64,000 bases of DNA, from positions 1,355,001 to 1,419,000 of the forward strand of contig NZ_CANNEZ010000001.1 of assembly GCF_947503795.1 (NCBI RefSeq), given 5' to 3'. The stretch's first letter is position 1. Every line of letters starts with the position of its first letter. Position numbers and translations under genes: made by a program. This document shows positions 1 through 64,000 of this stretch, piece by piece. The stretch is from an uncultured Jannaschia sp. GTDB lineage: Bacteria > Pseudomonadota > Alphaproteobacteria > Rhodobacterales > Rhodobacteraceae. Under the pieces are notes generated by a model, which was given only the letters and a program-made list of their open reading frames with translations, did no database searches and was not told the origin of the DNA.

Positions 1-389
1 TTCTCGGCCGATTGCAGCTCGCAATCGAAGCCGGCCAGCGCGTCGAGCATGGGGGCGCCCGTGGTCTCGACCGACCAGTCGATGGTGGCGAACTTGTCGC
101 CGCCCGGCGCGGGCGCGCGGCTGGCGAAGGTGTCGGCGATGTCCGACTGGTCGTCATGCATGACGTTGATCGCGAAGCACCCGTTGGCGAGGATCGGTTC
201 GGCCGCAGAGGAGCCACCGTTGATGCAGACCAGCATCGAGGGCGCTTCGCCATCCGCCGACACGCTGGTCCAGGCCGAGACGGTGACGCCGGCGCGCCCG
301 CCCGGCCCGTCGGTCGTGACGATGCTGACCGTGGCGGCGGCCCGGCTCATGGCGTGGACGAAATCGGCGCGTAGTTGGCTGTCGGGCAT
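1..389 (-). CDS. Flavin reductase-like protein (FMN-binding split barrel), partial
   Basis: The gene begins at the ATG at 389-387 and runs off the left edge, so only about 129 N-terminal residues are visible. The protein opens MPDSQLRADFVHAMSRAAAT and continues with VSIVTTDG, GVTVSAWTSVSADG and FAINVMHDD. This pattern is typical of the flavin reductase domain family (HpaC/RutF/DIM6-like), which uses NAD(P)H to reduce FMN for a partner monooxygenase or acts as an independent FMN-binding protein. The partner cannot be named because the C-terminus and downstream genes are outside the window. It is divergent from the agmatinase gene, with 88 bp between the two start codons. The family call is reasonably firm; the substrate is unknown. 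Confidence 0.75.
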   Translation of the reverse strand, partial: MPDSQLRADFVHAMSRAAATVSIVTTDGPGGRAGVTVSAWTSVSADGEAPSMLVCINGGSSAAEPILANGCFAINVMHDDQSDIADTFASRAPAPGGDKFATIDWSVETTGAPMLDALAGFDCELQSAE

Positions 390-477
390 GGGCAGGCACC
401 TAACGCATGGGGGGGCGGTGTCGAGAGGCTTTCCCTCGGGCGCCGGGCGTGATTGCGTCGGCGTCGGAGGTGACGGT

Positions 478-1437
478 ATGGCATTGCAGGACGCACGGGA
501 TCAGGTCGACGGGGCATTCACGCGCGATCGTGACCGGGGGCTGAACTTCGAGAACGCGTTCGGGGGCGCGACGTCGATCTTCCGGCGGCGCTACACGAAG
601 GACCTCGCGGGGTTCGACCTGGCGGTGACCGGCGTGCCCTTCGATCAGGCCGTCACGCATCGCCCCGGCACGCGCTTCGGCCCTCGCGCCATCCGCGAGG
701 CGAGCGCGCTCCAGCCCTTCGATCCGCCTTATTACTGGGACTACTCGCCGCTCGATGAGTTCGCCATCGCGGATTACGGCGATGTCGGCTTCGATTACGC
801 CAAGGTGGCCGATTTCCCGCAGGCGCTGCGCGATCACGTCGCGGGCATCCTTGGGCAGGGCGCATGCTGCATCGCGATGGGGGGCGACCATTATGTCAGC
901 TTCCCGATCCTGCAGGCCCATGCCGAGGCGCATGGCCCCCTGAGCCTGATCCAGTTCGATGCCCATTCCGACACCTGGCCCGATGACGACATGAGTCGGA
1001 TCGACCACGGGACGATGTTCTACAAGGCGGTGAAGACCGGCGTGATCGACCCCGCGACCAGCGTGCAGGTCGGCATCCGGACCGTGAACCCCGATACGCT
1101 GGGTGTGACGACCATTGATGCCCGCGCCGTCCACGAGGCGCCGCCGGGCGAAGTGGCCGAGCGGATCAAGGCCGTCGTCGGCGACCGCCCCTGCTACGTG
1201 ACCTTCGACATCGACTGCCTCGATCCGGCCTTCGCGCCCGGAACGGGAACGCCGGTCTGGGGCGGGCTGTCGAGCGCGCAGGCAGCGGCGATCCTGCGGG
1301 ATCTGGCGGGCATCAACATGGTTGGCGGCGACGTGGTCGAGGTCTCGCCGCCCTATGACACGACGGGCGCGACAGCCATCGCGGGGGCGCATGTCGTGAT
1401 GGAGTTGATCTGCCTTTGGGGCTGGACGCGCCGCTGA
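478..1437 (+). CDS. speB: Agmatinase / ureohydrolase family
   Basis: This is a 319-residue ureohydrolase. Agmatinase hydrolyses agmatine to putrescine and urea with a binuclear Mn2+ centre. The family metal-binding signatures are present in order: MGGDHY, FDAHSDTW, DIDCLDPAFAPGTGTP and EVSPPYD. The length matches bacterial agmatinases. The frame stays open upstream to position 49, but that part reads as low-complexity antisense of the neighbouring gene and lacks homology to the family; the ATG at 478 gives the expected N-terminus. Related enzymes such as guanidinobutyrase or proclavaminate amidinohydrolase share these motifs, so the exact amidino substrate is inferred. It stands alone between a divergent flavin reductase gene and a convergent transporter gene that ends 7 bp downstream. 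Confidence 0.85.
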   Translation: MALQDARDQVDGAFTRDRDRGLNFENAFGGATSIFRRRYTKDLAGFDLAVTGVPFDQAVTHRPGTRFGPRAIREASALQPFDPPYYWDYSPLDEFAIADYGDVGFDYAKVADFPQALRDHVAGILGQGACCIAMGGDHYVSFPILQAHAEAHGPLSLIQFDAHSDTWPDDDMSRIDHGTMFYKAVKTGVIDPATSVQVGIRTVNPDTLGVTTIDARAVHEAPPGEVAERIKAVVGDRPCYVTFDIDCLDPAFAPGTGTPVWGGLSSAQAAAILRDLAGINMVGGDVVEVSPPYDTTGATAIAGAHVVMELICLWGWTRR

Positions 1438-1444
1438 TACGGGG

Positions 1445-2176
1445 TCAGCGGAACGCCAGCCCGACGCCGAAGGCCACGACGGCGCAAGCGCCCCCGACCA
1501 ACAGCGTCTCGCCGACCGAGCGCCAGATGGACTCGGTCGAAACGCGCCAGCGCAGAAAGCCCAGCACCATCAGCGCCACCACCGAGCCCACGCAGCTGAG
1601 CGTGAAGCTCGTCGTGCCCGACCCGCCGGCGATGTAGGGCAGGAGCGGGACGGCCCCGAAGACGACGAAGCTGCCGAAGGTCACCAGCCCGTTTAGCCAA
1701 GGCACATCGTCGGTCGGGTCGGCCAGCCCGATCTCGTATTGCATCATGAAATCGGCCATCATCTCGGGGTTTCTCGCCAGGATCGCGGCCATGTCGCGGG
1801 CATCGGCGGGTTCCACGCCCCGCTCTTCCAGAAGCTCGACCGTCTCGGCGATTTCGGCCTCGGGGTTCACGTCGATCTCGCGGCGTTCCTTGGCGCGGAT
1901 CGCGTGGTAGACGTCCTGTTCCGAGCGCGACGACAGGAACTCGCCCAGACCCATCGAGGTCGCATCGGCAAAGAGGTTGGCCAACCCGAAGAGCAGAACC
2001 GCCACGACGCCCACCTCGGCCGTGCCGTCGGTCGCGAGCCCCGCGAAGCCCGCCACCACGGCGAAGGTCGTGACGATGCCGTCATTGCCGCCATAGACGA
2101 TCTGCCGGATGAAATCCTGCAGCGGCGTGATGCGGTGTTCGTCGGCCTTGTGGCGGGCAAGCGCGCTGTCGGTCAT
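1445..2176 (-). CDS. VIT1/CCC1-family transporter (Fe/Mn)
   Basis: This 243-residue protein belongs to the VIT1/CCC1 family of vacuolar iron and manganese transporters; bacterial members are usually assigned iron or manganese export. The N-terminus reads IRQIVYGGNDGIVTTFAVVAG, the family's first membrane helix, followed by FGLANLFADATSMGLGEFLS. A hydrophilic Glu-rich metal-binding segment (KERREIDVNPEAEIAETVEL) comes next, then three hydrophobic helices near the C-terminus. Length and layout fit the family. The frame remains open upstream far into antisense of lipA, but family homology begins at the ATG at 2176. It is divergent from lipA and convergent with the agmatinase gene. The transported ion cannot be fixed from sequence alone. 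Confidence 0.85.
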   Translation of the reverse strand: MTDSALARHKADEHRITPLQDFIRQIVYGGNDGIVTTFAVVAGFAGLATDGTAEVGVVAVLLFGLANLFADATSMGLGEFLSSRSEQDVYHAIRAKERREIDVNPEAEIAETVELLEERGVEPADARDMAAILARNPEMMADFMMQYEIGLADPTDDVPWLNGLVTFGSFVVFGAVPLLPYIAGGSGTTSFTLSCVGSVVALMVLGFLRWRVSTESIWRSVGETLLVGGACAVVAFGVGLAFR

Positions 2177-2275
2177 CCGTTGAGCATCGGGACCTGTTCG
2201 GGTGCGGTCAAGGCGGTCTGGCAATGCGACCCCGTCCGGCTTAGATGAAACGGGAGACGGCCCTGAGGAGGCATC

Positions 2276-3232
2276 ATGCCCCGCGACCTGAAGATCCCCG
2301 CCGAGCGGCATCCCGAGAAGCAGCGCGGCCCCGACAACCCGCAGCCGAAGAAGCCTGCGTGGATCCGGGTGAAGGCGCCCGTGGGCGAGGGTTACAAGCA
2401 GACCGCGAAGATCATGCGCGAGCACAAGCTGGTCACGGTCTGCGAGGAGGCTGGCTGCCCGAATGTGGGCGAGTGCTGGTCGCAGGGCCACGCGACCATG
2501 ATGATCATGGGCGAGGTCTGCACCCGCGCCTGCACCTTCTGCAACATCGCGACTGGCAAGCCGCCCGAGGCGCTCGACGTGTTCGAGCCGGGACGCGTAG
2601 CGGACGCGGTGCAGAAGCTGGGTCTCAACCACGTGGTCGTTACCTCGGTCGATCGCGACGACGTCGAGGATGGCGGGGCCGAGCATTTCGCCCAGACGAT
2701 CCGCGCGATCCGCAAGCGCGCGCCCGACACCACGATCGAGATCCTTACGCCCGACTTCATCAAATGCGCCCCCGAGGCGCTGGAGGTCGTGGTCGCGGCC
2801 CGGCCGGACGTGTTCAACCACAACCTCGAAACCGTGCCCGGCCTCTATCCCGAGGTGCGGCCCGGTGCGCGCTACTTCCACTCGCTGCGCTTGCTTCAGC
2901 GCGTGAAAGAGCTGGATCCGTCGATGTTCACCAAGTCCGGCATCATGGTCGGCTTGGGCGAAGACCGTCAGGCGGTCTTGCAGGTCATGGACGACATGCG
3001 CGCCGCCGACATCGATTTCCTGACGATCGGCCAATACCTCCAGCCAACGCCCAAGCATCACGCGGTCGACCGCTTCGTCACGCCCGAGGAGTTCGCGGGC
3101 TACGAAAAGGCCGCCTGGGGCAAGGGATTCGGAATGGTGTCGGCCACGCCGCTGACGCGGTCGAGCTATCATGCGGGCGACGATTTCGCGCGCCTTCGGG
3201 CAGAGCGCGAGAAGCGCCTCGGCCGGGGCTGA
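2276..3232 (+). CDS. lipA: Lipoyl synthase
   Basis: LipA is a radical-SAM enzyme that inserts two sulfurs into octanoyl groups on lipoyl domains of 2-oxoacid dehydrogenases and the glycine cleavage system. The 318-residue product carries both cluster motifs: the radical-SAM CxxxCxxC (CTRACTFC) and the auxiliary N-terminal [12 protein letters not shown] motif that binds the sacrificial sulfur-donor cluster. The C-terminal [10 protein letters not shown] contains the conserved RSSY serine that ligates the auxiliary cluster. A good ribosome-binding site (gaggagg) lies 6 bases before the ATG. It is followed after 46 bp by a small membrane protein gene on the same strand. Confidence 0.97.
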
Positions 3233-3278
3233 TCCGCGCGGGCCCGATTTCGTCGCAATTTCCCGTTAGACCGGCGGC

Positions 3279-3512
3279 ATGATGATGCGGAGACGCCCTC
3301 TCAACCCGCATGTCGCCGGCGCGCTGATCTTCTTTCTCGGGACGGCACTCGGGGCGCTGCTCTTGTTCAACACCGACGGTTGGGTCTGGTGGATCGCGGC
3401 CTTCGCGATCTGGATCGTCTTCGGCACTCTGGGTGAGCGCGTGTTCAGACGGCTCGCCACGCCCGAGGAAATCCGCGAGGACCTCGCGAACCGCGCCGAC
3501 AGCATCGATTGA
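3279..3512 (+). CDS. Small two-helix membrane protein, unknown function
   Basis: The 77-residue product has two hydrophobic segments (about residues 13-30 and 33-50) and a charged C-terminal tail (ERVFRRLATPEEIREDLANR), so it is probably a small inner-membrane protein. Three consecutive in-frame ATG codons (3279, 3282, 3285) make the exact start ambiguous. It lies just after lipA on the same strand and may be co-transcribed. I do not recognise a family function. It ends 7 bp before the end of the convergent diheme cytochrome gene. Confidence 0.6.
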   Translation: MMMRRRPLNPHVAGALIFFLGTALGALLLFNTDGWVWWIAAFAIWIVFGTLGERVFRRLATPEEIREDLANRADSID

Positions 3513-3519
3513 GGCCGAG

Positions 3520-4407
3520 CTATTCGCGGGGCGGTAGCGCCTTGAGATAGGCCGCGATGGCCGCCCGGTCGCCATCCGGCAGACGGGCGAGGTTCTCGAC
3601 CACATGCCTCATATGTCCGGCAGCCACATCGAATTCCGGCGTGAACCCGTCGGTGAGGTAGGCCTCGATCTCGTCTTCGGACCACGTCAGTTCGGCAGGC
3701 GTGATGTTCGGAATGCGCCCCGGCCCCGACGGGTTCGGCGCGCCCGCCATCCAGCGCGACCGGTCGAGACCGCCCAGCGCGGTGCGCGGTGTGTGGCATT
3801 CGGCGCAGTGGGACAGCGCCTCGGCGAGATAGCGGCCCCGCTCGACATCCGCCTCGGGGCCCGGCCCCGTGAAGTCCGCCGAGCCGTAAAGCTGTTTCCA
3901 GACGCCGACGCCGCGCCGGATCGAGAAGGGGAAGGCGATGTCATGCGCGGGCCTCGCGCCTTCGGCCGCGGGGAGCGTCTGCCAGAACGCCCAGAGATCA
4001 ACGATGTCCTGCGGGTTTGCGAGCCGGTAGGCCGCATAGGGAAAGACCGGGAAGTAATGCGCGCCCTCGGGCGAGACACCCCGCTGCACGGCGCTGGCGA
4101 ACTCGTCCGCCGTCCATGCGCCGATGCCATCCTCGGGGTGCATCGAGACGTTTGGCGCGTAGAAGGTGCCGAAATCCGACGGAAAGGCCTGACCGCCGGT
4201 CAGGACGAGCTGCGCATCGCCCTCGGCTTCGGGGGCCATATGGCAGGACGCGCAGCCCCCGGCCCAGAAGACCGCCTCGCCGCGTGCCGCGTCCCCGGCG
4301 AGGTCGTCATAGATGCCCGCGGGCAGCGGGTCGGCGCGCGTGATCCAGAGACCCAGCGAGAGGCAGGCCGCGCCCAGAAGCGCGGCCCCGGCGATCAGGC
4401 GCCGCAT
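3520..4407 (-). CDS. Diheme c-type cytochrome
   Basis: A 295-residue exported cytochrome with two CxxCH heme sites, CASCH near residue 52 and CAECH near residue 202, which gives two cytochrome c domains. The N-terminus (MRRLIAGAALLGAACLSLGL) is a signal peptide or membrane anchor. The segment FYAPNVSMHPEDGIGAW resembles cytochrome subunits of periplasmic dehydrogenases, where the PN(I/V)(T/S) motif precedes a conserved GIG.W. The gene follows the cytochrome c' gene by 6 bp on the same strand, so the two are probably co-transcribed and may pass electrons in the periplasm. The donor and acceptor are not evident, and no dehydrogenase subunit is adjacent. Confidence 0.85.
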   Translation of the reverse strand: MRRLIAGAALLGAACLSLGLWITRADPLPAGIYDDLAGDAARGEAVFWAGGCASCHMAPEAEGDAQLVLTGGQAFPSDFGTFYAPNVSMHPEDGIGAWTADEFASAVQRGVSPEGAHYFPVFPYAAYRLANPQDIVDLWAFWQTLPAAEGARPAHDIAFPFSIRRGVGVWKQLYGSADFTGPGPEADVERGRYLAEALSHCAECHTPRTALGGLDRSRWMAGAPNPSGPGRIPNITPAELTWSEDEIEAYLTDGFTPEFDVAAGHMRHVVENLARLPDGDRAAIAAYLKALPPRE

Positions 4408-4413
4408 CCCGGC

Positions 4414-4869
4414 TCAGTTCTTGACGCGGAAGTCGTCGTGGCAGCCGCCGCAGGACTTGCCGACATCGCCCATCGCGGCCTGCACGCCTTCCAGCCCGTC
4501 GCCGGCCACGGCCTGCAGCGCGGTCACGGCGGTGCCGTAAGCCTCCCAGTCCTCCTGGAAGCCCGCCCAATTCTCGGCGATGGCGGGCAGCGCCCGGGTG
4601 CCCTCGATGCCTAGCGTGTCGGCCGGGAACAGCGGCTCGAGATGCAACATCGACATCGCCACGAGGTTGTCGGCGGCGACCTGTGCCGTGGCTGCGTCAT
4701 ACTCGGCATCGCCGCGCGCCATGCCGCCTACGAGACCCAGATTGTAGCCCACGACCTGCATGGCGCCCTGGCGCGCCTTGATCTGCGGCGGCGCCTCGTG
4801 CGACGCGGCGAGGGCGATGGTTCCGACGGTGCACAGCCCGGCGACGAACGCGATGGTCGAACGATTCAT
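4414..4869 (-). CDS. Cytochrome c' / c-556 family protein
   Basis: A 151-residue periplasmic protein with a signal peptide (MNRSTIAFVAGLCTVGTIALAAS) and a single C-terminal heme motif, CGGCH, followed closely by the end of the protein. That arrangement is diagnostic of the four-helix cytochrome c' family, whose members bind NO or act in electron transfer. The ARQGAMQ segment near the mature N-terminus matches the first helix and supplies a possible Met ligand, as in six-coordinate c-556. The ATG at 4869 is preferred over an earlier in-frame start because it begins the signal peptide and follows a GGGAG ribosome-binding site. It lies downstream of amtB and 6 bp upstream of the diheme cytochrome gene. 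Confidence 0.88.
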   Translation of the reverse strand: MNRSTIAFVAGLCTVGTIALAASHEAPPQIKARQGAMQVVGYNLGLVGGMARGDAEYDAATAQVAADNLVAMSMLHLEPLFPADTLGIEGTRALPAIAENWAGFQEDWEAYGTAVTALQAVAGDGLEGVQAAMGDVGKSCGGCHDDFRVKN

Positions 4870-4888
4870 GACGTAACTCCCATAAGAC

Positions 4889-4915
4889 AACGGGCCGAGC
4901 TTGCGCCCGGCCCGA
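4889..4915 (-). terminator. Possible hairpin terminator between amtB and the cytochrome c' gene
   Basis: On the minus strand a stem GGGCCG/CGGCCC closes a ten-base loop, about 40 bp past the amtB stop. The following sequence is only moderately T-rich (GTTGTCTT). It could separate amtB from the cytochrome genes, or act as a weak attenuator within one transcript. Confidence 0.35.
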
Positions 4916-4954
4916 TGCCAAATCAACCAATGATTTACCTAAGGTAAGCGCGGC

Positions 4955-6130
4955 TCACCCCGGATGGTACGCCTGCTCGCCGTGGATCGCGAGGTCGAGG
5001 CCCTCCTGTTCGATGTCCTTGGAAACGCGGATCGGAAAGACCAGCTTGACTGCGAACACGATCAGCAGGGTGACAACGATCGTGTAGATCCCGACCACCG
5101 CGATGCCGCCCAGTTGGGCCCCCCAGGTGCCCGCGCCGAAGACCGCGATCATGATCGTGCCGAACACACCGCCGACCCCGTGGACGGCGAAGACGTCGAG
5201 CGTGTCGTCGATCTTCAGGAGGTTGCGGATGACGTTCACGGCCTCCTGGCAGAGGACGCCCGCGACCGCGCCGATCACCAAGGCCTCGACCGGGCCGACG
5301 AAGCCCGAGGCGGGCGTGATCGAGGCGAGGCCCGCGATGGTGCCCGTCACGATGCCCACCAGCGAGGCCTTGCCGTACTTGATCCGCTCCCACATGGCCC
5401 AGCTCAGCGACGCGGTCGCCGCCGAGATATGGGTGACCGTCAGCGCCATGGCGGCACCGCCGTCGGCGGCCAGCTGCGAGCCGCCATTGAAGCCGAACCA
5501 GCCGACCCAGAGCATCGACGCGCCGATCATCACGTAGCCGGGATTGTGCGGCGGCTTGGTCTTGTCGCCGCGCGGCCCGAGGAAGACCGACACCACGATC
5601 GCCGCGAGCCCTGCCGTCTCGTGCACCACGAGGCCACCGGCGAAGTCGCGCACGCCGATCTCGCCGAAGATCCCGCCATCCGACAGCATCCCGCCGCCCC
5701 AGATCCAGTGGACCACGGGCGCGTAGCAGAGCAGCATCCACGCCCCCGAGAACGCGAGGACGAAGCCGAAGCCCACCCGCTCGACATAGGCGCCGACGAT
5801 GAGGGCGGGGGTGATGATCGCGAAGGTCATCTGGAAGGCGAAGAACAGCACCTCCGGCAGCGTGCCTGCCAGGTCGTCGGCGGTCACGCCGAGAAGGAAC
5901 GCCTTCTCCAGCCCACCCCAAAGCGCATTGCCCTCGCCGAAGGCGATCGAATAGCCCACGGCAAGCCACAGGACGCTCATCAGGCAGGCGATGGCGTAGC
6001 AGTGCATGAAGACGCTCAGCACGTTCCGCGCGCGGACGAGCCCGCCGTAGAACAGCGCAAGGCCCGGCAATGTCATGAACAGGACCAGCGCGGTTGCGAC
6101 GATGATCCAGGCGGTGTCGGCTCCGACCAT
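4955..6130 (-). CDS. amtB: Ammonium transporter
   Basis: A 391-residue polytopic Amt/MEP/Rh-family channel for ammonium uptake. Family signatures include FYGGLVRARNVLS in the first helix, GGMLSDGG, DFAGGLVVHETAG (the conserved Asp and the first pore His region), WVGWFGFNGGS, and AVHGVGGVFGTIM with the second pore His. The ATG at 6130 follows a strong GGGGGAGAA ribosome-binding site; a GTG-initiated 45-residue extension upstream lacks family homology. The start gives no cleavable signal peptide ahead of helix 1. In many proteobacteria amtB sits next to glnK, but no PII gene is adjacent here. The ntrBC genes that would normally control it lie 55 kb away in this window. Confidence 0.95.
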   Translation of the reverse strand: MVGADTAWIIVATALVLFMTLPGLALFYGGLVRARNVLSVFMHCYAIACLMSVLWLAVGYSIAFGEGNALWGGLEKAFLLGVTADDLAGTLPEVLFFAFQMTFAIITPALIVGAYVERVGFGFVLAFSGAWMLLCYAPVVHWIWGGGMLSDGGIFGEIGVRDFAGGLVVHETAGLAAIVVSVFLGPRGDKTKPPHNPGYVMIGASMLWVGWFGFNGGSQLAADGGAAMALTVTHISAATASLSWAMWERIKYGKASLVGIVTGTIAGLASITPASGFVGPVEALVIGAVAGVLCQEAVNVIRNLLKIDDTLDVFAVHGVGGVFGTIMIAVFGAGTWGAQLGGIAVVGIYTIVVTLLIVFAVKLVFPIRVSKDIEQEGLDLAIHGEQAYHPG

Positions 6131-6292
6131 TTCGGTATTCTCCCCCTTCTGTGTCCCGGCCGTGTGGCGAGAGGCGGGTGCCGTTGAAAGAGGCAGGGCT
6201 GCGGCCGGGTGCTGAAAATTGTCGCGATGCGTGATGTGCGCGCCGTTTGTGCGCTCAGACGGCACGATGCCCGCGAATTGGGCGCCGGTGAA

Positions 6293-6895
6293 TCAGCGCG
6301 CGCTGCGCCACGCGGCCCAGTCCTCGGGCGTGTCGAGATCGGTCAGCGCCGCGCGCCCTGGCAGGGCCACGGTCGAGACTCCGGCACCCGACAGCAGAGA
6401 TCGTGCGCCGTGATCGCCGGTCAGGCGGGCCAGTGCGGCGAAGTGATCGCGGCCGAAGACGACCGGCTGACCCGGCGTCCCGTCCGCGGCGGTCGCCCGG
6501 AGGATCGAGCCTTCGCCTCGACGCCATGTGTCCACGACGGCCTGCAACGCGGCCGCATCGATCTCGGGCATGTCGGCGAGGTGGATCAGGAGCGCGTCGG
6601 CCGTCACCTCGGCCACGCCCGCCCGGATCGACGCGGACATGGCCCGGTCCGCCACATCCACCAGCCGCGCCGGCGTATCGCCCAGCCAGGCCCGTCGCCG
6701 GGTATCCCCGGCCGGCAGCGCGACGATCACCTCGGGAGAGACGGCGCAGGCAGCCCGCACGGCGCGCAGGATCAGCGGGGTGCCATCCACCTCCTCCAGA
6801 AGCTTGTCGGCGCCCTGCATCCGCGACGACGCGCCCGCGGCGAGGACGAGGATGGCGGGGATGGGGCGCATGGCGGTTTCCGAGGCTGCGGTCAC
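6293..6895 (-). CDS. MobA/MocA-like molybdenum cofactor nucleotidyltransferase
   Basis: A 200-residue NTP-transferase-fold protein. The N-terminal LAAGASSRMQGADKLL is the nucleotide-binding signature of MobA/MocA enzymes, and HLADMPEI carries the Mg-binding Asp of the family (consensus DMP). MocA attaches CMP, and MobA GMP, to molybdopterin. The short form with LAAGxSSRM fits the MocA-like group used by xanthine dehydrogenase-type enzymes. An alternative start eight codons in (MRPIPAILVLAAG, at 6871) gives a more typical N-terminus. No xdh, cox or XdhC-like genes are adjacent, so the client enzyme is unknown. Confidence 0.78.
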   Translation of the reverse strand: MTAASETAMRPIPAILVLAAGASSRMQGADKLLEEVDGTPLILRAVRAACAVSPEVIVALPAGDTRRRAWLGDTPARLVDVADRAMSASIRAGVAEVTADALLIHLADMPEIDAAALQAVVDTWRRGEGSILRATAADGTPGQPVVFGRDHFAALARLTGDHGARSLLSGAGVSTVALPGRAALTDLDTPEDWAAWRSAR

Positions 6896-6968
6896 GTCCC
6901 GTTAACCATCCCCGCCTCCTCTGGCCAGAAATACCTCGGGGGTCCGGGGGCAGCGCCCCCGGCGTCGC

Positions 6969-9389
6969 TCACCCGCGCTGGCGTTCGCCGTTCGCATCGA
7001 AGATCGGGGCATGCTGCAACCGCGCGGGCAGCCGCTTGCCCAGAACCTCGATCGACCACGGCCCCTCGGCATCCGCGTCGGTGCGGGGCACATATCCCAG
7101 CGCCATCGACGCCGCCGCGTTGTGCGCGAACCCGCCCGACGTGACCCAGCCGACGCAATCGTCGCCAAGATAGATCGGCTCGTCCCCGATCACGTCCGAA
7201 TCCTCGGCCTCGACCACGAAGCTGCGCAGCCGCAACGCGCCGCCCGCGTCCCGTTCCGCCACCGCGCCCGCCTTGCCGATGAACTCCGCCTCCTTGCCGT
7301 AGGCCACGAAGCGGTCCAGCCCGGCCTCGAGCGGGCCGTAGAGCGGGCGATATTCGCTGCCCCAACCGCCGTAATTCTTCTCCAGCCGCATGGCGTTGAG
7401 CGCGCGCAGACCGAACGGCCTGATCCCCAGGGGCTCGCCTGCCTGCATCAGAAGCTCGAATACGCTGCGCTGGTATTCCGGCTTCATCCAGATCTCGTAG
7501 CCGAGATCGCCGGTGAAGCTGACGCGGCCCATGATGCAGGGCGCCATGCCGACATCCATGCGCCGAACGCGCATGAAACGCATGCCGTCGTTCGAGACAT
7601 CCTCGCCCGTAACCGCCTGCATCAACTCGCGCGACTTCGGTCCCGCGATCGAGAGGCCGAGCAGTCCAAGACCGTGATTGACGATCTCGATCTCCTCGTC
7701 CCCGCGATGGGTCTCGAACCAGCGCATGTAGAACACCTCGGCCATGCCGGAGCCGGCGAGGAAGAATTCATCCTCGGCCAGGCACGAGATGGTCAGGTCC
7801 CCCTGCAACTTGCCGTCTTCCTTGAGAAGGGGCGCGAGGGCCATGCGGCCTGGCGCGGGGATCTTGCAGGCGAACAGGCGGTCGAGCCACGCACGCGCGC
7901 CCGTGCCCCGGACCGTGAACTTCGAGAAGCCCGAGATTTCCATGATCCCGACGCCCTCGCGGCAGGCGCGGACCTCAGCGGCGACATGGTCGAAATCGGT
8001 CGAGCGGCGCCACGAGAACACGTCACGCGTCTCGTCGGGCGAGAACCAGAGCGGCGCCTCGAGGCCCCAGCTGTCGCCCATCTGCGCGCCGAGCCCCAGA
8101 AGGCGGTCGTAGATCGGCGTCGTCTTGTGGGGGCGCGCGGCGGGCAGCTCCTCGTTGGGGAACTTGATCGAGAAGCGGCGGGCGTAATTCTCCTGCACCT
8201 TGGGGTTGGTGTAGCTGAGCGTGGCCCAGTCGCCGTAGCGGGCGACATCCATCGCCCAGACGTCGAAGCCCGGATCTCCGTCGGTCATCCAGTTGGCCAG
8301 CGCCAGCCCCACGCCGCCGCCCTGGCTGAACCCCGCCATAACGCCGCAGGCCGACCAGAAGCCCGGTAGGCCCCGCACGGGGCCGACCAGCGGGTTGCCA
8401 TCGGGCGCGAAGGTGAAGGGGCCATTGATGATCTGCTTGATGCCCGCGGTCTGGAAGGCCGGGAAATGGTCGAAGCCCACCTCCAGCGACGGCGCGATGC
8501 GGTCGATGTCGGGCTGCAGCAGCTCGTGCCCGAACTCCCACGGGGTATCGCGGGGCGACCACGGTACGCAGGCCTTCTCGTAGGTGCCCATCAGCATCCC
8601 GCCCCGTTCCTGCCGGAGGTAGAGCTCACCGTCGAAATCGACCGCGTGGATCACTTCCTTGCCCGTCGTGGCATTGATCTCGGCCACTTCCGGCATGTCC
8701 TCGGTCAGAAGATACATGTGCTCCATGGCCAGCACCGGAAGCTCGATCCCCACCATGCGCCCGACCTCGCGCGCCCAGAGACCGCCGGCGTTCACGACAT
8801 GCTCGGCGCGGACGTCGCCCTTGTCGGTATGCACCAGCCAGCCGTCGGCGGTCTGCGTCAGCGCGGTGACGCGGGTGTGCGTCTCGATGGTGGCGCCGAG
8901 CTTGCGGGCGGATTTCGCGTAGGCGTAGGTCGTGCCCGAGGGGTCGAGATGGCCATCGACCTGCGTGCGCGCCGCGCCGATGAACTTCGAGGGATCCATC
9001 AGCGGGAAAGCGGCATGGGCCTCCTCGGGGGTGATGATCTCGATCTCGATGCCTTGATACGCGGCGCGCGAGGCGGTGGATTTCAACCAGTCCATCCGGT
9101 CGGGCGTCGAGGCCAGCAGCACGCCGCCAGTCTGGTGCACGCCCGTGGCCTGTCCCGACAGATCTTCGATCTCCTTGTAGAGCTCGATCGTGTATTGTTG
9201 GAGCTTGGCCACGTTCGGGTCGCCGTTGATGGTGTGGAATCCGCCCGCCGCGTGCCATGTGCTGCCGGACGTCAGCTCCGAGCGCTCGAGGAGCAGCGCG
9301 TCCGTCCAGCCCGCGCGGGCCAAATGGTAGAGGACCGACGCGCCGACGACGCCGCCCCCGATGATGACTACGCGCGCGCTGTCCTGCAT
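6969..9389 (-). CDS. FAD-dependent sarcosine/dimethylglycine dehydrogenase-like protein with GcvT domains
   Basis: An 806-residue two-part oxidoreductase. Residues 1-370 form a DAO-type FAD domain, with the dinucleotide fold VVIIGGGVVGASVLYHLA and the STWHAAGG segment, whose His corresponds to the covalent FAD-attachment site in mammalian dimethylglycine dehydrogenase. From about residue 430 come the GcvT/aminomethyltransferase and GcvT C-terminal domains, which bind folate. Such enzymes demethylate dimethylglycine or sarcosine and hand the one-carbon unit to tetrahydrofolate. Roseobacters carry several paralogues, so the exact substrate is not certain. The ATG at 9389 has an AAGGGGAC ribosome-binding site. 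It stands alone, with 363 bp of gene-free DNA upstream. Confidence 0.85.
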   Translation of the reverse strand: MQDSARVVIIGGGVVGASVLYHLARAGWTDALLLERSELTSGSTWHAAGGFHTINGDPNVAKLQQYTIELYKEIEDLSGQATGVHQTGGVLLASTPDRMDWLKSTASRAAYQGIEIEIITPEEAHAAFPLMDPSKFIGAARTQVDGHLDPSGTTYAYAKSARKLGATIETHTRVTALTQTADGWLVHTDKGDVRAEHVVNAGGLWAREVGRMVGIELPVLAMEHMYLLTEDMPEVAEINATTGKEVIHAVDFDGELYLRQERGGMLMGTYEKACVPWSPRDTPWEFGHELLQPDIDRIAPSLEVGFDHFPAFQTAGIKQIINGPFTFAPDGNPLVGPVRGLPGFWSACGVMAGFSQGGGVGLALANWMTDGDPGFDVWAMDVARYGDWATLSYTNPKVQENYARRFSIKFPNEELPAARPHKTTPIYDRLLGLGAQMGDSWGLEAPLWFSPDETRDVFSWRRSTDFDHVAAEVRACREGVGIMEISGFSKFTVRGTGARAWLDRLFACKIPAPGRMALAPLLKEDGKLQGDLTISCLAEDEFFLAGSGMAEVFYMRWFETHRGDEEIEIVNHGLGLLGLSIAGPKSRELMQAVTGEDVSNDGMRFMRVRRMDVGMAPCIMGRVSFTGDLGYEIWMKPEYQRSVFELLMQAGEPLGIRPFGLRALNAMRLEKNYGGWGSEYRPLYGPLEAGLDRFVAYGKEAEFIGKAGAVAERDAGGALRLRSFVVEAEDSDVIGDEPIYLGDDCVGWVTSGGFAHNAAASMALGYVPRTDADAEGPWSIEVLGKRLPARLQHAPIFDANGERQRG

Positions 9390-9752
9390 GTCCCGGTCCC
9401 CTTGCTCCCGTTTGCCCGAGGCTAGGGCAGGGGGCGGGCGCGCGGATAGGGATTATGCGACCTGCGAGGTCGGATTCGAGCGGAGCGGCGGGATCGCATG
9501 CGGCGTCGCAACGGCGCGGGTCCGATCCGTCACGTGACGCGACCGGCATCGGGACCCTGCCGCGGGCGCCGGGGTCGATCTGTCCGGGCGCACCGGGTGC
9601 AGTCGAGAATATTCTTACGAATATTCTCGACCGTTCCGCGTTGAAGCGACGTAAACGCTCGAATTCGCCGGATGGCGAGGGCTCGGTCGCATTCAGCGCG
9701 CGTCCTTTGGCCGGGCCCTCTCGCAGCGCGGAGAGCGGACAACACCGGTGCC
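9390..9752. other. Gene-free interval between the dehydrogenase and comC
   Basis: No convincing coding sequence is seen in these 363 bp; open frames here are short and have no family features. The interval carries the upstream region of the dehydrogenase gene, a perfect 12-bp palindrome at 9528-9539 (CGTCACGTGACG) and a perfect inverted repeat with 13-bp arms at 9602-9631. The local drop in GC around the second repeat is conspicuous against the flanking DNA. Confidence 0.7.
9602..9631. repeat. Perfect 13-bp inverted repeat with 4-bp spacer
   Basis: The left arm GTCGAGAATATTC (9602-9614) and right arm GAATATTCTCGAC (9619-9631) are perfect reverse complements separated by TTAC. The inner eight bases of each arm, GAATATTC, are themselves palindromic, so the site also reads as two copies of GAATATTC 17 bp apart. 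No T-run follows on either strand, which argues against an intrinsic terminator. A dimer-of-dimers operator is possible. Confidence 0.75.
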
Positions 9753-10748
9753 CTACTCGCGCGCCAGCTCCCGCAGATCCGACAGCGCGGTGTCGCCGAC
9801 TTCGATCTCGGTCCGCGCGCGGCGGGTCATCCGGGTGGAGCCGGGCAGGCGGGCGTCGCCATCCGCTTCGATCGCCGTCGCCAGCCGCTCGAGCGTCGCC
9901 GCGAATGCCCCGCCCGAGGCCGCGCCGGGGTCGATGGCAATGATCGTCTGGCCGAGGCCCGGCGGGTCGCCTTTGTCGTCAAAGAGGCTCGACGCCTCGC
10001 CCGCGAGTTTCGCACCCGAGAGCGCGGCGGCCATCACCTCGACCATCAGGGCCAGCGCCGCACCCTTCGCGCCGCCCGCGGGGACCATCGTTCCGGCCAG
10101 CGCGGCCTCGGCATCGGTCGTCGGGTGGCCGTCGCGGTCGAGCGCGATGCCTTCGGGGATCGCGGCACCCGTGCGGCGGGCTGCCAGCACCTTGCCACGG
10201 GCCACCGTCGAGAGGCTGAGGTCGATCACCAGCGGGATCGCATCCGCGCGCGGTGCGCCGAATGCGATGGGGTTGGTGCCCAGGAGCCCGGTCTTGCCGC
10301 CCCAGGGCGCCATCGCGGCGGGCGTGTTCACCATCATCAGCGCGACGAGACCGGCATCGGCCAGCCGTTCGACATGCGGGCCGAGCTGGCCCGCGTGGTG
10401 CGAGCGGTGGATGGTGGCACAGGCGATGCCTTGGGCGGGTGCCGTCTCGATCAGCGCGGCGAGTGCCGCATCGACCGCCGGGAAAGCGAAGCCATTCCGC
10501 GCATCGACGCGGATCAGTCCGGGCGCGGGGCGCGCGACCTGTGGCGTGGCCATGCCGTCGACCTTGCCCGCGCGGACCTGGCCCACATAGCTGGGCATCC
10601 GGCTGAGCCCGTGGCCGGCCTGACCGTCGCGCTCGGCGAAGACGAGCGCGCCGCCGACGCGGGCGGCGGTGTCGGGCGCGGTCCCGGCGCGGACGAAGGC
10701 CGCGGTGGCGAGCCGTTCGAGTTCGGTGACGGCGACGGTCTCGGGCAT
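9753..10748 (-). CDS. comC: LDH2-family dehydrogenase, probable (R)-sulfolactate dehydrogenase
   Basis: A 331-residue member of the malate/L-lactate/ureidoglycolate dehydrogenase (LDH2) family, which reduces or oxidises 2-hydroxyacids with NAD(P). Family features include GHGLSRMPSY near the N-terminus, the IHRSHHAGQLG segment with the catalytic His region, and LGTNPIAFGAP. The start at 10748 (MPETVAVTE) is chosen because a GGAG ribosome-binding site precedes it; an ATG eight codons earlier is weaker. The gene lies 100 bp downstream of suyB on the same strand. In described sulfolactate degraders, ComC of this family interconverts sulfopyruvate and (R)-sulfolactate, the SuyAB substrate. The family is certain; the sulfolactate role is inferred from the neighbours. 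Confidence 0.75.
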   Translation of the reverse strand: MPETVAVTELERLATAAFVRAGTAPDTAARVGGALVFAERDGQAGHGLSRMPSYVGQVRAGKVDGMATPQVARPAPGLIRVDARNGFAFPAVDAALAALIETAPAQGIACATIHRSHHAGQLGPHVERLADAGLVALMMVNTPAAMAPWGGKTGLLGTNPIAFGAPRADAIPLVIDLSLSTVARGKVLAARRTGAAIPEGIALDRDGHPTTDAEAALAGTMVPAGGAKGAALALMVEVMAAALSGAKLAGEASSLFDDKGDPPGLGQTIIAIDPGAASGGAFAATLERLATAIEADGDARLPGSTRMTRRARTEIEVGDTALSDLRELARE

Positions 10749-10848
10749 GGGGGCGCTCCGCGTAATCTGCATGCATGAATCGGGCCGCCCCGGTGGGGAC
10801 GGCCCGTGTCGTGTATCGCGCCGCCCCGTGCGGGGCGACCCGGCGGAA

Positions 10849-12030
10849 TCAGGCCGAGCGGTAGAGCTTGGTCATCGAGAACTCGACATGGCCCAGCGCC
10901 TCGGCGGCGGTCATGCGACCGTTCGCGGTCCGCTCGATCATCTCGATCAGCGCGTCGCCGGCCTGGTCGATGGTCTGTTCGCGGGTCAGCACGCCGGTCA
11001 CGTCCACGTCGATATGTTCGGACATGGTGCGCAGGGTGCGCGGGTTGCCCGAGATCTTGATGACGGGGACGATCGGGTTGCCGACCACGTTGCCCTGGCC
11101 CGTCGGGAAGGTGTGGATCACGTATCCCGCGGCGGCCATCAGGGTCACGCATTCGGCCGCGGCCGAGGAGGTGTCCATGAAGTAGAGGCCGGGGCCCTTG
11201 GTCGGTGCCACGGCCGGGCCCATCGCGTCGAGATAGGTGCACTCGCGCCCGATCTTCTCGAGATTGCCCAAGGCCTTCTCCTCGATCGTCGTCAGACCGC
11301 CCAGGATGTTGCCCTTGGTGGGCTGGCTGTCCGACAGGTCGTCGGTCTGGTGCGCGAAGATCACGTCGTCGGCGTAGGCCTTGAAGATCCGCATGAAGTT
11401 CTCGGCGGCCTCGGGCGAGGCGGCGCGCTTTTCGCAGATATGTTCGGCTCCGGTGATCTCGGAGGTTTCGCCGAAGCAGCCGTAGAGACCGTGCGGGATC
11501 AGCTTGTCGTACATGTTGCCGACGGTCGGGCAGGACGACAGACCGGTGGTCGTGTCGCTCTCGCCGCACTTGGTCGAAACCCAGAGCTCGGTCAGCGGGC
11601 AGGGCTCCTTCTGGAGCTCCGAGGCCCAGTGGACGAACTCCTTGGCCTTCCACGACGCGGCGCGGATCGTCTCGAAATCGCCGTTCTGCTCGATCGAGAA
11701 CTCGGCGACGGGCTTGCCGGTCTCGCGGATGCCGTCGGCGATGATCTTGGTCCAGCCGGGCTCGATCCCGATGACCACGACGGCGGCGACGTTCGGGTTG
11801 GACCCGGTGCCGATCATCGTGCGGAAGTGCAGCTCGAGATCTTCGCCGAACTGGAGACGGCCATAGGCGTGCGGGATCGCCATGGTGCCCTTGACGTTAT
11901 TCGCCACCGCCTCGCAGGCGGCGTTCGAGATGTCGTCGACGGGCAGGATGACGACGTGGTTGCGGACGCCTACGCGGCCATTCTCACGGCGCCAGGCATT
12001 GACCATGCGGTTTGTTGCGTCGAACGGCAT
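10849..12030 (-). CDS. suyB: (2R)-Sulfolactate sulfo-lyase, large (beta) subunit
   Basis: A 393-residue protein of the UxaA (altronate dehydratase) C-terminal family. The N-terminus [18 protein letters not shown] and later segments [22 protein letters not shown] and [20 protein letters not shown] are the family's conserved blocks. SuyAB cleaves (2R)-3-sulfolactate to pyruvate and sulfite, and is known as a two-polypeptide enzyme with a roughly 40-kDa large and a roughly 10-kDa small subunit. That matches this gene and the 95-residue partner that ends 1 bp before it. A one-piece altronate dehydratase would be about 500 residues. GAGGTGG precedes the ATG. The alternative is a split sugar-acid dehydratase, which the adjacent LDH2 gene does not favour. 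Confidence 0.82.
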
Positions 12031-12031
12031 C

Positions 12032-12319
12032 TTACCACCTCTTCGTTTTGCAGTTGTGGGTATGGACGTGGCCGCCCGTCTCGGCGGGTCCGACCATCTT
12101 GCCGATGTCTTCGCCGTATTTGATGACCGTGTCGCCTTCGGACAGGTCCTTCAGCGCGACCTTGTGACCGATGGGGATGTCGGCCTTGGCCGTCAGGCGG
12201 AAGTCGGAATTGTCGTGGGTGACGACGCAGAGCATGTCGGTGCCCGCGGTCAGACCCTCGACCACGACGACGCCGACATTGTCGGCCTGATCGTGGACCA
12301 GAAGCTGGGGTTTGCTCAT
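12032..12319 (-). CDS. suyA: (2R)-Sulfolactate sulfo-lyase, small (alpha) subunit
   Basis: A 95-residue SAF-domain protein, the N-terminal half of the UxaA architecture on its own polypeptide. It begins [20 protein letters not shown] and ends [14 protein letters not shown], where the His-rich VHTHN motif is the conserved SAF/UxaA signature. It precedes suyB by a single base, so the subunits are probably translated together. A strong AGGGAGG ribosome-binding site sits just before the ATG at 12319. Transcription starts from the 115-bp gap shared with the divergent GntR-type regulator, which holds a palindromic operator candidate. Confidence 0.83.
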
Positions 12320-12370
12320 CTCATCCTCCCTGGGTGCTGTGAGTCGTGGCTCGACCTACGCCCATCCGAA

Positions 12371-12384
12371 GTCTTATACAAGAC
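12371..12384. promoter_or_regulatory. Candidate GntR-family operator between suyA and its regulator
   Basis: GTCTTATACAAGAC is an inverted repeat (GTCTT, 4 bp, AAGAC), with the TATAC-type centre seen in HutC/GntR operators. A related half-site, TACAGGAC, follows at 12391-12398, 14 bp after the first TACAAGAC, on the same face of the helix within error. It lies 52 bp upstream of suyA and 51 bp upstream of the regulator start, where it could control both. Confidence 0.6.
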
Positions 12385-12434
12385 CAATGATACAGGACTT
12401 GAGTGAGCGGCGGAGTCGCGATAGGGCAGGGGTC

Positions 12435-13127
12435 ATGCAGGCCGAACCTTTGTATCAACGAATTCTGAGCGATCTGACGGGACGTATCGCGCGCGGCGAC
12501 CTTTCGCCGGGCCAGATGCTGCCGTCCGAAACGGTAATCGGCGCGGAATACGGTGCCAGCCAAGGCACGGCGCGCAAGGCGCTGTCGCTTCTCGAGGCGC
12601 GGGGCATCCTCGAGCGCCGGCAGGGGCGTGGGACCTTCGTCGCGGTTTCGACCGACGAAAGCGCGCTCTTTCACTTCTTCCGGCTGCGGGATGCGCAGGG
12701 CGATCTGGTCACCCCGATCCTCGAACGGCAATCGGTGACACGCCGCGCGGCCACGGCCGCGGAGGCGGCCCTCGAGGCGGGCGAGGTCTACGAGATCGAC
12801 CGGCTCCGCCGGATCGGCGGCCGCCTCGCCGCGCGCGAGATCGTCACGGTGGCCGCACCGCGCTTTCCGGGCTTGGGCGAACGCGAGACGCCGGCCAACG
12901 CGCTCTACCCGTTCTACCAGCGGGCCTACGGTGTCGCGATCCTGACGGCGTCGGAGACGCTGGCGCCAGCCGTGTCGACGGCGGGGCAGGCGGGGCTCGA
13001 CGTTGCGGCCGGCGATCCGCTTCTGGTCATCCGGCGAACGGCAGCGGACGTGGCGGGCGTCGTGACCGAGCTGCGTCACTGCACCTATGCGATGGACGGG
13101 CTGAGCTACGCCGTCGATCTGCGCTGA
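12435..13127 (+). CDS. GntR-family (HutC/UTRA) transcriptional regulator of the suy cluster
   Basis: A 230-residue repressor-type protein. Residues 1-75 form a GntR winged helix (PLYQRILSDLTGRIARGDLSPG, then GASQGTARKALSLLEARG and RQGRGTFV), and the rest is a UTRA ligand-binding domain. The ATG at 12435 starts the GntR domain directly; ATG codons further upstream (12387) would place the N-terminus across the operator candidate. It is divergent from suyA. The natural inference is that it represses suyAB-comC and responds to sulfolactate or a related sulfonate, but the ligand is not readable from sequence. It is convergent with gspJ, whose stop lies 7 bp away. Confidence 0.85.
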   Translation: MQAEPLYQRILSDLTGRIARGDLSPGQMLPSETVIGAEYGASQGTARKALSLLEARGILERRQGRGTFVAVSTDESALFHFFRLRDAQGDLVTPILERQSVTRRAATAAEAALEAGEVYEIDRLRRIGGRLAAREIVTVAAPRFPGLGERETPANALYPFYQRAYGVAILTASETLAPAVSTAGQAGLDVAAGDPLLVIRRTAADVAGVVTELRHCTYAMDGLSYAVDLR

Positions 13128-13134
13128 GCCGGGC

Positions 13135-13737
13135 TTAGTCGAACCCGGCGAAGCCCGTGACCTCGACCGGCCGTGCCGGTGTCCCGCCCGAAAGGGCAAT
13201 GCGCACGCCCAACGGCAGGTCCGTGCCGGACCACGTCTCGACGGGCGTGCCATCGGAGTCGAGATAGACGAAGCGCCCCGCCGTCAGCCCGTCGATTACC
13301 GTGACGTCGGCCACCTGCGACCCGGTCGTCGCTCGCAGCGTCTGGACCAGGGCGAGCCCGTCCCCGCCACGTCGCAGCGCAAGCGTCACTTCGCTCAGGC
13401 CCAACGTCCCGAAGCCGCGCCGTGTCACCGCGACGAAGCGGAGCGCGTCCTCGGTGCCGAGCAAGACGGGCGCGTTGGACGCCGCCGCGGCCTCGCCTGC
13501 AACGCGCAGGGGGATGGGGCGGGCGCCTGTGACGGTCCGCGCCACGTGATCGACCGCTGCCGCCATCTGGCCCCGCGTCGCCACCGCGTCGCCCATGCCC
13601 GCGACCGTCCGCATCTGCCCGAGGATGCCGGCCATCATCGCCGACATGATCGCCACGATCGACAGCGCGGCGAGCAGTTCGACCAACACGATCCCGCTGT
13701 CGCGCGGAGCCGCGCCCGACATGCCCTTTGGCCTCAT
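13135..13737 (-). CDS. gspJ: Type II secretion minor pseudopilin GspJ
   Basis: A 200-residue pseudopilin. The prepilin motif is RDSG cleaved before IVLVELLAALSIV, with the conserved Glu at mature position 5 and a long hydrophobic helix. Last in the minus-strand gsp operon, its position and length fit GspJ, part of the pseudopilus tip with GspI and GspK. The ATG at 13737 overlaps the gspI stop (ATGA); a second in-frame ATG at 13722 is nearly as good and would give a shorter leader. The middle of the protein is poorly conserved, so GspJ is assigned from position and size. Confidence 0.8.
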   Translation of the reverse strand: MRPKGMSGAAPRDSGIVLVELLAALSIVAIMSAMMAGILGQMRTVAGMGDAVATRGQMAAAVDHVARTVTGARPIPLRVAGEAAAASNAPVLLGTEDALRFVAVTRRGFGTLGLSEVTLALRRGGDGLALVQTLRATTGSQVADVTVIDGLTAGRFVYLDSDGTPVETWSGTDLPLGVRIALSGGTPARPVEVTGFAGFD

Positions 13738-14099
13738 GGGGCGGCCCCGAGCGCGAAACTCTCGAACCGGTAGGCACGGCTGGCGCCCGCGGGGCGGATC
13801 TCGATCGTGACGGCCAGAAGCGGGATCGCGCCGCCATCGGGCAATTCGCGCGCCACCAGACGCCACGCGCCCCGGTCCTCGAATTCGCCCGTCGTCGCAC
13901 CCAACCCGGTCAGCGCCTGCATCTCGACCGTCGCCACCTCGCGGGCGAGGTCGGCGGCGCGGCTTGCCTCGCTCGCGCCCCGAACGGCGAGCGTCGCCTG
14001 CGAGACCGCGCCGATCGCCGCCGTCAGCCCGACCGCCAGCACGAGGAACGCCACCAGCGTCTCGAGAAGGACGAAGCCCTCGTCGCGCGCATTCGTCAC
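13734..14099 (-). CDS. gspI: Type II secretion minor pseudopilin GspI
   Basis: A 121-residue pseudopilin with a seven-residue leader ending in Gly before FVLLETLVAFLVLAVGL; Glu occupies mature position 5. Length matches GspI, the pseudopilin that seeds the tip complex. It begins with GTG at 14099 and overlaps the gspH stop by four bases (GTGA), and its own stop overlaps gspJ, so translation along the operon is probably coupled. Confidence 0.85.
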   Translation of the reverse strand: MTNARDEGFVLLETLVAFLVLAVGLTAAIGAVSQATLAVRGASEASRAADLAREVATVEMQALTGLGATTGEFEDRGAWRLVARELPDGGAIPLLAVTIEIRPAGASRAYRFESFALGAAP

Positions 14100-14566
14100 G
14101 GCGCGTCACCGCTCAGAAGGCGCGGCAGGCCGGTCAGCCAATCGACCTCGAGCCGCGCCACGGATCCATCCGCAACGAAGGCCAGCTCGGCCCCAGAGGA
14201 ACTGCCGTCCGGGCGAAAGACCAGTGCTGCGGTGCCGCCCTCGACGAAGGGCCGTGCGAGCACGCCGTCGAGCCGCATCCCCGGCGGCAGGCCGATGGGG
14301 TCTGCATCTGGCGGATAGGCGAAGCGGCGCTCCGACAGGTCGATCGCGACCAGCGTGTCCCGGCCGGTCCGCATGGCATCGGCGCGTGCATCGAGGACCA
14401 CCGTCTGCAGCCGTTCGGCCATCTGAACGGGCGAGGGGGCCGGGTCACGCCGTGCCAGTGCCCCCGCGCCCAGGCCCGCGAGGATGCCGAGGATGGCCAG
14501 CGCCACAAGCATCTCGACCAGCGTGAACCCCGCATTGCGGTCGAGACTTGGCGCGGGGGCGGTCAT
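14096..14566 (-). CDS. gspH: Type II secretion minor pseudopilin GspH
   Basis: A 156-residue pseudopilin. The leader ends RNAG and the mature protein starts FTLVEMLVALAILGILAGLG, with Glu at position 5. A short C-terminal beta domain follows (AIDLSERRFAYP, LVFRPDGSSSGAEL), as in GspH, which links the tip complex to the GspG shaft. Start and stop overlap gspF and gspI by four bases each. Confidence 0.87.
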   Translation of the reverse strand: MTAPAPSLDRNAGFTLVEMLVALAILGILAGLGAGALARRDPAPSPVQMAERLQTVVLDARADAMRTGRDTLVAIDLSERRFAYPPDADPIGLPPGMRLDGVLARPFVEGGTAALVFRPDGSSSGAELAFVADGSVARLEVDWLTGLPRLLSGDAP

Positions 14567-15798
14567 CGGATCGCGATCTCGTTGATGCTCAGGAGGGCGG
14601 ACATCACCGATACGACCAGCCCGCCGACCAGCGCGCCCAGCGCGAGCGTGATCGCCGGGGTGAGGAAGGTCAGGAGGCGCGTCATCCGGCGTTGCAGGAG
14701 GCCGTCGATGGTCGAACCCGCGCGGCCCATCATCGCGGCCAGCATGTTCGATTCCTCGCCTAGCCGGAGGAGGGCCGTGACGGGGCCGGGGAACTGGCCC
14801 GTGGCGTCGACGGCCCGCCAGAATGGGGCGCCTTCGGACACCTCCGTCCGGGCGGCCAGAAGGCCCGCGCGCTGCGCCGTCGTGACCGCCGTGGCCGCCG
14901 CCAGGCGCATCGCTTCGAGCATCGGCACGCCGTTCCCGAGAAGGAGCGACATCGTCGTGAGATAGCGCGCGTTGACGCCCGCGCGGATCGCCGCCGCGAT
15001 GCCGGGGACGCGGGCGAGTGCGGCCATCGCGGCATCGCGCCCGCGCGGCGTCCGCATCCACAGCAGGAGCGGCACCGTCAGGGCGAGCGCGCCGACGAGG
15101 ATCAGCAGCCCCGGCCCGGCAACGAAGGCGCCGAAGCCCAGAAGGACGCGGATCACGAGGGGCGATGCGATCCCTGCATTCGCAAAAACAGGCTGGAGCG
15201 CGGGCGCGAGATAGAGGGACAGGAGAAGGAACGCGAAGACCATCACGAGCAGGAGGAAGGCCGGGTAGAGCAGCGCCTCGGTCACCTCACGGCGGCGTGC
15301 GGCACGTCGCGTGTAGCTGTCGGCCAACGTCCGCGTCACGACATCGAGGCGGCCGCTCGTCTCGCCGCTGGCCAGAAGGGCGACGACATCGTCGGTGATC
15401 TCGGGCACCACAGAGAATGCCTCGGCGACCGACTGGCCTTCGGTCAGCCGGGCGTGGACCCCGGCGGCGCGGGCGCGGGGCAGACGTTCGGTTTCGGCAT
15501 CGGCGATGGCGCGGATGGCGACGTCGATCGTGAAGCCCGCGTCGAGCATGACCGAGAGCTCCGCGAAGAACCGCGCGAGATCGAGTCGGCCGCCGAGCCC
15601 GCCGCCCGCGCGCTCGGGTCGGACCGGCCCGGCGGCGGCGGCGCCCGACACGCGGCGCAGCTCGAATGGGGTGCGTCCCGTCAGGCGAAGCTGGCGCGTC
15701 GCGTCGGCCTCGTCGACGGCGTCGAGCGTGCCCGTCTCGACCTCGCCATCCGGGCGGTAGGCCTTGAAGTGGATGCGCTCAATCGCCGACATCGCCAC
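14563..15798 (-). CDS. gspF: Type II secretion inner-membrane platform protein GspF
   Basis: A 411-residue polytopic protein of the GspF/PilC family. Two repeated cytoplasmic T2SSF domains (about residues 70-190 and 270-395) each end in a hydrophobic helix, with ARFFAELSVMLDAGFTI in the first and YLTTMSLLLGNGVPMLEAM in the second. GspF recruits the GspE ATPase to the membrane. The start at 15798 overlaps gspE by 20 bp; an ATG two codons later (15792) is an alternative. Length is as expected for the family. Confidence 0.93.
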   Translation of the reverse strand: MAMSAIERIHFKAYRPDGEVETGTLDAVDEADATRQLRLTGRTPFELRRVSGAAAAGPVRPERAGGGLGGRLDLARFFAELSVMLDAGFTIDVAIRAIADAETERLPRARAAGVHARLTEGQSVAEAFSVVPEITDDVVALLASGETSGRLDVVTRTLADSYTRRAARRREVTEALLYPAFLLLVMVFAFLLLSLYLAPALQPVFANAGIASPLVIRVLLGFGAFVAGPGLLILVGALALTVPLLLWMRTPRGRDAAMAALARVPGIAAAIRAGVNARYLTTMSLLLGNGVPMLEAMRLAAATAVTTAQRAGLLAARTEVSEGAPFWRAVDATGQFPGPVTALLRLGEESNMLAAMMGRAGSTIDGLLQRRMTRLLTFLTPAITLALGALVGGLVVSVMSALLSINEIAIR

Positions 15799-17431
15799 CG
15801 CTCCGCGCGCGGTCGAGGACGCGGCGTACCTCTTCGAGGGCCGTCACGCCGCGCCGCGCGAGCCCTTCGGCATGTGCCGCCATCGGCGTGACACCCCGTG
15901 CGGCGGCCAACGCCTCGAGATCGGCTTCGGTGGCGCCCGTCCCGATCCGGGCGGCGATCTCGCGCGTGACCTCCATCACCTCGTAGGTGACCGTCCGTCC
16001 GGCGAACCCGGTGTCGTGGCAGCGCGCGCAGCCGTCGCCGCCGCACGCGTCGCAGGTCTTCCGAAGCAGGCGCTGGGCCACGACCGCCCGGATCGTCGCG
16101 CCGATCAGGTAGTCGTCGATGCCCATATCGACCAGCCGGGTCAGCGCACCCGCCGCGCTGTTGGTGTGCAGCGTCGAGAACACCAGGTGCCCCGTCAGCG
16201 CCGCCTGGATCGCGATCTGCGCGGTGTCCCGGTCCCGGATCTCGCCCACGAGGATGATGTCGGGGTCATGGCGCAGCACCGAGCGGAGCGCGCGCGCGAA
16301 GGTCAGGTCGATCGCGGGCTCGACCTGAAGCTGGGTGATGCCATCGAGGCGGTATTCGACGGGATCCTCGACAGTGAAGATCTTCACGTCGTCCGACTGC
16401 CGCTCGCGCAGGACCGAGTAGAGCGTTGTCGTCTTGCCGCTGCCGGTCGGGCCGGTCACGAGGATGATCCCGTTGGGCACGCGCGCCAACTGGCGCAGGT
16501 GCGCGGCGGCCTCGGGCGCGTAGCCCAGCGCATCGAGGGTCAGCGCCACGCCGGACCGGTCGAGTATGCGGAGAACGAAGGACTCCCCATGCACCGACGG
16601 CAGGATCGAAACACGCAGGTCGATCTCCTGCCCGCGCACGGTGGCGCGCATCCGGCCGTCCTGCGGCATCCGGCGCTCGGCGATGTTCAATCGCGCGAGG
16701 ATCTTGATGCGGGTGGCAATGCCCGGAAGCATCGCGCGGGGCACGGTCTCGACCACGTCGAGCATCCCGTCGCAGCGCATCCGGATGCAGACGTGATCCG
16801 CGCGCGGCTCGATATGGAGGTCGGTCGCGCCCCGGTCGACGGCCGTCTGGATGACCTGCGTGACGAAGCGGATCACGGGCGCCTCGCGGGCGATGTCCTG
16901 CAGGCGTTCGAGGTCCTCGCCGTCGCCGTCCTCGGGAGTGGCGGCGCGCGGGGTCGGCGGAGGTGCGGTGTCCTGACCCGAGAGCATGCGGAGGGCATCG
17001 AGAATGCGGCTCCGGGGACAGACGCGCAGCTCGACCGGCCGGTCGAAGCTGTAGCCGAGGATCTCGGCGCCGTCGGTCGCGAACGGATCCGCGACGGCGA
17101 CGACGAGCGCGTCGTCGGTCATCTCCAGCGGAAGGATCTGGTGGGTGTCGAGGAAGGACAGCCCCGCGCGATCGATCAGCGCGGGGTCGAGTGCGCCCGT
17201 GTCGATCCGCGCCTCGGCAAGGCCGAGAAACGCCGCCATGTGCCGCGCAAGGTCGCTCTCGCGGGCCAGCCCCAGTTCGATCAGCACCGTGTCGGCCGGA
17301 TGGTCGGTCGAAGCGCGGCCGTTGCGGGCACGCTGGCTCGCCTCGGGCCGCAGGACACCCTGGCCTTCCAGATGGGTGAGGAAGCGTTCGAACCCGTCGC
17401 GCGGGGTGTCCGTGCCGGGTCGGATATTCAT
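15779..17431 (-). CDS. gspE: Type II secretion ATPase GspE
   Basis: A 550-residue hexameric ATPase that powers pseudopilus assembly. An N-terminal GspE/MshE domain (about residues 1-150) is followed by the ATPase core, with Walker A GPTGSGKTTTLY, Asp box TVEDPVEYRLDGI, Walker B DIILVGEIRD and His box STLHTNSA. A compact Cys cluster, CDACGGDGCARC, lies near the C-terminus; its CxxC-x4-CxxC spacing is shorter than the CxxC-x29-CxxC of classic GspE and more like the PilB/MshE type, but should still bind zinc. The ATG at 17431 overlaps the gspK stop (ATGA). Confidence 0.94.
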   Translation of the reverse strand: MNIRPGTDTPRDGFERFLTHLEGQGVLRPEASQRARNGRASTDHPADTVLIELGLARESDLARHMAAFLGLAEARIDTGALDPALIDRAGLSFLDTHQILPLEMTDDALVVAVADPFATDGAEILGYSFDRPVELRVCPRSRILDALRMLSGQDTAPPPTPRAATPEDGDGEDLERLQDIAREAPVIRFVTQVIQTAVDRGATDLHIEPRADHVCIRMRCDGMLDVVETVPRAMLPGIATRIKILARLNIAERRMPQDGRMRATVRGQEIDLRVSILPSVHGESFVLRILDRSGVALTLDALGYAPEAAAHLRQLARVPNGIILVTGPTGSGKTTTLYSVLRERQSDDVKIFTVEDPVEYRLDGITQLQVEPAIDLTFARALRSVLRHDPDIILVGEIRDRDTAQIAIQAALTGHLVFSTLHTNSAAGALTRLVDMGIDDYLIGATIRAVVAQRLLRKTCDACGGDGCARCHDTGFAGRTVTYEVMEVTREIAARIGTGATEADLEALAAARGVTPMAAHAEGLARRGVTALEEVRRVLDRARSGGDVGD

Positions 17432-18324
17432 GCCGTCCCCTCCCTGAGATGGACCGTGACGCCCGGACCGAACAGCGCCGCACATCCGGGGATCACGGCG
17501 TCAGGCGGGGCTGCGATCGCGCGTCCGGGGGCGACGCTTCGCTCCAGCGTGATCGCCGCGCCCCGACGCTCCTCGACGATGCGGCCCGAGTAGCCCAGCG
17601 TGTCGTCGCCCGCCCGTACGAAGATGTCGATGCGGACAGGCGTGCCGGAGGATGGCTCGTCCTCCAGAAGGTTGCTGCGGCCCAGCACGGCGGCCAACGG
17701 GGCCGGCAGGCGCGCGGCGGTCGCGCGCGGCTGGTCGGAATGGACGGTGAAGGTGCCCGTCAGGCGGTCGATGGGAAGCTCGGCCAGGACGGGAAAGGCG
17801 TGCAACTCCTCGACCGCCGCGAAGGGGGCCTGCTTGAGGCCGTCGCGCAGTTGATGGTCGGCGAGGGGCGGCGCGTCGTCGTCCGGCGGCGTGCGGTAGG
17901 CGAGGATCGCGTCCGCTTGCTCGGCCGCCGCCGCCGCCGACAGCCCGAGCGACCGGAGCGCCAGCACCAGAAGCTCGCGCCCGGCGGCGTTGAGATCGAC
18001 GAGACCCTGCTGGTCCTGCACCCGGAGGAGGATCGTCAGGTCGCCTTCGCGGCATGCGGCGGGGTTGGCATTGAGCGCAAAGGGCGGGGCGGTCTCGGTG
18101 GCTTCTGCGATGAAGACCGCCCGCGCCGCCACGCGCCCCAGCCCCTCGGCCAAGAGGTCGAGCCGGGCTTCGGCGACGCCGTCGCGCGCCTGATCGAGCC
18201 CCGCGCGTGCGGCGAGGACGAAGCCCGTCATCATGGTCGTGACCACCAGAAGGAACACGACGACCGCCAAGAGGGCGAAGCCGTCCTCGGCGGGCCGGGA
18301 TGCGGGGGGCGCGACCGGCGCCAT
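17428..18324 (-). CDS. gspK: Type II secretion minor pseudopilin GspK
   Basis: A 298-residue protein with a leader ending EDG before FALLAVVVFLLVVTTMMTG. It lacks the Glu at mature position 5 found in the other pseudopilins, which is characteristic of GspK, the tip subunit that needs no shaft partner above it. The SAM-like alpha-helical domain is visible in the middle (LVDLNAAGRELLVLALRSLG, with ILAYRTPPDDD). It abuts the upstream gspC-like gene with no gap and overlaps gspE downstream. Confidence 0.88.
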   Translation of the reverse strand: MAPVAPPASRPAEDGFALLAVVVFLLVVTTMMTGFVLAARAGLDQARDGVAEARLDLLAEGLGRVAARAVFIAEATETAPPFALNANPAACREGDLTILLRVQDQQGLVDLNAAGRELLVLALRSLGLSAAAAAEQADAILAYRTPPDDDAPPLADHQLRDGLKQAPFAAVEELHAFPVLAELPIDRLTGTFTVHSDQPRATAARLPAPLAAVLGRSNLLEDEPSSGTPVRIDIFVRAGDDTLGYSGRIVEERRGAAITLERSVAPGRAIAAPPDAVIPGCAALFGPGVTVHLREGTA

Positions 18325-18849
18325 CTAGGGCCGCGCCCCGTCGCCATGAAGGCCGAGCGGCACGACATGATCGTCCTGACGCACGGTGACGGAGCCCGCG
18401 TCGATCTCGCTGACCGTCCAGTTCCACGCGACCTCGCCCTCGCGGAGCCAGATGGTCTCGAACCCCTCGGGCGCGCCCAGCAGGACGCGCGACTGCCCGT
18501 CCGACCGTGCCACACCGATGAGGCGGGGTGCGATCGGATCGGGTTCGGGCGGCGGGGGCGGTGGGGGCGCCGGCGCGGCGACCACCGGCGGCGGAGGCGG
18601 CGGCGGTGCGGGCGGCGGCTGCCACGGACGGCGCGTCTCGGTGAAGAGCGGGCGGGACAGGACCTGGTTGCGGTCGAGGGCCGCCACGTCCAGCGGACCC
18701 GCATCCTGCGGCGCGGTCTCGGGGCCCGCGTCGGGTCGGGCAGGCGCGTATGGCGAGACGTCGAGGGGCGTCATCGCCACCTCGTGGACCTTCGCCCCGA
18801 TGGCCAGCGCGGCGGCAAGCGCCAGGAGGATGAGGACCACCATCCTCAT
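18325..18849 (-). CDS. gspC: GspC-like type II secretion protein
   Basis: A 174-residue bitopic protein. One N-terminal helix (residues 4-20) is followed by a periplasmic linker with two poly-proline stretches (about residues 77-103), then a small beta domain (RLIGVARSDGQSRVLL to DHVVPLGL) that resembles the homology region of GspC/PulP proteins. GspC couples the inner-membrane platform to the secretin through that domain. No PDZ or coiled-coil domain follows, so this is the short form. Position within the operon supports the call; similarity outside the fold is low. It overlaps gspM by four bases. Confidence 0.7.
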   Translation of the reverse strand: MRMVVLILLALAAALAIGAKVHEVAMTPLDVSPYAPARPDAGPETAPQDAGPLDVAALDRNQVLSRPLFTETRRPWQPPPAPPPPPPPVVAAPAPPPPPPPEPDPIAPRLIGVARSDGQSRVLLGAPEGFETIWLREGEVAWNWTVSEIDAGSVTVRQDDHVVPLGLHGDGARP

Positions 18850-19427
18850 TGCGCGACCTCGAGATCGGGCGGCAGCGCGCCCTCGATCAGAAGCTCCATC
18901 GACAGAATCGTCGGATCGGCCGCGTCGGGGTCGCCCGGCGCGGTCGCAGCGTCGATGCGGGCGGTGCGGATCGTCTGGTAGGGCACCGCGCTCTCGATGG
19001 CGAAGACGGTCTCGACGATCTCGGCATTGGTGCCGCTCATGCGGGCCCGGAGGCCCGCGAACCGGGTTCCGTCGCGTTCCGTGACAGGCGCGTTGCCGAC
19101 GGCCAGAAGGTCGACGCCGCTGGCGGCCGCGATCTCGCCCAGCCGGCCCTGGAACGCGGCTTGGATCAGCGCGGGGCTGGCGCCCGGCAGGAATTCGGGG
19201 GCGTCAGCCGGGCGCGGCGCCGTCGCGCCGGGTGTCGCGGCGATGAGGCGCTGGAGGTTGCCGAGATTGGCCCGTTCCGCCGCGATGCGGTCGGCGGTCG
19301 CGTCGAGCCGGTCGCGCGCCAGCCCCACGGCCCCGGCGACCAGCGCGATCGCCAACACCGGGGCCATGGCGGCCACGGCCAGTCGCAGGGCGCGAGGGGC
19401 GTTGAGAAGGGAGGTGCGGCTATCCAT
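18846..19427 (-). CDS. gspM: GspM-like type II secretion protein
   Basis: A 193-residue protein with a short cytoplasmic N-terminus, one helix (about residues 17-39), a helical segment, and a ferredoxin-like periplasmic domain at the C-terminus. This is the GspM layout, and GspM partners GspL in the platform. The ATG at 19427 is chosen because it overlaps gspL by eight bases and starts MDSRTSLLNAPRALR; an upstream in-frame start would lie deeper inside gspL. GspM is weakly conserved, so the assignment rests on topology and position. Confidence 0.75.
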   Translation of the reverse strand: MDSRTSLLNAPRALRLAVAAMAPVLAIALVAGAVGLARDRLDATADRIAAERANLGNLQRLIAATPGATAPRPADAPEFLPGASPALIQAAFQGRLGEIAAASGVDLLAVGNAPVTERDGTRFAGLRARMSGTNAEIVETVFAIESAVPYQTIRTARIDAATAPGDPDAADPTILSMELLIEGALPPDLEVAQ

Positions 19428-20460
19428 CGGCGCTCGCCGTCTCGAGGGTGATGGTAAAGCGCTCGTCGAGGCTGCCCGCATCGCGGAGCACGGGCTGGGT
19501 AAAGGTCGGCGCGCGAAAGAGGTCCGAGTCCTCGAGAAGGGGGATCAGCCGCGCCGCGCCCGAGGTCTGGCCCGTCAGCGTGACGGTGCCATCATCGACG
19601 TCGATCCGGGTCAGCCAGGTGCCGTCGGGCAGGGCGAGGGCCAGTTCCTCGAGGATGCGGACGAGCGGGACGGCCTGGCTCTTGGCCTCGCGCACCGAGG
19701 CGATGCGGCCGATCTCTTCGGTGCGGGCGCGCATATCGGCGCGAACCTTCGACGCCTCGGCCTCGGCCGCGGCGATCTCGACACCGAGCGCGTCCAGCGC
19801 CCTGTTCTGCTGCCACGCTGTGACGCCGCCGAGCGCGATCAGCCCGAAAATTGAGGCGGCGACGGCGCCCCAGAAGAGGCGATGCGCCATGCGGCGCATT
19901 CGGGCGGGGCGGCGCAACGCGGCGAGGCTTGGGGCGTCGGCCACGAATACGCCATCGGGCGTCGCCATGGCGAGCCGTCCGATCTCGATACGCGCGGCGG
20001 CAAGACTTGCGCGGATCGGCTCGAACTGGTCGCGCCGCAACAGGAAATAGACGCTGGCTGCGTGGTCCCGACGGTACTCGGGCAGTACGAGGATGCAGTC
20101 TTCCTCGCGCAGCGGCGTCGCGCCCGCGCAATCGATGCGCGCCATCGCGCGCATCCGGCTGCGGGGCAGGCGCAGGGGCGAGAGCTTGCGTTGCAGGTGG
20201 CGGTCCGGCTCGACCACGACATCGACGACGGGCGAGCGCAGCCGCCGCGGCAGCCGCCGGAGCGCGGCACCGATCTCAGCTGGCTTAACCACTTCGGGCG
20301 GGCGGCGCTGTGTCTCGATGGACACACCGGCGCGCGAGACGCGGAGCAGGGGGCGCGCCCCCGCCGCGGCAACCGATCGACGGCGCGACACGAGGGAGGA
20401 CAGCTCCCACGACCACCAGCGGCCGATGTCCGCCACATAGTCGATCACACCTGTAACCAT
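19420..20460 (-). CDS. gspL: GspL-like type II secretion protein (PilN domain)
   Basis: A 346-residue protein that opens the minus-strand gsp operon. A cytoplasmic actin-like region (residues 1-185) precedes one membrane helix (about 195-215, LFWGAVAASIFGLIALGG), a coiled-coil stretch rich in Ala and Glu, and a C-terminal PilN/GspL ferredoxin-like domain (ILEELALALPDGTWLTRIDV). GspL anchors the GspE ATPase. The ATG at 20460 has an AAGGG ribosome-binding site. It faces gspD across a 384-bp gap. Confidence 0.82.
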   Translation of the reverse strand: MVTGVIDYVADIGRWWSWELSSLVSRRRSVAAAGARPLLRVSRAGVSIETQRRPPEVVKPAEIGAALRRLPRRLRSPVVDVVVEPDRHLQRKLSPLRLPRSRMRAMARIDCAGATPLREEDCILVLPEYRRDHAASVYFLLRRDQFEPIRASLAAARIEIGRLAMATPDGVFVADAPSLAALRRPARMRRMAHRLFWGAVAASIFGLIALGGVTAWQQNRALDALGVEIAAAEAEASKVRADMRARTEEIGRIASVREAKSQAVPLVRILEELALALPDGTWLTRIDVDDGTVTLTGQTSGAARLIPLLEDSDLFRAPTFTQPVLRDAGSLDERFTITLETASADG

Positions 20461-20844
20461 TACCCTTTTCGCCCTCTCGGCAGCAGTTCCGTCCCCACGG
20501 TGGAGGCCGAGTATAGCCGATTTTCCCGCGACGGGCAGGCCGTCCGTTCGGCGGGGTTCGGACGGAACACATTCGGGCCCGGATGCATCACTCCGGGGCC
20601 CGTTCCGCGCGAAATGTGCAAAAAACGTGACAGACCGGATGCATCTGTTAACCTCGCTCGCAAAACAACCGGCGAAAATGTCGGAAAGGCGAGGGCGACG
20701 TACGGCCAGAGAATCGGCGCGCCCAAGAGGTTGGCAGCACGTTCAGGCGAGTACAGGCATGTATCACGATGCACCGTTCGGAGGTGGCGACCCGCGGGTT
20801 GCCGATATGACCGCTATGGAACCGGCCCGATACGGGCCGCGACC
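20461..20844. promoter_or_regulatory. Divergent control region of the two gsp operons
   Basis: These 384 bp separate gspL and gspD and must hold both promoters. I found no convincing small gene. An 11-bp direct repeat, CCGGATGCATC, occurs at 20579-20589 and 20635-20645 (start-to-start 56 bp), and the first copy also forms a small hairpin with CTCCGG. Near the gspD side an alternating CCCGATACGGG element lies 15 bp before the start. Confidence 0.5.
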
Positions 20845-22920
20845 ATGAGCGCCCGAACCTGGAAGCGCACCCTCATTGTTGCCACGCTGGCGACGGTTCT
20901 GGCCAGTTGTGCGGGCGACGAGGCCGGCGTCAGCCGTCTCGATACGCTGCTGGGCGGCTTGGGCGCAGGCGATGGCGCCACGCGCACCGCCAACGCCGCG
21001 GGCGGCTGGAGCGGCGTGCCGGGGGCCACGTCGGGCACGGGCCGCACCGGCTCGGGCGTCTTTCTGGGCGCCGGCAATCCACCGATCCGGCGCGAGCCGA
21101 CCTTCGGCGGCGACGAGGGGTTCCAGCTCAACCTCGTGGACGCGCCGATCCCGGCGGCGGCGCAGTTCATCCTCGGCGATACGCTCGACCTAAACTATGT
21201 CGTGGACCCGGACCTGCCGGGCACGATTACCCTCCAGACCAGCTCGCCCGTCAGTCGCGAGGCCCTGATCGACATCTTCGAGATCACCCTCGCCGCCAAC
21301 GGCTACGCCATCGTCGAAAACGCCGACATCTACCGCATCGTGCAGTCGAACGCGGCCATCGCGAACACCCCGCCCGTCAGCGTGCCCGCGCTTCAGGCCA
21401 GCGCGCCGGGCATGCGCGTCCTCGCCGTGCCGCTGGCCTATATCGCGGCCGAGGAGATGCGCGACATCCTCACCCCGATCAGCCAGCCGGGTTCGATCCT
21501 GCGCTTCGACAGCGTGCGCAACTACCTTCTCCTCGCCGGATCGCAGGCGGAACTGTCGTCGATGCTCGATGCCATCTCGGTCTTCGATGTCGACTGGATG
21601 CGCGGCAAGTCCGTGGCGCTCCATCCGCTAAAGGACGCAGCACCCCAGGCGGTCGCCTCGCAGCTTGAGGAGATCTTCCGCAGCTCCGACGGGGCCACGG
21701 CTGACGTGATCCGCTTCGTGCCCAACGAGCAGTTGGGTTCGATCCTCGTCGTGACCTCGCAGCCGCATTACCTGCCGCGTGCGAGCGAATGGATCCGGAA
21801 GCTCGACACGATCGGCGGCGCGGGGTCGGACCGGCTCTTCGTCTATCCGGTGCAGAACCGCCCGGCCGAGGAGTTGGCCCGCGTGCTGCAATCGGTACTG
21901 GGCGGCGGGTCGGACGGCGCGGTCTCGCCCGGTCTGGGCGAGGTCGAGGTGGCCAGCGCCGACGGCGTTGACCCGACCTTCGTGGGCCTGACGGCCGATC
22001 CCGATCTGGGTGCAAGCGTGTCCTCCAGTGTGGTCGCCGATACCGAGAACAACTCCCTTCTCATCAGCGCCACCGCCGAGGAATACCGGCGGCTGGAGCC
22101 CGTCCTGCGGCGGCTCGACACGGTGGCCACGCAGGTCATGCTCGAGGCCGTCATCGTCGAGGTCTCGCTCAACGACACGCTGCGCTTCGGCGTTCGCTGG
22201 TTCCTCGAGAACGGGTCCGCCACACGCGGATTCGACAGCGCGCTCGAGCCGAACTTCCCCGGCTTCTCATGGAACAGCGCGCTGGGCGATTTCCGCTCCA
22301 CCATCAATGCGTTGTCGAGCGTGACGGATGTGAACGTGATCTCGACGCCGACGCTGATGGCGCTGAACAATCAAGAGGCGATCCTCCAGATCGGCGATCA
22401 GGTGCCCGTCGTCACGCGCACCGCCGAGAGCGCCGACGATCCCGACGCGCGTATCGTCAGTGCGGTCGAGCTGCGTGACACGGGCATCATCCTGAACGTC
22501 GTGCCGCGCGTGAACGCCCATGGCGGCGTGCTTCTCGACATCGACCAAGAGGCGAGCCGCGTCGTCGCGACGACGTCGTCCGGGATCGATTCCCCCACGA
22601 TCCAGCAGCGACGCCTGCGGACGCGAGTGTCGGTCATGGACGGGGAATCGGTCGTCCTCGGCGGTCTGATCCAGGAGGGGACGCAGCGCACCAAGAACGG
22701 CGTGCCGGTCCTCAGCGACGTGCCGGTGGTCGGCAATCTCTTCCGCGACCGCCGCGACCGTCGCGAGCGGACGGAGCTTCTGATCTTCGTGCGGCCCCAG
22801 ATCATCCGCGACGCCCATGCCGCACGGCGGGTCAGCGACGAGTTCCGCCAGCGGCTCGACTTCGGCCGCAGCGAGACGCCGCAGCAGCGCCGTCAGCGCG
22901 ATCTTCGCCGCCTGCGCTGA
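20845..22920 (+). CDS. gspD: Type II secretion secretin GspD, with lipobox
   Basis: A 691-residue outer-membrane secretin. It begins with a signal ending in a lipobox, LASC, with Cys at residue 22, so the mature protein should be lipidated. A Gly/Thr-rich linker leads to N0 (about 93-165, FQLNLVDAPIPAAAQFIL), then N1-N3 repeats, and the secretin channel domain (about 430-660) with VISTPTLMALNNQEA and the signature VPVLSDVPVVGNLFR. Classical GspD needs a separate pilotin; lipidated secretins such as HxcQ pilot themselves. No pilotin gene is visible here. The ATG at 20845 is chosen because it starts the signal peptide. Confidence 0.93.
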   Translation: MSARTWKRTLIVATLATVLASCAGDEAGVSRLDTLLGGLGAGDGATRTANAAGGWSGVPGATSGTGRTGSGVFLGAGNPPIRREPTFGGDEGFQLNLVDAPIPAAAQFILGDTLDLNYVVDPDLPGTITLQTSSPVSREALIDIFEITLAANGYAIVENADIYRIVQSNAAIANTPPVSVPALQASAPGMRVLAVPLAYIAAEEMRDILTPISQPGSILRFDSVRNYLLLAGSQAELSSMLDAISVFDVDWMRGKSVALHPLKDAAPQAVASQLEEIFRSSDGATADVIRFVPNEQLGSILVVTSQPHYLPRASEWIRKLDTIGGAGSDRLFVYPVQNRPAEELARVLQSVLGGGSDGAVSPGLGEVEVASADGVDPTFVGLTADPDLGASVSSSVVADTENNSLLISATAEEYRRLEPVLRRLDTVATQVMLEAVIVEVSLNDTLRFGVRWFLENGSATRGFDSALEPNFPGFSWNSALGDFRSTINALSSVTDVNVISTPTLMALNNQEAILQIGDQVPVVTRTAESADDPDARIVSAVELRDTGIILNVVPRVNAHGGVLLDIDQEASRVVATTSSGIDSPTIQQRRLRTRVSVMDGESVVLGGLIQEGTQRTKNGVPVLSDVPVVGNLFRDRRDRRERTELLIFVRPQIIRDAHAARRVSDEFRQRLDFGRSETPQQRRQRDLRRLR

Positions 22921-22935
22921 CGGGCGCGCGGGCGG

Positions 22936-23430
22936 ATGACGGTCGGGATTGTCGTCGCCGGCGGGGCGCTTCTGGCGATCCTCGGCGCGATCGCGGTCAT
23001 CGACCTGCGGACCCGGCGCATTCCCGACCCGCTGAACGTGGCGCTCGCGCTTTCGGGGCTGGCGGCGGCACTGGTGCTCGACGGGCAGGTGCCGTGGCCG
23101 TCGCTGCTTGCGGCGACGGTGGTGGGCGCGGCACTCTGGATCATCGCCGAGATCTTCCGCCGCCGCCGTGGACTGACGGGCCTCGGGCTGGGCGACATCA
23201 AGATGATCGCCGCTGCCGCACTCTGGGTCAGCCCGTGGAACCTGCCGCTCGTGCTCGTGGTCGCGACCGTCGGCGCGCTTGTCGCCGTTGGGGTCGGAGC
23301 GGTCGCGGGGCGCCGGACGGACCGGTTGACGCGCATCCCGTTTGGGCCGTTCATCGGGCTGGGCCTGATGCTGACATGGATCCTCGAACGGTCGGGGCTG
23401 CCAATGCTGGCGCCCGCGGGGGTATGGTAA
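22936..23430 (+). CDS. gspO: Prepilin peptidase, short form (GspO-like, A24 family)
   Basis: A 164-residue polytopic aspartic peptidase. The two catalytic Asp motifs are visible: IDLRTRRIPDPLN near residue 24 and the GLGDIKM motif of type IV prepilin peptidases. It lacks the N-terminal cytosolic Cys domain and N-methylation half of classical PilD/GspO (about 260-290 residues), so it probably cleaves but may not methylate. It starts 15 bp after gspD and ends 1 bp before gspG, which places it with the pseudopilin it would process. Confidence 0.85.
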   Translation: MTVGIVVAGGALLAILGAIAVIDLRTRRIPDPLNVALALSGLAAALVLDGQVPWPSLLAATVVGAALWIIAEIFRRRRGLTGLGLGDIKMIAAAALWVSPWNLPLVLVVATVGALVAVGVGAVAGRRTDRLTRIPFGPFIGLGLMLTWILERSGLPMLAPAGVW

Positions 23431-23431
23431 G

Positions 23432-23887
23432 ATGGATCGCAAGCTATCGAAGACGCGACGGTGTCGGGACGCGGACGCGGAGCGCGATGCGGGCTTCACG
23501 CTGATCGAGCTGCTGGTCGTCCTGTCGATCATCGTCCTCCTTGGCGGCATCGTCGCGCCGCAGGTGCTGCGCTATCTCGGCTCGGCGCGCAGCGAGGCCG
23601 CCCAGACCCAGATCCGCAATATCGAGAGCGCGCTTGAATTGTTCCTGATCGACAACTTCCGCTACCCGACCACCGAGGAGGGGCTCGATGTCCTCGCCGA
23701 ACCGACGCCCGCGCTGGCGGCGCGGTGGAAGGGTCCGTATCTCCAGAATGCCGACGCGCTGGTCGATCCATGGGGAGCCGCGTATATCTACGAAAGCGAC
23801 GATGGCGCGGTCCGAATCACCTCGTTCGGTCGCGACGGCAGCCCCGGTGGAGAGGGCGAAGATCGCGACATTTCGAACAGCAGATAG
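23432..23887 (+). CDS. gspG: Type II secretion major pseudopilin GspG
   Basis: A 151-residue pseudopilin that forms the shaft of the pseudopilus. The prepilin site lies after a longer than usual 21-residue leader: RDAG is followed by FTLIELLVVLSIIVLLGGIV, with Glu at mature position 5. The C-terminal domain carries the GspG hallmarks YPTTEEGLDVL, WKGPYLQNADALVDPWG and a final Asp-rich calcium site (FGRDGSPGGEGEDRDI). It follows the peptidase gene by one base. Confidence 0.95.
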   Translation: MDRKLSKTRRCRDADAERDAGFTLIELLVVLSIIVLLGGIVAPQVLRYLGSARSEAAQTQIRNIESALELFLIDNFRYPTTEEGLDVLAEPTPALAARWKGPYLQNADALVDPWGAAYIYESDDGAVRITSFGRDGSPGGEGEDRDISNSR

Positions 23888-23892
23888 GCATT

Positions 23893-23908
23893 CGGGACCT
23901 TAGTCCCG
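23893..23908 (+). terminator. Short hairpin after gspG
   Basis: A perfect six-base stem CGGGAC/GTCCCG with a CTTA loop lies 6 bp after the gspG stop. No U-tract follows, so termination here is only a possibility. Confidence 0.4.
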
Positions 23909-24104
23909 CCCGTCTCTTGGACCTTCGTCGTGTGGCGTTCGAGACCTTCGACCTCCCCGCAAGTGATTAATCCACCTGTAGGATTGAGACACTCCCGCTG
24001 TCAGGTAGGATTGACGTAGCGTTCGGGGGAACGCCGCGATCCGGCCCTGCCAACCGCCTCGAGACGGTTCGTTCCCTGCGTCCGCGAGTAGTGGGGTATT
24101 GGGT

Positions 24105-26423
24105 ATGTATCTTCCGAAAGACGCGTCACGCACGCAGATCCGCGAAGCCGAAAACGCACGTCGCAATCGCGCAGAAATCGTTCAGGCCCTGTCCATCGGG
24201 GACGTCACCCGGCGCGAGCTCTTCAAGTGGGGCACGTTCACGGGGCTGGGCCTCCTGGCCGAGGTCAACGGCCTGAGCCCCTTCGCCCGCAGCGCCAGCG
24301 CGCAGAACATCCCGACCGGGACGCCGCTCAGCCCGCTCTTCGGGGCGCAGCCCTACACGCAGGAGATGCCGCGGCTGAGCCTTCAGACTCCGCACGACAT
24401 GACGCCGATCAAGCGCGAGAACGAGGTCGATGTCTACGCGCGGGGCCGGTGGTGGCCGCCCGCACGGCGCCTGTCATATCATACTGAGTTCACGGATAGC
24501 GGCGGCACCGAGAACGTGAATCCCTATTACCATTACGGCCCGCAGGAGGGCCGCCCGCCGGGTGAGTATTTCGCCCATCAGCGGTGGGAGGAGTACCTTC
24601 CGCAGAAGGGCTTCATGCTCACGCTGGGCCGCGCCGCCTCGGGTGTGCGCTTCCATCCAAGCATGCCAGACCAGGAGCCGGACAAGGTCTGGACCTTCGG
24701 CAGCAATCGCAACACGCGCTCGCGCCTTCCGCCGCCGCTCATGAAGCTGCGCTACGGCGAGCCTGTGGTGCTTCGGAACTACAACCGGCTCCTGCCGAAC
24801 CCGACCCGCAACGGTGGCTTCGGCAGCAACAGCCAGTCGACCCACAATCACAATGCCCACAATGCGTCGGGCAGCGATGGCGCGTCGAACGCGCATTTCT
24901 ATCCGGGTCAGTTCTACGACTACCACTGGTCGACCACGCTTGCGCGGGCCGACATGATCAACACCGACGCGTCCGATCGCCGGGCCTCGGGTCCCGATGG
25001 CGCCGGCGGGCTGACCCTTGTTCCGGGCGACTACCGCGAGCTTCAGGGCTCGCTCTGGTTCCACGATCACCGGTTCTTCTACACGGCCGAGAACGTCTAC
25101 AAGGGCCATCTCGGGATGCTGAACTACTACAGCGGACCCGACCGGGGCCACGAGGGAATGGACGACGGCGTCAACCTGCGCCTGCCTTCGGGCACGACGC
25201 TGGACTGGGGGAATATCGACTTCGACGTGAACCTGATCGTGTCGGACGCCGCCACCGACCAGGAAGGCCAGTACTTCTTCGACATCTTCAACACCGATGG
25301 CTTCTGCGGTGACATGATGATGGTGAATTTCGCCTACAAGCCGTATTTCGACGTGCTGCCGCGGAAGTACCGGTTCCGTATCCTCTCGGCGGGCATGTCG
25401 CGCTTCGTCGAGCTGGGGCTCGTCAACGAGCAGGGCAATCCGGTTCCGATGAAGGTGATCTCGACCGACGGAAACTTCCTCGTGAACCCCGTGACGGTCA
25501 ATCGCCTCGACCCGCAAGGGCCGGGCGAGCGCTTCGACGTCGTGGTCGACTTCTCGGTCTTCCAGCCAGGCAACCGGATCTACATGCTCAACTCGATGGA
25601 GCATGACGACGGACGCGGGCCGAAGGGATCGCTCCGCCTGCGCGATGTCATGCGGATGAAGACGGACGATCCGGCCGTCGGCGGGATCATGGAATTCCGC
25701 GTCGTCGACGAGGTTGAAAGCGCCGATGCGCCGGGGACGGTCATACGGGCGGCCAACCACACCGATTACAGCCACGTGCCGGGTCGCCTGACCGATCCGA
25801 TCCCGATCGTGGCCCCGGTCCGGACCCGGCACATCGAATGGAAGGGTGCCGACGGTCGCGATGACGAGCTGGAAGGACCGTGCTTCCCCGATTGCGGGGA
25901 CAAGGAATCCTTCGGCTGGACGATCAAGATCAACGGCGAGGCGAACCACTTCTTCAACGCCAACCGGTCGTCGCTCATCATCCCTGAGCCGGGCGAGGTC
26001 GAGCATTGGATCCTCGAGAATGGCGGCGGCGGCTGGGATCATCCCGCGCATCTCCACCTTGAGGAGGGCGTCACGCTGGATCGCGGCGGCCGGCCGCTCA
26101 GCCCGATCGAGCGGCAGAATCCGCGCAAGGACGTCTGGCGTCTGGGCGAGAAAGGGACTGTCAACATCCAGGTGCGGTTCGGCGAGTTCGGCGGGGCCTA
26201 CGTCACGCATTGCCACAACACCGTCCACGAGGACTGGGCGATGCTCTTCCGCTACGACGTGATGACGGACCCGGATAATCCGGACAACTCGCAGACCCAT
26301 GTCGAGATGATCCCGACGCCGAAGCCATCGCCCTACGGCGTCACCTATGTCACGCCGGAGGTGCTGCCCGAGGGAAATCCCTTCGACGAGGATTTCGACC
26401 CGTTCCCGTCGGGGGACGCATGA
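24105..26423 (+). CDS. Tat-exported multicopper oxidase
   Basis: A 772-residue multicopper oxidase. All four copper motifs are intact: H247-x-H249 (THNHNAH), H320-x-H322 (WFHDH), HPAHLH at 646-651, and HCHNTVHEDWAM at 702-713, which supplies the type 1 Cys703 and axial Met713. A twin-arginine signal (TRRELFKWG, residues 35-43) sits behind a long n-region and ends with ASA near residue 66, so the folded enzyme is exported to the periplasm. At over 700 mature residues it is longer than CueO or CopA. The ATG at 24105 is preferred to a TTG two codons earlier. It overlaps by four bases a SCO/cytochrome c gene, suggesting that electrons from oxidised metal or substrate leave through cytochrome. The substrate is unknown; manganese, copper and iron are candidates. 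Confidence 0.88.
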   Translation: MYLPKDASRTQIREAENARRNRAEIVQALSIGDVTRRELFKWGTFTGLGLLAEVNGLSPFARSASAQNIPTGTPLSPLFGAQPYTQEMPRLSLQTPHDMTPIKRENEVDVYARGRWWPPARRLSYHTEFTDSGGTENVNPYYHYGPQEGRPPGEYFAHQRWEEYLPQKGFMLTLGRAASGVRFHPSMPDQEPDKVWTFGSNRNTRSRLPPPLMKLRYGEPVVLRNYNRLLPNPTRNGGFGSNSQSTHNHNAHNASGSDGASNAHFYPGQFYDYHWSTTLARADMINTDASDRRASGPDGAGGLTLVPGDYRELQGSLWFHDHRFFYTAENVYKGHLGMLNYYSGPDRGHEGMDDGVNLRLPSGTTLDWGNIDFDVNLIVSDAATDQEGQYFFDIFNTDGFCGDMMMVNFAYKPYFDVLPRKYRFRILSAGMSRFVELGLVNEQGNPVPMKVISTDGNFLVNPVTVNRLDPQGPGERFDVVVDFSVFQPGNRIYMLNSMEHDDGRGPKGSLRLRDVMRMKTDDPAVGGIMEFRVVDEVESADAPGTVIRAANHTDYSHVPGRLTDPIPIVAPVRTRHIEWKGADGRDDELEGPCFPDCGDKESFGWTIKINGEANHFFNANRSSLIIPEPGEVEHWILENGGGGWDHPAHLHLEEGVTLDRGGRPLSPIERQNPRKDVWRLGEKGTVNIQVRFGEFGGAYVTHCHNTVHEDWAMLFRYDVMTDPDNPDNSQTHVEMIPTPKPSPYGVTYVTPEVLPEGNPFDEDFDPFPSGDA

Positions 26424-27520
26424 CGGGCCTGCAGCGCGTGGCGCGCTGGCTGGGGGTCGCGGCGCTCTGCGCCGTGGCCACCGCGATCCCGAGCGGAGAG
26501 GCTGAGGCCGATCTCTGGGACCGCGACTACTTCACCAACGCCCCGCTGGTCACGCAGGACGGCGAGACGGTGCGGTTCTATGACGATCTGATCGCCGACA
26601 AGATCGTCGTCGTCAGCTTCATCTATACCGACTGCCCCGATATCTGCGGGCTCTCGACGGCGCGGCTGGCGCAGATCGTCGACTGGCTGGGCGCGCGGGT
26701 TGGGCAGGACATCTTCGTCTACTCGATCAGCATCGACCCCGAGACCGACACGCCCGAGCGGCTGAAGTCCTATGCGGCCGCGTTCGGCGCGGAGAACCGC
26801 GAGGGATGGACGTTCCTGACCGGCACGCGTGCCGATATCGACGTCGTGCGTCACAAGCTGGGCGAGCGCAGCCGCTTCCTTGGTGAGCATCGCAGCGACA
26901 TGGTGATCGGCAACGGATCGACCGGCCAGTGGCGTCGGACGTCCCTGATGGGCAGCCTCGTGGTCGCGACGACCGAGATCCTCGAACTCGACCCCACCTA
27001 CATCCCGCCGAAGCCCGTGCTCGCGTCTCTGTCAGACGCGCCCGAAGAGCCGCTGGTCATTCGCAACACGCGGGGGGAGGGGATGTTCATCACCGCCTGC
27101 GCCGCCTGCCATACGATCGGCGACGGCGTGCGCGTCGGACCCGATCTTGCAGGGGTGACACTCCGACGCGACCGCGACTGGCTCAAGCGCTACCTTCAGG
27201 ATCCCGACCAGATGCTGGCAACCCACGATCCCGTGGCCATGGCTCTCGACGCCGAATTCCCGGACGTGATCATGCCCGATCTCGGCCTCGAAGCGGCAGA
27301 CGCCTCCGACCTGATCCACTACCTCGAGGCGAGGACCGTGGCACTCGGCGCGCCGATGACCGAAATGCCGTCGCATGACGACCATGACCACGACCATGAT
27401 CACGGCGCGGCCCATGACGATCATGCGGATCACGGCGATCACGCGGCCTTGGACGACCACGCCGCGCATGCCGACCACGCGGATCATTCCGAACACGATA
27501 CGCACGCCGACCATCACTGA
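26420..27520 (+). CDS. SCO1-like / cytochrome c fusion with His-rich tail
   Basis: A 366-residue exported fusion. After a signal peptide (ending near EAEA) comes a thioredoxin-fold SCO domain with the copper-binding Cys pair CPDIC (C72, C76). The His that completes the SCO copper site appears to be replaced by Asn165 (MVIGNGS), judged by eye. Residues 210-310 form a class I cytochrome c domain with CAACH (227-231) and PDVIMPDLG as the Met ligand region. Residues 319-366 are a His/Asp-rich tail holding 17 His. The gene overlaps the multicopper oxidase gene by four bases, so the two probably form one copper-loading and electron-transfer unit in the periplasm. Confidence 0.85.
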   Translation: MTGLQRVARWLGVAALCAVATAIPSGEAEADLWDRDYFTNAPLVTQDGETVRFYDDLIADKIVVVSFIYTDCPDICGLSTARLAQIVDWLGARVGQDIFVYSISIDPETDTPERLKSYAAAFGAENREGWTFLTGTRADIDVVRHKLGERSRFLGEHRSDMVIGNGSTGQWRRTSLMGSLVVATTEILELDPTYIPPKPVLASLSDAPEEPLVIRNTRGEGMFITACAACHTIGDGVRVGPDLAGVTLRRDRDWLKRYLQDPDQMLATHDPVAMALDAEFPDVIMPDLGLEAADASDLIHYLEARTVALGAPMTEMPSHDDHDHDHDHGAAHDDHADHGDHAALDDHAAHADHADHSEHDTHADHH

Positions 27521-27641
27521 GGTCAGCCGGTCGAGCTTTCGCCGGTTCCGAAGCCACACGGCGCTTCGGGGCTGGTCTTTCGTGCATTCCGTATGACGCC
27601 GCCATGGTGACCCGCGTAGAAGGTTCCAGTGGGGGCTTCCG

Positions 27642-27658
27642 ACGCCGATCATCGGCGT
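27642..27658. repeat. Short palindrome upstream of the LuxR-type gene
   Basis: ACGCCGAT and ATCGGCGT are perfect 8-bp inverted arms around a single C, ending 3 bp before the FNR-like box. It may be an operator, or the stem of a weak terminator for the preceding operon; no T-run follows. Confidence 0.5.
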
Positions 27659-27660
27659 GC

Positions 27661-27674
27661 TTGACCCGGATCAA
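27661..27674. promoter_or_regulatory. Candidate FNR/FnrL box
   Basis: TTGACCCGGATCAA matches the FNR consensus TTGAT-N4-ATCAA at nine of ten specified positions (TTGAC in the left half). It lies 81 bp upstream of the ATG of the LuxR-type gene, suggesting oxygen-linked control of that gene. The site was found by eye and its function is untested. Confidence 0.55.
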
Positions 27675-27754
27675 GGTGCGGCTGGCTTTGCATATGGTAT
27701 CGTTGCGGCAGACGGCCCGTTCTGCGGTGCCAATGGGCTGCCCGAACGTCGCTG

Positions 27755-28366
27755 ATGGACACGGGTCTGCCCGCGTCGGCGCGGGCGGCGAAGAAAATCG
27801 ATTCGGGGGACGATGACTTGACGCGTGCGGATCGCACAAGGGCGACCCAGGAGGTCTCGCGCATCCTCGAGACGCTGCTCCACCGCGAGCGGTCGTCGCC
27901 CCCGCCCGACGCGGCGGGGCCGCGGCCCACCTCGGACCTCGTGCGCCTCGTGATCGCCGACCTTCCGGATCCCCGGATCTCACCCGAAGATGTCATTGCC
28001 GAGATCCGGGCCCGGTTCCCCAGCGCGCAGGTCCTGTTCGTCGCGCCGCAGGACGGCGCACCCGTCGCCGACGCGGTCCCTGTCCATCCGGTGCCGTCCG
28101 ACACCACCCGAAATCCGCGTCCCGCCCGGACTGCCGCCAAGGCCGACACCTTCCCGCGCCAGTTCTCGGCCCGCCAGACGCAGGTGCTGCGGGGACTGGT
28201 GCGCGGTCTTTCAAACAAGGCGATCGCGCGCGACCTCGATCTGGCCGAGTCGACGGTGAAGGTGCACGTCACGACCATCTACCGCGCCCTCGGGGTGAAC
28301 AGCCGCGCCGCGGCGATCGCACTGGTGATGACGTCCGACGCGCTTCGGGCCGAGCTCGACATCTGA
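27755..28366 (+). CDS. LuxR/FixJ-type HTH regulator without recognisable receiver
   Basis: A 203-residue protein whose last 65 residues form a LuxR/NarL helix-turn-helix (FSARQTQVLRGLVRGLSNKA, then ESTVKVHVTTIYRALGVNSR). The N-terminal half has a faint alpha/beta pattern (DLVRLVIADLP, PSAQVLFVAP) but no acidic pocket of a response regulator, and no autoinducer domain. The start is uncertain: ATG at 27755 has a poor ribosome-binding site, whereas a TTG at 27818 follows GGGGGAC. The upstream FNR-like box and the location after the copper oxidase operon hint at a redox-related role, which is inference only. Confidence 0.72.
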   Translation: MDTGLPASARAAKKIDSGDDDLTRADRTRATQEVSRILETLLHRERSSPPPDAAGPRPTSDLVRLVIADLPDPRISPEDVIAEIRARFPSAQVLFVAPQDGAPVADAVPVHPVPSDTTRNPRPARTAAKADTFPRQFSARQTQVLRGLVRGLSNKAIARDLDLAESTVKVHVTTIYRALGVNSRAAAIALVMTSDALRAELDI

Positions 28367-28647
28367 CCGCTGTGTCATTTCACCAAGCTGCGCCCCTTAT
28401 CCCGTTCTGCGACTGCACATTTTTCGACCGCCTCGCCTCGTGGGTGGAAGGGGGCCGTGGCATCGAAGTCACAGGGGAGACGGGATGTCGCAGGCTATCC
28501 GCCGCCTGTCGTCTGCCCGTCACGAACCTGCCGCAGCGCAGCACGAACGCGTCTTGGACGCCACGGATCGGGCCCGGACCGGAGCCGCGGCAACGGCGCG
28601 CGCCGACAGCCGGTTGACCAGCGATTCATCCAGAGAAGTGAGGGGGT

Positions 28648-28737
28648 TGGCGGAGAGACAGGGATTCGAACCCTGGGTAGACGTTAATCCACAACGGTTT
28701 TCGAAACCGTCCCGTTCGACCACTCCGGCACCTCTCC
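28648..28737 (-). tRNA. tRNA-Ser (anticodon CGA)
   Basis: The minus strand folds as a serine tRNA. The acceptor arm GGAGAGG pairs with TCTCTCC, followed by discriminator G73. The anticodon stem ACGGT/ACCGT closes the loop TTCGAAA with anticodon CGA, reading UCG. A long variable arm and a T arm with GGTTCGAATCC follow. The CCA end is encoded (positions 28650-28648). Confidence 0.95.
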
Positions 28738-28891
28738 GCGACCTGGTGGTGGCGCGTCCTTAGTCGGGCCGCGCGGGCCGCGCAAGGGGGTCGATTCCCC
28801 GTGACGGGCCGCAAAAATCGAACCGCGCCCCGCTTCCCTCGCGCGGTTGCGGCGTGTTCACTCGATGGCAGGGGACTGAGGGAGCAGAGCG

Positions 28892-29761
28892 ATGAAAACA
28901 TCGACCCGTATTCTTGCGACACTTGCCTGCGGCATGGGCCTTATGGTGGCCGCCGCGCGCGCCGACACTCCACCGACGGAACCACAGCTCGAGGCCTTCG
29001 AGGCGGACGCATTCGCGCAGCTGATGGTCGCGGCGCAAGCCGAACCGCTGATGCAGATCGTGGCCACCGAAGGCGCGCGGCACGGGCTGGGCCTCGAAGC
29101 CTCGCTCTTTCCGGGGCGTGGTGGTGCGGCATGGCGACAGGTCGTGTCGACCATCCAGGCGCCGGACCGCCTCGTGCCGCTTCTGGCCAAGGCGCTCCGC
29201 AGCGAATTGGCACCCGAGGATGCCGCCGCCGCCGCTCGCTTCCTCAATGACGGGGCGGGTGCCCGCGTGGTCGAGCGCGAGATCGTCGCGCGTCGCCAGA
29301 TGCTCGACAGCGATGTCGAGGCCGAGGCGCGACAGGCCTCCGCCGCCGCATTCGAGAACGGGACGGCCCGTGCCGAGCTGATCGGCGAGATGATCCAGGC
29401 GCTCGACCTGGTGACGGTCAACGTCTCGGGCGGGCTCAACGCCAACTATGCCTTCTACCGGGGGCTCGGCGACGGCGGAGCGCTCAAATCGCGCCTGACC
29501 GAGAGCGAGATGATCGCGATGGTCTGGGCGCAGGAAACCCAGGTCCGTCGCTCGATCCGCGGCTGGTTGCAGGGCTATCTCTCGTTGGCCTACGCGCCGC
29601 TGAGCGATGACGAGTTGCGCGACTATCTCGCCTTCACCAAGACCGCGCCCGGTCGCCGCTACATGTCGGCGATGTTCCAGGGCTTCGGCTCTGTCTTCGA
29701 GACGACGTCCTACGAGCTGGGTCTCGCGGCGGCGAAGTTCATCGCGCAACAGGACGCCTGA
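28892..29761 (+). CDS. Secreted DUF2059-like protein
   Basis: A 289-residue exported protein with a clear signal peptide (MKTSTRILATLACGMGLMVA, cleaved near ARA) and an all-helical mature part. The C-terminal region, including LSDDELRDYLAFTKTAPGRR and YMSAMFQGFGSV, resembles the DUF2059 domain found in many proteobacterial periplasmic proteins of unknown function. A GGGAGCAG ribosome-binding site precedes the ATG. It lies between tRNA-Ser and rplU with its own terminator candidate downstream. No partner or reaction is suggested by the context. Confidence 0.72.
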   Translation: MKTSTRILATLACGMGLMVAAARADTPPTEPQLEAFEADAFAQLMVAAQAEPLMQIVATEGARHGLGLEASLFPGRGGAAWRQVVSTIQAPDRLVPLLAKALRSELAPEDAAAAARFLNDGAGARVVEREIVARRQMLDSDVEAEARQASAAAFENGTARAELIGEMIQALDLVTVNVSGGLNANYAFYRGLGDGGALKSRLTESEMIAMVWAQETQVRRSIRGWLQGYLSLAYAPLSDDELRDYLAFTKTAPGRRYMSAMFQGFGSVFETTSYELGLAAAKFIAQQDA

Positions 29762-29768
29762 CCGTCGG

Positions 29769-29797
29769 TTGACAGGCCCGCGGGGCCATGGAATAGG
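29769..29797 (+). promoter_or_regulatory. Possible sigma-70 type promoter ahead of rplU
   Basis: A consensus -35 element TTGACA (29769-29774) is followed after 17 bp by AATAGG (29792-29797), a poor -10. It lies upstream of a terminator-like hairpin, so it would either produce an attenuated rplU leader or not be used. Confidence 0.35.
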
Positions 29798-29804
29798 CAC
29801 GACC

Positions 29805-29835
29805 GGGGCTGTGGATCGATTCCGCGGCCCCGTTT
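29805..29835 (+). terminator. Hairpin terminator or attenuator between the DUF2059-like gene and rplU
   Basis: Bases 29805-29815 (GGGGCTGTGGA) pair with 29821-29831 (TCCGCGGCCCC) over eleven positions, two of them G-U, around the loop TCGAT. The stem is followed by GTTTC. It probably ends the DUF2059-like transcript. Confidence 0.5.
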
Positions 29836-29947
29836 CATTCGACTTGTCCCTGACGGGGCACGCTGTCCGAGGTGGACCCGCCGCAGGTGGGGCCGCAAAG
29901 ACCCGCAAGGGCACCACAGGGCGCGAGAGATACATAGGAGAGAGCGG

Positions 29948-30727
29948 ATGTTTGCCGTTCTGAAGACCGGTGGCAAGCAGTACCGGGTCGCCTCGGGCGA
30001 CGTGCTGCGTGTCGAACGCCTGGCCGCCGAGGCGGGCGAGACCATCCAGTTCAACGATGTCCTGATGCTCGGGGGCGACACCGTGACCGTCGGTGCGCCA
30101 ACGATCGAGGGCGCGGCCGTGCAGGCCGATGTGATCGACCAGATCAAGGGCGAGAAGCTGATCCACTTCGTCAAGCGTCGCCGGAAGCACTCGTCCAAGC
30201 GCACCAAGGGCCACCGTCAGAAGCTGACGCTGATCCGCGTGACGGACATCCTGTCGTCGGGTGGCGACAAGACCGGCGTGAAGGCCGCGATCGGGACCGG
30301 TTCGGTCTCCGCCGCCGCGCTGGCCGCCATGGCGCCCGCGTCGAACAAGCCCAAGCGCGCCGAGGCCGCCAAGCCCGCCGCGAAGGCCAAGGCCGCCACG
30401 AAGCCGAAGGCCGCCGCCAAGCCCAAGTCGACCGAGACCGCGACGGATGCCGAGAAGATCGTCGAGGCCGCGGCTTCGGGCACGAAGCCCTCGAACCTCC
30501 TCAAAGAGGCGCGTGGCGGCAAGGCGGACGATCTCAAGAAGATCTCCGGCGTCGGCCCCAAGCTTGAGGGCCTGCTGCACGAGAACGGCGTGTTCCACTT
30601 CGACCAGATCGCCGCTTGGGGATCGGACGAGATCGCCTATATGGATGACCGACTGTCGTTCAAGGGTCGCATCGAGCGCGACAACTGGATCGACCAGGCG
30701 ACCACGTTCGCCGCAGAACAGGAGTAA
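29948..30727 (+). CDS. rplU: Ribosomal protein L21 with long C-terminal extension
   Basis: Residues 1-103 are a normal L21 (FAVLKTGGKQYRVASGDVL; KRRRKHSSKRTKGHRQKLT), a 23S rRNA-binding large-subunit protein. It is followed by an Ala/Lys-rich linker (about 104-190) and a helix-hairpin-helix-like domain (195-259; DDLKKISGVGPKLEGLLHEN, then FHFDQIAAWG). Standard L21 is about 103 residues, so the gene more than doubles it. The C-terminal domain resembles the short H3TH-like module appended to NuoE-type proteins in some Rhodobacterales. AGGAGAGAG precedes the ATG, and rpmA follows after 6 bp as usual. Confidence 0.93.
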   Translation: MFAVLKTGGKQYRVASGDVLRVERLAAEAGETIQFNDVLMLGGDTVTVGAPTIEGAAVQADVIDQIKGEKLIHFVKRRRKHSSKRTKGHRQKLTLIRVTDILSSGGDKTGVKAAIGTGSVSAAALAAMAPASNKPKRAEAAKPAAKAKAATKPKAAAKPKSTETATDAEKIVEAAASGTKPSNLLKEARGGKADDLKKISGVGPKLEGLLHENGVFHFDQIAAWGSDEIAYMDDRLSFKGRIERDNWIDQATTFAAEQE

Positions 30728-30733
30728 GGACAG

Positions 30734-31003
30734 ATGGCACACAAGAAAGCCGGTGGCTCCTCCCGCAACGGCCGCGACTCCGCGGGCCGTCGCCTTGGCG
30801 TCAAGCTCTTCGGGGGCCAGGCCGCCATTCCGGGCAACATCATCGTCCGCCAGCGCGGCACCAAGTGGTGGCCGGGCGCGGGCGTCGGCATGGGTCGTGA
30901 CCACACGATCTTCGCCACCGAGGAAGGCGCCGTGACGTTCCGCAAGGGCTTCAAGGGCCGCACCTATATTTCGGTTCTCCCCGTGGCGGAGGCCGCCGAG
31001 TAA
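30734..31003 (+). CDS. rpmA: Ribosomal protein L27
   Basis: An 89-residue L27, found near the peptidyl transferase centre of the large subunit. It starts [20 protein letters not shown] with the family's conserved N-terminus directly after the initiator Met, so no cleavable Firmicutes-type extension is present. [20 protein letters not shown] follows. It is co-transcribed with rplU (6 bp gap) and ends at an intrinsic terminator. Confidence 0.97.
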
Positions 31004-31028
31004 GCCGAACCTCACATACGTGATGACA

Positions 31029-31058
31029 GGGGGATCGGCGCCAGCCGGTCCCCTTTTT
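31029..31058 (+). terminator. Rho-independent terminator after rpmA
   Basis: The stem GGGGATCGG/CCGGTCCCC, with one G-U pair, closes a CGCCAG loop and is followed by TTTTT (31054-31058). This is the clearest intrinsic terminator in the window. Confidence 0.85.
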
Positions 31059-31075
31059 CTTTCCAGGGGGTCTCC

Positions 31076-31207
31076 ATGACCCAGATTTGTCTTGTCCTGA
31101 CCGCGGCCAAGGTCGCGATCCGCCCGTTTCGGCCGGCGGGGACGACGGTGCGCCGCGATGGGCGGGCCCGGTGCGTCCGGCAATCGACGTCGTACGGGCG
31201 GACGTGA
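31076..31207 (+). CDS. Possible 43-residue leader ORF ahead of the LysE-type gene
   Basis: An ATG at 31076 with AGGGGG upstream opens a 43-codon frame (MTQICLVLTAAKVAIRPFRP and an Arg-rich end). Its TGA (31205-31207) overlaps the GTG proposed for the LysE-type gene, giving a GTGA junction like others in this genome. I recognise no family. It could be a coupling leader peptide or chance. Confidence 0.35.
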   Translation: MTQICLVLTAAKVAIRPFRPAGTTVRRDGRARCVRQSTSYGRT

Positions 31208-31806
31208 GCGTCGCGGTCGCAAGCTTCGCGGTCTTCGCCGCCAGCCAGGTCGGCACGCCCGGTCCGGCCAACATGGCGCTGATGGCCACCGGCGCGCGCT
31301 ACGGCCTGCGCCGGGCGCTGCCCTTCGTGGCGGGCGTCGTCCTCGGAAAGCAGCTCATCATTTGGCCCATCGGCTTCGGTCTCATGCAGTTGGCCGAAAC
31401 CGCACCTTGGGCGTTCGAGGCGCTGAAATGGGCCTCGGCTGCCTATATCGTTTGGCTCGCCTGGAAGGTCGCGAACCTGCGACTGGGCGAGGGGGGCGAT
31501 GCCGCGGCACCCGGCTTAGCGGCCGGCCTGATCGTGCATCCGCTGAACCCCAAGGCCTGGGCGATGATCACCGGTGGGTTCACCGCCTTCGTCGCCCCCG
31601 GCACGCCCGCGCTCGAGGCGACGGCCTGGATCGCGCTCGTCCTGCTCGGCTGCCAACTTGCGCTTCACCCGCTCTGGACGCTCGGGGGCAGCCTGATCGC
31701 GGCGCGCCTGCGGGGCCGTCCCGCCGAGCGGTACCTGATGTGGACCCTTGCGGCGCTGACCGTCGCCAGCGTCCTGTTCGTCCTGTTCTCCGGAGGACCG
31801 GCATGA
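31204..31806 (+). CDS. LysE/RhtB-family exporter
   Basis: A 200-residue polytopic protein of the LysE/RhtB amino-acid exporter family. The family signature appears as SQVGTPGPANMALMATGARY in the first helix-loop, with HPLNPKAWAM later, which matches the conserved NPK motif. The N-terminus is set at GTG 31204 because it gives a typical first helix (VAVASFAVFAAS); upstream codons in frame read as non-membrane sequence. The stop overlaps the GNAT gene by four bases. The exported compound cannot be predicted. Confidence 0.78.
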   Translation: MSVAVASFAVFAASQVGTPGPANMALMATGARYGLRRALPFVAGVVLGKQLIIWPIGFGLMQLAETAPWAFEALKWASAAYIVWLAWKVANLRLGEGGDAAAPGLAAGLIVHPLNPKAWAMITGGFTAFVAPGTPALEATAWIALVLLGCQLALHPLWTLGGSLIAARLRGRPAERYLMWTLAALTVASVLFVLFSGGPA

Positions 31807-32369
31807 CCCCCCAACGCTCCCCCGTCCGCATCGACCGGATCGCGACCCAGGATCAGCCCGTGATCTCGACCGCGCGGCTGTCGCTGCGCCCGCTGCGTCG
31901 CGCCGACATGGGGCTGATCGAGCTCTATGCGGGCGACGAGCGGGTCGCGCGCAACACCTCCTCCATCCCGCATCCGCTGCCGCCGGGCGCGGTCGATGCC
32001 TTCGTCACGCGCATCATGGCGGGCGAAGGGGACGACACCGTCTGGGCGATGGACGCGACCGAGGCCGGCATGGACGAGCTGGTGGGCGTTGTCAGCCTCA
32101 GGGCGATGGACCGCGACCAGGCCGAGATCGGCTATTGGGTCGCGCCGGGTGTGTGGAACACCGGCCTCGCCTCCGAGGCCGTCGGCGCGCTTATGGCGGC
32201 GAACCCCGATCGCAGCGCGCAGGTCTTCGGCACCATCATGCAGGACAACCCGGCCTCGGCCCGTGTGCTGACCAATGCGGGCTTCGACTACATTGGCGAC
32301 GCCGAGACGTTCTGCGTGGCGCGCGGCGCCGTGGTCCCGACCTGGACCTACATCCGCCAGATGGCTTGA
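31803..32369 (+). CDS. GNAT-family acetyltransferase (RimJ/RimL-like)
   Basis: A 188-residue protein of the Acetyltransf_3 type, which includes RimJ/RimL N-acetyltransferases. It has ISTARLSLRPLRRADM at the N-terminus, EIGYWVAPGVWNTGLASEAV as the acetyl-CoA-binding A motif, and DNPASARVLTNAGFDYIG as motif B. Its ATG overlaps the LysE-type stop (ATGA), so the two are one transcript. Substrates in this family range from ribosomal proteins to small amines, so none is assigned. Confidence 0.85.
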   Translation: MTPQRSPVRIDRIATQDQPVISTARLSLRPLRRADMGLIELYAGDERVARNTSSIPHPLPPGAVDAFVTRIMAGEGDDTVWAMDATEAGMDELVGVVSLRAMDRDQAEIGYWVAPGVWNTGLASEAVGALMAANPDRSAQVFGTIMQDNPASARVLTNAGFDYIGDAETFCVARGAVVPTWTYIRQMA

Positions 32370-32398
32370 GGCCGCCCGATGGCGCGCATAAGGACTGA

Positions 32399-34548
<2,150 letters not shown>

Positions 34549-34559
34549 GGAGACGCGAC

Positions 34560-35816
34560 ATGAAGGACATCGCCGACGACATTCCCGCCCTGCTCCACCA
34601 GATGGGCGAGGCCGCGCGGAAAGCGGCCGTGACCCTCGCGCAGGCCAGCGCCGGGCAGAAGACCGCCGCGCTCGAGGCCGCCGCCGATACGCTCTGGTCC
34701 CGCCGCGCCGAAATCGTCGAGGCCAACGCCCGCGACATGGAATTCGGACGCGAGAAGGGGCTGACCGACGCCATGCTCGACCGGCTTTCGCTGGATGAGG
34801 ACCGGATCGCCGGCATCGTGGCCAGCCTGCGCGCCATCGCGGCGCAGGACGATCCCGTCGGGCGCGTGCTGGCCGAATGGGACCGGCCGAATGGCCTCAA
34901 CATCCGTCGCGTCGCCACGCCGCTGGGCGTCGTCGGTGTCATCTATGAAAGCCGCCCGAACGTCACGGCCGATGCCGGCGCGCTCTGTCTCAAGGCCGGG
35001 AACGCGGTCATCCTGCGCGGCGGATCCGAAAGCTTTCATTCCTCCGGCGCGATCCACGCCGCCATGGTCGAAGGCCTGCGCGCGGCGGGCCTGCCCGAGG
35101 ACGCGATCCAGCTCGTGCCGACCCGCGATCGCGCCGCCGTGCAGGCGATGCTGACCGCGGTCGAGCATATCGACGTGATCGTCCCGCGGGGCGGCAAGGG
35201 CCTCGTCAGCCTCGTCCAGCGCGAGGCGCGGGTGCCGGTCTTCGCCCATCTCGAAGGCATCGTGCACATCTATGTCGATGCGTCGGCCGATCCCGAGATG
35301 GCGAAGACGGTCGTCCTGAACGCCAAGACCCGCCGCACCGGTATCTGCGGATCGGCTGAGTGTCTGCTGGTGCATCGCGACATCGCGGACACGCTGGGGC
35401 AGGACCTCTGCGACATGCTCATGGACGCCGGGGTCGAGGTCCGCGCCCAAGGGATGCGGGGCACCGTCGCCGCCACCGAGGAGGATTGGGGCACCGAATT
35501 CCTCGACATGAAGATCGCCGCGAAACCCGTTGATAACGTTGCAGATGCCATCACGCATATCCGGCGCTACGGGTCGAACCATACCGATTGCATCCTCGCC
35601 GACGATCCCGCGCCGGTCCAGGCGTTCTTCGACGGGCTCGACAGCGCCATCCTGATGCACAACGCCTCGACCCAGTTCGCCGACGGGGGCGAATTCGGGA
35701 TGGGGGCCGAGATCGGAATCGCCACGGGCAAGATGCACGCGCGCGGCCCCGTCGGCGCCGAGCAGCTCTGCAGCTTCAAGTATCTCGTGACGGCCGACGG
35801 CGCGACGCGGGCCTGA
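34560..35816 (+). CDS. proA: Gamma-glutamyl phosphate reductase
   Basis: A 418-residue NADPH-dependent aldehyde dehydrogenase-fold enzyme, the second step of proline synthesis. It contains [26 protein letters not shown], and the catalytic Cys segment [25 protein letters not shown] precedes the ATG. It follows proB and lies 10 bp ahead of phoR, which suggests read-through from the proline genes into the phosphate operon. Confidence 0.96.
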
Positions 35817-35826
35817 GGCGGCGGGC

Positions 35827-36885
35827 ATGGCCGGGCCGCCCGACATGACCCTGCTCCGCCGGATGCTCGAGGCCCTGCCGGAGCCCGCGATCCTGCTGGA
35901 CGGCAACGGGCGCATCGCCATCGCCAACGACGCTGCCTGCGACCGTCTCGGCGTATGGGTCCTGGGCAAGTCCTATGTCAGCGCGCTGCGCCAACCGGGG
36001 CTGCTGGGACCGGTCGAGGACGCGCTGTCGGACGGTCAGGCGGGGCGCGCGCGCTTCACCCATTCGTCGGGCGCGGTCGAGTCGCTCTTCGACGTCCACG
36101 TGACACCCCTTGGGGACGGGCCGCGCGGCATGGTGATGCTGGTCTTCCGCGACCTGTCCGAGGCCCGCGCGGGCGAATCCATGCGCCGCGATTTCGTCGC
36201 CAATGTCAGCCACGAGCTGAAGACGCCGCTGACCGCCGTGATGGGCTTCATCGAAACACTGCAAGGACCGGCGCGCAGCGATCCCGCCGCGCAGCAGCGA
36301 TTCCTCGCCCTGATGGAGCAGGAAACGGCGCGGATGAACCGGCTGGTGTCCGACCTTCTGTCGCTCAGCCGTCTCGAGGGGCAGGCGCGGCGACGTCCCA
36401 CGGACGAAATCGACCTGTCGCGCCTCGTGGGAGAGGTGATCGAGATGTTGCGGCCCGGCGCGGGGGGCGTGACATTCGTCTCCGACGGGCCGGACTCAGC
36501 ACCGGCACCGGGGGATCGCGACCAGTTGATTCAGGTGATGTCGAACCTAGTCGAGAACGCCGTAAAGTACGGCGCCGATGCGGGCACGGTGCGCGTCGCG
36601 CTCGCGCCCATCGCACGCGAGCCGGTGCTGAAAGGCCCCGCGTGGCGCATCACCGTTGTCGATGACGGCCCCGGCATCGCGCCCGAACACCTCCCGCGCC
36701 TGACCGAACGGTTCTACCGCGTTGACACGGGCCGCAGCCGCCAGCAGGGGGGCACGGGGCTCGGGCTGGCGATCGTCAAGCATATCGTGAACCGCCATCG
36801 CGGACGGCTCAGGATCGACAGCCGCGAGGGGCGCGGCACCACGGTCGAGGTGGTTCTTCCGGCTCTTTCTCCGGGGCCGTCATAA
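35827..36885 (+). CDS. phoR: PhoR-type phosphate sensor histidine kinase, no membrane helices
   Basis: A 352-residue kinase that would phosphorylate PhoB. A PAS domain (about 1-115, LPEPAILLDGNGRIAIANDA) is followed by HisKA (FVANVSHELKTPLTAVMGFI), the N box NLVENAVKYG and G boxes VDDGPGIAPEHL and GGTGLGLAIVK. Classical PhoR has membrane helices before PAS; none is present here, and the preceding proA stop is only 10 bp upstream, so no longer N-terminus is possible in this frame without overlap. An ATG at 35845 is an alternative start. It heads the pst-pho genes. Confidence 0.9.
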   Translation: MAGPPDMTLLRRMLEALPEPAILLDGNGRIAIANDAACDRLGVWVLGKSYVSALRQPGLLGPVEDALSDGQAGRARFTHSSGAVESLFDVHVTPLGDGPRGMVMLVFRDLSEARAGESMRRDFVANVSHELKTPLTAVMGFIETLQGPARSDPAAQQRFLALMEQETARMNRLVSDLLSLSRLEGQARRRPTDEIDLSRLVGEVIEMLRPGAGGVTFVSDGPDSAPAPGDRDQLIQVMSNLVENAVKYGADAGTVRVALAPIAREPVLKGPAWRITVVDDGPGIAPEHLPRLTERFYRVDTGRSRQQGGTGLGLAIVKHIVNRHRGRLRIDSREGRGTTVEVVLPALSPGPS

Positions 36886-36887
36886 AA

Positions 36888-36905
36888 CTGTTACCCAACC
36901 TTCAC
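36888..36905 (+). promoter_or_regulatory. Candidate Pho box upstream of pstS
   Basis: CTGTTAC-CCAA-CCTTCAC, two imperfect 7-bp direct repeats with an 11-bp period, fits the PhoB box pattern (CTGTCAT, 4 bp, CTGTCAT) at five and four positions. It lies directly after the phoR stop and 83 bp upstream of pstS. Confidence 0.6.
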
Positions 36906-36988
36906 AAAAGCCCCAAGTGGGAGGCCTAGGTCGCGCCCAACGGATGCCAGGGGGGTGTCCGTCAGATAGATCCACACAGGAGACATCC

Positions 36989-38023
36989 ATGTCCGTCACC
37001 AAGACCGCGATCTCGGCCCTGGCCATCGCCGCCGTGTCCGCCACCGCCGCCGTAGCCCGCGACCAGGTGCAGGTCGCAGGCTCGTCCACCGTCCTGCCGT
37101 ACGCGTCCATCGTGGCCGAGGCCTTCGGCGAGAATTTCGACTTCCCGACGCCCGTCGTTGAATCGGGCGGCTCGTCTGCCGGTCTGAAGCGCTTCTGCGA
37201 AGGGGTCGGCGAGAACACGATCGACATCGCCAACGCCTCCCGCGCCATCCGCGACGGCGAGCGCGAGGCCTGCGCCGCCGCCGGCGTGACGGACATCATC
37301 GAGGTCCGGATCGGCTATGACGGCATCGTCTTCGCCAGCCAGCAGTCGGGCCCCGCCTTCGACGCCTTCACGCCCTCGCAGTGGTACCTCGCGATGGCCA
37401 AGGAGATCCCCGGCGAGGATGGCGCGCTCGCCGCGAACCCGAACACCACCTGGTCCGAGATCGATCCGGCCCTTCCCGACGCCGAGATCCTCGCCTTCAT
37501 TCCCGGCACCAAGCACGGCACGCGTGAGGTCTTCGAGGAGAAGGTCGTCCTGCAGGGCTGCGAGGATACCGGCGCGATGCAGCGCATGATGGACGGCGGC
37601 ATGGACGAGGACGGTGCCGAAGGGGCCTGCATGTCGATCCGTGACGATGGCCGCGCGATCGATATCGACGGCGACTACACCGAGACGCTGGCCCGCATTG
37701 AGAGCGACCCGAACGGCGTCGGCGTGTTCGGTCTCTCGTTTTACGAGAACAACACCGACAAGCTGAAGGTCGCGACGATGGGCGGTGTGGTGCCTTCGAC
37801 CGAGACCATCTCGACCGGCGAATACCCGGTGTCGCGCCCGCTCTACTTCTACATCAAGAAGGCGCATATCGGCGCGATCCCCGGCCTGAAGGAATTCGCC
37901 GAGTTCTTCGTCTCGAACGACATCGCCGGTCCCTACGGTCCGCTGGCCGAATACGGCCTCGTCTCCGATCCGGAACTGGGCGCGGTGCAGGCGACCGTGA
38001 CCGACGAAACGGTCATGAACTGA
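36989..38023 (+). CDS. pstS: Phosphate-binding periplasmic protein
   Basis: A 344-residue substrate-binding protein of the Pst phosphate ABC transporter. A signal peptide (MSVTKTAISALAIAAVSATA, cleaved near AVA) is followed by QVAGSSTVLPYASIVAEAF and VESGGSSAGLKRFCEG, which carry the phosphate-contacting Ser/Thr residues. GTKHGTREVF is the third binding loop. The start at 36989 has AGGAGA upstream; in-frame codons from 36917 do not encode a signal. A perfect hairpin separates it from pstC. Confidence 0.96.
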   Translation: MSVTKTAISALAIAAVSATAAVARDQVQVAGSSTVLPYASIVAEAFGENFDFPTPVVESGGSSAGLKRFCEGVGENTIDIANASRAIRDGEREACAAAGVTDIIEVRIGYDGIVFASQQSGPAFDAFTPSQWYLAMAKEIPGEDGALAANPNTTWSEIDPALPDAEILAFIPGTKHGTREVFEEKVVLQGCEDTGAMQRMMDGGMDEDGAEGACMSIRDDGRAIDIDGDYTETLARIESDPNGVGVFGLSFYENNTDKLKVATMGGVVPSTETISTGEYPVSRPLYFYIKKAHIGAIPGLKEFAEFFVSNDIAGPYGPLAEYGLVSDPELGAVQATVTDETVMN

Positions 38024-38030
38024 TGCGATC

Positions 38031-38056
38031 GGACCGGGGCGGCGACGCCCCGGTCC
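38031..38056 (+). other. Perfect 11-bp hairpin between pstS and pstC
   Basis: GGACCGGGGCG and CGCCCCGGTCC are perfect arms around GCGA. Without a U-tract it probably acts as an mRNA-stabilising or attenuating stem, keeping PstS more abundant than the permease. This role is inferred from its position. Confidence 0.6.
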
Positions 38057-38083
38057 ACCACGTAAGGCCTGGGGGCAGCTGAC

Positions 38084-39532
38084 ATGTCGCTGACGACGAT
38101 CCTACTGATCCTCGCCATTCTCGGGGCCGCGTCCTTCGTCCTGGCCCGCAGCCGCGCGCTCGGCTCGGTCGACGGCGACGCCCGGCGGCTCCACTCCCTC
38201 CCGACCTATTACGGCATGAACGGCCTCCTGACCGCGGTGCTGCCCGCACTCGGTCTGCTCGTGCTCTGGCTGATCGTGCAGCCCCTCGTGCTGGAGCGGT
38301 CTATTGCCGCCGATTTCCCGACCGCCGCCATCCCCGAAGGCAGCACCATCGGGCTCGTGATGTCCGACATACGTCGCGTGGCCGACGGGCTCGACGCGGT
38401 GCCCGATCAGGGCGCGCTCGCGGGCCAGGATCTCGACGCGCTTGCGGCCACGATCCAGGACGGCGGCACAGCGCTCGGTGCGACACTGACGCCCGAAATC
38501 GTGGCGGCGGCCGAGGATTACCGCGGCGCCCGCGCCTGGCTCCGCGGCATCATGATCGTCGCGGTCCTCGCCGTCGCGCTGATCGGCGCGGCCATCGCGT
38601 GGCGGATGTCGAACGGGGCGTTCCGCGCGCGCAACGTGGTCGAACGTGGCGTGCTGGTCCTGCTGATCGCCGCCGCCTCCATCGCCGTCCTGACGACCGT
38701 GGCGATCGTACTTTCGATGCTCTTCGAGACGATGAACTTCTTCCGGCAGTATCCGGCGTTGGAGTTCTTCTTCTCGACCAACTGGGCGCCCAGCTTCTCG
38801 GGCCGGGGCGGCGCGTCCGAGCTGGGCATCCTGCCGCTTCTCTGGGGCACACTCTACATCAGCTTCATCGCGCTCGTCGTCGCAGTGCCCATCGGGCTCT
38901 TCGCCGCGATCTACCTGTCGGAATACGCAGGCAAGCGGTTCCGCAGCATCGCCAAGCCCCTGATCGAGATCCTCGCGGGCATCCCGACCATCGTCTACGG
39001 CCTCTTCGCGCTGATTACGGTCGGCCCGCTCCTGCGCGACGCCATCGCGTCGCCGCTGGGTCTGGGCAACTCGGCGTCCTCGGTGATGACGGCGGGGCTC
39101 GTGATGGGGATCATGTTGATCCCCTTCGTCTCCTCGCTCTCGGACGACATCATCAACGCGGTGCCGCAGACGATGCGAGACGGCTCGCTGGGTCTCGGGG
39201 CCACCCCGTCCGAGACGATCCGTCAGGTCATCGTGCCCGCCGCCTTGCCCGGCATCGTCGGCGCGGTGCTTCTGGCCGCATCGCGCGCCATCGGTGAGAC
39301 GATGATAGTGGTCCTCGGGGCAGGGGCCGCGGCCCGGCTCGATCTCAACCCGTTCGAGGCAATGACAACCGTCACCGTCAAGATCGTCAGCCAGTTGACG
39401 GGCGACACCGATTTCGCCTCGCCCGAGACGCTCGTGGCGTTTGCGCTCGGGCTGACGCTCTTCGTCATTACGCTGGGGCTGAACGTCCTCGCGCTCTTCA
39501 TCGTGCGCCGCTACCGGGAGCAATACGAATGA
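38084..39532 (+). CDS. pstC: Phosphate ABC transporter permease PstC (long form)
   Basis: A 482-residue permease, about 160 residues longer than E. coli PstC. Helices near residues 1-20 and 45-65 flank a periplasmic region (about 68-140) rich in Asp and Ala, after which the canonical ABC permease core begins (PIGLFAAIYLSEYA, LAGIPTIVYGLFALITVG, SLGLGATPSETIRQVIVPAA with the EAA-loop). It pairs with PstA, whose ATG overlaps its stop by four bases. Confidence 0.93.
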   Translation: MSLTTILLILAILGAASFVLARSRALGSVDGDARRLHSLPTYYGMNGLLTAVLPALGLLVLWLIVQPLVLERSIAADFPTAAIPEGSTIGLVMSDIRRVADGLDAVPDQGALAGQDLDALAATIQDGGTALGATLTPEIVAAAEDYRGARAWLRGIMIVAVLAVALIGAAIAWRMSNGAFRARNVVERGVLVLLIAAASIAVLTTVAIVLSMLFETMNFFRQYPALEFFFSTNWAPSFSGRGGASELGILPLLWGTLYISFIALVVAVPIGLFAAIYLSEYAGKRFRSIAKPLIEILAGIPTIVYGLFALITVGPLLRDAIASPLGLGNSASSVMTAGLVMGIMLIPFVSSLSDDIINAVPQTMRDGSLGLGATPSETIRQVIVPAALPGIVGAVLLAASRAIGETMIVVLGAGAAARLDLNPFEAMTTVTVKIVSQLTGDTDFASPETLVAFALGLTLFVITLGLNVLALFIVRRYREQYE

Positions 39533-40872
39533 CCGACGCGACCGCGCCCGCCTCCCGCGCCGGGGAGGGCAGCCTCTTGGGGCAGGACAAGCGCACGGCG
39601 AAGCGCAACGCCGCCGAGAAGCGGTTCCGGGCCTACGGGCTGACGGCGGTCTGTATCGGCGTGCTGATGCTCATCATGCTGCTGACATCGATCCTGTCGA
39701 ACGGGCTTTCGGCCTTCCGCCAGACCACGATCGAAATCATGGTCCCGCTGGTGGCCGAACGCCTCGACCCGACCGGCAATCGCGACCCCGAGGAGATGGC
39801 CAAGGTCACGACCTTCGGCTATGCGCCGCTGCTGCGCGACGGCTTCGAGTCGACCCTCGCCGCCGCGGGGATCGAGACCGAGCTTGACGCCGGTGAGGCT
39901 GCCGACCTCATCTCGGACGAGAGCGTGGCCCAACTTCGCAACTACGTCCTCGCCAATCCCGATCTACTGGGCGAGACGATCCCGGTCGAAGTGCTGGCCA
40001 ACGGGCGGATCGACGGCTTCTTCAAGGGCCGCGTGACCTATGCGACGGCCGAGCTGGACCAGAACGTGAGCCCCGCGCAGTTGCAACTGGCCGAAGACCT
40101 GGTTGCCGCGGACCTGATGGAGACGGGCTTCAACTGGCGCTTCCTGACCGCCCCCGACGCCTCCGTTACGCGCCCCGAAGCCGCGGGCCTCGGCGTCGCA
40201 ATCATCGGCTCGCTCTACATGATGCTGATCGTCCTCGTACTGGCGCTGCCCATCGGCGTCGCGGCGTCGATCTATCTCGAGGAATTTGCGCCGCAGAACC
40301 GCTTCACCGACCTGATCGAAGTGAACATCTCGAACCTTGCCGCCGTGCCGTCGATCGTCTTCGGCATCCTCGGCCTCGCGATCTTCATCAACTTCGCGGG
40401 CCTGCCGCAATCGGCGCCCATCGTCGGTGGCCTCGTCCTGACGTTGATGACGCTGCCGACGATCATCATCGCCACGCGCGCGTCGCTGAAATCGGTGCCG
40501 CCCTCGATCCGCGACGCCGCCCTGGGGATCGGCGCGTCGAAGATGCAGTCGGTGTTCCACCACGTCCTGCCGCTCGCGATGCCAGGCATCCTGACCGGTA
40601 CGATCATCGGGTTGGCGCAGGCGTTGGGCGAGACGGCGCCGCTTCTCCTGATCGGGATGGTGGCCTTCGTGCGCGAATACCCGGCCGGCCCGCCCGAGGG
40701 CCTGTTCGATCCGGCGACCGCATTGCCGGTCCAGATCTTCAACTTCACCCAGCGGTCGGACCCCGCCTTCGTGGAGCGCGCAAGCGGCGCGATCATCGTG
40801 CTGCTCGCATTCCTGCTTCTGATGAACCTGACGGCCATCTTCCTGCGCCGCAAGTTCGAGCGGCGGTGGTAG
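39529..40872 (+). CDS. pstA: Phosphate ABC transporter permease PstA (long form)
   Basis: A 447-residue permease, about 150 residues longer than E. coli PstA. After one helix (about 38-58) there is a large periplasmic insertion (about 60-210) containing [15 protein letters not shown] and [20 protein letters not shown]. The ABC core follows with [26 protein letters not shown] and the EAA-loop region [20 protein letters not shown]. The stop precedes the pstB ATG by 11 bp. Confidence 0.93.
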
Positions 40873-40883
40873 ACGGGAGCGGT

Positions 40884-41684
40884 ATGATGAACGACATGCG
40901 ACTGACGGAGAGAGCCGTGGACCAGGGCGAAAACAAGATCACGGCGCGCGGCGTGCAGGTGTTCTACGGCGACACGCACGCGATCAAGGATGTCGATGTC
41001 GACATTGCGGACAAAACCGTGACGGCGTTCATCGGCCCCTCGGGCTGCGGCAAGTCGACCTTCCTGCGCTGCATCAACCGGATGAACGACACGATCCCCA
41101 TCGCACGGGTCCAGGGCGACATCCGCATCGATGGCGAGGACATCTACGACAGGCGCGTCGACCCGGTTCAACTGCGCGCCAAGGTCGGCATGGTGTTCCA
41201 GAAGCCGAACCCGTTCCCGAAATCGATCTACGACAACGTGGCCTACGGCCCGCGCATCCACGGTCTGTCGTCGAACAAGTCCGACCTCGACGACATCGTC
41301 GAGCGTTCGCTCCGCCGCGCGGCCCTCTGGGACGAGGCGAAGGATCGCCTGCAACAGCCCGGCACCGGGCTTTCGGGCGGGCAGCAGCAGCGTCTCTGCA
41401 TCGCGCGCGCTGTCGCCACCAATCCAGAGATCCTGCTGATGGACGAGCCCTGTTCGGCTCTCGATCCCATCGCCACCGCGCAGGTCGAGGAGTTGATCGA
41501 CGAGCTGCGCCAGAACTATTCGGTCGTCATCGTGACGCACTCGATGCAGCAGGCCGCGCGGGTCAGCCAGAAGACCGCCTTCTTCCATCTCGGCAGCCTC
41601 GTCGAATACGGCGAGACAGGCCAGATCTTCACCTCGCCTGAAGATCCCCGCACCGAGAGCTATATTTCCGGCCGGATCGGCTGA
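40884..41684 (+). CDS. pstB: Phosphate ABC transporter ATP-binding protein
   Basis: A 266-residue ATPase that powers PstSCA. Walker [11 protein letters not shown]-loop [20 protein letters not shown], signature LSGGQQQR and Walker [13 protein letters not shown] are all intact; the FPKSIYDN segment is specific to PstB. The ATG at 40884 has GGGAG at good spacing, whereas a GTG at 40866 would overlap pstA. It is 10 bp before phoU. Confidence 0.97.
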
Positions 41685-41694
41685 GGAGCATCCC

Positions 41695-42414
41695 ATGATC
41701 CAATCGAACCACATCGCCACGGCCTTCGACCGCGACCTCGAAGCCATCCAGGCACTCATCATGAAGATGGGCGGCCAGGTCGAGGACGCCATCGCCAAGG
41801 CGACCGATGCGCTGGCCGACGGGGACGCCGAACTGGCCGACCGCGTTCGGCGCGGCGACAAGGCCATCGACGCCATGGAGCAGCATGTCAGCGAGGAGGC
41901 CGCGCGCGTCATCGCGCTGCGCCAGCCCATCGCGACCGATCTGCGCACCGTGCTGACCGTGTTCCGCATCTCGGCTGCGCTGGAGCGGATCGGTGACTAC
42001 GCCAAGAACATGGCCAAACGCACCGAGATCATCATGGAGCTGCACACCGTCGATGGCAGCGAGGCGTCCCTCAAGCGGATGTCCAAGGCCGTGCAGATGA
42101 TGCTGAAGGACGTGCTGGACGCCTATATCCAGCGCGATGCCGATCTCGCCGCCGACGTGCGCGCCCGCGACGAGGAGGTGGACCAGATGTATAACGGCCT
42201 CTTCCGCGAATACCTGACGCACATGATGGAAGATCCGCGCAACATCACGGCCTGCATGCACCTGCATTTCATGGCCAAGAACATCGAGCGGATGGGCGAC
42301 CTCGTGACCGGCATCGCCGAGCAGGTCATCTACCTCGTGACCGGCGACATGCCCGACGAGGATCGCACCAAGGCCGACATCACGAGCCGTCCCGCGGGCG
42401 GCACCGCGGGCTGA
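41695..42414 (+). CDS. phoU: Phosphate signalling protein PhoU
   Basis: A 239-residue all-helical protein with two PhoU repeats; metal-binding E/D-xx-(x)-D segments include DYAKNMAKR and HFMAKNIERMGDL. PhoU couples Pst transport to inhibition of PhoR kinase activity. Because PhoR here lacks membrane helices, PhoU contact would be cytosolic. The stop shares one base with the phoB ATG. Confidence 0.95.
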   Translation: MIQSNHIATAFDRDLEAIQALIMKMGGQVEDAIAKATDALADGDAELADRVRRGDKAIDAMEQHVSEEAARVIALRQPIATDLRTVLTVFRISAALERIGDYAKNMAKRTEIIMELHTVDGSEASLKRMSKAVQMMLKDVLDAYIQRDADLAADVRARDEEVDQMYNGLFREYLTHMMEDPRNITACMHLHFMAKNIERMGDLVTGIAEQVIYLVTGDMPDEDRTKADITSRPAGGTAG

Positions 42415-43087
42415 TGTCGGCCCGCCCCGCCGTCCTGGTGGTCGAGGACGAGGCCCCGCAGCGCGAGGTGCTCGTCTACAACCTCGAGGCCGAGGGCTAC
42501 GAGGTGCGTCAGGCGACGTCGGGCGATGCGGCCATGGATCTTGCGCGCGAGGACGCGCCGGACCTGATCCTGCTTGACTGGATGCTGCCCGAAGTGTCGG
42601 GGATCGAGGTCTGTCGCCGCCTGAAATCCGCCGCCGATACGCGGTCGATTCCCGTCATCATGATCTCGGCCCGCTCCGAGGAGGTGGACCGCGTGCGCGG
42701 CCTCGAGACGGGGGCCGACGACTACGTGGTGAAGCCCTATTCCGTGGTTGAGCTGATGGCCCGCATCCGCACCCAGCTTCGCCGCGTCCGCCCCGCTAGC
42801 GTGGGCGAGCGGCTGGAGCATGGCGACGTCGCCATCGACACGGTCGAGCATCGCGTCTTCCGGGGCGGCGAGGAGCTGCATCTGGGCCCGACGGAATTCC
42901 GGCTGCTGACGACCTTCCTCGAACGGCCCGGCCGCGTCTGGTCCCGCGACCAGCTTCTCGATCGGGTCTGGGGCCGCGACGTCTATGTCGACAGCCGCAC
43001 CGTCGATGTCCATGTCGGGCGGCTGCGCAAGGCGCTGCGCGTCGCCGAGGGGCAGGCCGATCCGATCCGCACGGTGCGGGGCGCGGG

Positions 43088-43103
<16 letters not shown>
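42414..43103 (+). CDS. phoB: Phosphate response regulator PhoB
   Basis: A 229-residue OmpR-type regulator. The receiver has the acidic pair EDE, phosphorylatable Asp in LILLDWMLPEVSG and Lys in VKPYS; the winged helix follows (LGPTEFRLLTTFLERPGRVW, DSRTVDVHVGRLRKAL). It ends the phoR-pst operon and overlaps the convergent choV gene by 16 bp. Confidence 0.96.
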
Positions 43104-44118
<1,015 letters not shown>

Positions 44119-44122
<4 letters not shown>

Positions 44123-44955
44123 TTCGCGGCCCCCCGGTTCAGCATCCGGTCGAGCATGATCGCGACGACGACGATGACGATCCCGCTTTCGAAGCCGAGC
44201 GAGGTGTTCACCTGGTTGAGCGCGCGGACCACCGGCACCCCGAGGCCGTCCGCGCCCACCAGTGCCGCGATGACCACCATCGACAGCGAGAGCATGATCG
44301 TCTGGGTCAGCCCGGCCATGATCTGCGGCGCGGCATAGGGCAGCTCGACCTTCCAGAGGACCTGCTGCGCCGTCGCCCCGAAGGCGCGCGCGGCTTCAAG
44401 CAGGGGCAGGGGGGTGGAGCTGACGCCGAGATAGGTCAGGCGGATCGGCGCGGGCAGGACGAAGATCACCGTGGCGATCAGGCCCGGCACCATGCCGATG
44501 CCGAAAAAGACGATGGCCGGGATGAGGTAGACGAAGGTCGGCAGCGTCTGCATCAGATCGAGCACGGGCCGCATCGCCGCATAGAGGCGCGGGCGATGGG
44601 CGGCCGCGATACCGATGGGCACGCCCACGGCCATGCAGACGACGCAGGCCGAGAGGACGAGCGTCAGGCTCTCGGTCGTTTCCTCCCAGTAGCCCTGGTT
44701 GAGGATGAAGAGGAACCCGAGTGCCACCAGCAGGCACGGCTTCCACGACCGGCGCAGGCCCCAGGTGATCGCCACGAAGACCGCCACCACCAGAAGCGGC
44801 GGCGGCGTCTGGAGCACCCAGAGGATCGCGTCGATCATCGCCTCCATGGCGATGGCGAGGCCGTCGAAGAACCAGGCGCCGTTCTCCTGAAGCCAGTCGA
44901 AGATCGCGGCGGCGGTCCGGCCGACCGGGATCTTGGTCTCGGTCAGCCAGTCCAT
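44119..44955 (-). CDS. choW: Choline ABC transporter permease
   Basis: A 278-residue inner-membrane permease of the ProW family. The BPD core is recognisable through VGVPIGIAAAHRPRLYAAMR, LMQTLPTFVYLIPAIVFFGI and EAARAFGATAQQVLWKVELP, which is the EAA-loop. It follows choX by 5 bp and overlaps choV. Length fits single-domain permeases of the choline/betaine group. Confidence 0.9.
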
Positions 44956-44960
44956 GCCGA

Positions 44961-45881
44961 TCAGTTCAGCGCGGCCGTCACGGCCTCGGTCGCATCGCCG
45001 CCATCGAGCGTCGTCACCCCGTCGAGCCAGCCCCCGAGCACGTCCATGTTGGCCGAGATCCAGGCGGACGCGGCCTCCTCGGGATCGGCGCCGTCATCGA
45101 GGATGGCGCCCATGATCTCGTTCTCCATCGCGAGCGTGAACTCCATGTTCTGGAGGAGCGCGCCGACATTCGGGCATTCCTCGACATACCCGGCGCGGGT
45201 GTTGGTATAGACCGTCGCGCCGCCGAGATCAGGGCCGAAGAACTCGTCGCCGCCTTCGAGATAGGTGAGGTCGAAATTCGCGTTCATCGGATGCGGCTCC
45301 CACCCGAGGAAGACGATCGGCTCGTCGCGCTTGGTCAGGCGGTCGACCTGCGCCAGCATGCCCTGCTCGGAGCTTTCGACCACCTCGAAGCCGGACAGGC
45401 CGAACGCGTCGCCGTCGATCATCGACTGGATCAGGCGATTGCCGTCATTGCCGGGCTCGATCCCGTAGATCTTGCCGTCGAGCGCGTCGGTCTGCGCGGC
45501 GATATCGGCAAATGTATTGATACCAAGAGCTTGCGCGGCGGAGTTCACAGCCAGCGTGTACTTGGCGCCCTCGAGGTTGGCGCGCACCGTGTCGACCGTC
45601 CCGGCCTCGCGGTAGGGGGCGATGTCGCCTTCCATCGTGGGCATCCAGTTGCCGAGGAACACGTCGATATCGCCTTCGGCCATCGAGGTGTAGGTCACCG
45701 GCACCGACAGGACCTTGACGTCGGTCTCATAGCCGAGCGCGTCGAGCACGACAGTCGCGGCGGCGGTCGTGGCCGTGATATCCGTCCAACCGACATCGGA
45801 GAAGCGAACCGTGGAGCATTCGGCGGCCGCGCTTGCGGCGGTCAGGGCCAGCGCCGAGGCGCCGAGGGTCAGACGAAGCAT
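44961..45881 (-). CDS. choX: Choline-binding periplasmic protein
   Basis: A 306-residue substrate-binding protein with signal peptide cleaved near AASAAAE. The aromatic cage of rhizobial ChoX can be matched: W32 with D34 (DVGWTD), W78 (FLGNWMP), Y107 (AKYTLAV) and W193 (LGWEPHPMN). That cage binds the trimethylammonium of choline. The ATG at 45881 begins the signal; an upstream in-frame start has no such feature. Expression probably starts in the 167-bp gap facing the MBL-fold gene. No betABI genes are adjacent. Confidence 0.88.
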   Translation of the reverse strand: MLRLTLGASALALTAASAAAECSTVRFSDVGWTDITATTAAATVVLDALGYETDVKVLSVPVTYTSMAEGDIDVFLGNWMPTMEGDIAPYREAGTVDTVRANLEGAKYTLAVNSAAQALGINTFADIAAQTDALDGKIYGIEPGNDGNRLIQSMIDGDAFGLSGFEVVESSEQGMLAQVDRLTKRDEPIVFLGWEPHPMNANFDLTYLEGGDEFFGPDLGGATVYTNTRAGYVEECPNVGALLQNMEFTLAMENEIMGAILDDGADPEEAASAWISANMDVLGGWLDGVTTLDGGDATEAVTAALN

Positions 45882-46048
45882 GTGAGTTCTCCCGTTGATG
45901 CGTTTTGCGGCGACTAGACGCCATCGGGGGGCGGGACGCAACACGGGGCCCTTCGTGCGTGTATAAGTCCGTTAACCGGAATTATGTAAAATACAGATAC
46001 ACCGGTGGAACCGCTTGCCGGGCTGCGGCGCCCTGCTATCCATACGCG

Positions 46049-46912
46049 ATGACCGACGCCAGCGCATCAGATCGTCTCGTGATCCTCGGCTCCAAGGGCG
46101 GCCCCGCGATCCGGCGTGGCGGTCCGAACCCGACCGCGTCACTCCTTCAGATCGACGGGCGCGCTTGCGTGGTCGATTGCGGGCTCGGCGCGACGCGCGG
46201 ACTGGTCGAAGCCGGCCTCGATCTCAAGCGGCTCGACCTGATCTTCATCACCCATCTTCACAGCGACCATGTTCTCGAACTCGGCCCGCTGCTCCACACC
46301 GCCTGGACCAGCGGCTGGTCGACACCTGTGGCGATCTACGGGCCGCCGGGCCTCGACGCGCTCTGGCACGGGTTCCTCGCGTCGCTGGCCTACGATATCG
46401 ACCTGCGCATCGCCGACGAAGGCCGCCCCGACATGCGCGACCTCGTCACGATCCACGAGATCGCCGAAGGCCCGCTCGACGTGCCGGGCCTCGAGGTCGC
46501 AGCGCTCCGTGTTCACCATCCGCCCGTCACCGACTGCTTCGCGCTCCGCTTCGACGGCGCGACAAGGCGTGTCGTCTTCAGCGCGGATACCGCGCCATTC
46601 CCGCCGCTGGAGGATTTCGCACGCGACGCCGACATCCTGATCCACGAGGCGATGCTGGAGCGCGGGATCGACCGGCTGGTGGCCAAGACCGGCAACGGCA
46701 AGCGGTTGAAGGCGCATATCATGGCCAGCCATACCGAGGCCGCCGATGTCGCACGGCTCGCGACCCGCGCGCGCGTGCGCCATCTGGTCCTGCATCACCT
46801 GGTGCCGGCGGATGACCCGGAGATCGGACGGGATGATTTCGAGGCCGCCGTCACGCCGCATTACGACGGACGGCTGACGGTCGCCTCGGACGGGCTGTCG
46901 ATCCCGCTCTGA
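46049..46912 (+). CDS. MBL-fold metal-dependent hydrolase
   Basis: A 287-residue metallo-beta-lactamase-fold protein with the zinc motif THLHSDHVLELG near residue 73, a following SADTAPFPPL that supplies the metal-bridging Asp, and a late His (HHLVPAD). The pattern fits the RNase Z/arylsulfatase-like branch rather than beta-lactamases proper. It ends shortly before a LuxR-type regulator gene. The frame is open back to 45905, but homology starts at MTDASASDRLVILGSKGG. The substrate is not predictable. Confidence 0.8.
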   Translation: MTDASASDRLVILGSKGGPAIRRGGPNPTASLLQIDGRACVVDCGLGATRGLVEAGLDLKRLDLIFITHLHSDHVLELGPLLHTAWTSGWSTPVAIYGPPGLDALWHGFLASLAYDIDLRIADEGRPDMRDLVTIHEIAEGPLDVPGLEVAALRVHHPPVTDCFALRFDGATRRVVFSADTAPFPPLEDFARDADILIHEAMLERGIDRLVAKTGNGKRLKAHIMASHTEAADVARLATRARVRHLVLHHLVPADDPEIGRDDFEAAVTPHYDGRLTVASDGLSIPL

Positions 46913-46990
46913 CCACCCTCCCCCGGTTGCGCCTCGACTCCGATGCGGCGTGTTCGTAACTTGGCGCGGCCTGAGCCGTGCGGAGCCCGA

Positions 46991-47758
46991 ATGGACGATC
47001 TCGACCGTTATCTTCTGTCGTTGACCCGGCTGACGGAGCTGGAAGAGGTCTGGAACGCCCACGCCGCGCGCATGGCGACCTACGGGTTCGATCGCTGTCT
47101 CTACGCCGCGACGCGCTTCCGCACCGATAACGGCATGGGCGACCTGCGCGACGCGCTGATCCTGACCAACCATCCGCGCGAATTCACCCAAGGGTATCTC
47201 GAGTCCGATCTCTTCCGCGATGCGCCGCTTGTCCGCTGGGCGATGCAGAACGTCGGCGTGATGAGCTGGTCCGAGATCCTGACCGATGCCAAGGCGGGCA
47301 AGCTCTCGCCTGCAGAGCTTCGCGTGATGGAGTTCAATCGTCGCCACGGCGTCAACGCGGGCTACGGGATCAGCTTTCCGCGGGTGTCGCCGCGCACCGG
47401 GCACGGGATCGGACTGGCCTCGACGACCATGACCCAAGAGGCGGTCGATGCCCTCTGGCAGGACAAGGGCGACGAGATTGAGCTTCTCAACAACGTCGCG
47501 CATCTGGTGATCCTGTCCCTGCCCTATGGCGAGCATGGCCACGCGCTGACCCTGCGCCAGCGCGAGGTGCTGGAGCTGGTGGCTGACGGCAAGACGGCGC
47601 AGGACGTGGCACAGGTGCTGGGTCTGACGGCGGCGACGGTCGAGAAACACATGCGTCTCGCGCGCGAAGCCCTCGACGTCGAGACCACGGCGCAGGCCAT
47701 CCGCAAGGCCACGATCCAGAATCAGGTCTTCCGCTACGAGAATGCCGACGCGGGGTAA
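46991..47758 (+). CDS. LuxR-type regulator with autoinducer-binding domain (orphan)
   Basis: A 255-residue LuxR-family protein. The N-terminal autoinducer domain has LESDLFRDAPLVRW, including the Asp, Pro and Trp positions used by TraR/LuxR for acyl-homoserine lactone contact, and the C-terminus is a HTH (LTLRQREVLELVADGKTAQD, TAATVEKHMRLAREAL). The ATG at 46991 follows GGAG. No luxI synthase is adjacent, so it is a solo receptor unless a synthase lies elsewhere. Confidence 0.85.
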   Translation: MDDLDRYLLSLTRLTELEEVWNAHAARMATYGFDRCLYAATRFRTDNGMGDLRDALILTNHPREFTQGYLESDLFRDAPLVRWAMQNVGVMSWSEILTDAKAGKLSPAELRVMEFNRRHGVNAGYGISFPRVSPRTGHGIGLASTTMTQEAVDALWQDKGDEIELLNNVAHLVILSLPYGEHGHALTLRQREVLELVADGKTAQDVAQVLGLTAATVEKHMRLAREALDVETTAQAIRKATIQNQVFRYENADAG

Positions 47759-47964
47759 GGAATCCCTGACTTGGGCCATCGCTTCCCTAGCGTCATGCTG
47801 AACCCGTCCGGTGAGATCGGGGCCGTTCGCCCCGAAGGACACCCCGGCGGGTCGGCGCGCATCGTTACGCGTGGCCACCGTTCGGTCTGACGCGGCGGCG
47901 GGCATGGTTTCGTCCGTCGTCGACTGCGGCCCCGCCTCTCCCTCCCCAAGGGGCCAGACGTACG

Positions 47965-47994
47965 GGCGGCGCCGAGTGTGACCCCGGCGCCGCC
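47965..47994 (-). terminator. Hairpin terminator after tsf
   Basis: Perfect 10-bp arms GGCGGCGCCG/CGGCGCCGCC surround a 10-base loop, 24 bp past the tsf stop on the minus strand. No U-tract is present, so the terminator call rests on stem strength and location. Confidence 0.55.
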
Positions 47995-48018
47995 AAATCC
48001 TCCAACGATATCAGTGGG

Positions 48019-48894
48019 TCAGGCTCGGCCGACCTTGGCGACCTCGGCGGCGAAATCTTCCTTCACGACCTCGATGCCCTCGCCCACTTCCAGCCGGACG
48101 AAGCCGGTGATCGAGACACCGGCCTCGGCCGCGGCCTGTGCGACGGTCAGGTCGGGGTTCACGACGAACTGCTGGTTCAGCAGCGTGACCTCGGACATGT
48201 ACTTCTTCATCCGGCCCTCGATCATCTTCTCGATGACCTGCTCGGGCTTGCCGCTCTCGCGGGCGATGTCGATCTGGACCTGACGCTCCTTCTCGACGAT
48301 CGCGGCGTCGAGATCGTCTTCCGACAGCGAGGCCGGGTTCACGGCCGCAACATGCATCGCGACCTGCTTGCCGAAGGCGTCATTGGCCCCCGACAGCGCG
48401 ACCAGAACGCCGATCTTGCCCATGCCGGGGGCGGCCGCGTTGTGCACATAGGAGGTCACGGCGTCGCCCGAGAGCTTGGCCATGCGGCGCACGGTCATGT
48501 TCTCGCCGATGGTCGCGATCTTGTCGGTCACGATGGCCTCGATCGACTTGCCGCCGATCTCGAACGCCGTCAGCGCGCCCAGATCCGGAACGGCCAGCGC
48601 GGTCTGCGTGATCTCGGAGACCATCTTCTGGAAATCGGCGTTCTTGGCGACGAAATCGGTTTCGGAATTGACCTCGACCGCGACGCCCGTGCCGTCCTTG
48701 ACGGCGACGGCCACGAGGCCCTCGGCGGCGGTGCGGCCCGACTTCTTCGCGGCCTTGGCCAGGCCCTTGGTCCGCAGCCAGTCGATGGCCGCTTCCATGT
48801 CGCCATCGGTTTCGGTCAGCGCCTTCTTGGCGTCCATCATGCCTGCGCCGGTCGTGTCGCGCAGCTCTTTCACCATGCTCGCGGTGATCGCCAT
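48019..48894 (-). CDS. tsf: Elongation factor Ts
   Basis: A 291-residue guanine nucleotide exchange factor for EF-Tu. It opens [20 protein letters not shown] (UBA domain), with the TDFVAKN motif that contacts EF-Tu and a second dimerisation domain later. A GGAGACG ribosome-binding site precedes ATG 48894; nine codons further upstream are in frame but not homologous. It follows rpsB on the minus strand after 78 bp, as in most bacteria. Confidence 0.97.
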
Positions 48895-48972
48895 GATTTC
48901 GTCTCCTGTGAATGTGGTCATCGGGACGCGGTTACGTGAACCGCGCCCCGCAAGTGTTTGACGTCGAAGCGA

Positions 48973-49797
48973 TCAGGCTTCGGCGGCAGCCTCTTCGGCC
49001 GGGGCCGCGTCCGCGGGGGCCTCGGCGGCCTCCTCGGCGGGGGCGGCCTCGACGGCCTCCTCGGTGGCGCCCTCTTCCATGGCACCGATATCGACGCCGG
49101 CGGCGCCGAGCTGCGCGCTCATGCCGTCGAGCGCCGCACGGGCCACGAGGTCGCAATAGAGCGCGATGGCGCGCGCCGCGTCATCGTTGCCGGGGATGAT
49201 GTAGTCCACGCCATCGGGCGAGCAGTTGGTGTCGACGACCGCGACGACCGGGATGCCCAGCTTCTTGGCTTCGGCGATGGCGAGGTCTTCCTTGTTGACG
49301 TCGACCACGAAGATCAGGTCAGGCAGACCGCCCATCTCGCGGATGCCGCCGAGGGACGCCTGCAGCTTGCCCTGGTCGCGCTCCATGCCGAGACGCTCTT
49401 TCTTGGTCAGCCCCTCGAAGCCCTGCTCCATCGCTTCATCGATGGACTTCAGGCGGTTGATCGAGTTCGAGACCGTCTTCCAGTTGGTGAGCGTGCCGCC
49501 CAGCCAACGGTGGTTCATGTAGTACTGCGCGCAGCGCTCGGCAGCGTCGGCGATCGGCTTCTGCGCCTGGCGCTTGGTGCCGACGAAGAGGATGCGGCCG
49601 CCGCGGGCCACGGTGTCACGAACGACCGTAAGGGCTTGATCCAGAAGCGGAACCGTCTGGGTCAGGTCCAGGATGTGGATACCGTTCTTGGCGCCGTAGA
49701 TATACGGGCCCATCCGGGGATTCCAACGCTGGGTCTGGTGGCCGAAGTGCACGCCGGCCTCGAGGAGCTGACGCAGGGAAAATTCAGGCAAAGCCAT
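48973..49797 (-). CDS. rpsB: Ribosomal protein S2
   Basis: A 274-residue small-subunit protein. It starts [20 protein letters not shown] and contains [20 protein letters not shown] and [15 protein letters not shown]. An Ala/Glu-rich tail (about 245-274) is longer than in E. coli. It heads rpsB-tsf, and the 5' region has a stable hairpin (49949-49969) that may be part of a leader. In-frame sequence further upstream is not S2-like. Confidence 0.97.
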
Positions 49798-49991
49798 GTT
49801 TCTCGTAACCTTTCCGGTTTGTGCCTCGGCGGGGGTTTCGACCATATGGCCAACCGGTGGACCTGTCGGGGATGTCTCCCCCGGAGGCCCGCCCCCGCCT
49901 GTGAAGTGCCGCTCGCTTACGGGATGATTCCGCCCGCCGCAAGGGGATCGGGCGCAAAGGATGCGCCCGGATTCCGTCTCGACCGTATTTC

Positions 49992-50013
49992 GGCGGGCCG
50001 GGGGCGGCCCGCC
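49992..50013 (-). terminator. Hairpin after the SYLF lipoprotein gene
   Basis: GGCGGGCCG and CGGCCCGCC are perfect 9-bp arms with a four-base loop, lying 7 bp past the stop of the SYLF gene. No U-run follows. It separates this gene from rpsB. Confidence 0.5.
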
Positions 50014-50020
50014 CATCGGG

Positions 50021-50578
50021 TCAGGGGATGATGCGGTTGTACTTGGCGCCTTCGAGCGACGCCCCGGCCAGCAGGCCCGCCTGCCCGAATACGACGGCGA
50101 CGACCGGCGTCAGGAGCGCCGTGGTGTCCGTCGTCAGCGCGCCCGCGCTGTTGGGCGTGACGTATTCGAGGTCGCCGCCCGCGGTCCAGCCGGTCGAGGT
50201 GCGGAAGTTCGACAGCGCCGGCTGCGTCATGAAGAAGAGCGCGTGGCTGTACTGCTGTCCGCCGATCTGCAGGCCGACCGACGCCGCCGTGGTCGAGTAA
50301 TAGTCGACCGTGACGCCGTCGATGCGCAGCGCGCCGCGCCCGTAGGCCCCGCCGAGGAAGAACCCGCCCTCGGTGACGACGGGCATCATCAGGATGCCCG
50401 CGGCCTTGCCCGCGAGAACCTGGGTGTCCGGCAGCGTGTCGTACATGAAATTGAAAGCGGCATCGACGCGCTGGTCGATGCGGGTGGCGCCGTTCGAGCC
50501 GACGCCGTTGCCGCACGCGGCGAGGGCCACGGGTGCGGAGGCGGCCGCGAGAAAGCGGCGACGCGTGAGTGCGGTCAT
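50021..50578 (-). CDS. SYLF/YSC84-domain lipoprotein
   Basis: A 185-residue exported lipoprotein. It starts [20 protein letters not shown] and continues to an LAAC lipobox with Cys at residue 22; the RRRF pair suggests Tat export. The mature part is a SYLF (YSC84) domain with [23 protein letters not shown] and [15 protein letters not shown], known in bacteria as lipid-binding or stress proteins of unclear role. The start at 50578 is preferred because upstream codons would precede the Tat signal. Confidence 0.82.
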
Positions 50579-50679
50579 GGGATCTGTCCTGTCCAAAGTC
50601 TGCTCTGCCGAGGTCTTGCTGCCCCGGTCGTGCGCGAAGGATAGCAAAGCCTCACCCTTCTGTCACCACCGATGCGCCC

Positions 50680-51996
50680 TCAGGGCGTCCAACCGCCGGG
50701 GGTCGCTTCGGGGGCGTCCGTCTCGGTGTCCGTCTCGGTTTCCGGCGCGGCGTCCGACAGCGCGGGAAAGCCCGCGGTGAAGCGCGCCGCCTGACGGGCC
50801 GTCCAGCGCACGGAGATGTCGGCGCCGGTCTCGTCGCGGGCGACTTCGGATTGCACGACGCCTTCCTCGTGGAGCCAGGCCCGCGCGCGCCCATCGGCAT
50901 AGGGCACGGACAGCACGTCCTCGGTCAGCGTTTCGGTCAGGTCGGTCTCGACGCGGTCGAGGATTGCGTCCAGCCCCTGCCCCGTTAGCGCCGACGCGAG
51001 ATAAACGTCGTCCCGTCGCGCCGCGAGGTTCGTGGCGGCCTGCAGGTCGGCGGGATCGAGCTGATCGGCCTTGTTCCAGATCTCGATACGCGGGATCTCG
51101 TCGTCGGTCCCGAGCGCCTCGAGGATTGCCTCGACGTCGCGGGCCTGCGCTTCGGATTCGGGATGCGAGATGTCGCGGACATGGACGATGAGGTCGGCGT
51201 CGAGCACCTCCTCGAGCGTGGCGCGGAACGCGGCGACGAGCTGCGTCGGCAGGTCCGAGATGAATCCCACCGTGTCCGAGAGGATCACGTCGAGACCGCC
51301 CTCCAGCTCGATCGCACGCATCGTCGGGTCGAGCGTCGCGAACAGCATGTCCTTGGCCAGCACGTCCGCCCCGGTCAGCCGGTTGAAGAGCGTGGATTTG
51401 CCCGCGTTGGTGTAACCGACCAGCGCCACGACCGGATACGGCACCTTGGCGCGGGCGGCGCGGTGCAGCTCGCGCGTCTTGACGACCTTCTCGAGCTGGC
51501 GGCGCAGCTTGACCATCTGTTCGTCGATCGCGCGACGGTCCGCCTCGATCTGTGTCTCGCCGGGGCCGCCGACAAAGCCGAGCCCGCCGCGCTGCCGCTC
51601 GAGGTGCGTCCAGGCCCGAACGAGGCGCGTGCGCTGATAGCTGAGCGCGGCGAGTTCGACCTGAAGCACGCCCTCGCGCGTGGCGGCCCGATCGGCGAAG
51701 ATTTCCAGGATGAGCGACGTGCGGTCCAGCAATTTGACCCGCCATGCCTTTTCCAGATTGCGCTGCTGCACGGGACTGACCGTGCCGTCGATCAGCACGA
51801 GCTCGATCTCGTCGGCTTCGATCCGCGCGCGCAACTCCTCGACCTTGCCCGTCCCGAAGAGAAGCCCCGGATGGGGCTTCGGCAGGCGCACCGTCATTGC
51901 GTCCACGACGTCGAGCCCAGGCAGCGCATGTGCCAAGGAGACCGCCTCTTCGAGCGCGAGGGCCGGCGCGCGGCCGGATCGGTCGCCGCCGCGCAT
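50680..51996 (-). CDS. hflX: GTPase HflX (start codon unclear)
   Basis: A ribosome-associated GTPase that rescues stalled 70S particles. It has HflX N-terminal region (LLFGTGKVEELRARIEADEI), the coiled linker GPGETQIEADRRAI, and G1 GYTNAGKSTLFNRL, G3 DTVGFI and G4 NKAD. The first ATG, at 51996, gives 438 residues, but the conserved HflX start (TRALILHPD) is encoded just upstream of that ATG, in the same open frame and with no ATG, GTG or TTG before the hfq stop. The real protein is therefore probably 10-30 residues longer, from a rare start codon. It follows hfq as usual. Confidence 0.93.
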   Translation of the reverse strand: MRGGDRSGRAPALALEEAVSLAHALPGLDVVDAMTVRLPKPHPGLLFGTGKVEELRARIEADEIELVLIDGTVSPVQQRNLEKAWRVKLLDRTSLILEIFADRAATREGVLQVELAALSYQRTRLVRAWTHLERQRGGLGFVGGPGETQIEADRRAIDEQMVKLRRQLEKVVKTRELHRAARAKVPYPVVALVGYTNAGKSTLFNRLTGADVLAKDMLFATLDPTMRAIELEGGLDVILSDTVGFISDLPTQLVAAFRATLEEVLDADLIVHVRDISHPESEAQARDVEAILEALGTDDEIPRIEIWNKADQLDPADLQAATNLAARRDDVYLASALTGQGLDAILDRVETDLTETLTEDVLSVPYADGRARAWLHEEGVVQSEVARDETGADISVRWTARQAARFTAGFPALSDAAPETETDTETDAPEATPGGWTP

Positions 51997-52060
51997 GTCG
52001 GGATGCAGGATCAGCGCGCGGGTCGGGACCGCCTCGGTCGAGAAGCCCGCGCCGCCTTGC

Positions 52061-52309
52061 TCAGGAGGATTCGCCAGAATCGTCCTCGCCGGAATAAAGG
52101 TTGATGGGCTGGGCCGGCATCACGGTCGAGATCGCGTGCTTGTAGACGAGCTGCGACTGGCCGTCGCGGCGCAGAAGCACGCAGAAATTGTCGAACCACG
52201 TGATGACGCCCTGCAGCTTGACGCCGTTGATCAGGAAGATCGTGACAGGCACCTTCGTCTTGCGGACGTGATTGAGAAACGCGTCCTGGAGATTCTGTTT
52301 GTCGGCCAT
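52061..52309 (-). CDS. hfq: RNA chaperone Hfq
   Basis: An 82-residue Sm-like hexamer that pairs small RNAs with mRNAs. It starts [20 protein letters not shown]; the Sm1 segment is [20 protein letters not shown], and the Sm2 motif is [13 protein letters not shown] with the proximal-face YKHA. The C-terminus is a short acidic tail. It is followed by hflX in overlapping register and lies downstream of trkH. Confidence 0.97.
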
Positions 52310-52436
52310 GAGTTCCTGTCCTCCGTGCCCTTCTCGGGCAACTCTTGATTGGGTCTGGAGGGAGTTATGGGACGGGTTCGGGTAATATTCTACCCCTTCC
52401 GGTGGTATTTTGACGTGGACCCCCACCCGTCGGCGG

Positions 52437-53948
52437 TCAACCGCGCCAGAAATCCGGATTGAAGAGCGCGATGAGCGCCAGTGTCTCAAGACGTCCCACC
52501 ACCATTGCTGCGGCCCAGACGGCCTTGGTCGCGTCGGGCAGCGCGTTCAGGCCCTGTGGGTCGATCCCGGCGACCTGCGCCAGCGGTCCGGTCGTGGCCA
52601 GCCCGGCGGTCGCCATGATGACGGCCGTTCCGAAGTCGAGCCCGGTGAAAGCCAGTGCCAGGGTGACGGCCGCCAGCGTCAGCGCGAAGAGCATGAAGAA
52701 GATCCATGCGGCCTCGATCCCGGCGAATGGCAGGTGCCGCTGCGCCCCCCGCCCGCCCGCGATCGAATGGGGATGCACGAGAAGGTTCATCTCGCGGCGG
52801 CCGTGGGCATAGAGCGCGTAGATCCGCAGAAGCTTCACGCCGCCCGCCGTGGTGGCGACCCCGCCGCCGAACATCGCGAGCCCGGCCAGAAGGACCGCCG
52901 GCGTCTCGAGGCCCGACCACGACTTGGCCGAGTTCCAATCCGCGCTCTCGAACCCCGTCGTCGTCAGGAACGACAGGACCGTGAAGGCCGACCCCCAGAG
53001 TGCGCGGAGCGCGGCACCCGTGTCCGAGACGGCATCGACCTCGAAGGCCCCGATCCAGTGGCGCAGGAACAGAAGCGTCGTGATGACCGCGACCACGGCA
53101 AGCGCGATGCGCACCTCGCGGTCCTGCGTCAGGCGGACGACCTGGTCGCGGTGAAGGTCGGCGGTAAAGGTCTGGCGCGTGACGGCGAAGGCGAAGAACG
53201 CGAAGACCGCCAGTTCCCCCCAACGGCCCGCCGGGCTTTCGGCGACGCCGCCGCCCGCCGTGATCCCCGAGGTCGACAGCGTCGACATCGCGTGGATGAC
53301 GGCGCGGGTGGGCGCCTCGCCCGCCAGCACGAGCACGGTCCAGAGGACCAGCGTCAGCCCGCCGTAGATCGGGCCCAGCACCGCCAGCGAGCGCGACAGG
53401 CGGCGCGACGGCTCGACCGAGGCGACGCGGATGTCGGCCGCCCGCCCACTTGCGGTCTGGGCGCGCGTGACCTCGAACCCGCCGAGACCCAGCGGCGCGA
53501 GGATCGCGGCCGCCGACACCCAGATCAGCAGGCCGCCTTGCCACGCCACCATCGCCCGCCAGAGATGCACGCTCTCGGACAGGCGGTCGGGTGCGAAGAG
53601 CGTGCCGCCGGTCGTCGTCACCGCGGCGACCATCTCGACATAGACGTTCACGAAGCGGGTATCGCCGACGATCTCGGAGACGGGGAACGCCGCCAGCACC
53701 GGCAGCACGGTGTAGGCCGACAGGAGCGCCACGAGCTGGCTGCGCGTCACGTTGCGCGACTGCTCGCGGGCCGTGGCGACGGCGAGACCGATCAGCAGCG
53801 CCAGAAGCAGCGTGGCCCAGTAGAAGAAGGCGCGCGATTCCGCGTGGGCGTCTCGGATAACGGCGTGGATCGCCAGCAGGTACATCGACGCCGCAAGGAT
53901 CATCGCAAGCACCACCAGCGGCGGGACGCGCGCCAGCAGGCGACCCAT
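52437..53948 (-). CDS. trkH: Potassium uptake channel protein TrkH
   Basis: A 503-residue polytopic protein. Four selectivity-filter loops can be read in order: [28 protein letters not shown] and AGLATTGPL, the MPM repeats of Trk/Ktr channels. It takes up K+ with TrkA gating. Its ATG shares a base with the trkA stop (TGATG), so the two are coupled. Confidence 0.94.
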
Positions 53949-55333
53949 CAGAAGAAGTCCACCTGCACCTGCAACAGTCGCTCGACCTCGGGGACGTCCG
54001 CCGAGAGCGCGAAGATCACGACCACGTCGCCCTCGTCGATCCGGCTGCCGCCTTCGGGGCGCACGACGCGGCCGTCGGCCTTGCGGATCGCGCCGACAAG
54101 CGCGCCTTCGGGAAAACCGATGTCGCGGATCTGGCGGCCCGCCATGGGCGAGGTGGACATGACCTGCGCCTCGATCACCTCGGCCTCGCTATCGCCCACG
54201 GAATAGACGTTGCGCACGCGCCCGTGCCGGACATGCCGCAGGATCGAGGATACGGTGGTCTGGCGGGGATTCACGTAGGCGTCGATCTGGAGCGGGCCTA
54301 GCAGCGGCACCAGCGTCGGATCGTTGACCAGCGCGATCGTCTTGGCGCAGCCCGCGGCGCGCGCGCGGACGGCGGCCAGCATGTTGGTCTTGTCGTCGTC
54401 GGTGACGGTCAGGACGGCGTCGGCCCGGTCGATATTGGCCTCGCGCAGAAGCTCGATATCGAGCCCGTCGCCCGAGAGCACGATCGTCCGCTCCAGCGCC
54501 TCGGCCGCGCGTTCGGCGCATTTGCGGTTCTTCTCGATCATCTTGGCGCGGATGCGCTCGGGTGCGGCCTCCAGCGCCTCGGCCACGGCGAGGCCGACAT
54601 TGCCGCCGCCGATGATGACGACGCGCTCCTGCTTGCGGACGGTCTTGCCGAAGATCTCCTGCGTGCGGGTCAGGTCGTCGGTGTGGCACTGGATGTAGAC
54701 TTGGTCGCCGGCCTGAAGCTGGTCGCCGGGCTCGGGCGCAAACAGGCGGCCGCCCTTGGCGCGCCGGACCCCCACCACCACCGCGCGCAGCGTCGAGAAC
54801 AGCTCCGAGAGCTGGCGGAGCGGCGTGTCGAGCACCGGGCAGTCGGCGTCGAGATGGAGGCCGATGAACTGGCTCTTGCCGTCCATGAACTCCTCGACGT
54901 CGAAGGCTTCGGGCGCGCGCAGGCGACGGAGCGCGGCCTCGGCCACCTCGCGTTCGGGCGAGATGACGACGTCGATCGGCAGGTGGTCGCGCCGGTAGAG
55001 ATCGGCGCGCATCGCGGTCAGGTAGGATTGCGCCCGGAGCCGCGCGATCTTGCGCGGCACGGTGAAGATCGAATGGGCCACCTGGCAGGTGACCATGTTG
55101 ACCTCGTCGGAATGGGTCGCCGCGATCAGCATGTCCGCGTCCTCGGCGCCCGCGCGCTCCAGCACGTCGGGATAGGAGGCATGGCCCGTGATCCCTTGTA
55201 CGTCCAGCGTATCGGTGGCGCGGTGGACGAGGTCGGGGTTGTTGTCGACGACCGTGACGTCGTTGCGCTCGCCCGCGAGATGTCGTGCGATCTGCCAGCC
55301 GACCTGGCCCGCGCCGCAGATGATGACCTTCAT
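53948..55333 (-). CDS. trkA: Potassium uptake regulator TrkA
   Basis: A 461-residue cytosolic protein with two RCK (TrkA-N, TrkA-C) repeats. The first dinucleotide motif is KVIICGAGQVGWQIARHLAG and the second VVIIGGGNVGLAVAEALE. Length matches E. coli TrkA. It is immediately upstream of trkH on the minus strand, next to the nitrogen genes as commonly seen in alphaproteobacteria. Confidence 0.96.
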   Translation of the reverse strand: MKVIICGAGQVGWQIARHLAGERNDVTVVDNNPDLVHRATDTLDVQGITGHASYPDVLERAGAEDADMLIAATHSDEVNMVTCQVAHSIFTVPRKIARLRAQSYLTAMRADLYRRDHLPIDVVISPEREVAEAALRRLRAPEAFDVEEFMDGKSQFIGLHLDADCPVLDTPLRQLSELFSTLRAVVVGVRRAKGGRLFAPEPGDQLQAGDQVYIQCHTDDLTRTQEIFGKTVRKQERVVIIGGGNVGLAVAEALEAAPERIRAKMIEKNRKCAERAAEALERTIVLSGDGLDIELLREANIDRADAVLTVTDDDKTNMLAAVRARAAGCAKTIALVNDPTLVPLLGPLQIDAYVNPRQTTVSSILRHVRHGRVRNVYSVGDSEAEVIEAQVMSTSPMAGRQIRDIGFPEGALVGAIRKADGRVVRPEGGSRIDEGDVVVIFALSADVPEVERLLQVQVDFF

Positions 55334-55443
55334 GGATGCCCTCGGGCGCGGTTTCCTGAGGCTCCGGGTTACGCCTGCCCCGCGGTTCGGTCAATGCGGG
55401 CGGGCCTGTTGCCTAAGCGGCAGGCACCGCTAGCTTATCGCGC

Positions 55444-55860
55444 ATGATACGCTTCCTGCTCCCGCTCGCACTGCTCGCCGCCTGTGCCGCCGCCGATCGC
55501 CCCGTCTGGCTGAAGCCGGGCGTCGAGGCGGCGACGGCCGAACAGGAGTTCCTGTCCTGCGCCGCCACGGCGCAGGCGCAGTTCCCGGCGGCAACCGGCA
55601 TCGCGACAGCGCCGCGTATTACGCTGGGCGGCCGCGTCTGCGAGGGCAGCGTCTGTATCGGCGCGGCCGGGCCGGACGTGTTCGACTACGACCGGAACGA
55701 CAATCTGCGCGACCGCTCGATCGCGGCCTGCATGGGGGCCAAGGGATACGACCTGGCCACGCTGCCCGCCTGCAGCGGCGCGGTGACGCCGCTGACGAGC
55801 CATCCGTTCGACGCGCGGGGCGTCTGCGTCACCGGAGACGGGATGCTGGCCGCGCGCTAG
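55444..55860 (+). CDS. Small Cys-containing lipoprotein, unknown function
   Basis: A 138-residue product with a short signal MIRFLLPLALLAAC, giving an LAAC lipobox (Cys14), so it is probably membrane-anchored. Several further Cys residues (for example VCEGSVC and PACSG) could form disulfides. No ribosome-binding site is obvious. The gene lies between divergent trkA and convergent ntrX, with its end overlapping ntrX by four bases. I recognise no family. Confidence 0.55.
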   Translation: MIRFLLPLALLAACAAADRPVWLKPGVEAATAEQEFLSCAATAQAQFPAATGIATAPRITLGGRVCEGSVCIGAAGPDVFDYDRNDNLRDRSIAACMGAKGYDLATLPACSGAVTPLTSHPFDARGVCVTGDGMLAAR

Positions 55861-57251
55861 TCGTCGACACGCGCGACCCGGGCCCCGCCGCGCGCGCTGG
55901 TCACCACGCCCAGCGATTTCAGCTTCCGGTGCAGCGCCGAGCGCTCCATCCCGACGAAATTCGCTGTCCGGCTGATATTGCCGCCGAAGCGGTTGATCTG
56001 GGTCATCAGGTATTGCCGCTCGAAGAGCTCGCGCGCCTCCCGCAGCGGCAGCGACGCGAGGCTCCCGGTCAGCGTCATCTCGCCGTCGTCGCCCCCGCCC
56101 TCGCCCGGCGTCGGAAGCTCCGACGGCTCGATCGGACCGCTGCCGTCGCCGAGGATCAGCACCCGCTCGATCACGTTGCGCAACTGGCGGACATTGCCCG
56201 GCCAGCGCATCGTCTGAAGAAGCGCCTTCGTCTCCTCGGAGATCTCGCGCAGCGGCAGGCCCTGCGACTTGTTGAGCGCCGAGATGAAGTGATCCGCCAG
56301 GACGGGGATGTCGTCGCGCCGATCTTCGAGCGCCGGCACGGGCACGGGCACCACGTTCAGGCGGTGGTACAGCTCCTCGCGGAAGCGCCCGGCCCGGATT
56401 TCTGCCTCGAGGTCGCGGGTGGTCGAGGAGACGACGCGCAGGTCCACGCGCACCTTCTCGGTGCCGCCGACGCGCTGGAACGCCTGCTCGACCATGACGC
56501 GCAGGATCTTCGACTGGGTGCCCAGAGGCATGTCGGCGATCTCGTCGAAATAGATGACGCCCTCGTGGGCCTGTTCCAGCAGCCCCGGCTCGATCCCCTT
56601 CTCGGGCGTCTCGCGCCCGAAGAGGACGGTTTCCATCCGCTCGGGCTCGATCGAGGCCGACGAGACGGTCACGAAGGGCGCGTTGGCGCGGTTGGAGTTG
56701 GCGTGGATGTAGCGGGCCGCGACCTCCTTGCCCGATCCCGCAGGGCCCGAGAGCATGACGCGCCCGTTCGAATTCATCACCTTCTTGAGCTGCGATTGCA
56801 GCGATTTGAACGCGGTCGACTGGCCGATCATCTCGGCCGAGGTGGAATCGCGCCGGCGCAGCTCGGAATTCTCGTGGCGCAGCTTCGAGGCTTCCATCGC
56901 GCGGCTGACGACGACCATGAGCTGGTCGATGTTGAACGGCTTCTCGATGTAGTCGTAGGCCCCCTGCTTGATGGCCGCGACCGCGATCTCGATATTCCCG
57001 TGGCCCGAGATGATGATGATCGGCACGTCCGGATGGCTGCGGCGCACGGACTTCAGGATGTCGATCCCGTCCATGTCCGAGTCCTTGAGCCAGATGTCGA
57101 GGATCATCAGGCTCGGGGCATCCTCCTCTATGGCGGACATGCAGTCCTCGGCGGTTCCGGCCATCCGGCAGGCATAGCCTTCGTCCTCCAGGATGTCCTT
57201 GATGAGGCTCCGGATATCGGCCTCGTCGTCGGTGATCAGGATATCGCCCAT
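55857..57251 (-). CDS. ntrX: Nitrogen response regulator NtrX (no GAFTGA loop)
   Basis: A 464-residue response regulator paired with NtrY. The receiver has Asp52 (MILDIWLKD), the AAA+ core has Walker A GPAGSGKEV (169-177) and Walker B VIYFDEIAD, and a Fis-type HTH ends the protein (ISRTANFVGMERSALHRKLK). The sigma-54 contact loop GAFTGA is missing: its place (about 211-222) reads FGRETPEKGIEPG. That fits Rhodobacterales NtrX, which cannot use the normal sigma-54 mechanism. It follows ntrY by 2 bp. Confidence 0.93.
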   Translation of the reverse strand: MGDILITDDEADIRSLIKDILEDEGYACRMAGTAEDCMSAIEEDAPSLMILDIWLKDSDMDGIDILKSVRRSHPDVPIIIISGHGNIEIAVAAIKQGAYDYIEKPFNIDQLMVVVSRAMEASKLRHENSELRRRDSTSAEMIGQSTAFKSLQSQLKKVMNSNGRVMLSGPAGSGKEVAARYIHANSNRANAPFVTVSSASIEPERMETVLFGRETPEKGIEPGLLEQAHEGVIYFDEIADMPLGTQSKILRVMVEQAFQRVGGTEKVRVDLRVVSSTTRDLEAEIRAGRFREELYHRLNVVPVPVPALEDRRDDIPVLADHFISALNKSQGLPLREISEETKALLQTMRWPGNVRQLRNVIERVLILGDGSGPIEPSELPTPGEGGGDDGEMTLTGSLASLPLREARELFERQYLMTQINRFGGNISRTANFVGMERSALHRKLKSLGVVTSARGGARVARVDD

Positions 57252-57253
57252 GT

Positions 57254-59452
57254 CTACTGTCCCTCTTCGATACGGGGGAGCCTTATGACGGCCTCCGCCC
57301 CCTGATGTCCGGTGTCGTCCGGCGGCGCGTCGCGCAACTCCAGCGTGCCGCCATGCTCCTCGATGATCTTCTTGACGATGGGCAGCCCGAGGCCGGTGCC
57401 CTTGTCGCGCGTCGTCACATAGGGCTCGAACAGGCGCGTGCGGTCCTGCGGCAGCCCTATCCCCGTGTCGCCGATCACGATGTCGATGCCCGTCTCGCTC
57501 TCGTGCAGGGCGACGCGAACCTGCGCGGCGAACGGGGCGTCGCCGCGCTCGATGCGGCTCTCGACCGCCTCGCCCGCGTTCTTGATGAGATTGGTGAAGG
57601 CCTGCCCCATCATGGTGGGGTCGAACTCGGCGCGGACGCGGCCTTCGGGAATGTCGGACACCAGCGCCGTCGGCTCAAGCGCGGCCTTCTGCAACGTCAC
57701 CGTCTCGCGCAGCAGCGCGGCGATGTCGCCCCGCTGGCGCTGGGGTTCGGGCATGCGCGCGAACTGGCTGAACTCGTCGACGATGCGGCGCAGGTCGCCC
57801 GCCTGCCGCACGATCACATCGGTCAGCTCGGCCAGCTTTTCCGCGCTCTCGGGGGGCAGCTCCTTGCCGAAGCGCCGCTTGACCCGCTCGGCCGAGAGCT
57901 GGATCGGGGTCAGCGGGTTCTTGATCTCGTGGGCGATGCGGCGCGCGACGTCGCCCCATGCGGCCATGCGCTGCGCCGATACGAGCTCGGTCACGTCGTC
58001 GAAGGCCACGACATATCCCTCGGGCGCGCCGTCCGCGCCGGGCCGGAGCGCGATGCGCACCAGCAGGCTCTCGAGCTTGCCGCCCCGCGCGATCCGCAGC
58101 TCCTCCTCGACGGTGTCGCCGCTCGTGGCCCTGGACCGCTCGAAGAGTTTGGCGAATTCCGGCACGACCTCGTCCAGCGCCTCGCCGTAGCGTGCGCCGT
58201 CCAGCCCCAGAAGGCGCTGGCCCGACCGATTCATGAAGTCGATCCGCCCGCTGTCGTCGAGGCCGACGACCCCCGCCGTGACCGATCCCAGCACGCTGTC
58301 GAACAGGCGGCGGCGGCGCTCGGTCTGCATGTTCGTTTCCACGAGCGCGTCGCGCTGGCCCTTCAACTGTCGTGTCATCTGGTTGAAGAGACGCCCCAGC
58401 ACCGCGATCTCGTCATCGCCCGCATCCTCGCGGACCCGGACGTCCAGATCGCCCTGCCCCACGCGCTGCGCTGCGCCCGCAAGCCGGCCCACGGGGCGCG
58501 ACAGCCGCTCGGCGAACCACAGGCCCGCCCAGGTCGCGGCCAGGATCAGGATCAGCGCGAAGCCCACATAAAGAAGGCCGAATTCGAACAAGAGCCGTCC
58601 GCGTTCCCGTTCCAGCTGCTGGTAGAGCTGGGCCGTCGCTTCGGTCTCGTCGAGAAGCTCGAGGATGTCGCCATCGACCTCGCGCGTGACGTAGAGGTAG
58701 CGGTCCGGGTACGCCGTCAGCCGCAGCAGCGCGCGGAATTCGTCGAATTCCTCGTCCTCGATCAGGACGACCGACCCGGCCTCGGCCAGCGCGAGTTGCT
58801 CGGCGCTCACCGGCTCGAAATCGAAGAGGTAGCTCGCCTCGCCGCGCGCCCGGATCTCTCCGGTGCCGTCGATGACAAACGCCTCCTCCAACCCCCGCTG
58901 CACAAGGTCCTGCCCTTGCCCCAGAAGCTGGCGCAGATCGCCGTCGGTCATGAAGAAACTGGCCCGCTTGGCCACGTTGAGATAGCCCGCCAGCCCGCGC
59001 GCATCCTCGGTCAGGTCGTCGCGATGCTCCTGCGCATAGGCCTGCGCCGCCTCGACCGAATTGCCCAGCGCACTGCGCACCCGGTCCGAGAACCATCCCT
59101 CCAGCCCCATGTTGATCGTGATCGTCGCAAAGACCGCTGTCAGGATCGTCGGGACCAGCGCGATGCCGGTGAAGACGCCCGTCAGCCGCAGGTGCAACTG
59201 CGATCCGGCCGACCGCGCGCGCCGGGCCGCGACCATCCGCGTCACCCGCCGGATCACGAGGGCCGCGATCATGATGATATAGACCAGATCGGCGAGCAGA
59301 ACCGCCCGCAGCCAAGACTGGTCGCCCGTCGGCCCGCGCAGGGTCAGCGTCATGAATGTCAGGAACACGAGGACCGGCCCCAGCACCACCAGGGCCAGGG
59401 TCATGATCGTCTGAACCTGCCGACGCCCACTCCAGAGGAATGTGCGCGACAT
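57254..59452 (-). CDS. ntrY: Nitrogen sensor kinase NtrY
   Basis: A 732-residue membrane kinase. N-terminal helices bracket a periplasmic sensor region, then HAMP (about 300-355, LAERLSRPVGRLAGAAQRVG type), PAS, HisKA (ARRIAHEIKNPLTPIQLSAE) and HATPase (NLIKNAGEAV, GDTGIGLPQDRTRLFEPYVT). The ATG at 59452 begins MSRTFLWSGRRQVQ; an earlier in-frame start is less likely. It lies 102 bp after ntrC, which leaves room for its own promoter. Confidence 0.95.
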   Translation of the reverse strand: MSRTFLWSGRRQVQTIMTLALVVLGPVLVFLTFMTLTLRGPTGDQSWLRAVLLADLVYIIMIAALVIRRVTRMVAARRARSAGSQLHLRLTGVFTGIALVPTILTAVFATITINMGLEGWFSDRVRSALGNSVEAAQAYAQEHRDDLTEDARGLAGYLNVAKRASFFMTDGDLRQLLGQGQDLVQRGLEEAFVIDGTGEIRARGEASYLFDFEPVSAEQLALAEAGSVVLIEDEEFDEFRALLRLTAYPDRYLYVTREVDGDILELLDETEATAQLYQQLERERGRLLFEFGLLYVGFALILILAATWAGLWFAERLSRPVGRLAGAAQRVGQGDLDVRVREDAGDDEIAVLGRLFNQMTRQLKGQRDALVETNMQTERRRRLFDSVLGSVTAGVVGLDDSGRIDFMNRSGQRLLGLDGARYGEALDEVVPEFAKLFERSRATSGDTVEEELRIARGGKLESLLVRIALRPGADGAPEGYVVAFDDVTELVSAQRMAAWGDVARRIAHEIKNPLTPIQLSAERVKRRFGKELPPESAEKLAELTDVIVRQAGDLRRIVDEFSQFARMPEPQRQRGDIAALLRETVTLQKAALEPTALVSDIPEGRVRAEFDPTMMGQAFTNLIKNAGEAVESRIERGDAPFAAQVRVALHESETGIDIVIGDTGIGLPQDRTRLFEPYVTTRDKGTGLGLPIVKKIIEEHGGTLELRDAPPDDTGHQGAEAVIRLPRIEEGQ

Positions 59453-59554
59453 GGCCTCGCCGGTGACAGGAACCCGCAAGATCGCCTCGAAACAATGTCT
59501 TACCGCGCGTCGCTCATGCCGGATTGTTCCCGATCTGCAACGCCTGTGGCCAAT

Positions 59555-60916
59555 CTACATCAATTTGCGGCGCCGTGTCACCTGAATATCGAGGTCGGTG
59601 ATCTTCTTGCGGAGCGTATTGCGGTTGATGCCGAGCAAATCGGCACAGCGGGCCTGGTTGCCTGCGGTCGCATCCAGCGCGATCTCGATCAGCGGAAGCT
59701 CCACCTCGCGCAATACGCGCTGATAGAGGCCGGGCGCGGGCAACTCGCCGCCTTGCAGGTCAAAGTACCGCTGCAGATGGGCGCCCACGGCATCCGAAAG
59801 GCGATCCGTCGCGGCGACCGCGCGGGGCCCGGCGACCGCGGGACCCAGCACGGCCTCGACCTCGGAGCGGACGATCTCCTCGGCCGGTGACGTGGCCACG
59901 AGGCGGCGGACGACGTTCTCCAGCTGGCGGACGTTCCCGGGCCAGGCATGGGCGCGGATGGCGGTGACGGCATCGTCGGAGAACCGCCGGACGGCCCCGC
60001 CCTCACGCTCGGCCCGCGCCAGGAAATGGGCGGCCAGGAGCGGGATGTCGTCGACCCGTTCGCGCAGCGCAGGCACGTCGAGCTGCGCGCCGGCCAAGCG
60101 GTAATAGAGATCCGAGCGAAAGCCGTCCTCCTCTGCGTCGAGCCGTGGCGTAAGATCCCGCTGCGCCGTGGCGAGAATACGTGGCCCGCCATCCCCCTGC
60201 CCGTCCAGCATGCGCACGACTCGCGACTGCGCGGCTGCATCGAGATCGCCCACCTCGTCGAACAGGAGCGTACCGCCCTTGGCCCGCGCCATCAGGTCGC
60301 CGGGGCCGTCGAAGCCTTCCAGCTCGGCCGCACCCGCGATGACGAAGGGCGAGGAGCGGCGATCCGAGAAGTCGTGAATGGCCCGCGCGATCAGGGACTT
60401 GCCGGTCCCGCTTTCGCCCGCGATGAGCACCGGCAGATCGGTGTTCATCACGCGCGCCACGAGGCGATAGAGCTCCTGCATCCGTGGCGTCCGACCGACC
60501 AGCGGCAGGTCGTCCGGCGGCGCGTCGGTCGGGGTCGCGGTGGTCGGTGCGGGCCGCCGGTCGAGCGCCCGCGCCGCCCGCTTCATCAGGTCCGGGAGGT
60601 CGAACGGCTTCGGCAGGTAGTCGTAAGCCTCGGCCTCGGCGGCCTGAATGGCCGTCATGATCGTGTTCTGCGCCGATATCACGATGACGGGCAGGTCCGG
60701 GCGCTCGGCGGTGATCTTCGGCAACGTCTCGAGCCCGTTGCCGTCCGGCATGACCACGTCCGAGATCACGAGATCGCCCTTCCCCTCCTCGACCCATCGC
60801 ATCAGCGTCACGAGCGAGGCGGTGGCATGGACCTTGCACCCGGCGCGGGTCAGCGCCTGGGTCAGGACGGTGCGGATCGTACGGTCGTCGTCAGCGACGA
60901 GGATGGTGCCGTCCAT
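59555..60916 (-). CDS. ntrC: Nitrogen regulator NtrC, Rhodobacter-type without GAFTGA
   Basis: A 453-residue response regulator. Receiver Asp53 ([10 protein letters not shown]), AAA+ Walker A GESGTGKS (167-174), Walker B TLLFDE, and a Fis-type HTH ([20 protein letters not shown]) are present. The segment that should hold GAFTGA (about 198-212) is deleted and reads [15 protein letters not shown]. In Rhodobacter capsulatus the same deletion goes with activation at sigma-70 rather than sigma-54 promoters, so the same mechanism is expected here. It follows ntrB by 3 bp. Confidence 0.95.
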
Positions 60917-60919
60917 GTC

Positions 60920-61993
60920 TTACCTTTCAATATCTTGCAGGTCGTTCTTCATGTCGTTCGGCGCGCGCGGGAGCGAGATGCGGAACACCGTCCGCCCCGG
61001 CGCGCTGTCGACACTGATCCAGCCTTCGTGTTCGTCGAGGATCTTGGCCACGAGAGGCAGACCCAGCCCGGTGCCGTTCTCGCGCCCGGACACGAAGGGC
61101 TCGAAGAGGTTGGATGCGACGTGGGGCGGGATACCCGGCCCGTCATCGACGATCTCGACCTGAAGCGGCAGGTCGCCATGGGTCCCGTCGGGACGGCGCA
61201 CCCGGAGGGCCGCCTCGTAGAATGTCCGGATCGTGATCTTTCCATCCTGCGGGGCCACTTGTGCGGCATTCTTCAGGAGGTTCAGGAAGACCTGCTGAAG
61301 CTGGTCCGGATCGCCCAGCGTCGGCGGCAGCGACGGGTCGTACTTCTCCTCGATGCTGGTATGGGCTGCGAACCCCACCAACGCCGAACGCCGGGCCCGG
61401 TCGAGCACGTCGTGAATGTTGACCGCGCGCCGTCGGGGCGGTTGCAGGTTCCCGAACTGCTCGACCTGTTCGAGGAGTTTCACGATCCGCCGCGTTTCGG
61501 CGACGATCAGATCGGTCATTTGGAGGTCTTCGCCCGAGAGGTTCATCCCCAAAAGCTGGGCCGCGCCGGTGATCCCGGCCAGCGGGTTCTTGATCTCGTG
61601 CGCCAGCATCTCGGCCATGCCGATGGCCGAGCGGGCCGCGCTCCGTGATGTGCTGGCGCGATCCAGCCGGGCCGCGATATCCTGCGGCGAGATCAGGATC
61701 AGCGTCCCCTCGCCCAGCGGCGCGATATGCAACTCGCAGCGCAGCGCGGGGGCCCGCCCGATCCGAAGCGCGGTGTCGTGCAGCGTCAGCGGCGCGCCGT
61801 TGCGGCGCACGCGGGAGGTGGCGTTGGCCAAGCCTCCCTCGACGTCGATCAGGTCGGGCAGGTTCCGCTCCGCAAGGACACGGGCGGAACGGTTCAGGAA
61901 GCCTTCGCCCGGTCCGTTGATGGCGAGGATGCGATCGTCGGGGTCCAGGGTCAGCGCCGGGATCGGCAGGGCGTGCCAGACTGCATCCGTCAT
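60920..61993 (-). CDS. ntrB: Nitrogen sensor kinase NtrB
   Basis: A 357-residue cytosolic kinase. A PAS domain (1-120, LPIPALTLDPDDRILAINGP) precedes HisKA (MLAHEIKNPLAGITGAAQLL) and HATPase (NLLKNAAQVA, VDDGPGIPPHVASNLFEPFV). It responds to PII proteins in the family and phosphorylates NtrC. Its ATG overlaps the dusB stop by four bases (ATGA at 61990-61993), linking it to the dusB operon. Confidence 0.95.
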   Translation of the reverse strand: MTDAVWHALPIPALTLDPDDRILAINGPGEGFLNRSARVLAERNLPDLIDVEGGLANATSRVRRNGAPLTLHDTALRIGRAPALRCELHIAPLGEGTLILISPQDIAARLDRASTSRSAARSAIGMAEMLAHEIKNPLAGITGAAQLLGMNLSGEDLQMTDLIVAETRRIVKLLEQVEQFGNLQPPRRRAVNIHDVLDRARRSALVGFAAHTSIEEKYDPSLPPTLGDPDQLQQVFLNLLKNAAQVAPQDGKITIRTFYEAALRVRRPDGTHGDLPLQVEIVDDGPGIPPHVASNLFEPFVSGRENGTGLGLPLVAKILDEHEGWISVDSAPGRTVFRISLPRAPNDMKNDLQDIER

Positions 61994-62985
61994 GCGGCCT
62001 CGGCCCGGTCGCGTCCGAGCGCGTCCGGCAAAAGGTCCGGCACCGCCTCGGGCGGCGCGGTCAGGACGGCGCGGCGCAGCGCGGCCGGCGTGCCCGCGCG
62101 GTCCATGTACCAGCCCAGGTGCTTGCGAGCCACGCGCCCCCCCAGCACGGGTCCGTAGAAGTCGCAGATCGCCGCGAAATGGCGCCCGACCATGTCGATC
62201 AACGCCTCTCCGGTCGGAATGTCGGGCCGCCCGCCCTGGCCAAGATCGGCCGCGATCTCGGCCAGCCGCCAGGGGGCGCCCTGCGCGCCGCGTCCGACCA
62301 TGACCCCCGCCGCACCCGACGCGGCGAGGGCCGCGCGGGCGCTCGCGCTGTCGAGGATGTCGCCATTGGCGATCACGGGGATGGACACGGCCTCGACGAT
62401 GGGTCGGATCGCGGCCCAGTCGGCGGCGCCCTTGTAAAACTGGCACCGGGTGCGGCCGTGGATGGTCAGCATCCGGATGCCCGCAGCCTCCGCGCGGATG
62501 GCCAGCGACGCGGTGTCGCGGCTTTCGTCGTCCCAGCCCAGCCGGGTCTTCAGCGTCACGGGGATCGGCACCGCGTCGACCACCGCTTCGATCAGGCGCA
62601 GCGCGTGGTCGTGATCCCGTAGGAGCGCGGAACCCGAGAGGCCGCCCGTCACCTTCTTGGCGGGGCAGCCCATGTTGATGTCGATGATGCGCGCGCCGCG
62701 CCAGTAGAGGAGCTTCGCCGCCTCGGCCATCCATGTGGCATCGCGGCCGGCGATCTGGACCGAGGTGCCGTCGCGATCCATGCCCAGTTCGGCCCGGTCG
62801 CGGACGGAGGGCTTGGCTTCGACCATCTCGCGCGAGGCGACCATCTCGGAGACCACGAGCCCGGCGCCGAAAGACGCCACGAGGCTCCGGAACGGCAGGT
62901 CGGTGATCCCCGCCATGGGGGCCAGCATCACGGGCGACGTCACTCCGAGAGCTGACAGGCGAGGATCGAGATGGGCATGGGGCAC
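61990..62985 (-). CDS. dusB: tRNA-dihydrouridine synthase (NifR3)
   Basis: A 331-residue FMN enzyme that reduces uridine in the tRNA D loop. It carries VMLAPMAGITDLPFRSLVAS, DINMGCPAKKVTGGLSGSAL with the catalytic Cys, and TIHGRTRCQFYKG. The start is set at GTG 62985, with GAGGA about ten bases before it; the frame continues upstream but reads as non-homologous. Named nifR3 in Rhodobacter, it conventionally precedes ntrBC, as here. Confidence 0.94.
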   Translation of the reverse strand: MPHAHLDPRLSALGVTSPVMLAPMAGITDLPFRSLVASFGAGLVVSEMVASREMVEAKPSVRDRAELGMDRDGTSVQIAGRDATWMAEAAKLLYWRGARIIDINMGCPAKKVTGGLSGSALLRDHDHALRLIEAVVDAVPIPVTLKTRLGWDDESRDTASLAIRAEAAGIRMLTIHGRTRCQFYKGAADWAAIRPIVEAVSIPVIANGDILDSASARAALAASGAAGVMVGRGAQGAPWRLAEIAADLGQGGRPDIPTGEALIDMVGRHFAAICDFYGPVLGGRVARKHLGWYMDRAGTPAALRRAVLTAPPEAVPDLLPDALGRDRAEAA

Positions 62986-63176
62986 GGGGCTGAGTCCTCG
63001 GGCGGGTTGCGGTGGATATAGGCGGCGGACGAACCGGGGGGCACCGGCACCGGCCCGGAGCCGCGTGCCGATACGGCATATGCACAAATTTTAGGCGCTG
63101 AGCCACCCCCATGCCCGTCCGGTTGTCACCCCCTGCCCCGACGGCTAGGACCGAAGCGACCGTGCTCGAGGCTGCC

Positions 63177-64000
63177 ATGACCCGTCCCACCGCCACAGCG
63201 CTGATCGTCGCCGCCGGACGGGGGACGCGCGCGGGGGGCGAGATTCCGAAGCAGTGGCAGATGCTCGACGGCCAGCCCGTCGCGGCGCGCGCCGTCGCCG
63301 CGTTCGACGGGCGGGTCGATGCGGTGATCGTGGTGATCCACCGGGATGATCGCGCGCGGGCGGAAGCGGCCCTGCCCGGCGTGACGCTGGTGGACGGCGG
63401 CGCGACGCGTGCTGCGTCCGTGGCTGCGGGGCTGGCGCGGGTCGAGACCGAGCGCGTGCTGATCCACGATGCCGCCCGCCCCGGCGTGTCCCACGCGGTC
63501 ATCGACGCGGTATTGACAGCGCTCGATACCCATGACGGCGCTGCGCCTGCGCTGGCGGTGACCGATGCGCTCTGGCGCGGGGGCGCGACCGTCGAAGGGC
63601 TGGCCGATCGCGCGGGGCTTCACCGGGCGCAGACGCCGCAGGGGTTCCGGACGGAGGCCATCCGATCGGCCCACGCCGCGTCGGACGGGCTGGCGGCGGA
63701 TGACGTCGAGGTGGCGTTGCAAGCGGGCCTGACCGTCGCCATCGTGCCGGGCGACGAGGCCAATATGAAGATCACGGGACCGGACGATCTGGCCCGTGCG
63801 GCGAAGGGAACGGGCATGGATATCAGGGTCGGCAACGGGTTCGACGTCCACCGCTTCGGGCCGGGCGACCACGTCATGCTCTGCGGCGTGGCCGTGCCGC
63901 ACGGTCGCGGATTGCAGGGGCATTCGGATGCCGATGTGGGCCTTCATACGGTGACCGACGCGATCTATGGCGCGCTGGCCGAGGGCGACATCGGCCGCCA
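63177..64000 (+). CDS. ispDF: Bifunctional IspD/IspF isoprenoid enzyme, partial
   Basis: The gene starts at ATG 63177 and runs off the right edge after about 274 codons. Residues 1 to about 215 are IspD (2-C-methyl-D-erythritol 4-phosphate cytidylyltransferase; [25 protein letters not shown]), and the IspF domain (MECDP synthase) follows, with the metal pair in FDVHRFG and then [20 protein letters not shown]. Fused ispDF is typical of many alphaproteobacteria. An in-frame ATG at 63111 would add 22 residues without homology, so 63177 is preferred. It is divergent from dusB. Confidence 0.94.

Follow-up and report, generated by a model that had tools for sequence, protein, structure and literature searches.

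A multicopper oxidase gene runs into a SCO–cytochrome c fusion gene

The window, a 64,000-nucleotide stretch of DNA from an uncultured Jannaschia sp., carries on its forward strand a gene (24105..26423) for a 772 aa, bilirubin-oxidase-like multicopper oxidase (MCO). The protein matched the Pfam families PF07731 (E 7.5e-14) and PF00394 (E 2.4e-04), and its best PDB relatives were bilirubin oxidases (E 4.4e-34). Its copper-binding sequences HNH (247), HDH (320), HLH (649) and HCH (702) all lie in the usual motifs, and the axial position of the type 1 site is Met. The motifs are widely kept in the 36 window-type MCOs compared, with HxH present in 36, W[FYI]HDH in 33, WxHPxHxH in 34 and HCHxxxHxxxx[ML] in 35. 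A twin-arginine-like signal, TRRELFKWG, was read by eye after about 35 N-terminal residues, and a loose Tat pattern was found in 27/36 window-type, 29/51 MCO12-type and 0/5 sister-type oxidases. The window MCO is probably exported.

The next gene on the same strand (26420..27520) encodes a 366 aa protein and overlaps the 3' end of the MCO gene, the four bases ATGA (26420-26423) being common to both ORFs. As the preliminary description had proposed, a SCO domain with a CPDIC site, a cytochrome c domain with a CAACH site and a His/Asp-rich tail with 17 His are joined in this one ORF. The SCO (thioredoxin-like) domain spans residues ~43-175 (26546..26944) and matched SCO1-SenC (PF02630) over residues 43-147 (E 4.4e-20, 72.5 bits against a curated cut-off of 22.8). 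Its two predicted copper-ligand cysteines lie in C72-P-D-I-C76 (26633..26647). The cytochrome c domain (residues 217-303, 27068..27328) matched PF00034 over residues 218-303 (E 4.3e-08) and contains the heme motif at residues 227-231 and a probable axial ligand, Met285, which was kept in 88/88 fusion ORFs among the matches listed. The tail (residues 318-366, 27371..27517) holds 17 His and 15 Asp in 49 residues. Long His-rich tails belonged mostly to one Rhodobacteraceae group among the fusion ORFs listed, and in two relatives (L076 and L081) a heavy-metal-binding domain (HMBD, PF19335) occupies the tail position.

An AlphaFold2 model of fusion residues 33-362 had a mean pLDDT of 85.2; confidence was low in the tail, which the model suggests is probably disordered. 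When the SCO half was compared with known structures using VIA-align, Z scores of ~19 were obtained with human SCO1 (2ggt), B. japonicum ScoI (4wbj) and an Aquifex protein (3me7). The match to 2ggt covered 152 aligned residues with Z 19.2 and an rmsd of 2.4, identifying this half as a SCO fold.

The predicted copper triad of the SCO domain is intact

It had been suggested from an alignment by eye that Asn165 replaces the third copper-ligand His of the SCO site. To the contrary, a profile-profile alignment (hhalign, E 3.4e-24) of 53 fusion proteins (alignment A2, holding 53 of 57 chosen representatives) with 15 ordinary SCO proteins placed His157 (26888..26890, forward strand) on the invariant ligand His. 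This residue, which the model puts in a loop before a strand, is His in 88/88 fusion ORFs among the matches listed. Asn165 (26912..26914) lies eight residues further on, at the end of the strand that follows His157 (model residue 133, strand 128-133), and in the 88 fusion ORFs listed its position is N in 80, D in 4, H in 2, I in 1 and S in 1. The ordinary SCO of the window genome likewise has Asn eight residues past its ligand His. A conserved His at the ligand position was one of the outcomes that the preliminary description had named as refuting, and loss of the third ligand was therefore rejected.

Cys72 and Cys76 were also present in 88/88 fusion ORFs, and since the scan pattern for fusions lay in the heme motif CxxCH, conservation of the copper triad in this set was not built in. 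As judged from these alignments, the predicted triad C72/C76/H157 is intact. Because the third ligand is present, copper loading becomes likelier than a copper-free relay. The preliminary proposal of a copper-loading or electron-relay partner keeps its dedicated role, now with loading favoured, and loses the missing ligand that had been part of its basis.

The fusion and the oxidase are linked across genomes

To follow the pair in other genomes, as had been recommended, fusion relatives were taken from a genome scan (best 80 of 452). Among the matches listed, an MCO lay directly upstream of 83/85 fusion ORFs from several phyla, a set of loci that are not independent (it includes five Limimaricola genomes and other close relatives; L040 and G008 are the same genome, and L011 matches G391 by coordinates), compared with 0/36 ordinary SCO loci used as a control. 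This neighbour count omits three fusion ORFs near contig ends (L083, L089 and L090), and eight SCO ORFs below 150 bits, five of them heme-less partners of a sister MCO type and three others, were set aside. The two exceptions were L057, with no MCO within 9.5 kb upstream of the fusion, and L025, whose genome has another, MCO-linked copy. On these counts a chance neighbourhood was rejected, and they support the earlier suggestion of a fusion protein dedicated to the MCO.

Within the family, the MCO and the fusion were found in the same 3/394 genomes, and G595, the sole same-genus genome listed, had neither. MCO and fusion distances were correlated over 79 pairs (Spearman 0.75), with the same nearest neighbour in 58/79; four of the 83 pairs were omitted here, their MCO frame being not over 550 residues.

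In all 23 fusion-bearing genomes that were searched there was, in addition, a strong match to an ordinary-type SCO (best E ~6e-39 or lower), and no heme motif was present in the 30 such proteins fetched from fusion-bearing genomes. The window genome has two SCO genes in total, the fusion at this locus and one of the ordinary type. The sister MCO type was followed by a SCO without a heme motif, with C-x3-C and His, in 5/5 complete cases (4/4 without L014, which was found through its SCO; L044 is cut by a contig end). Because this type pairs with a heme-less SCO, the SCO appears to be the common MCO partner and the heme an extra. A Nitrospira locus (L038) has two MCO–SCO pairs with a 680 aa DUF5666 protein between them.

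Type II secretion genes and other neighbours

Type II secretion genes, recognised mostly with NCBIfam, lie upstream of the MCO on both strands. On the same strand as the MCO (19882..23887) are the secretin GspD (ORF 19882-22920, true start probably later; TIGR02517, 454 bits, cut-off 351), a prepilin-peptidase-like gene identified by eye and with no NCBIfam match (22936-23430), and the pseudopilin GspG (23432-23887; TIGR01710, 121 bits, cut-off 89). The opposite strand (13734..19481) encodes an I-like pseudopilin (13734-14099, weak NCBIfam match), GspF (14563-15798) and GspE (15779-17485), each with its best match below the cut-off, an ORF with no NCBIfam match (17428-18324), a GspC-like protein (18325-18849, weak match) and GspM (18846-19481, match above cut-off).

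At least two kinds of Gsp match were present in 24/84 fusion loci among the matches listed; Gsp matches were absent from 58/84 fusion loci listed, which were, judging from record titles, mostly outside Alphaproteobacteria and some of which had short flanks. GspD was detected in 13/16 fusion-bearing Rhodobacteraceae genomes, falling below threshold in the other three, compared with 39/391 genomes without the fusion. Type II secretion genes and giant heme-peroxidase genes were commoner in genomes with the MCO–fusion pair; GspD and An_peroxidase occurred together in 6/394 genomes, three of them with the fusion, so the combination is not unique to fusion genomes. Downstream of the pair on the forward strand is a LuxR/GerE-type gene (27755..28366; PF00196, E 3.6e-17). 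LuxR-like matches were near only a few relatives, and for this reason the gene was dropped as a regulator of the pair; it probably lies outside the conserved unit.

Comparison with known systems

The SCO–cytochrome c fusion family is already known, and the linkage to an MCO is the new part. P. putida pp3183, like the window fusion, is a SCO1/SenC family protein/cytochrome c, as it is named in PDB entry 2l4d. In the window protein the SCO domain precedes a cytochrome c domain akin to 2l4d_A (E 1e-22, 48% identity over 98 residues), a likeness that rests on the heme domain, the 110-residue chain of 2l4d comprising this domain only. The fusion shares its fold and copper triad with the SCO1/ScoI chaperones of cytochrome oxidase but differs from them in its added heme domain and tail and in its linkage to an MCO gene.

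There is a likeness in gene content to the iox cluster of Iodidimonas, where an MCO (IoxA) and SCO1/SenC proteins (IoxB, D and F) have gsp genes alongside (PMC9415286); the window locus similarly has an MCO gene, a SCO1/SenC gene and flanking gsp genes. IoxA/IoxC are also known from Roseovarius sp. A-2, and the iodide oxidase is described as extracellular (PMC5928188). IoxA is 62 kDa, whereas the window MCO is ~86 kDa by its length, and the single SCO1/SenC gene of the window compares with three (ioxB, D and F) in iox. A heme fusion, as in the window, is not mentioned for iox in the cited passages, and the comparison is one of published descriptions. A class-level search with the Nitrospira MCO for a true iox cluster gave 0/289 at E 1e-60, and a Roseovarius plasmid match had SCO genes with cytochrome-biogenesis genes and no annotated MCO.

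Other MCO clusters also include SCO genes. For Mn(II) oxidation in P. putida GB-1 and Pseudomonas sp. OF001, the operon of the MCO gene mnxG is described as including a gene for a 'SCO family protein' (PMC8218464); SCO and MCO occur together there as in the window, with no heme fusion mentioned for mnx in that description. In the OmpB/MofA clusters (PMC5566968) and in Slit_1812-1818 of Sideroxydans ES-1 (PMC12016527), a cytochrome c gene accompanies the gene for an MCO that is predicted to be extracellular, and some of these clusters have a SCO1/SenC gene as well. In both, SCO and cytochrome are encoded by separate genes, whereas in the window they are one fused gene.

Proposed function of the fusion

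From its sequence and context, we propose that the fusion works in the periplasm and is dedicated to loading copper into the MCO of the preceding gene, its heme domain serving as a built-in redox partner, and we assign this reading a probability of roughly 0.58. The MCO would reach the periplasm folded, via the Tat route, and would there receive copper at its sites from the SCO domain. By giving or taking an electron, the cytochrome domain may keep the two Cys reduced or the copper in the Cu(I) state, and the His/Asp tail, or HMBD in some relatives, may hold or gather copper. Where type II secretion genes adjoin the pair, the oxidase, once loaded, would then be exported and oxidise an extracellular substrate. 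The identity of that substrate is a guess, for which Mn(II) is the first candidate and iodide or phenols come next. Counting against the proposal, the SCO chaperones studied so far do not, to our knowledge, need a heme domain.

A less probable explanation is an electron relay, in which the cytochrome c domain carries electrons between the MCO, or its substrate, and the respiratory chain, and the SCO domain serves for docking or as a redox module. An MCO passes electrons to O2 directly and requires no further acceptor, which counts against such a relay, as do the retention of all three copper ligands throughout the fusion ORFs listed and the heme-less SCO partner of the sister MCO type. In its favour are the invariance of Met285 (the conservation of CxxCH itself was built into the scan) and the cytochrome c genes that, in the clusters of metal oxidisers, sit with genes for an MCO and SCO1/SenC, as in MofC/OmpB and Slit_1812-1818; such a role was proposed for MofC beside MofA.

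It is improbable that the fusion is a thiol-disulfide or peroxide-handling redox protein that guards the oxidase or the periplasm and binds copper incidentally. The fold is thioredoxin-like, and the genomes concerned often encode heme peroxidases. The next-best structural matches for the SCO half were indeed thiol-disulfide oxidoreductase and peroxiredoxin folds, but at Z about 14 compared with ~19 for SCO crystal structures, and the invariant third ligand and the metal-binding tails or HMBD of some members also argue against incidental copper binding. Least probable, and set aside as in the preliminary description, is an ordinary cytochrome oxidase (CuA) assembly factor beside the MCO by happenstance: SCO1-SenC membership and the full triad fit it, and a review, referring to Banci et al. 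2011 among others, has SCO homologues from three bacteria, one of them P. putida, serving cbb3 oxidase (PMC3817396; which P. putida SCO is not specified in the cited passage), but the MCO linkage, the separate ordinary-type SCO in 23/23 fusion-bearing genomes and the window genome, and the rarity of the fusion in the family all oppose it.

Building on the copper-loading reading, we tentatively suggest, as a broader and doubtful extension, a mobile conserved 'extracellular oxidation' unit. It would comprise a type II-secreted MCO metallated by a SCO with its own heme reductase domain, joined in many Rhodobacteraceae by a giant, MopA-like heme peroxidase of RTX type, and it might oxidise Mn(II) or halides. 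A literature search found no paper combining SCO, multicopper oxidase, c-type cytochrome, type II secretion and peroxidase, although absence from print is unproven.

Significance

SCO proteins have mostly been studied for their part in the assembly of cytochrome oxidase. With a heme-fused SCO branch that follows an MCO gene at nearly all the loci listed, SCO-dependent loading of copper into a different enzyme can be tested directly, and the pairing would hint at the purpose of the cytochrome domain in the solved pp3183 protein. If the fusion performs plain copper loading, it would be of moderate interest, as a fused variant of the arrangement in iox, mnx and mof-type clusters. If true, cytochrome-coupled copper delivery to some enzyme besides cytochrome oxidase would, as far as literature searches show, represent a way of loading copper not described before. 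Through the pair, oxidases that metal or iodide oxidisers may secrete also become accessible to genetics.

A predicted SCO copper site joined to a cytochrome c

The gene at 26420-27520 (+) belongs to the SCO-cytochrome c fusion family and to SCO1/SenC. Pfam places SCO1-SenC at residues 43-147 (E 4.4e-20) and Cytochrom_C at residues 218-303 (E 4.3e-08) of its 366-residue product. The CPDIC motif lies at residues 72-76 and CAACH at 227-231, and 17 His and 15 Asp are found among the 49 residues of the tail (residues 318-366). The preceding gene (24105-26423, +) encodes a multicopper oxidase (MCO) of 772 aa with four copper motifs, whose nearest solved structures are bilirubin oxidases, and its 3' end shares the bases ATGA with the 5' end of the fusion gene. 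The preliminary description, made from sequence only, was accurate on every point that it made but one, the copper ligand.

Asn165 had been proposed to occupy the position of the third SCO ligand, a His. This was not borne out. An hhalign comparison of 53 fusion-family sequences with 15 ordinary SCO proteins, which lack the heme fusion, gave a probability of 99.6 (E 3.4e-24) and aligned His157 with the His that is invariant in the ordinary proteins; where Asn165 aligned, the ordinary SCO of the same genome likewise has Asn. Cys72, Cys76 and His157 were invariant across 88 fusion ORFs, while position 165 was variable (N 80, D 4, H 2, I 1, S 1). The conservation of the SCO ligands is not by construction, because the scan that found most of these ORFs relied on a pattern within the heme motif; the CxxCH residues are conserved by construction for the same reason. 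When residues 33-362 were modelled with AlphaFold2 (mean pLDDT 85.2), His157 was in a loop preceding a strand and Asn165 at the end of that strand. Structural comparison paired the SCO half with human SCO1 (Z 19.2, rmsd 2.4, 152 residues) and with ScoI of bacteria. PDB 2l4d, "cytochrome c domain of pp3183 protein from Pseudomonas putida", matched the heme half at 48% identity over 98 residues, so that the PDB already contains one protein of this fusion family. Collectively, the ligand alignment, conservation and structure matches indicate that the fusion carries the whole SCO copper site and, joined to it, a cytochrome c.

At the N-terminus of the MCO (24105-24215), a stretch of ~35 residues, MYLPKDASRTQIREAENARRN..., precedes a twin-arginine-like signal; a loose pattern for such an N-terminus matched 36/79 MCOs of the pairs. 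Elsewhere in the window (3520-6265, -), genes for a cytochrome c that contains two Cytochrom_C stretches, for a cytochrome c-prime and for an ammonium transporter stand in a row.

Linkage of the fusion to an MCO

The scan returned at least 588 candidate stretches, of which at least 452 encoded relatives. Adding four plasmid loci (L010-L013) and the window to the best 80 of 452 (79 loci) gave 84 loci with 88 fusion ORFs. By record title, the sources of these best 80 were Alpha-, Beta- and Gammaproteobacteria, Nitrospira, Acidobacteria, Myxococcota, Planctomycetota, Syntrophobacteraceae and others. Of the 85 fusion ORFs with enough flank, 83 were immediately preceded by an MCO on the same strand. 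The exceptions were at L057 and L025; in the L025 genome a second fusion gene, coding for a His-rich tail, does follow an MCO, and has a GspE-like gene (by eye) before it and GspD after it. In the control, an MCO stood beside an ordinary SCO in 0/36 loci (~1.5 kb each side of the match). Among 394 Rhodobacteraceae genomes, the MCO (E 1e-25) and the fusion (E 1e-40) occurred in the same three, the window's own, G008 and G391; the one same-genus genome among those listed (G595) had neither.

Protein distances of the MCOs and their fusion partners were correlated (Spearman 0.75, 79 pairs), and the nearest neighbour was the same for both in 58/79 pairs. For the alphaproteobacterial locus L033, Nitrospira pairs were among the nearest in both genes, so the pair may move as one unit. 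The sets behind these counts and this correlation contain close relatives and are not independent. The association of fusion and MCO is real, widespread and well linked.

Several Burkholderiales loci (L013:5953-9143, L012, L078, L084, L098) have a MauG/CCP-type diheme peroxidase gene near the pair, and in some a small protein outside the known Pfam families is encoded between MCO and fusion.

SCO genes beside MCOs have been described in the Iodidimonas cluster, which comprises ioxA (MCO), three SCO1/SenC genes (ioxB, D, F), ioxC and ioxE with adjoining gsp genes (PMC9415286), and in the mnxG operon (PMC8218464). Accounts of OmpB/MofA clusters and Slit_1812-1818 give predicted extracellular MCOs with cytochrome c, and a SCO1/SenC gene in several (PMC5566968; PMC12016527). 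The theme is the same, but in the window SCO and cytochrome form one protein. Judged by the published description, the layout resembles that of iox, but we do not count the locus among the iox clusters, since it has one SCO gene (two genome-wide) and iox three.

Type II secretion and heme peroxidase genes

Type II secretion genes occupy both strands of the window at 13.7-23.9 kb, with GspD, GspG and GspM above curated cut-offs and GspE and GspF as best hits below them. At least two of GspD/E/F/G were present in 24 of the 84 fusion loci and at least one in 26; a peroxidase match was present in 11. GspD was found in 42/394 family genomes and animal-type heme peroxidases in 34/394, each including all three with the fusion. 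Fusion-bearing genomes had GspD in 19/22 cases and the peroxidase in 22/25. Within Rhodobacteraceae, fusion-bearing and fusion-free genomes differed for GspD (13/16 vs 39/391, Fisher p 2e-10) and peroxidase (14/16 vs 31/391, p 5e-13), p-values that ignore kinship in a non-random draw of 16 that includes five Limimaricola. No GspD was detected at threshold in the L037 genome, and neither GspD nor the peroxidase in two Limimaricola genomes (L028, L049).

The peroxidase of the window's genome is a 2916-aa ORF (L137:2081-10831, that is, contig C2:413580-422330, -) with two sets of animal-heme-peroxidase matches. RTX-like repeats and a following ABC exporter-like gene were recognised by eye, a layout that resembles the one reported for MopA-type Mn(II) oxidases (PMC6247904).

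Potential role of the fusion

The gene after a sister MCO type (L014, L038, L041, L042, L078) encodes a SCO that has C-x3-C and a His but no heme motif, in 5/5 complete cases (L014 entered via its SCO; L044 is cut by a contig end). Thus, a SCO domain is the partner that both MCO types share, and the heme domain is an addition. The His-rich tail is most pronounced in Limimaricola, Paracoccus, Loktanella, Rubellimicrobium and the window; elsewhere the His runs are shorter, and two Acidobacteria relatives (L076:4964-6043, L081:1547-2566) carry a heavy-metal-binding domain (PF19335) at its position; both point to metal holding. Four fusion ORFs (L063, L101, L069, L072) have extra C-terminal regions of 98 to 180 residues beyond the cytochrome domain.

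In Nitrospira sp. CG24C (L038:6374-19523), two MCO-SCO pairs follow each other, with the heme fusion in the first; L041 and L042 also have two pairs. Between the L038 pairs is a protein of 680 aa containing DUF5666 and Ig-like domains; this protein, by size and place, could be an IoxC counterpart; GspG-F-E come next.

The preliminary description had cast the fusion as a dedicated copper-loading or electron-relay partner lacking one ligand. The partnership is favoured here; the claim of a missing ligand is wrong, as the invariant His157 falls on the ligand His. We propose that the fusion would load copper into the MCO (probability about 0.58), with the heme domain as a redox helper. A relay of electrons by the fusion appears unlikely, and other roles still less likely. 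L033 comes from MnTg02, a genome assembled from the metagenome of a ferromanganese crust; its authors describe MnTg02 as a putative Mn oxidiser (PMC6839870). Given this origin and the MopA-like peroxidase, Mn(II) would be the leading guess for the substrate of the MCO that the fusion may serve.
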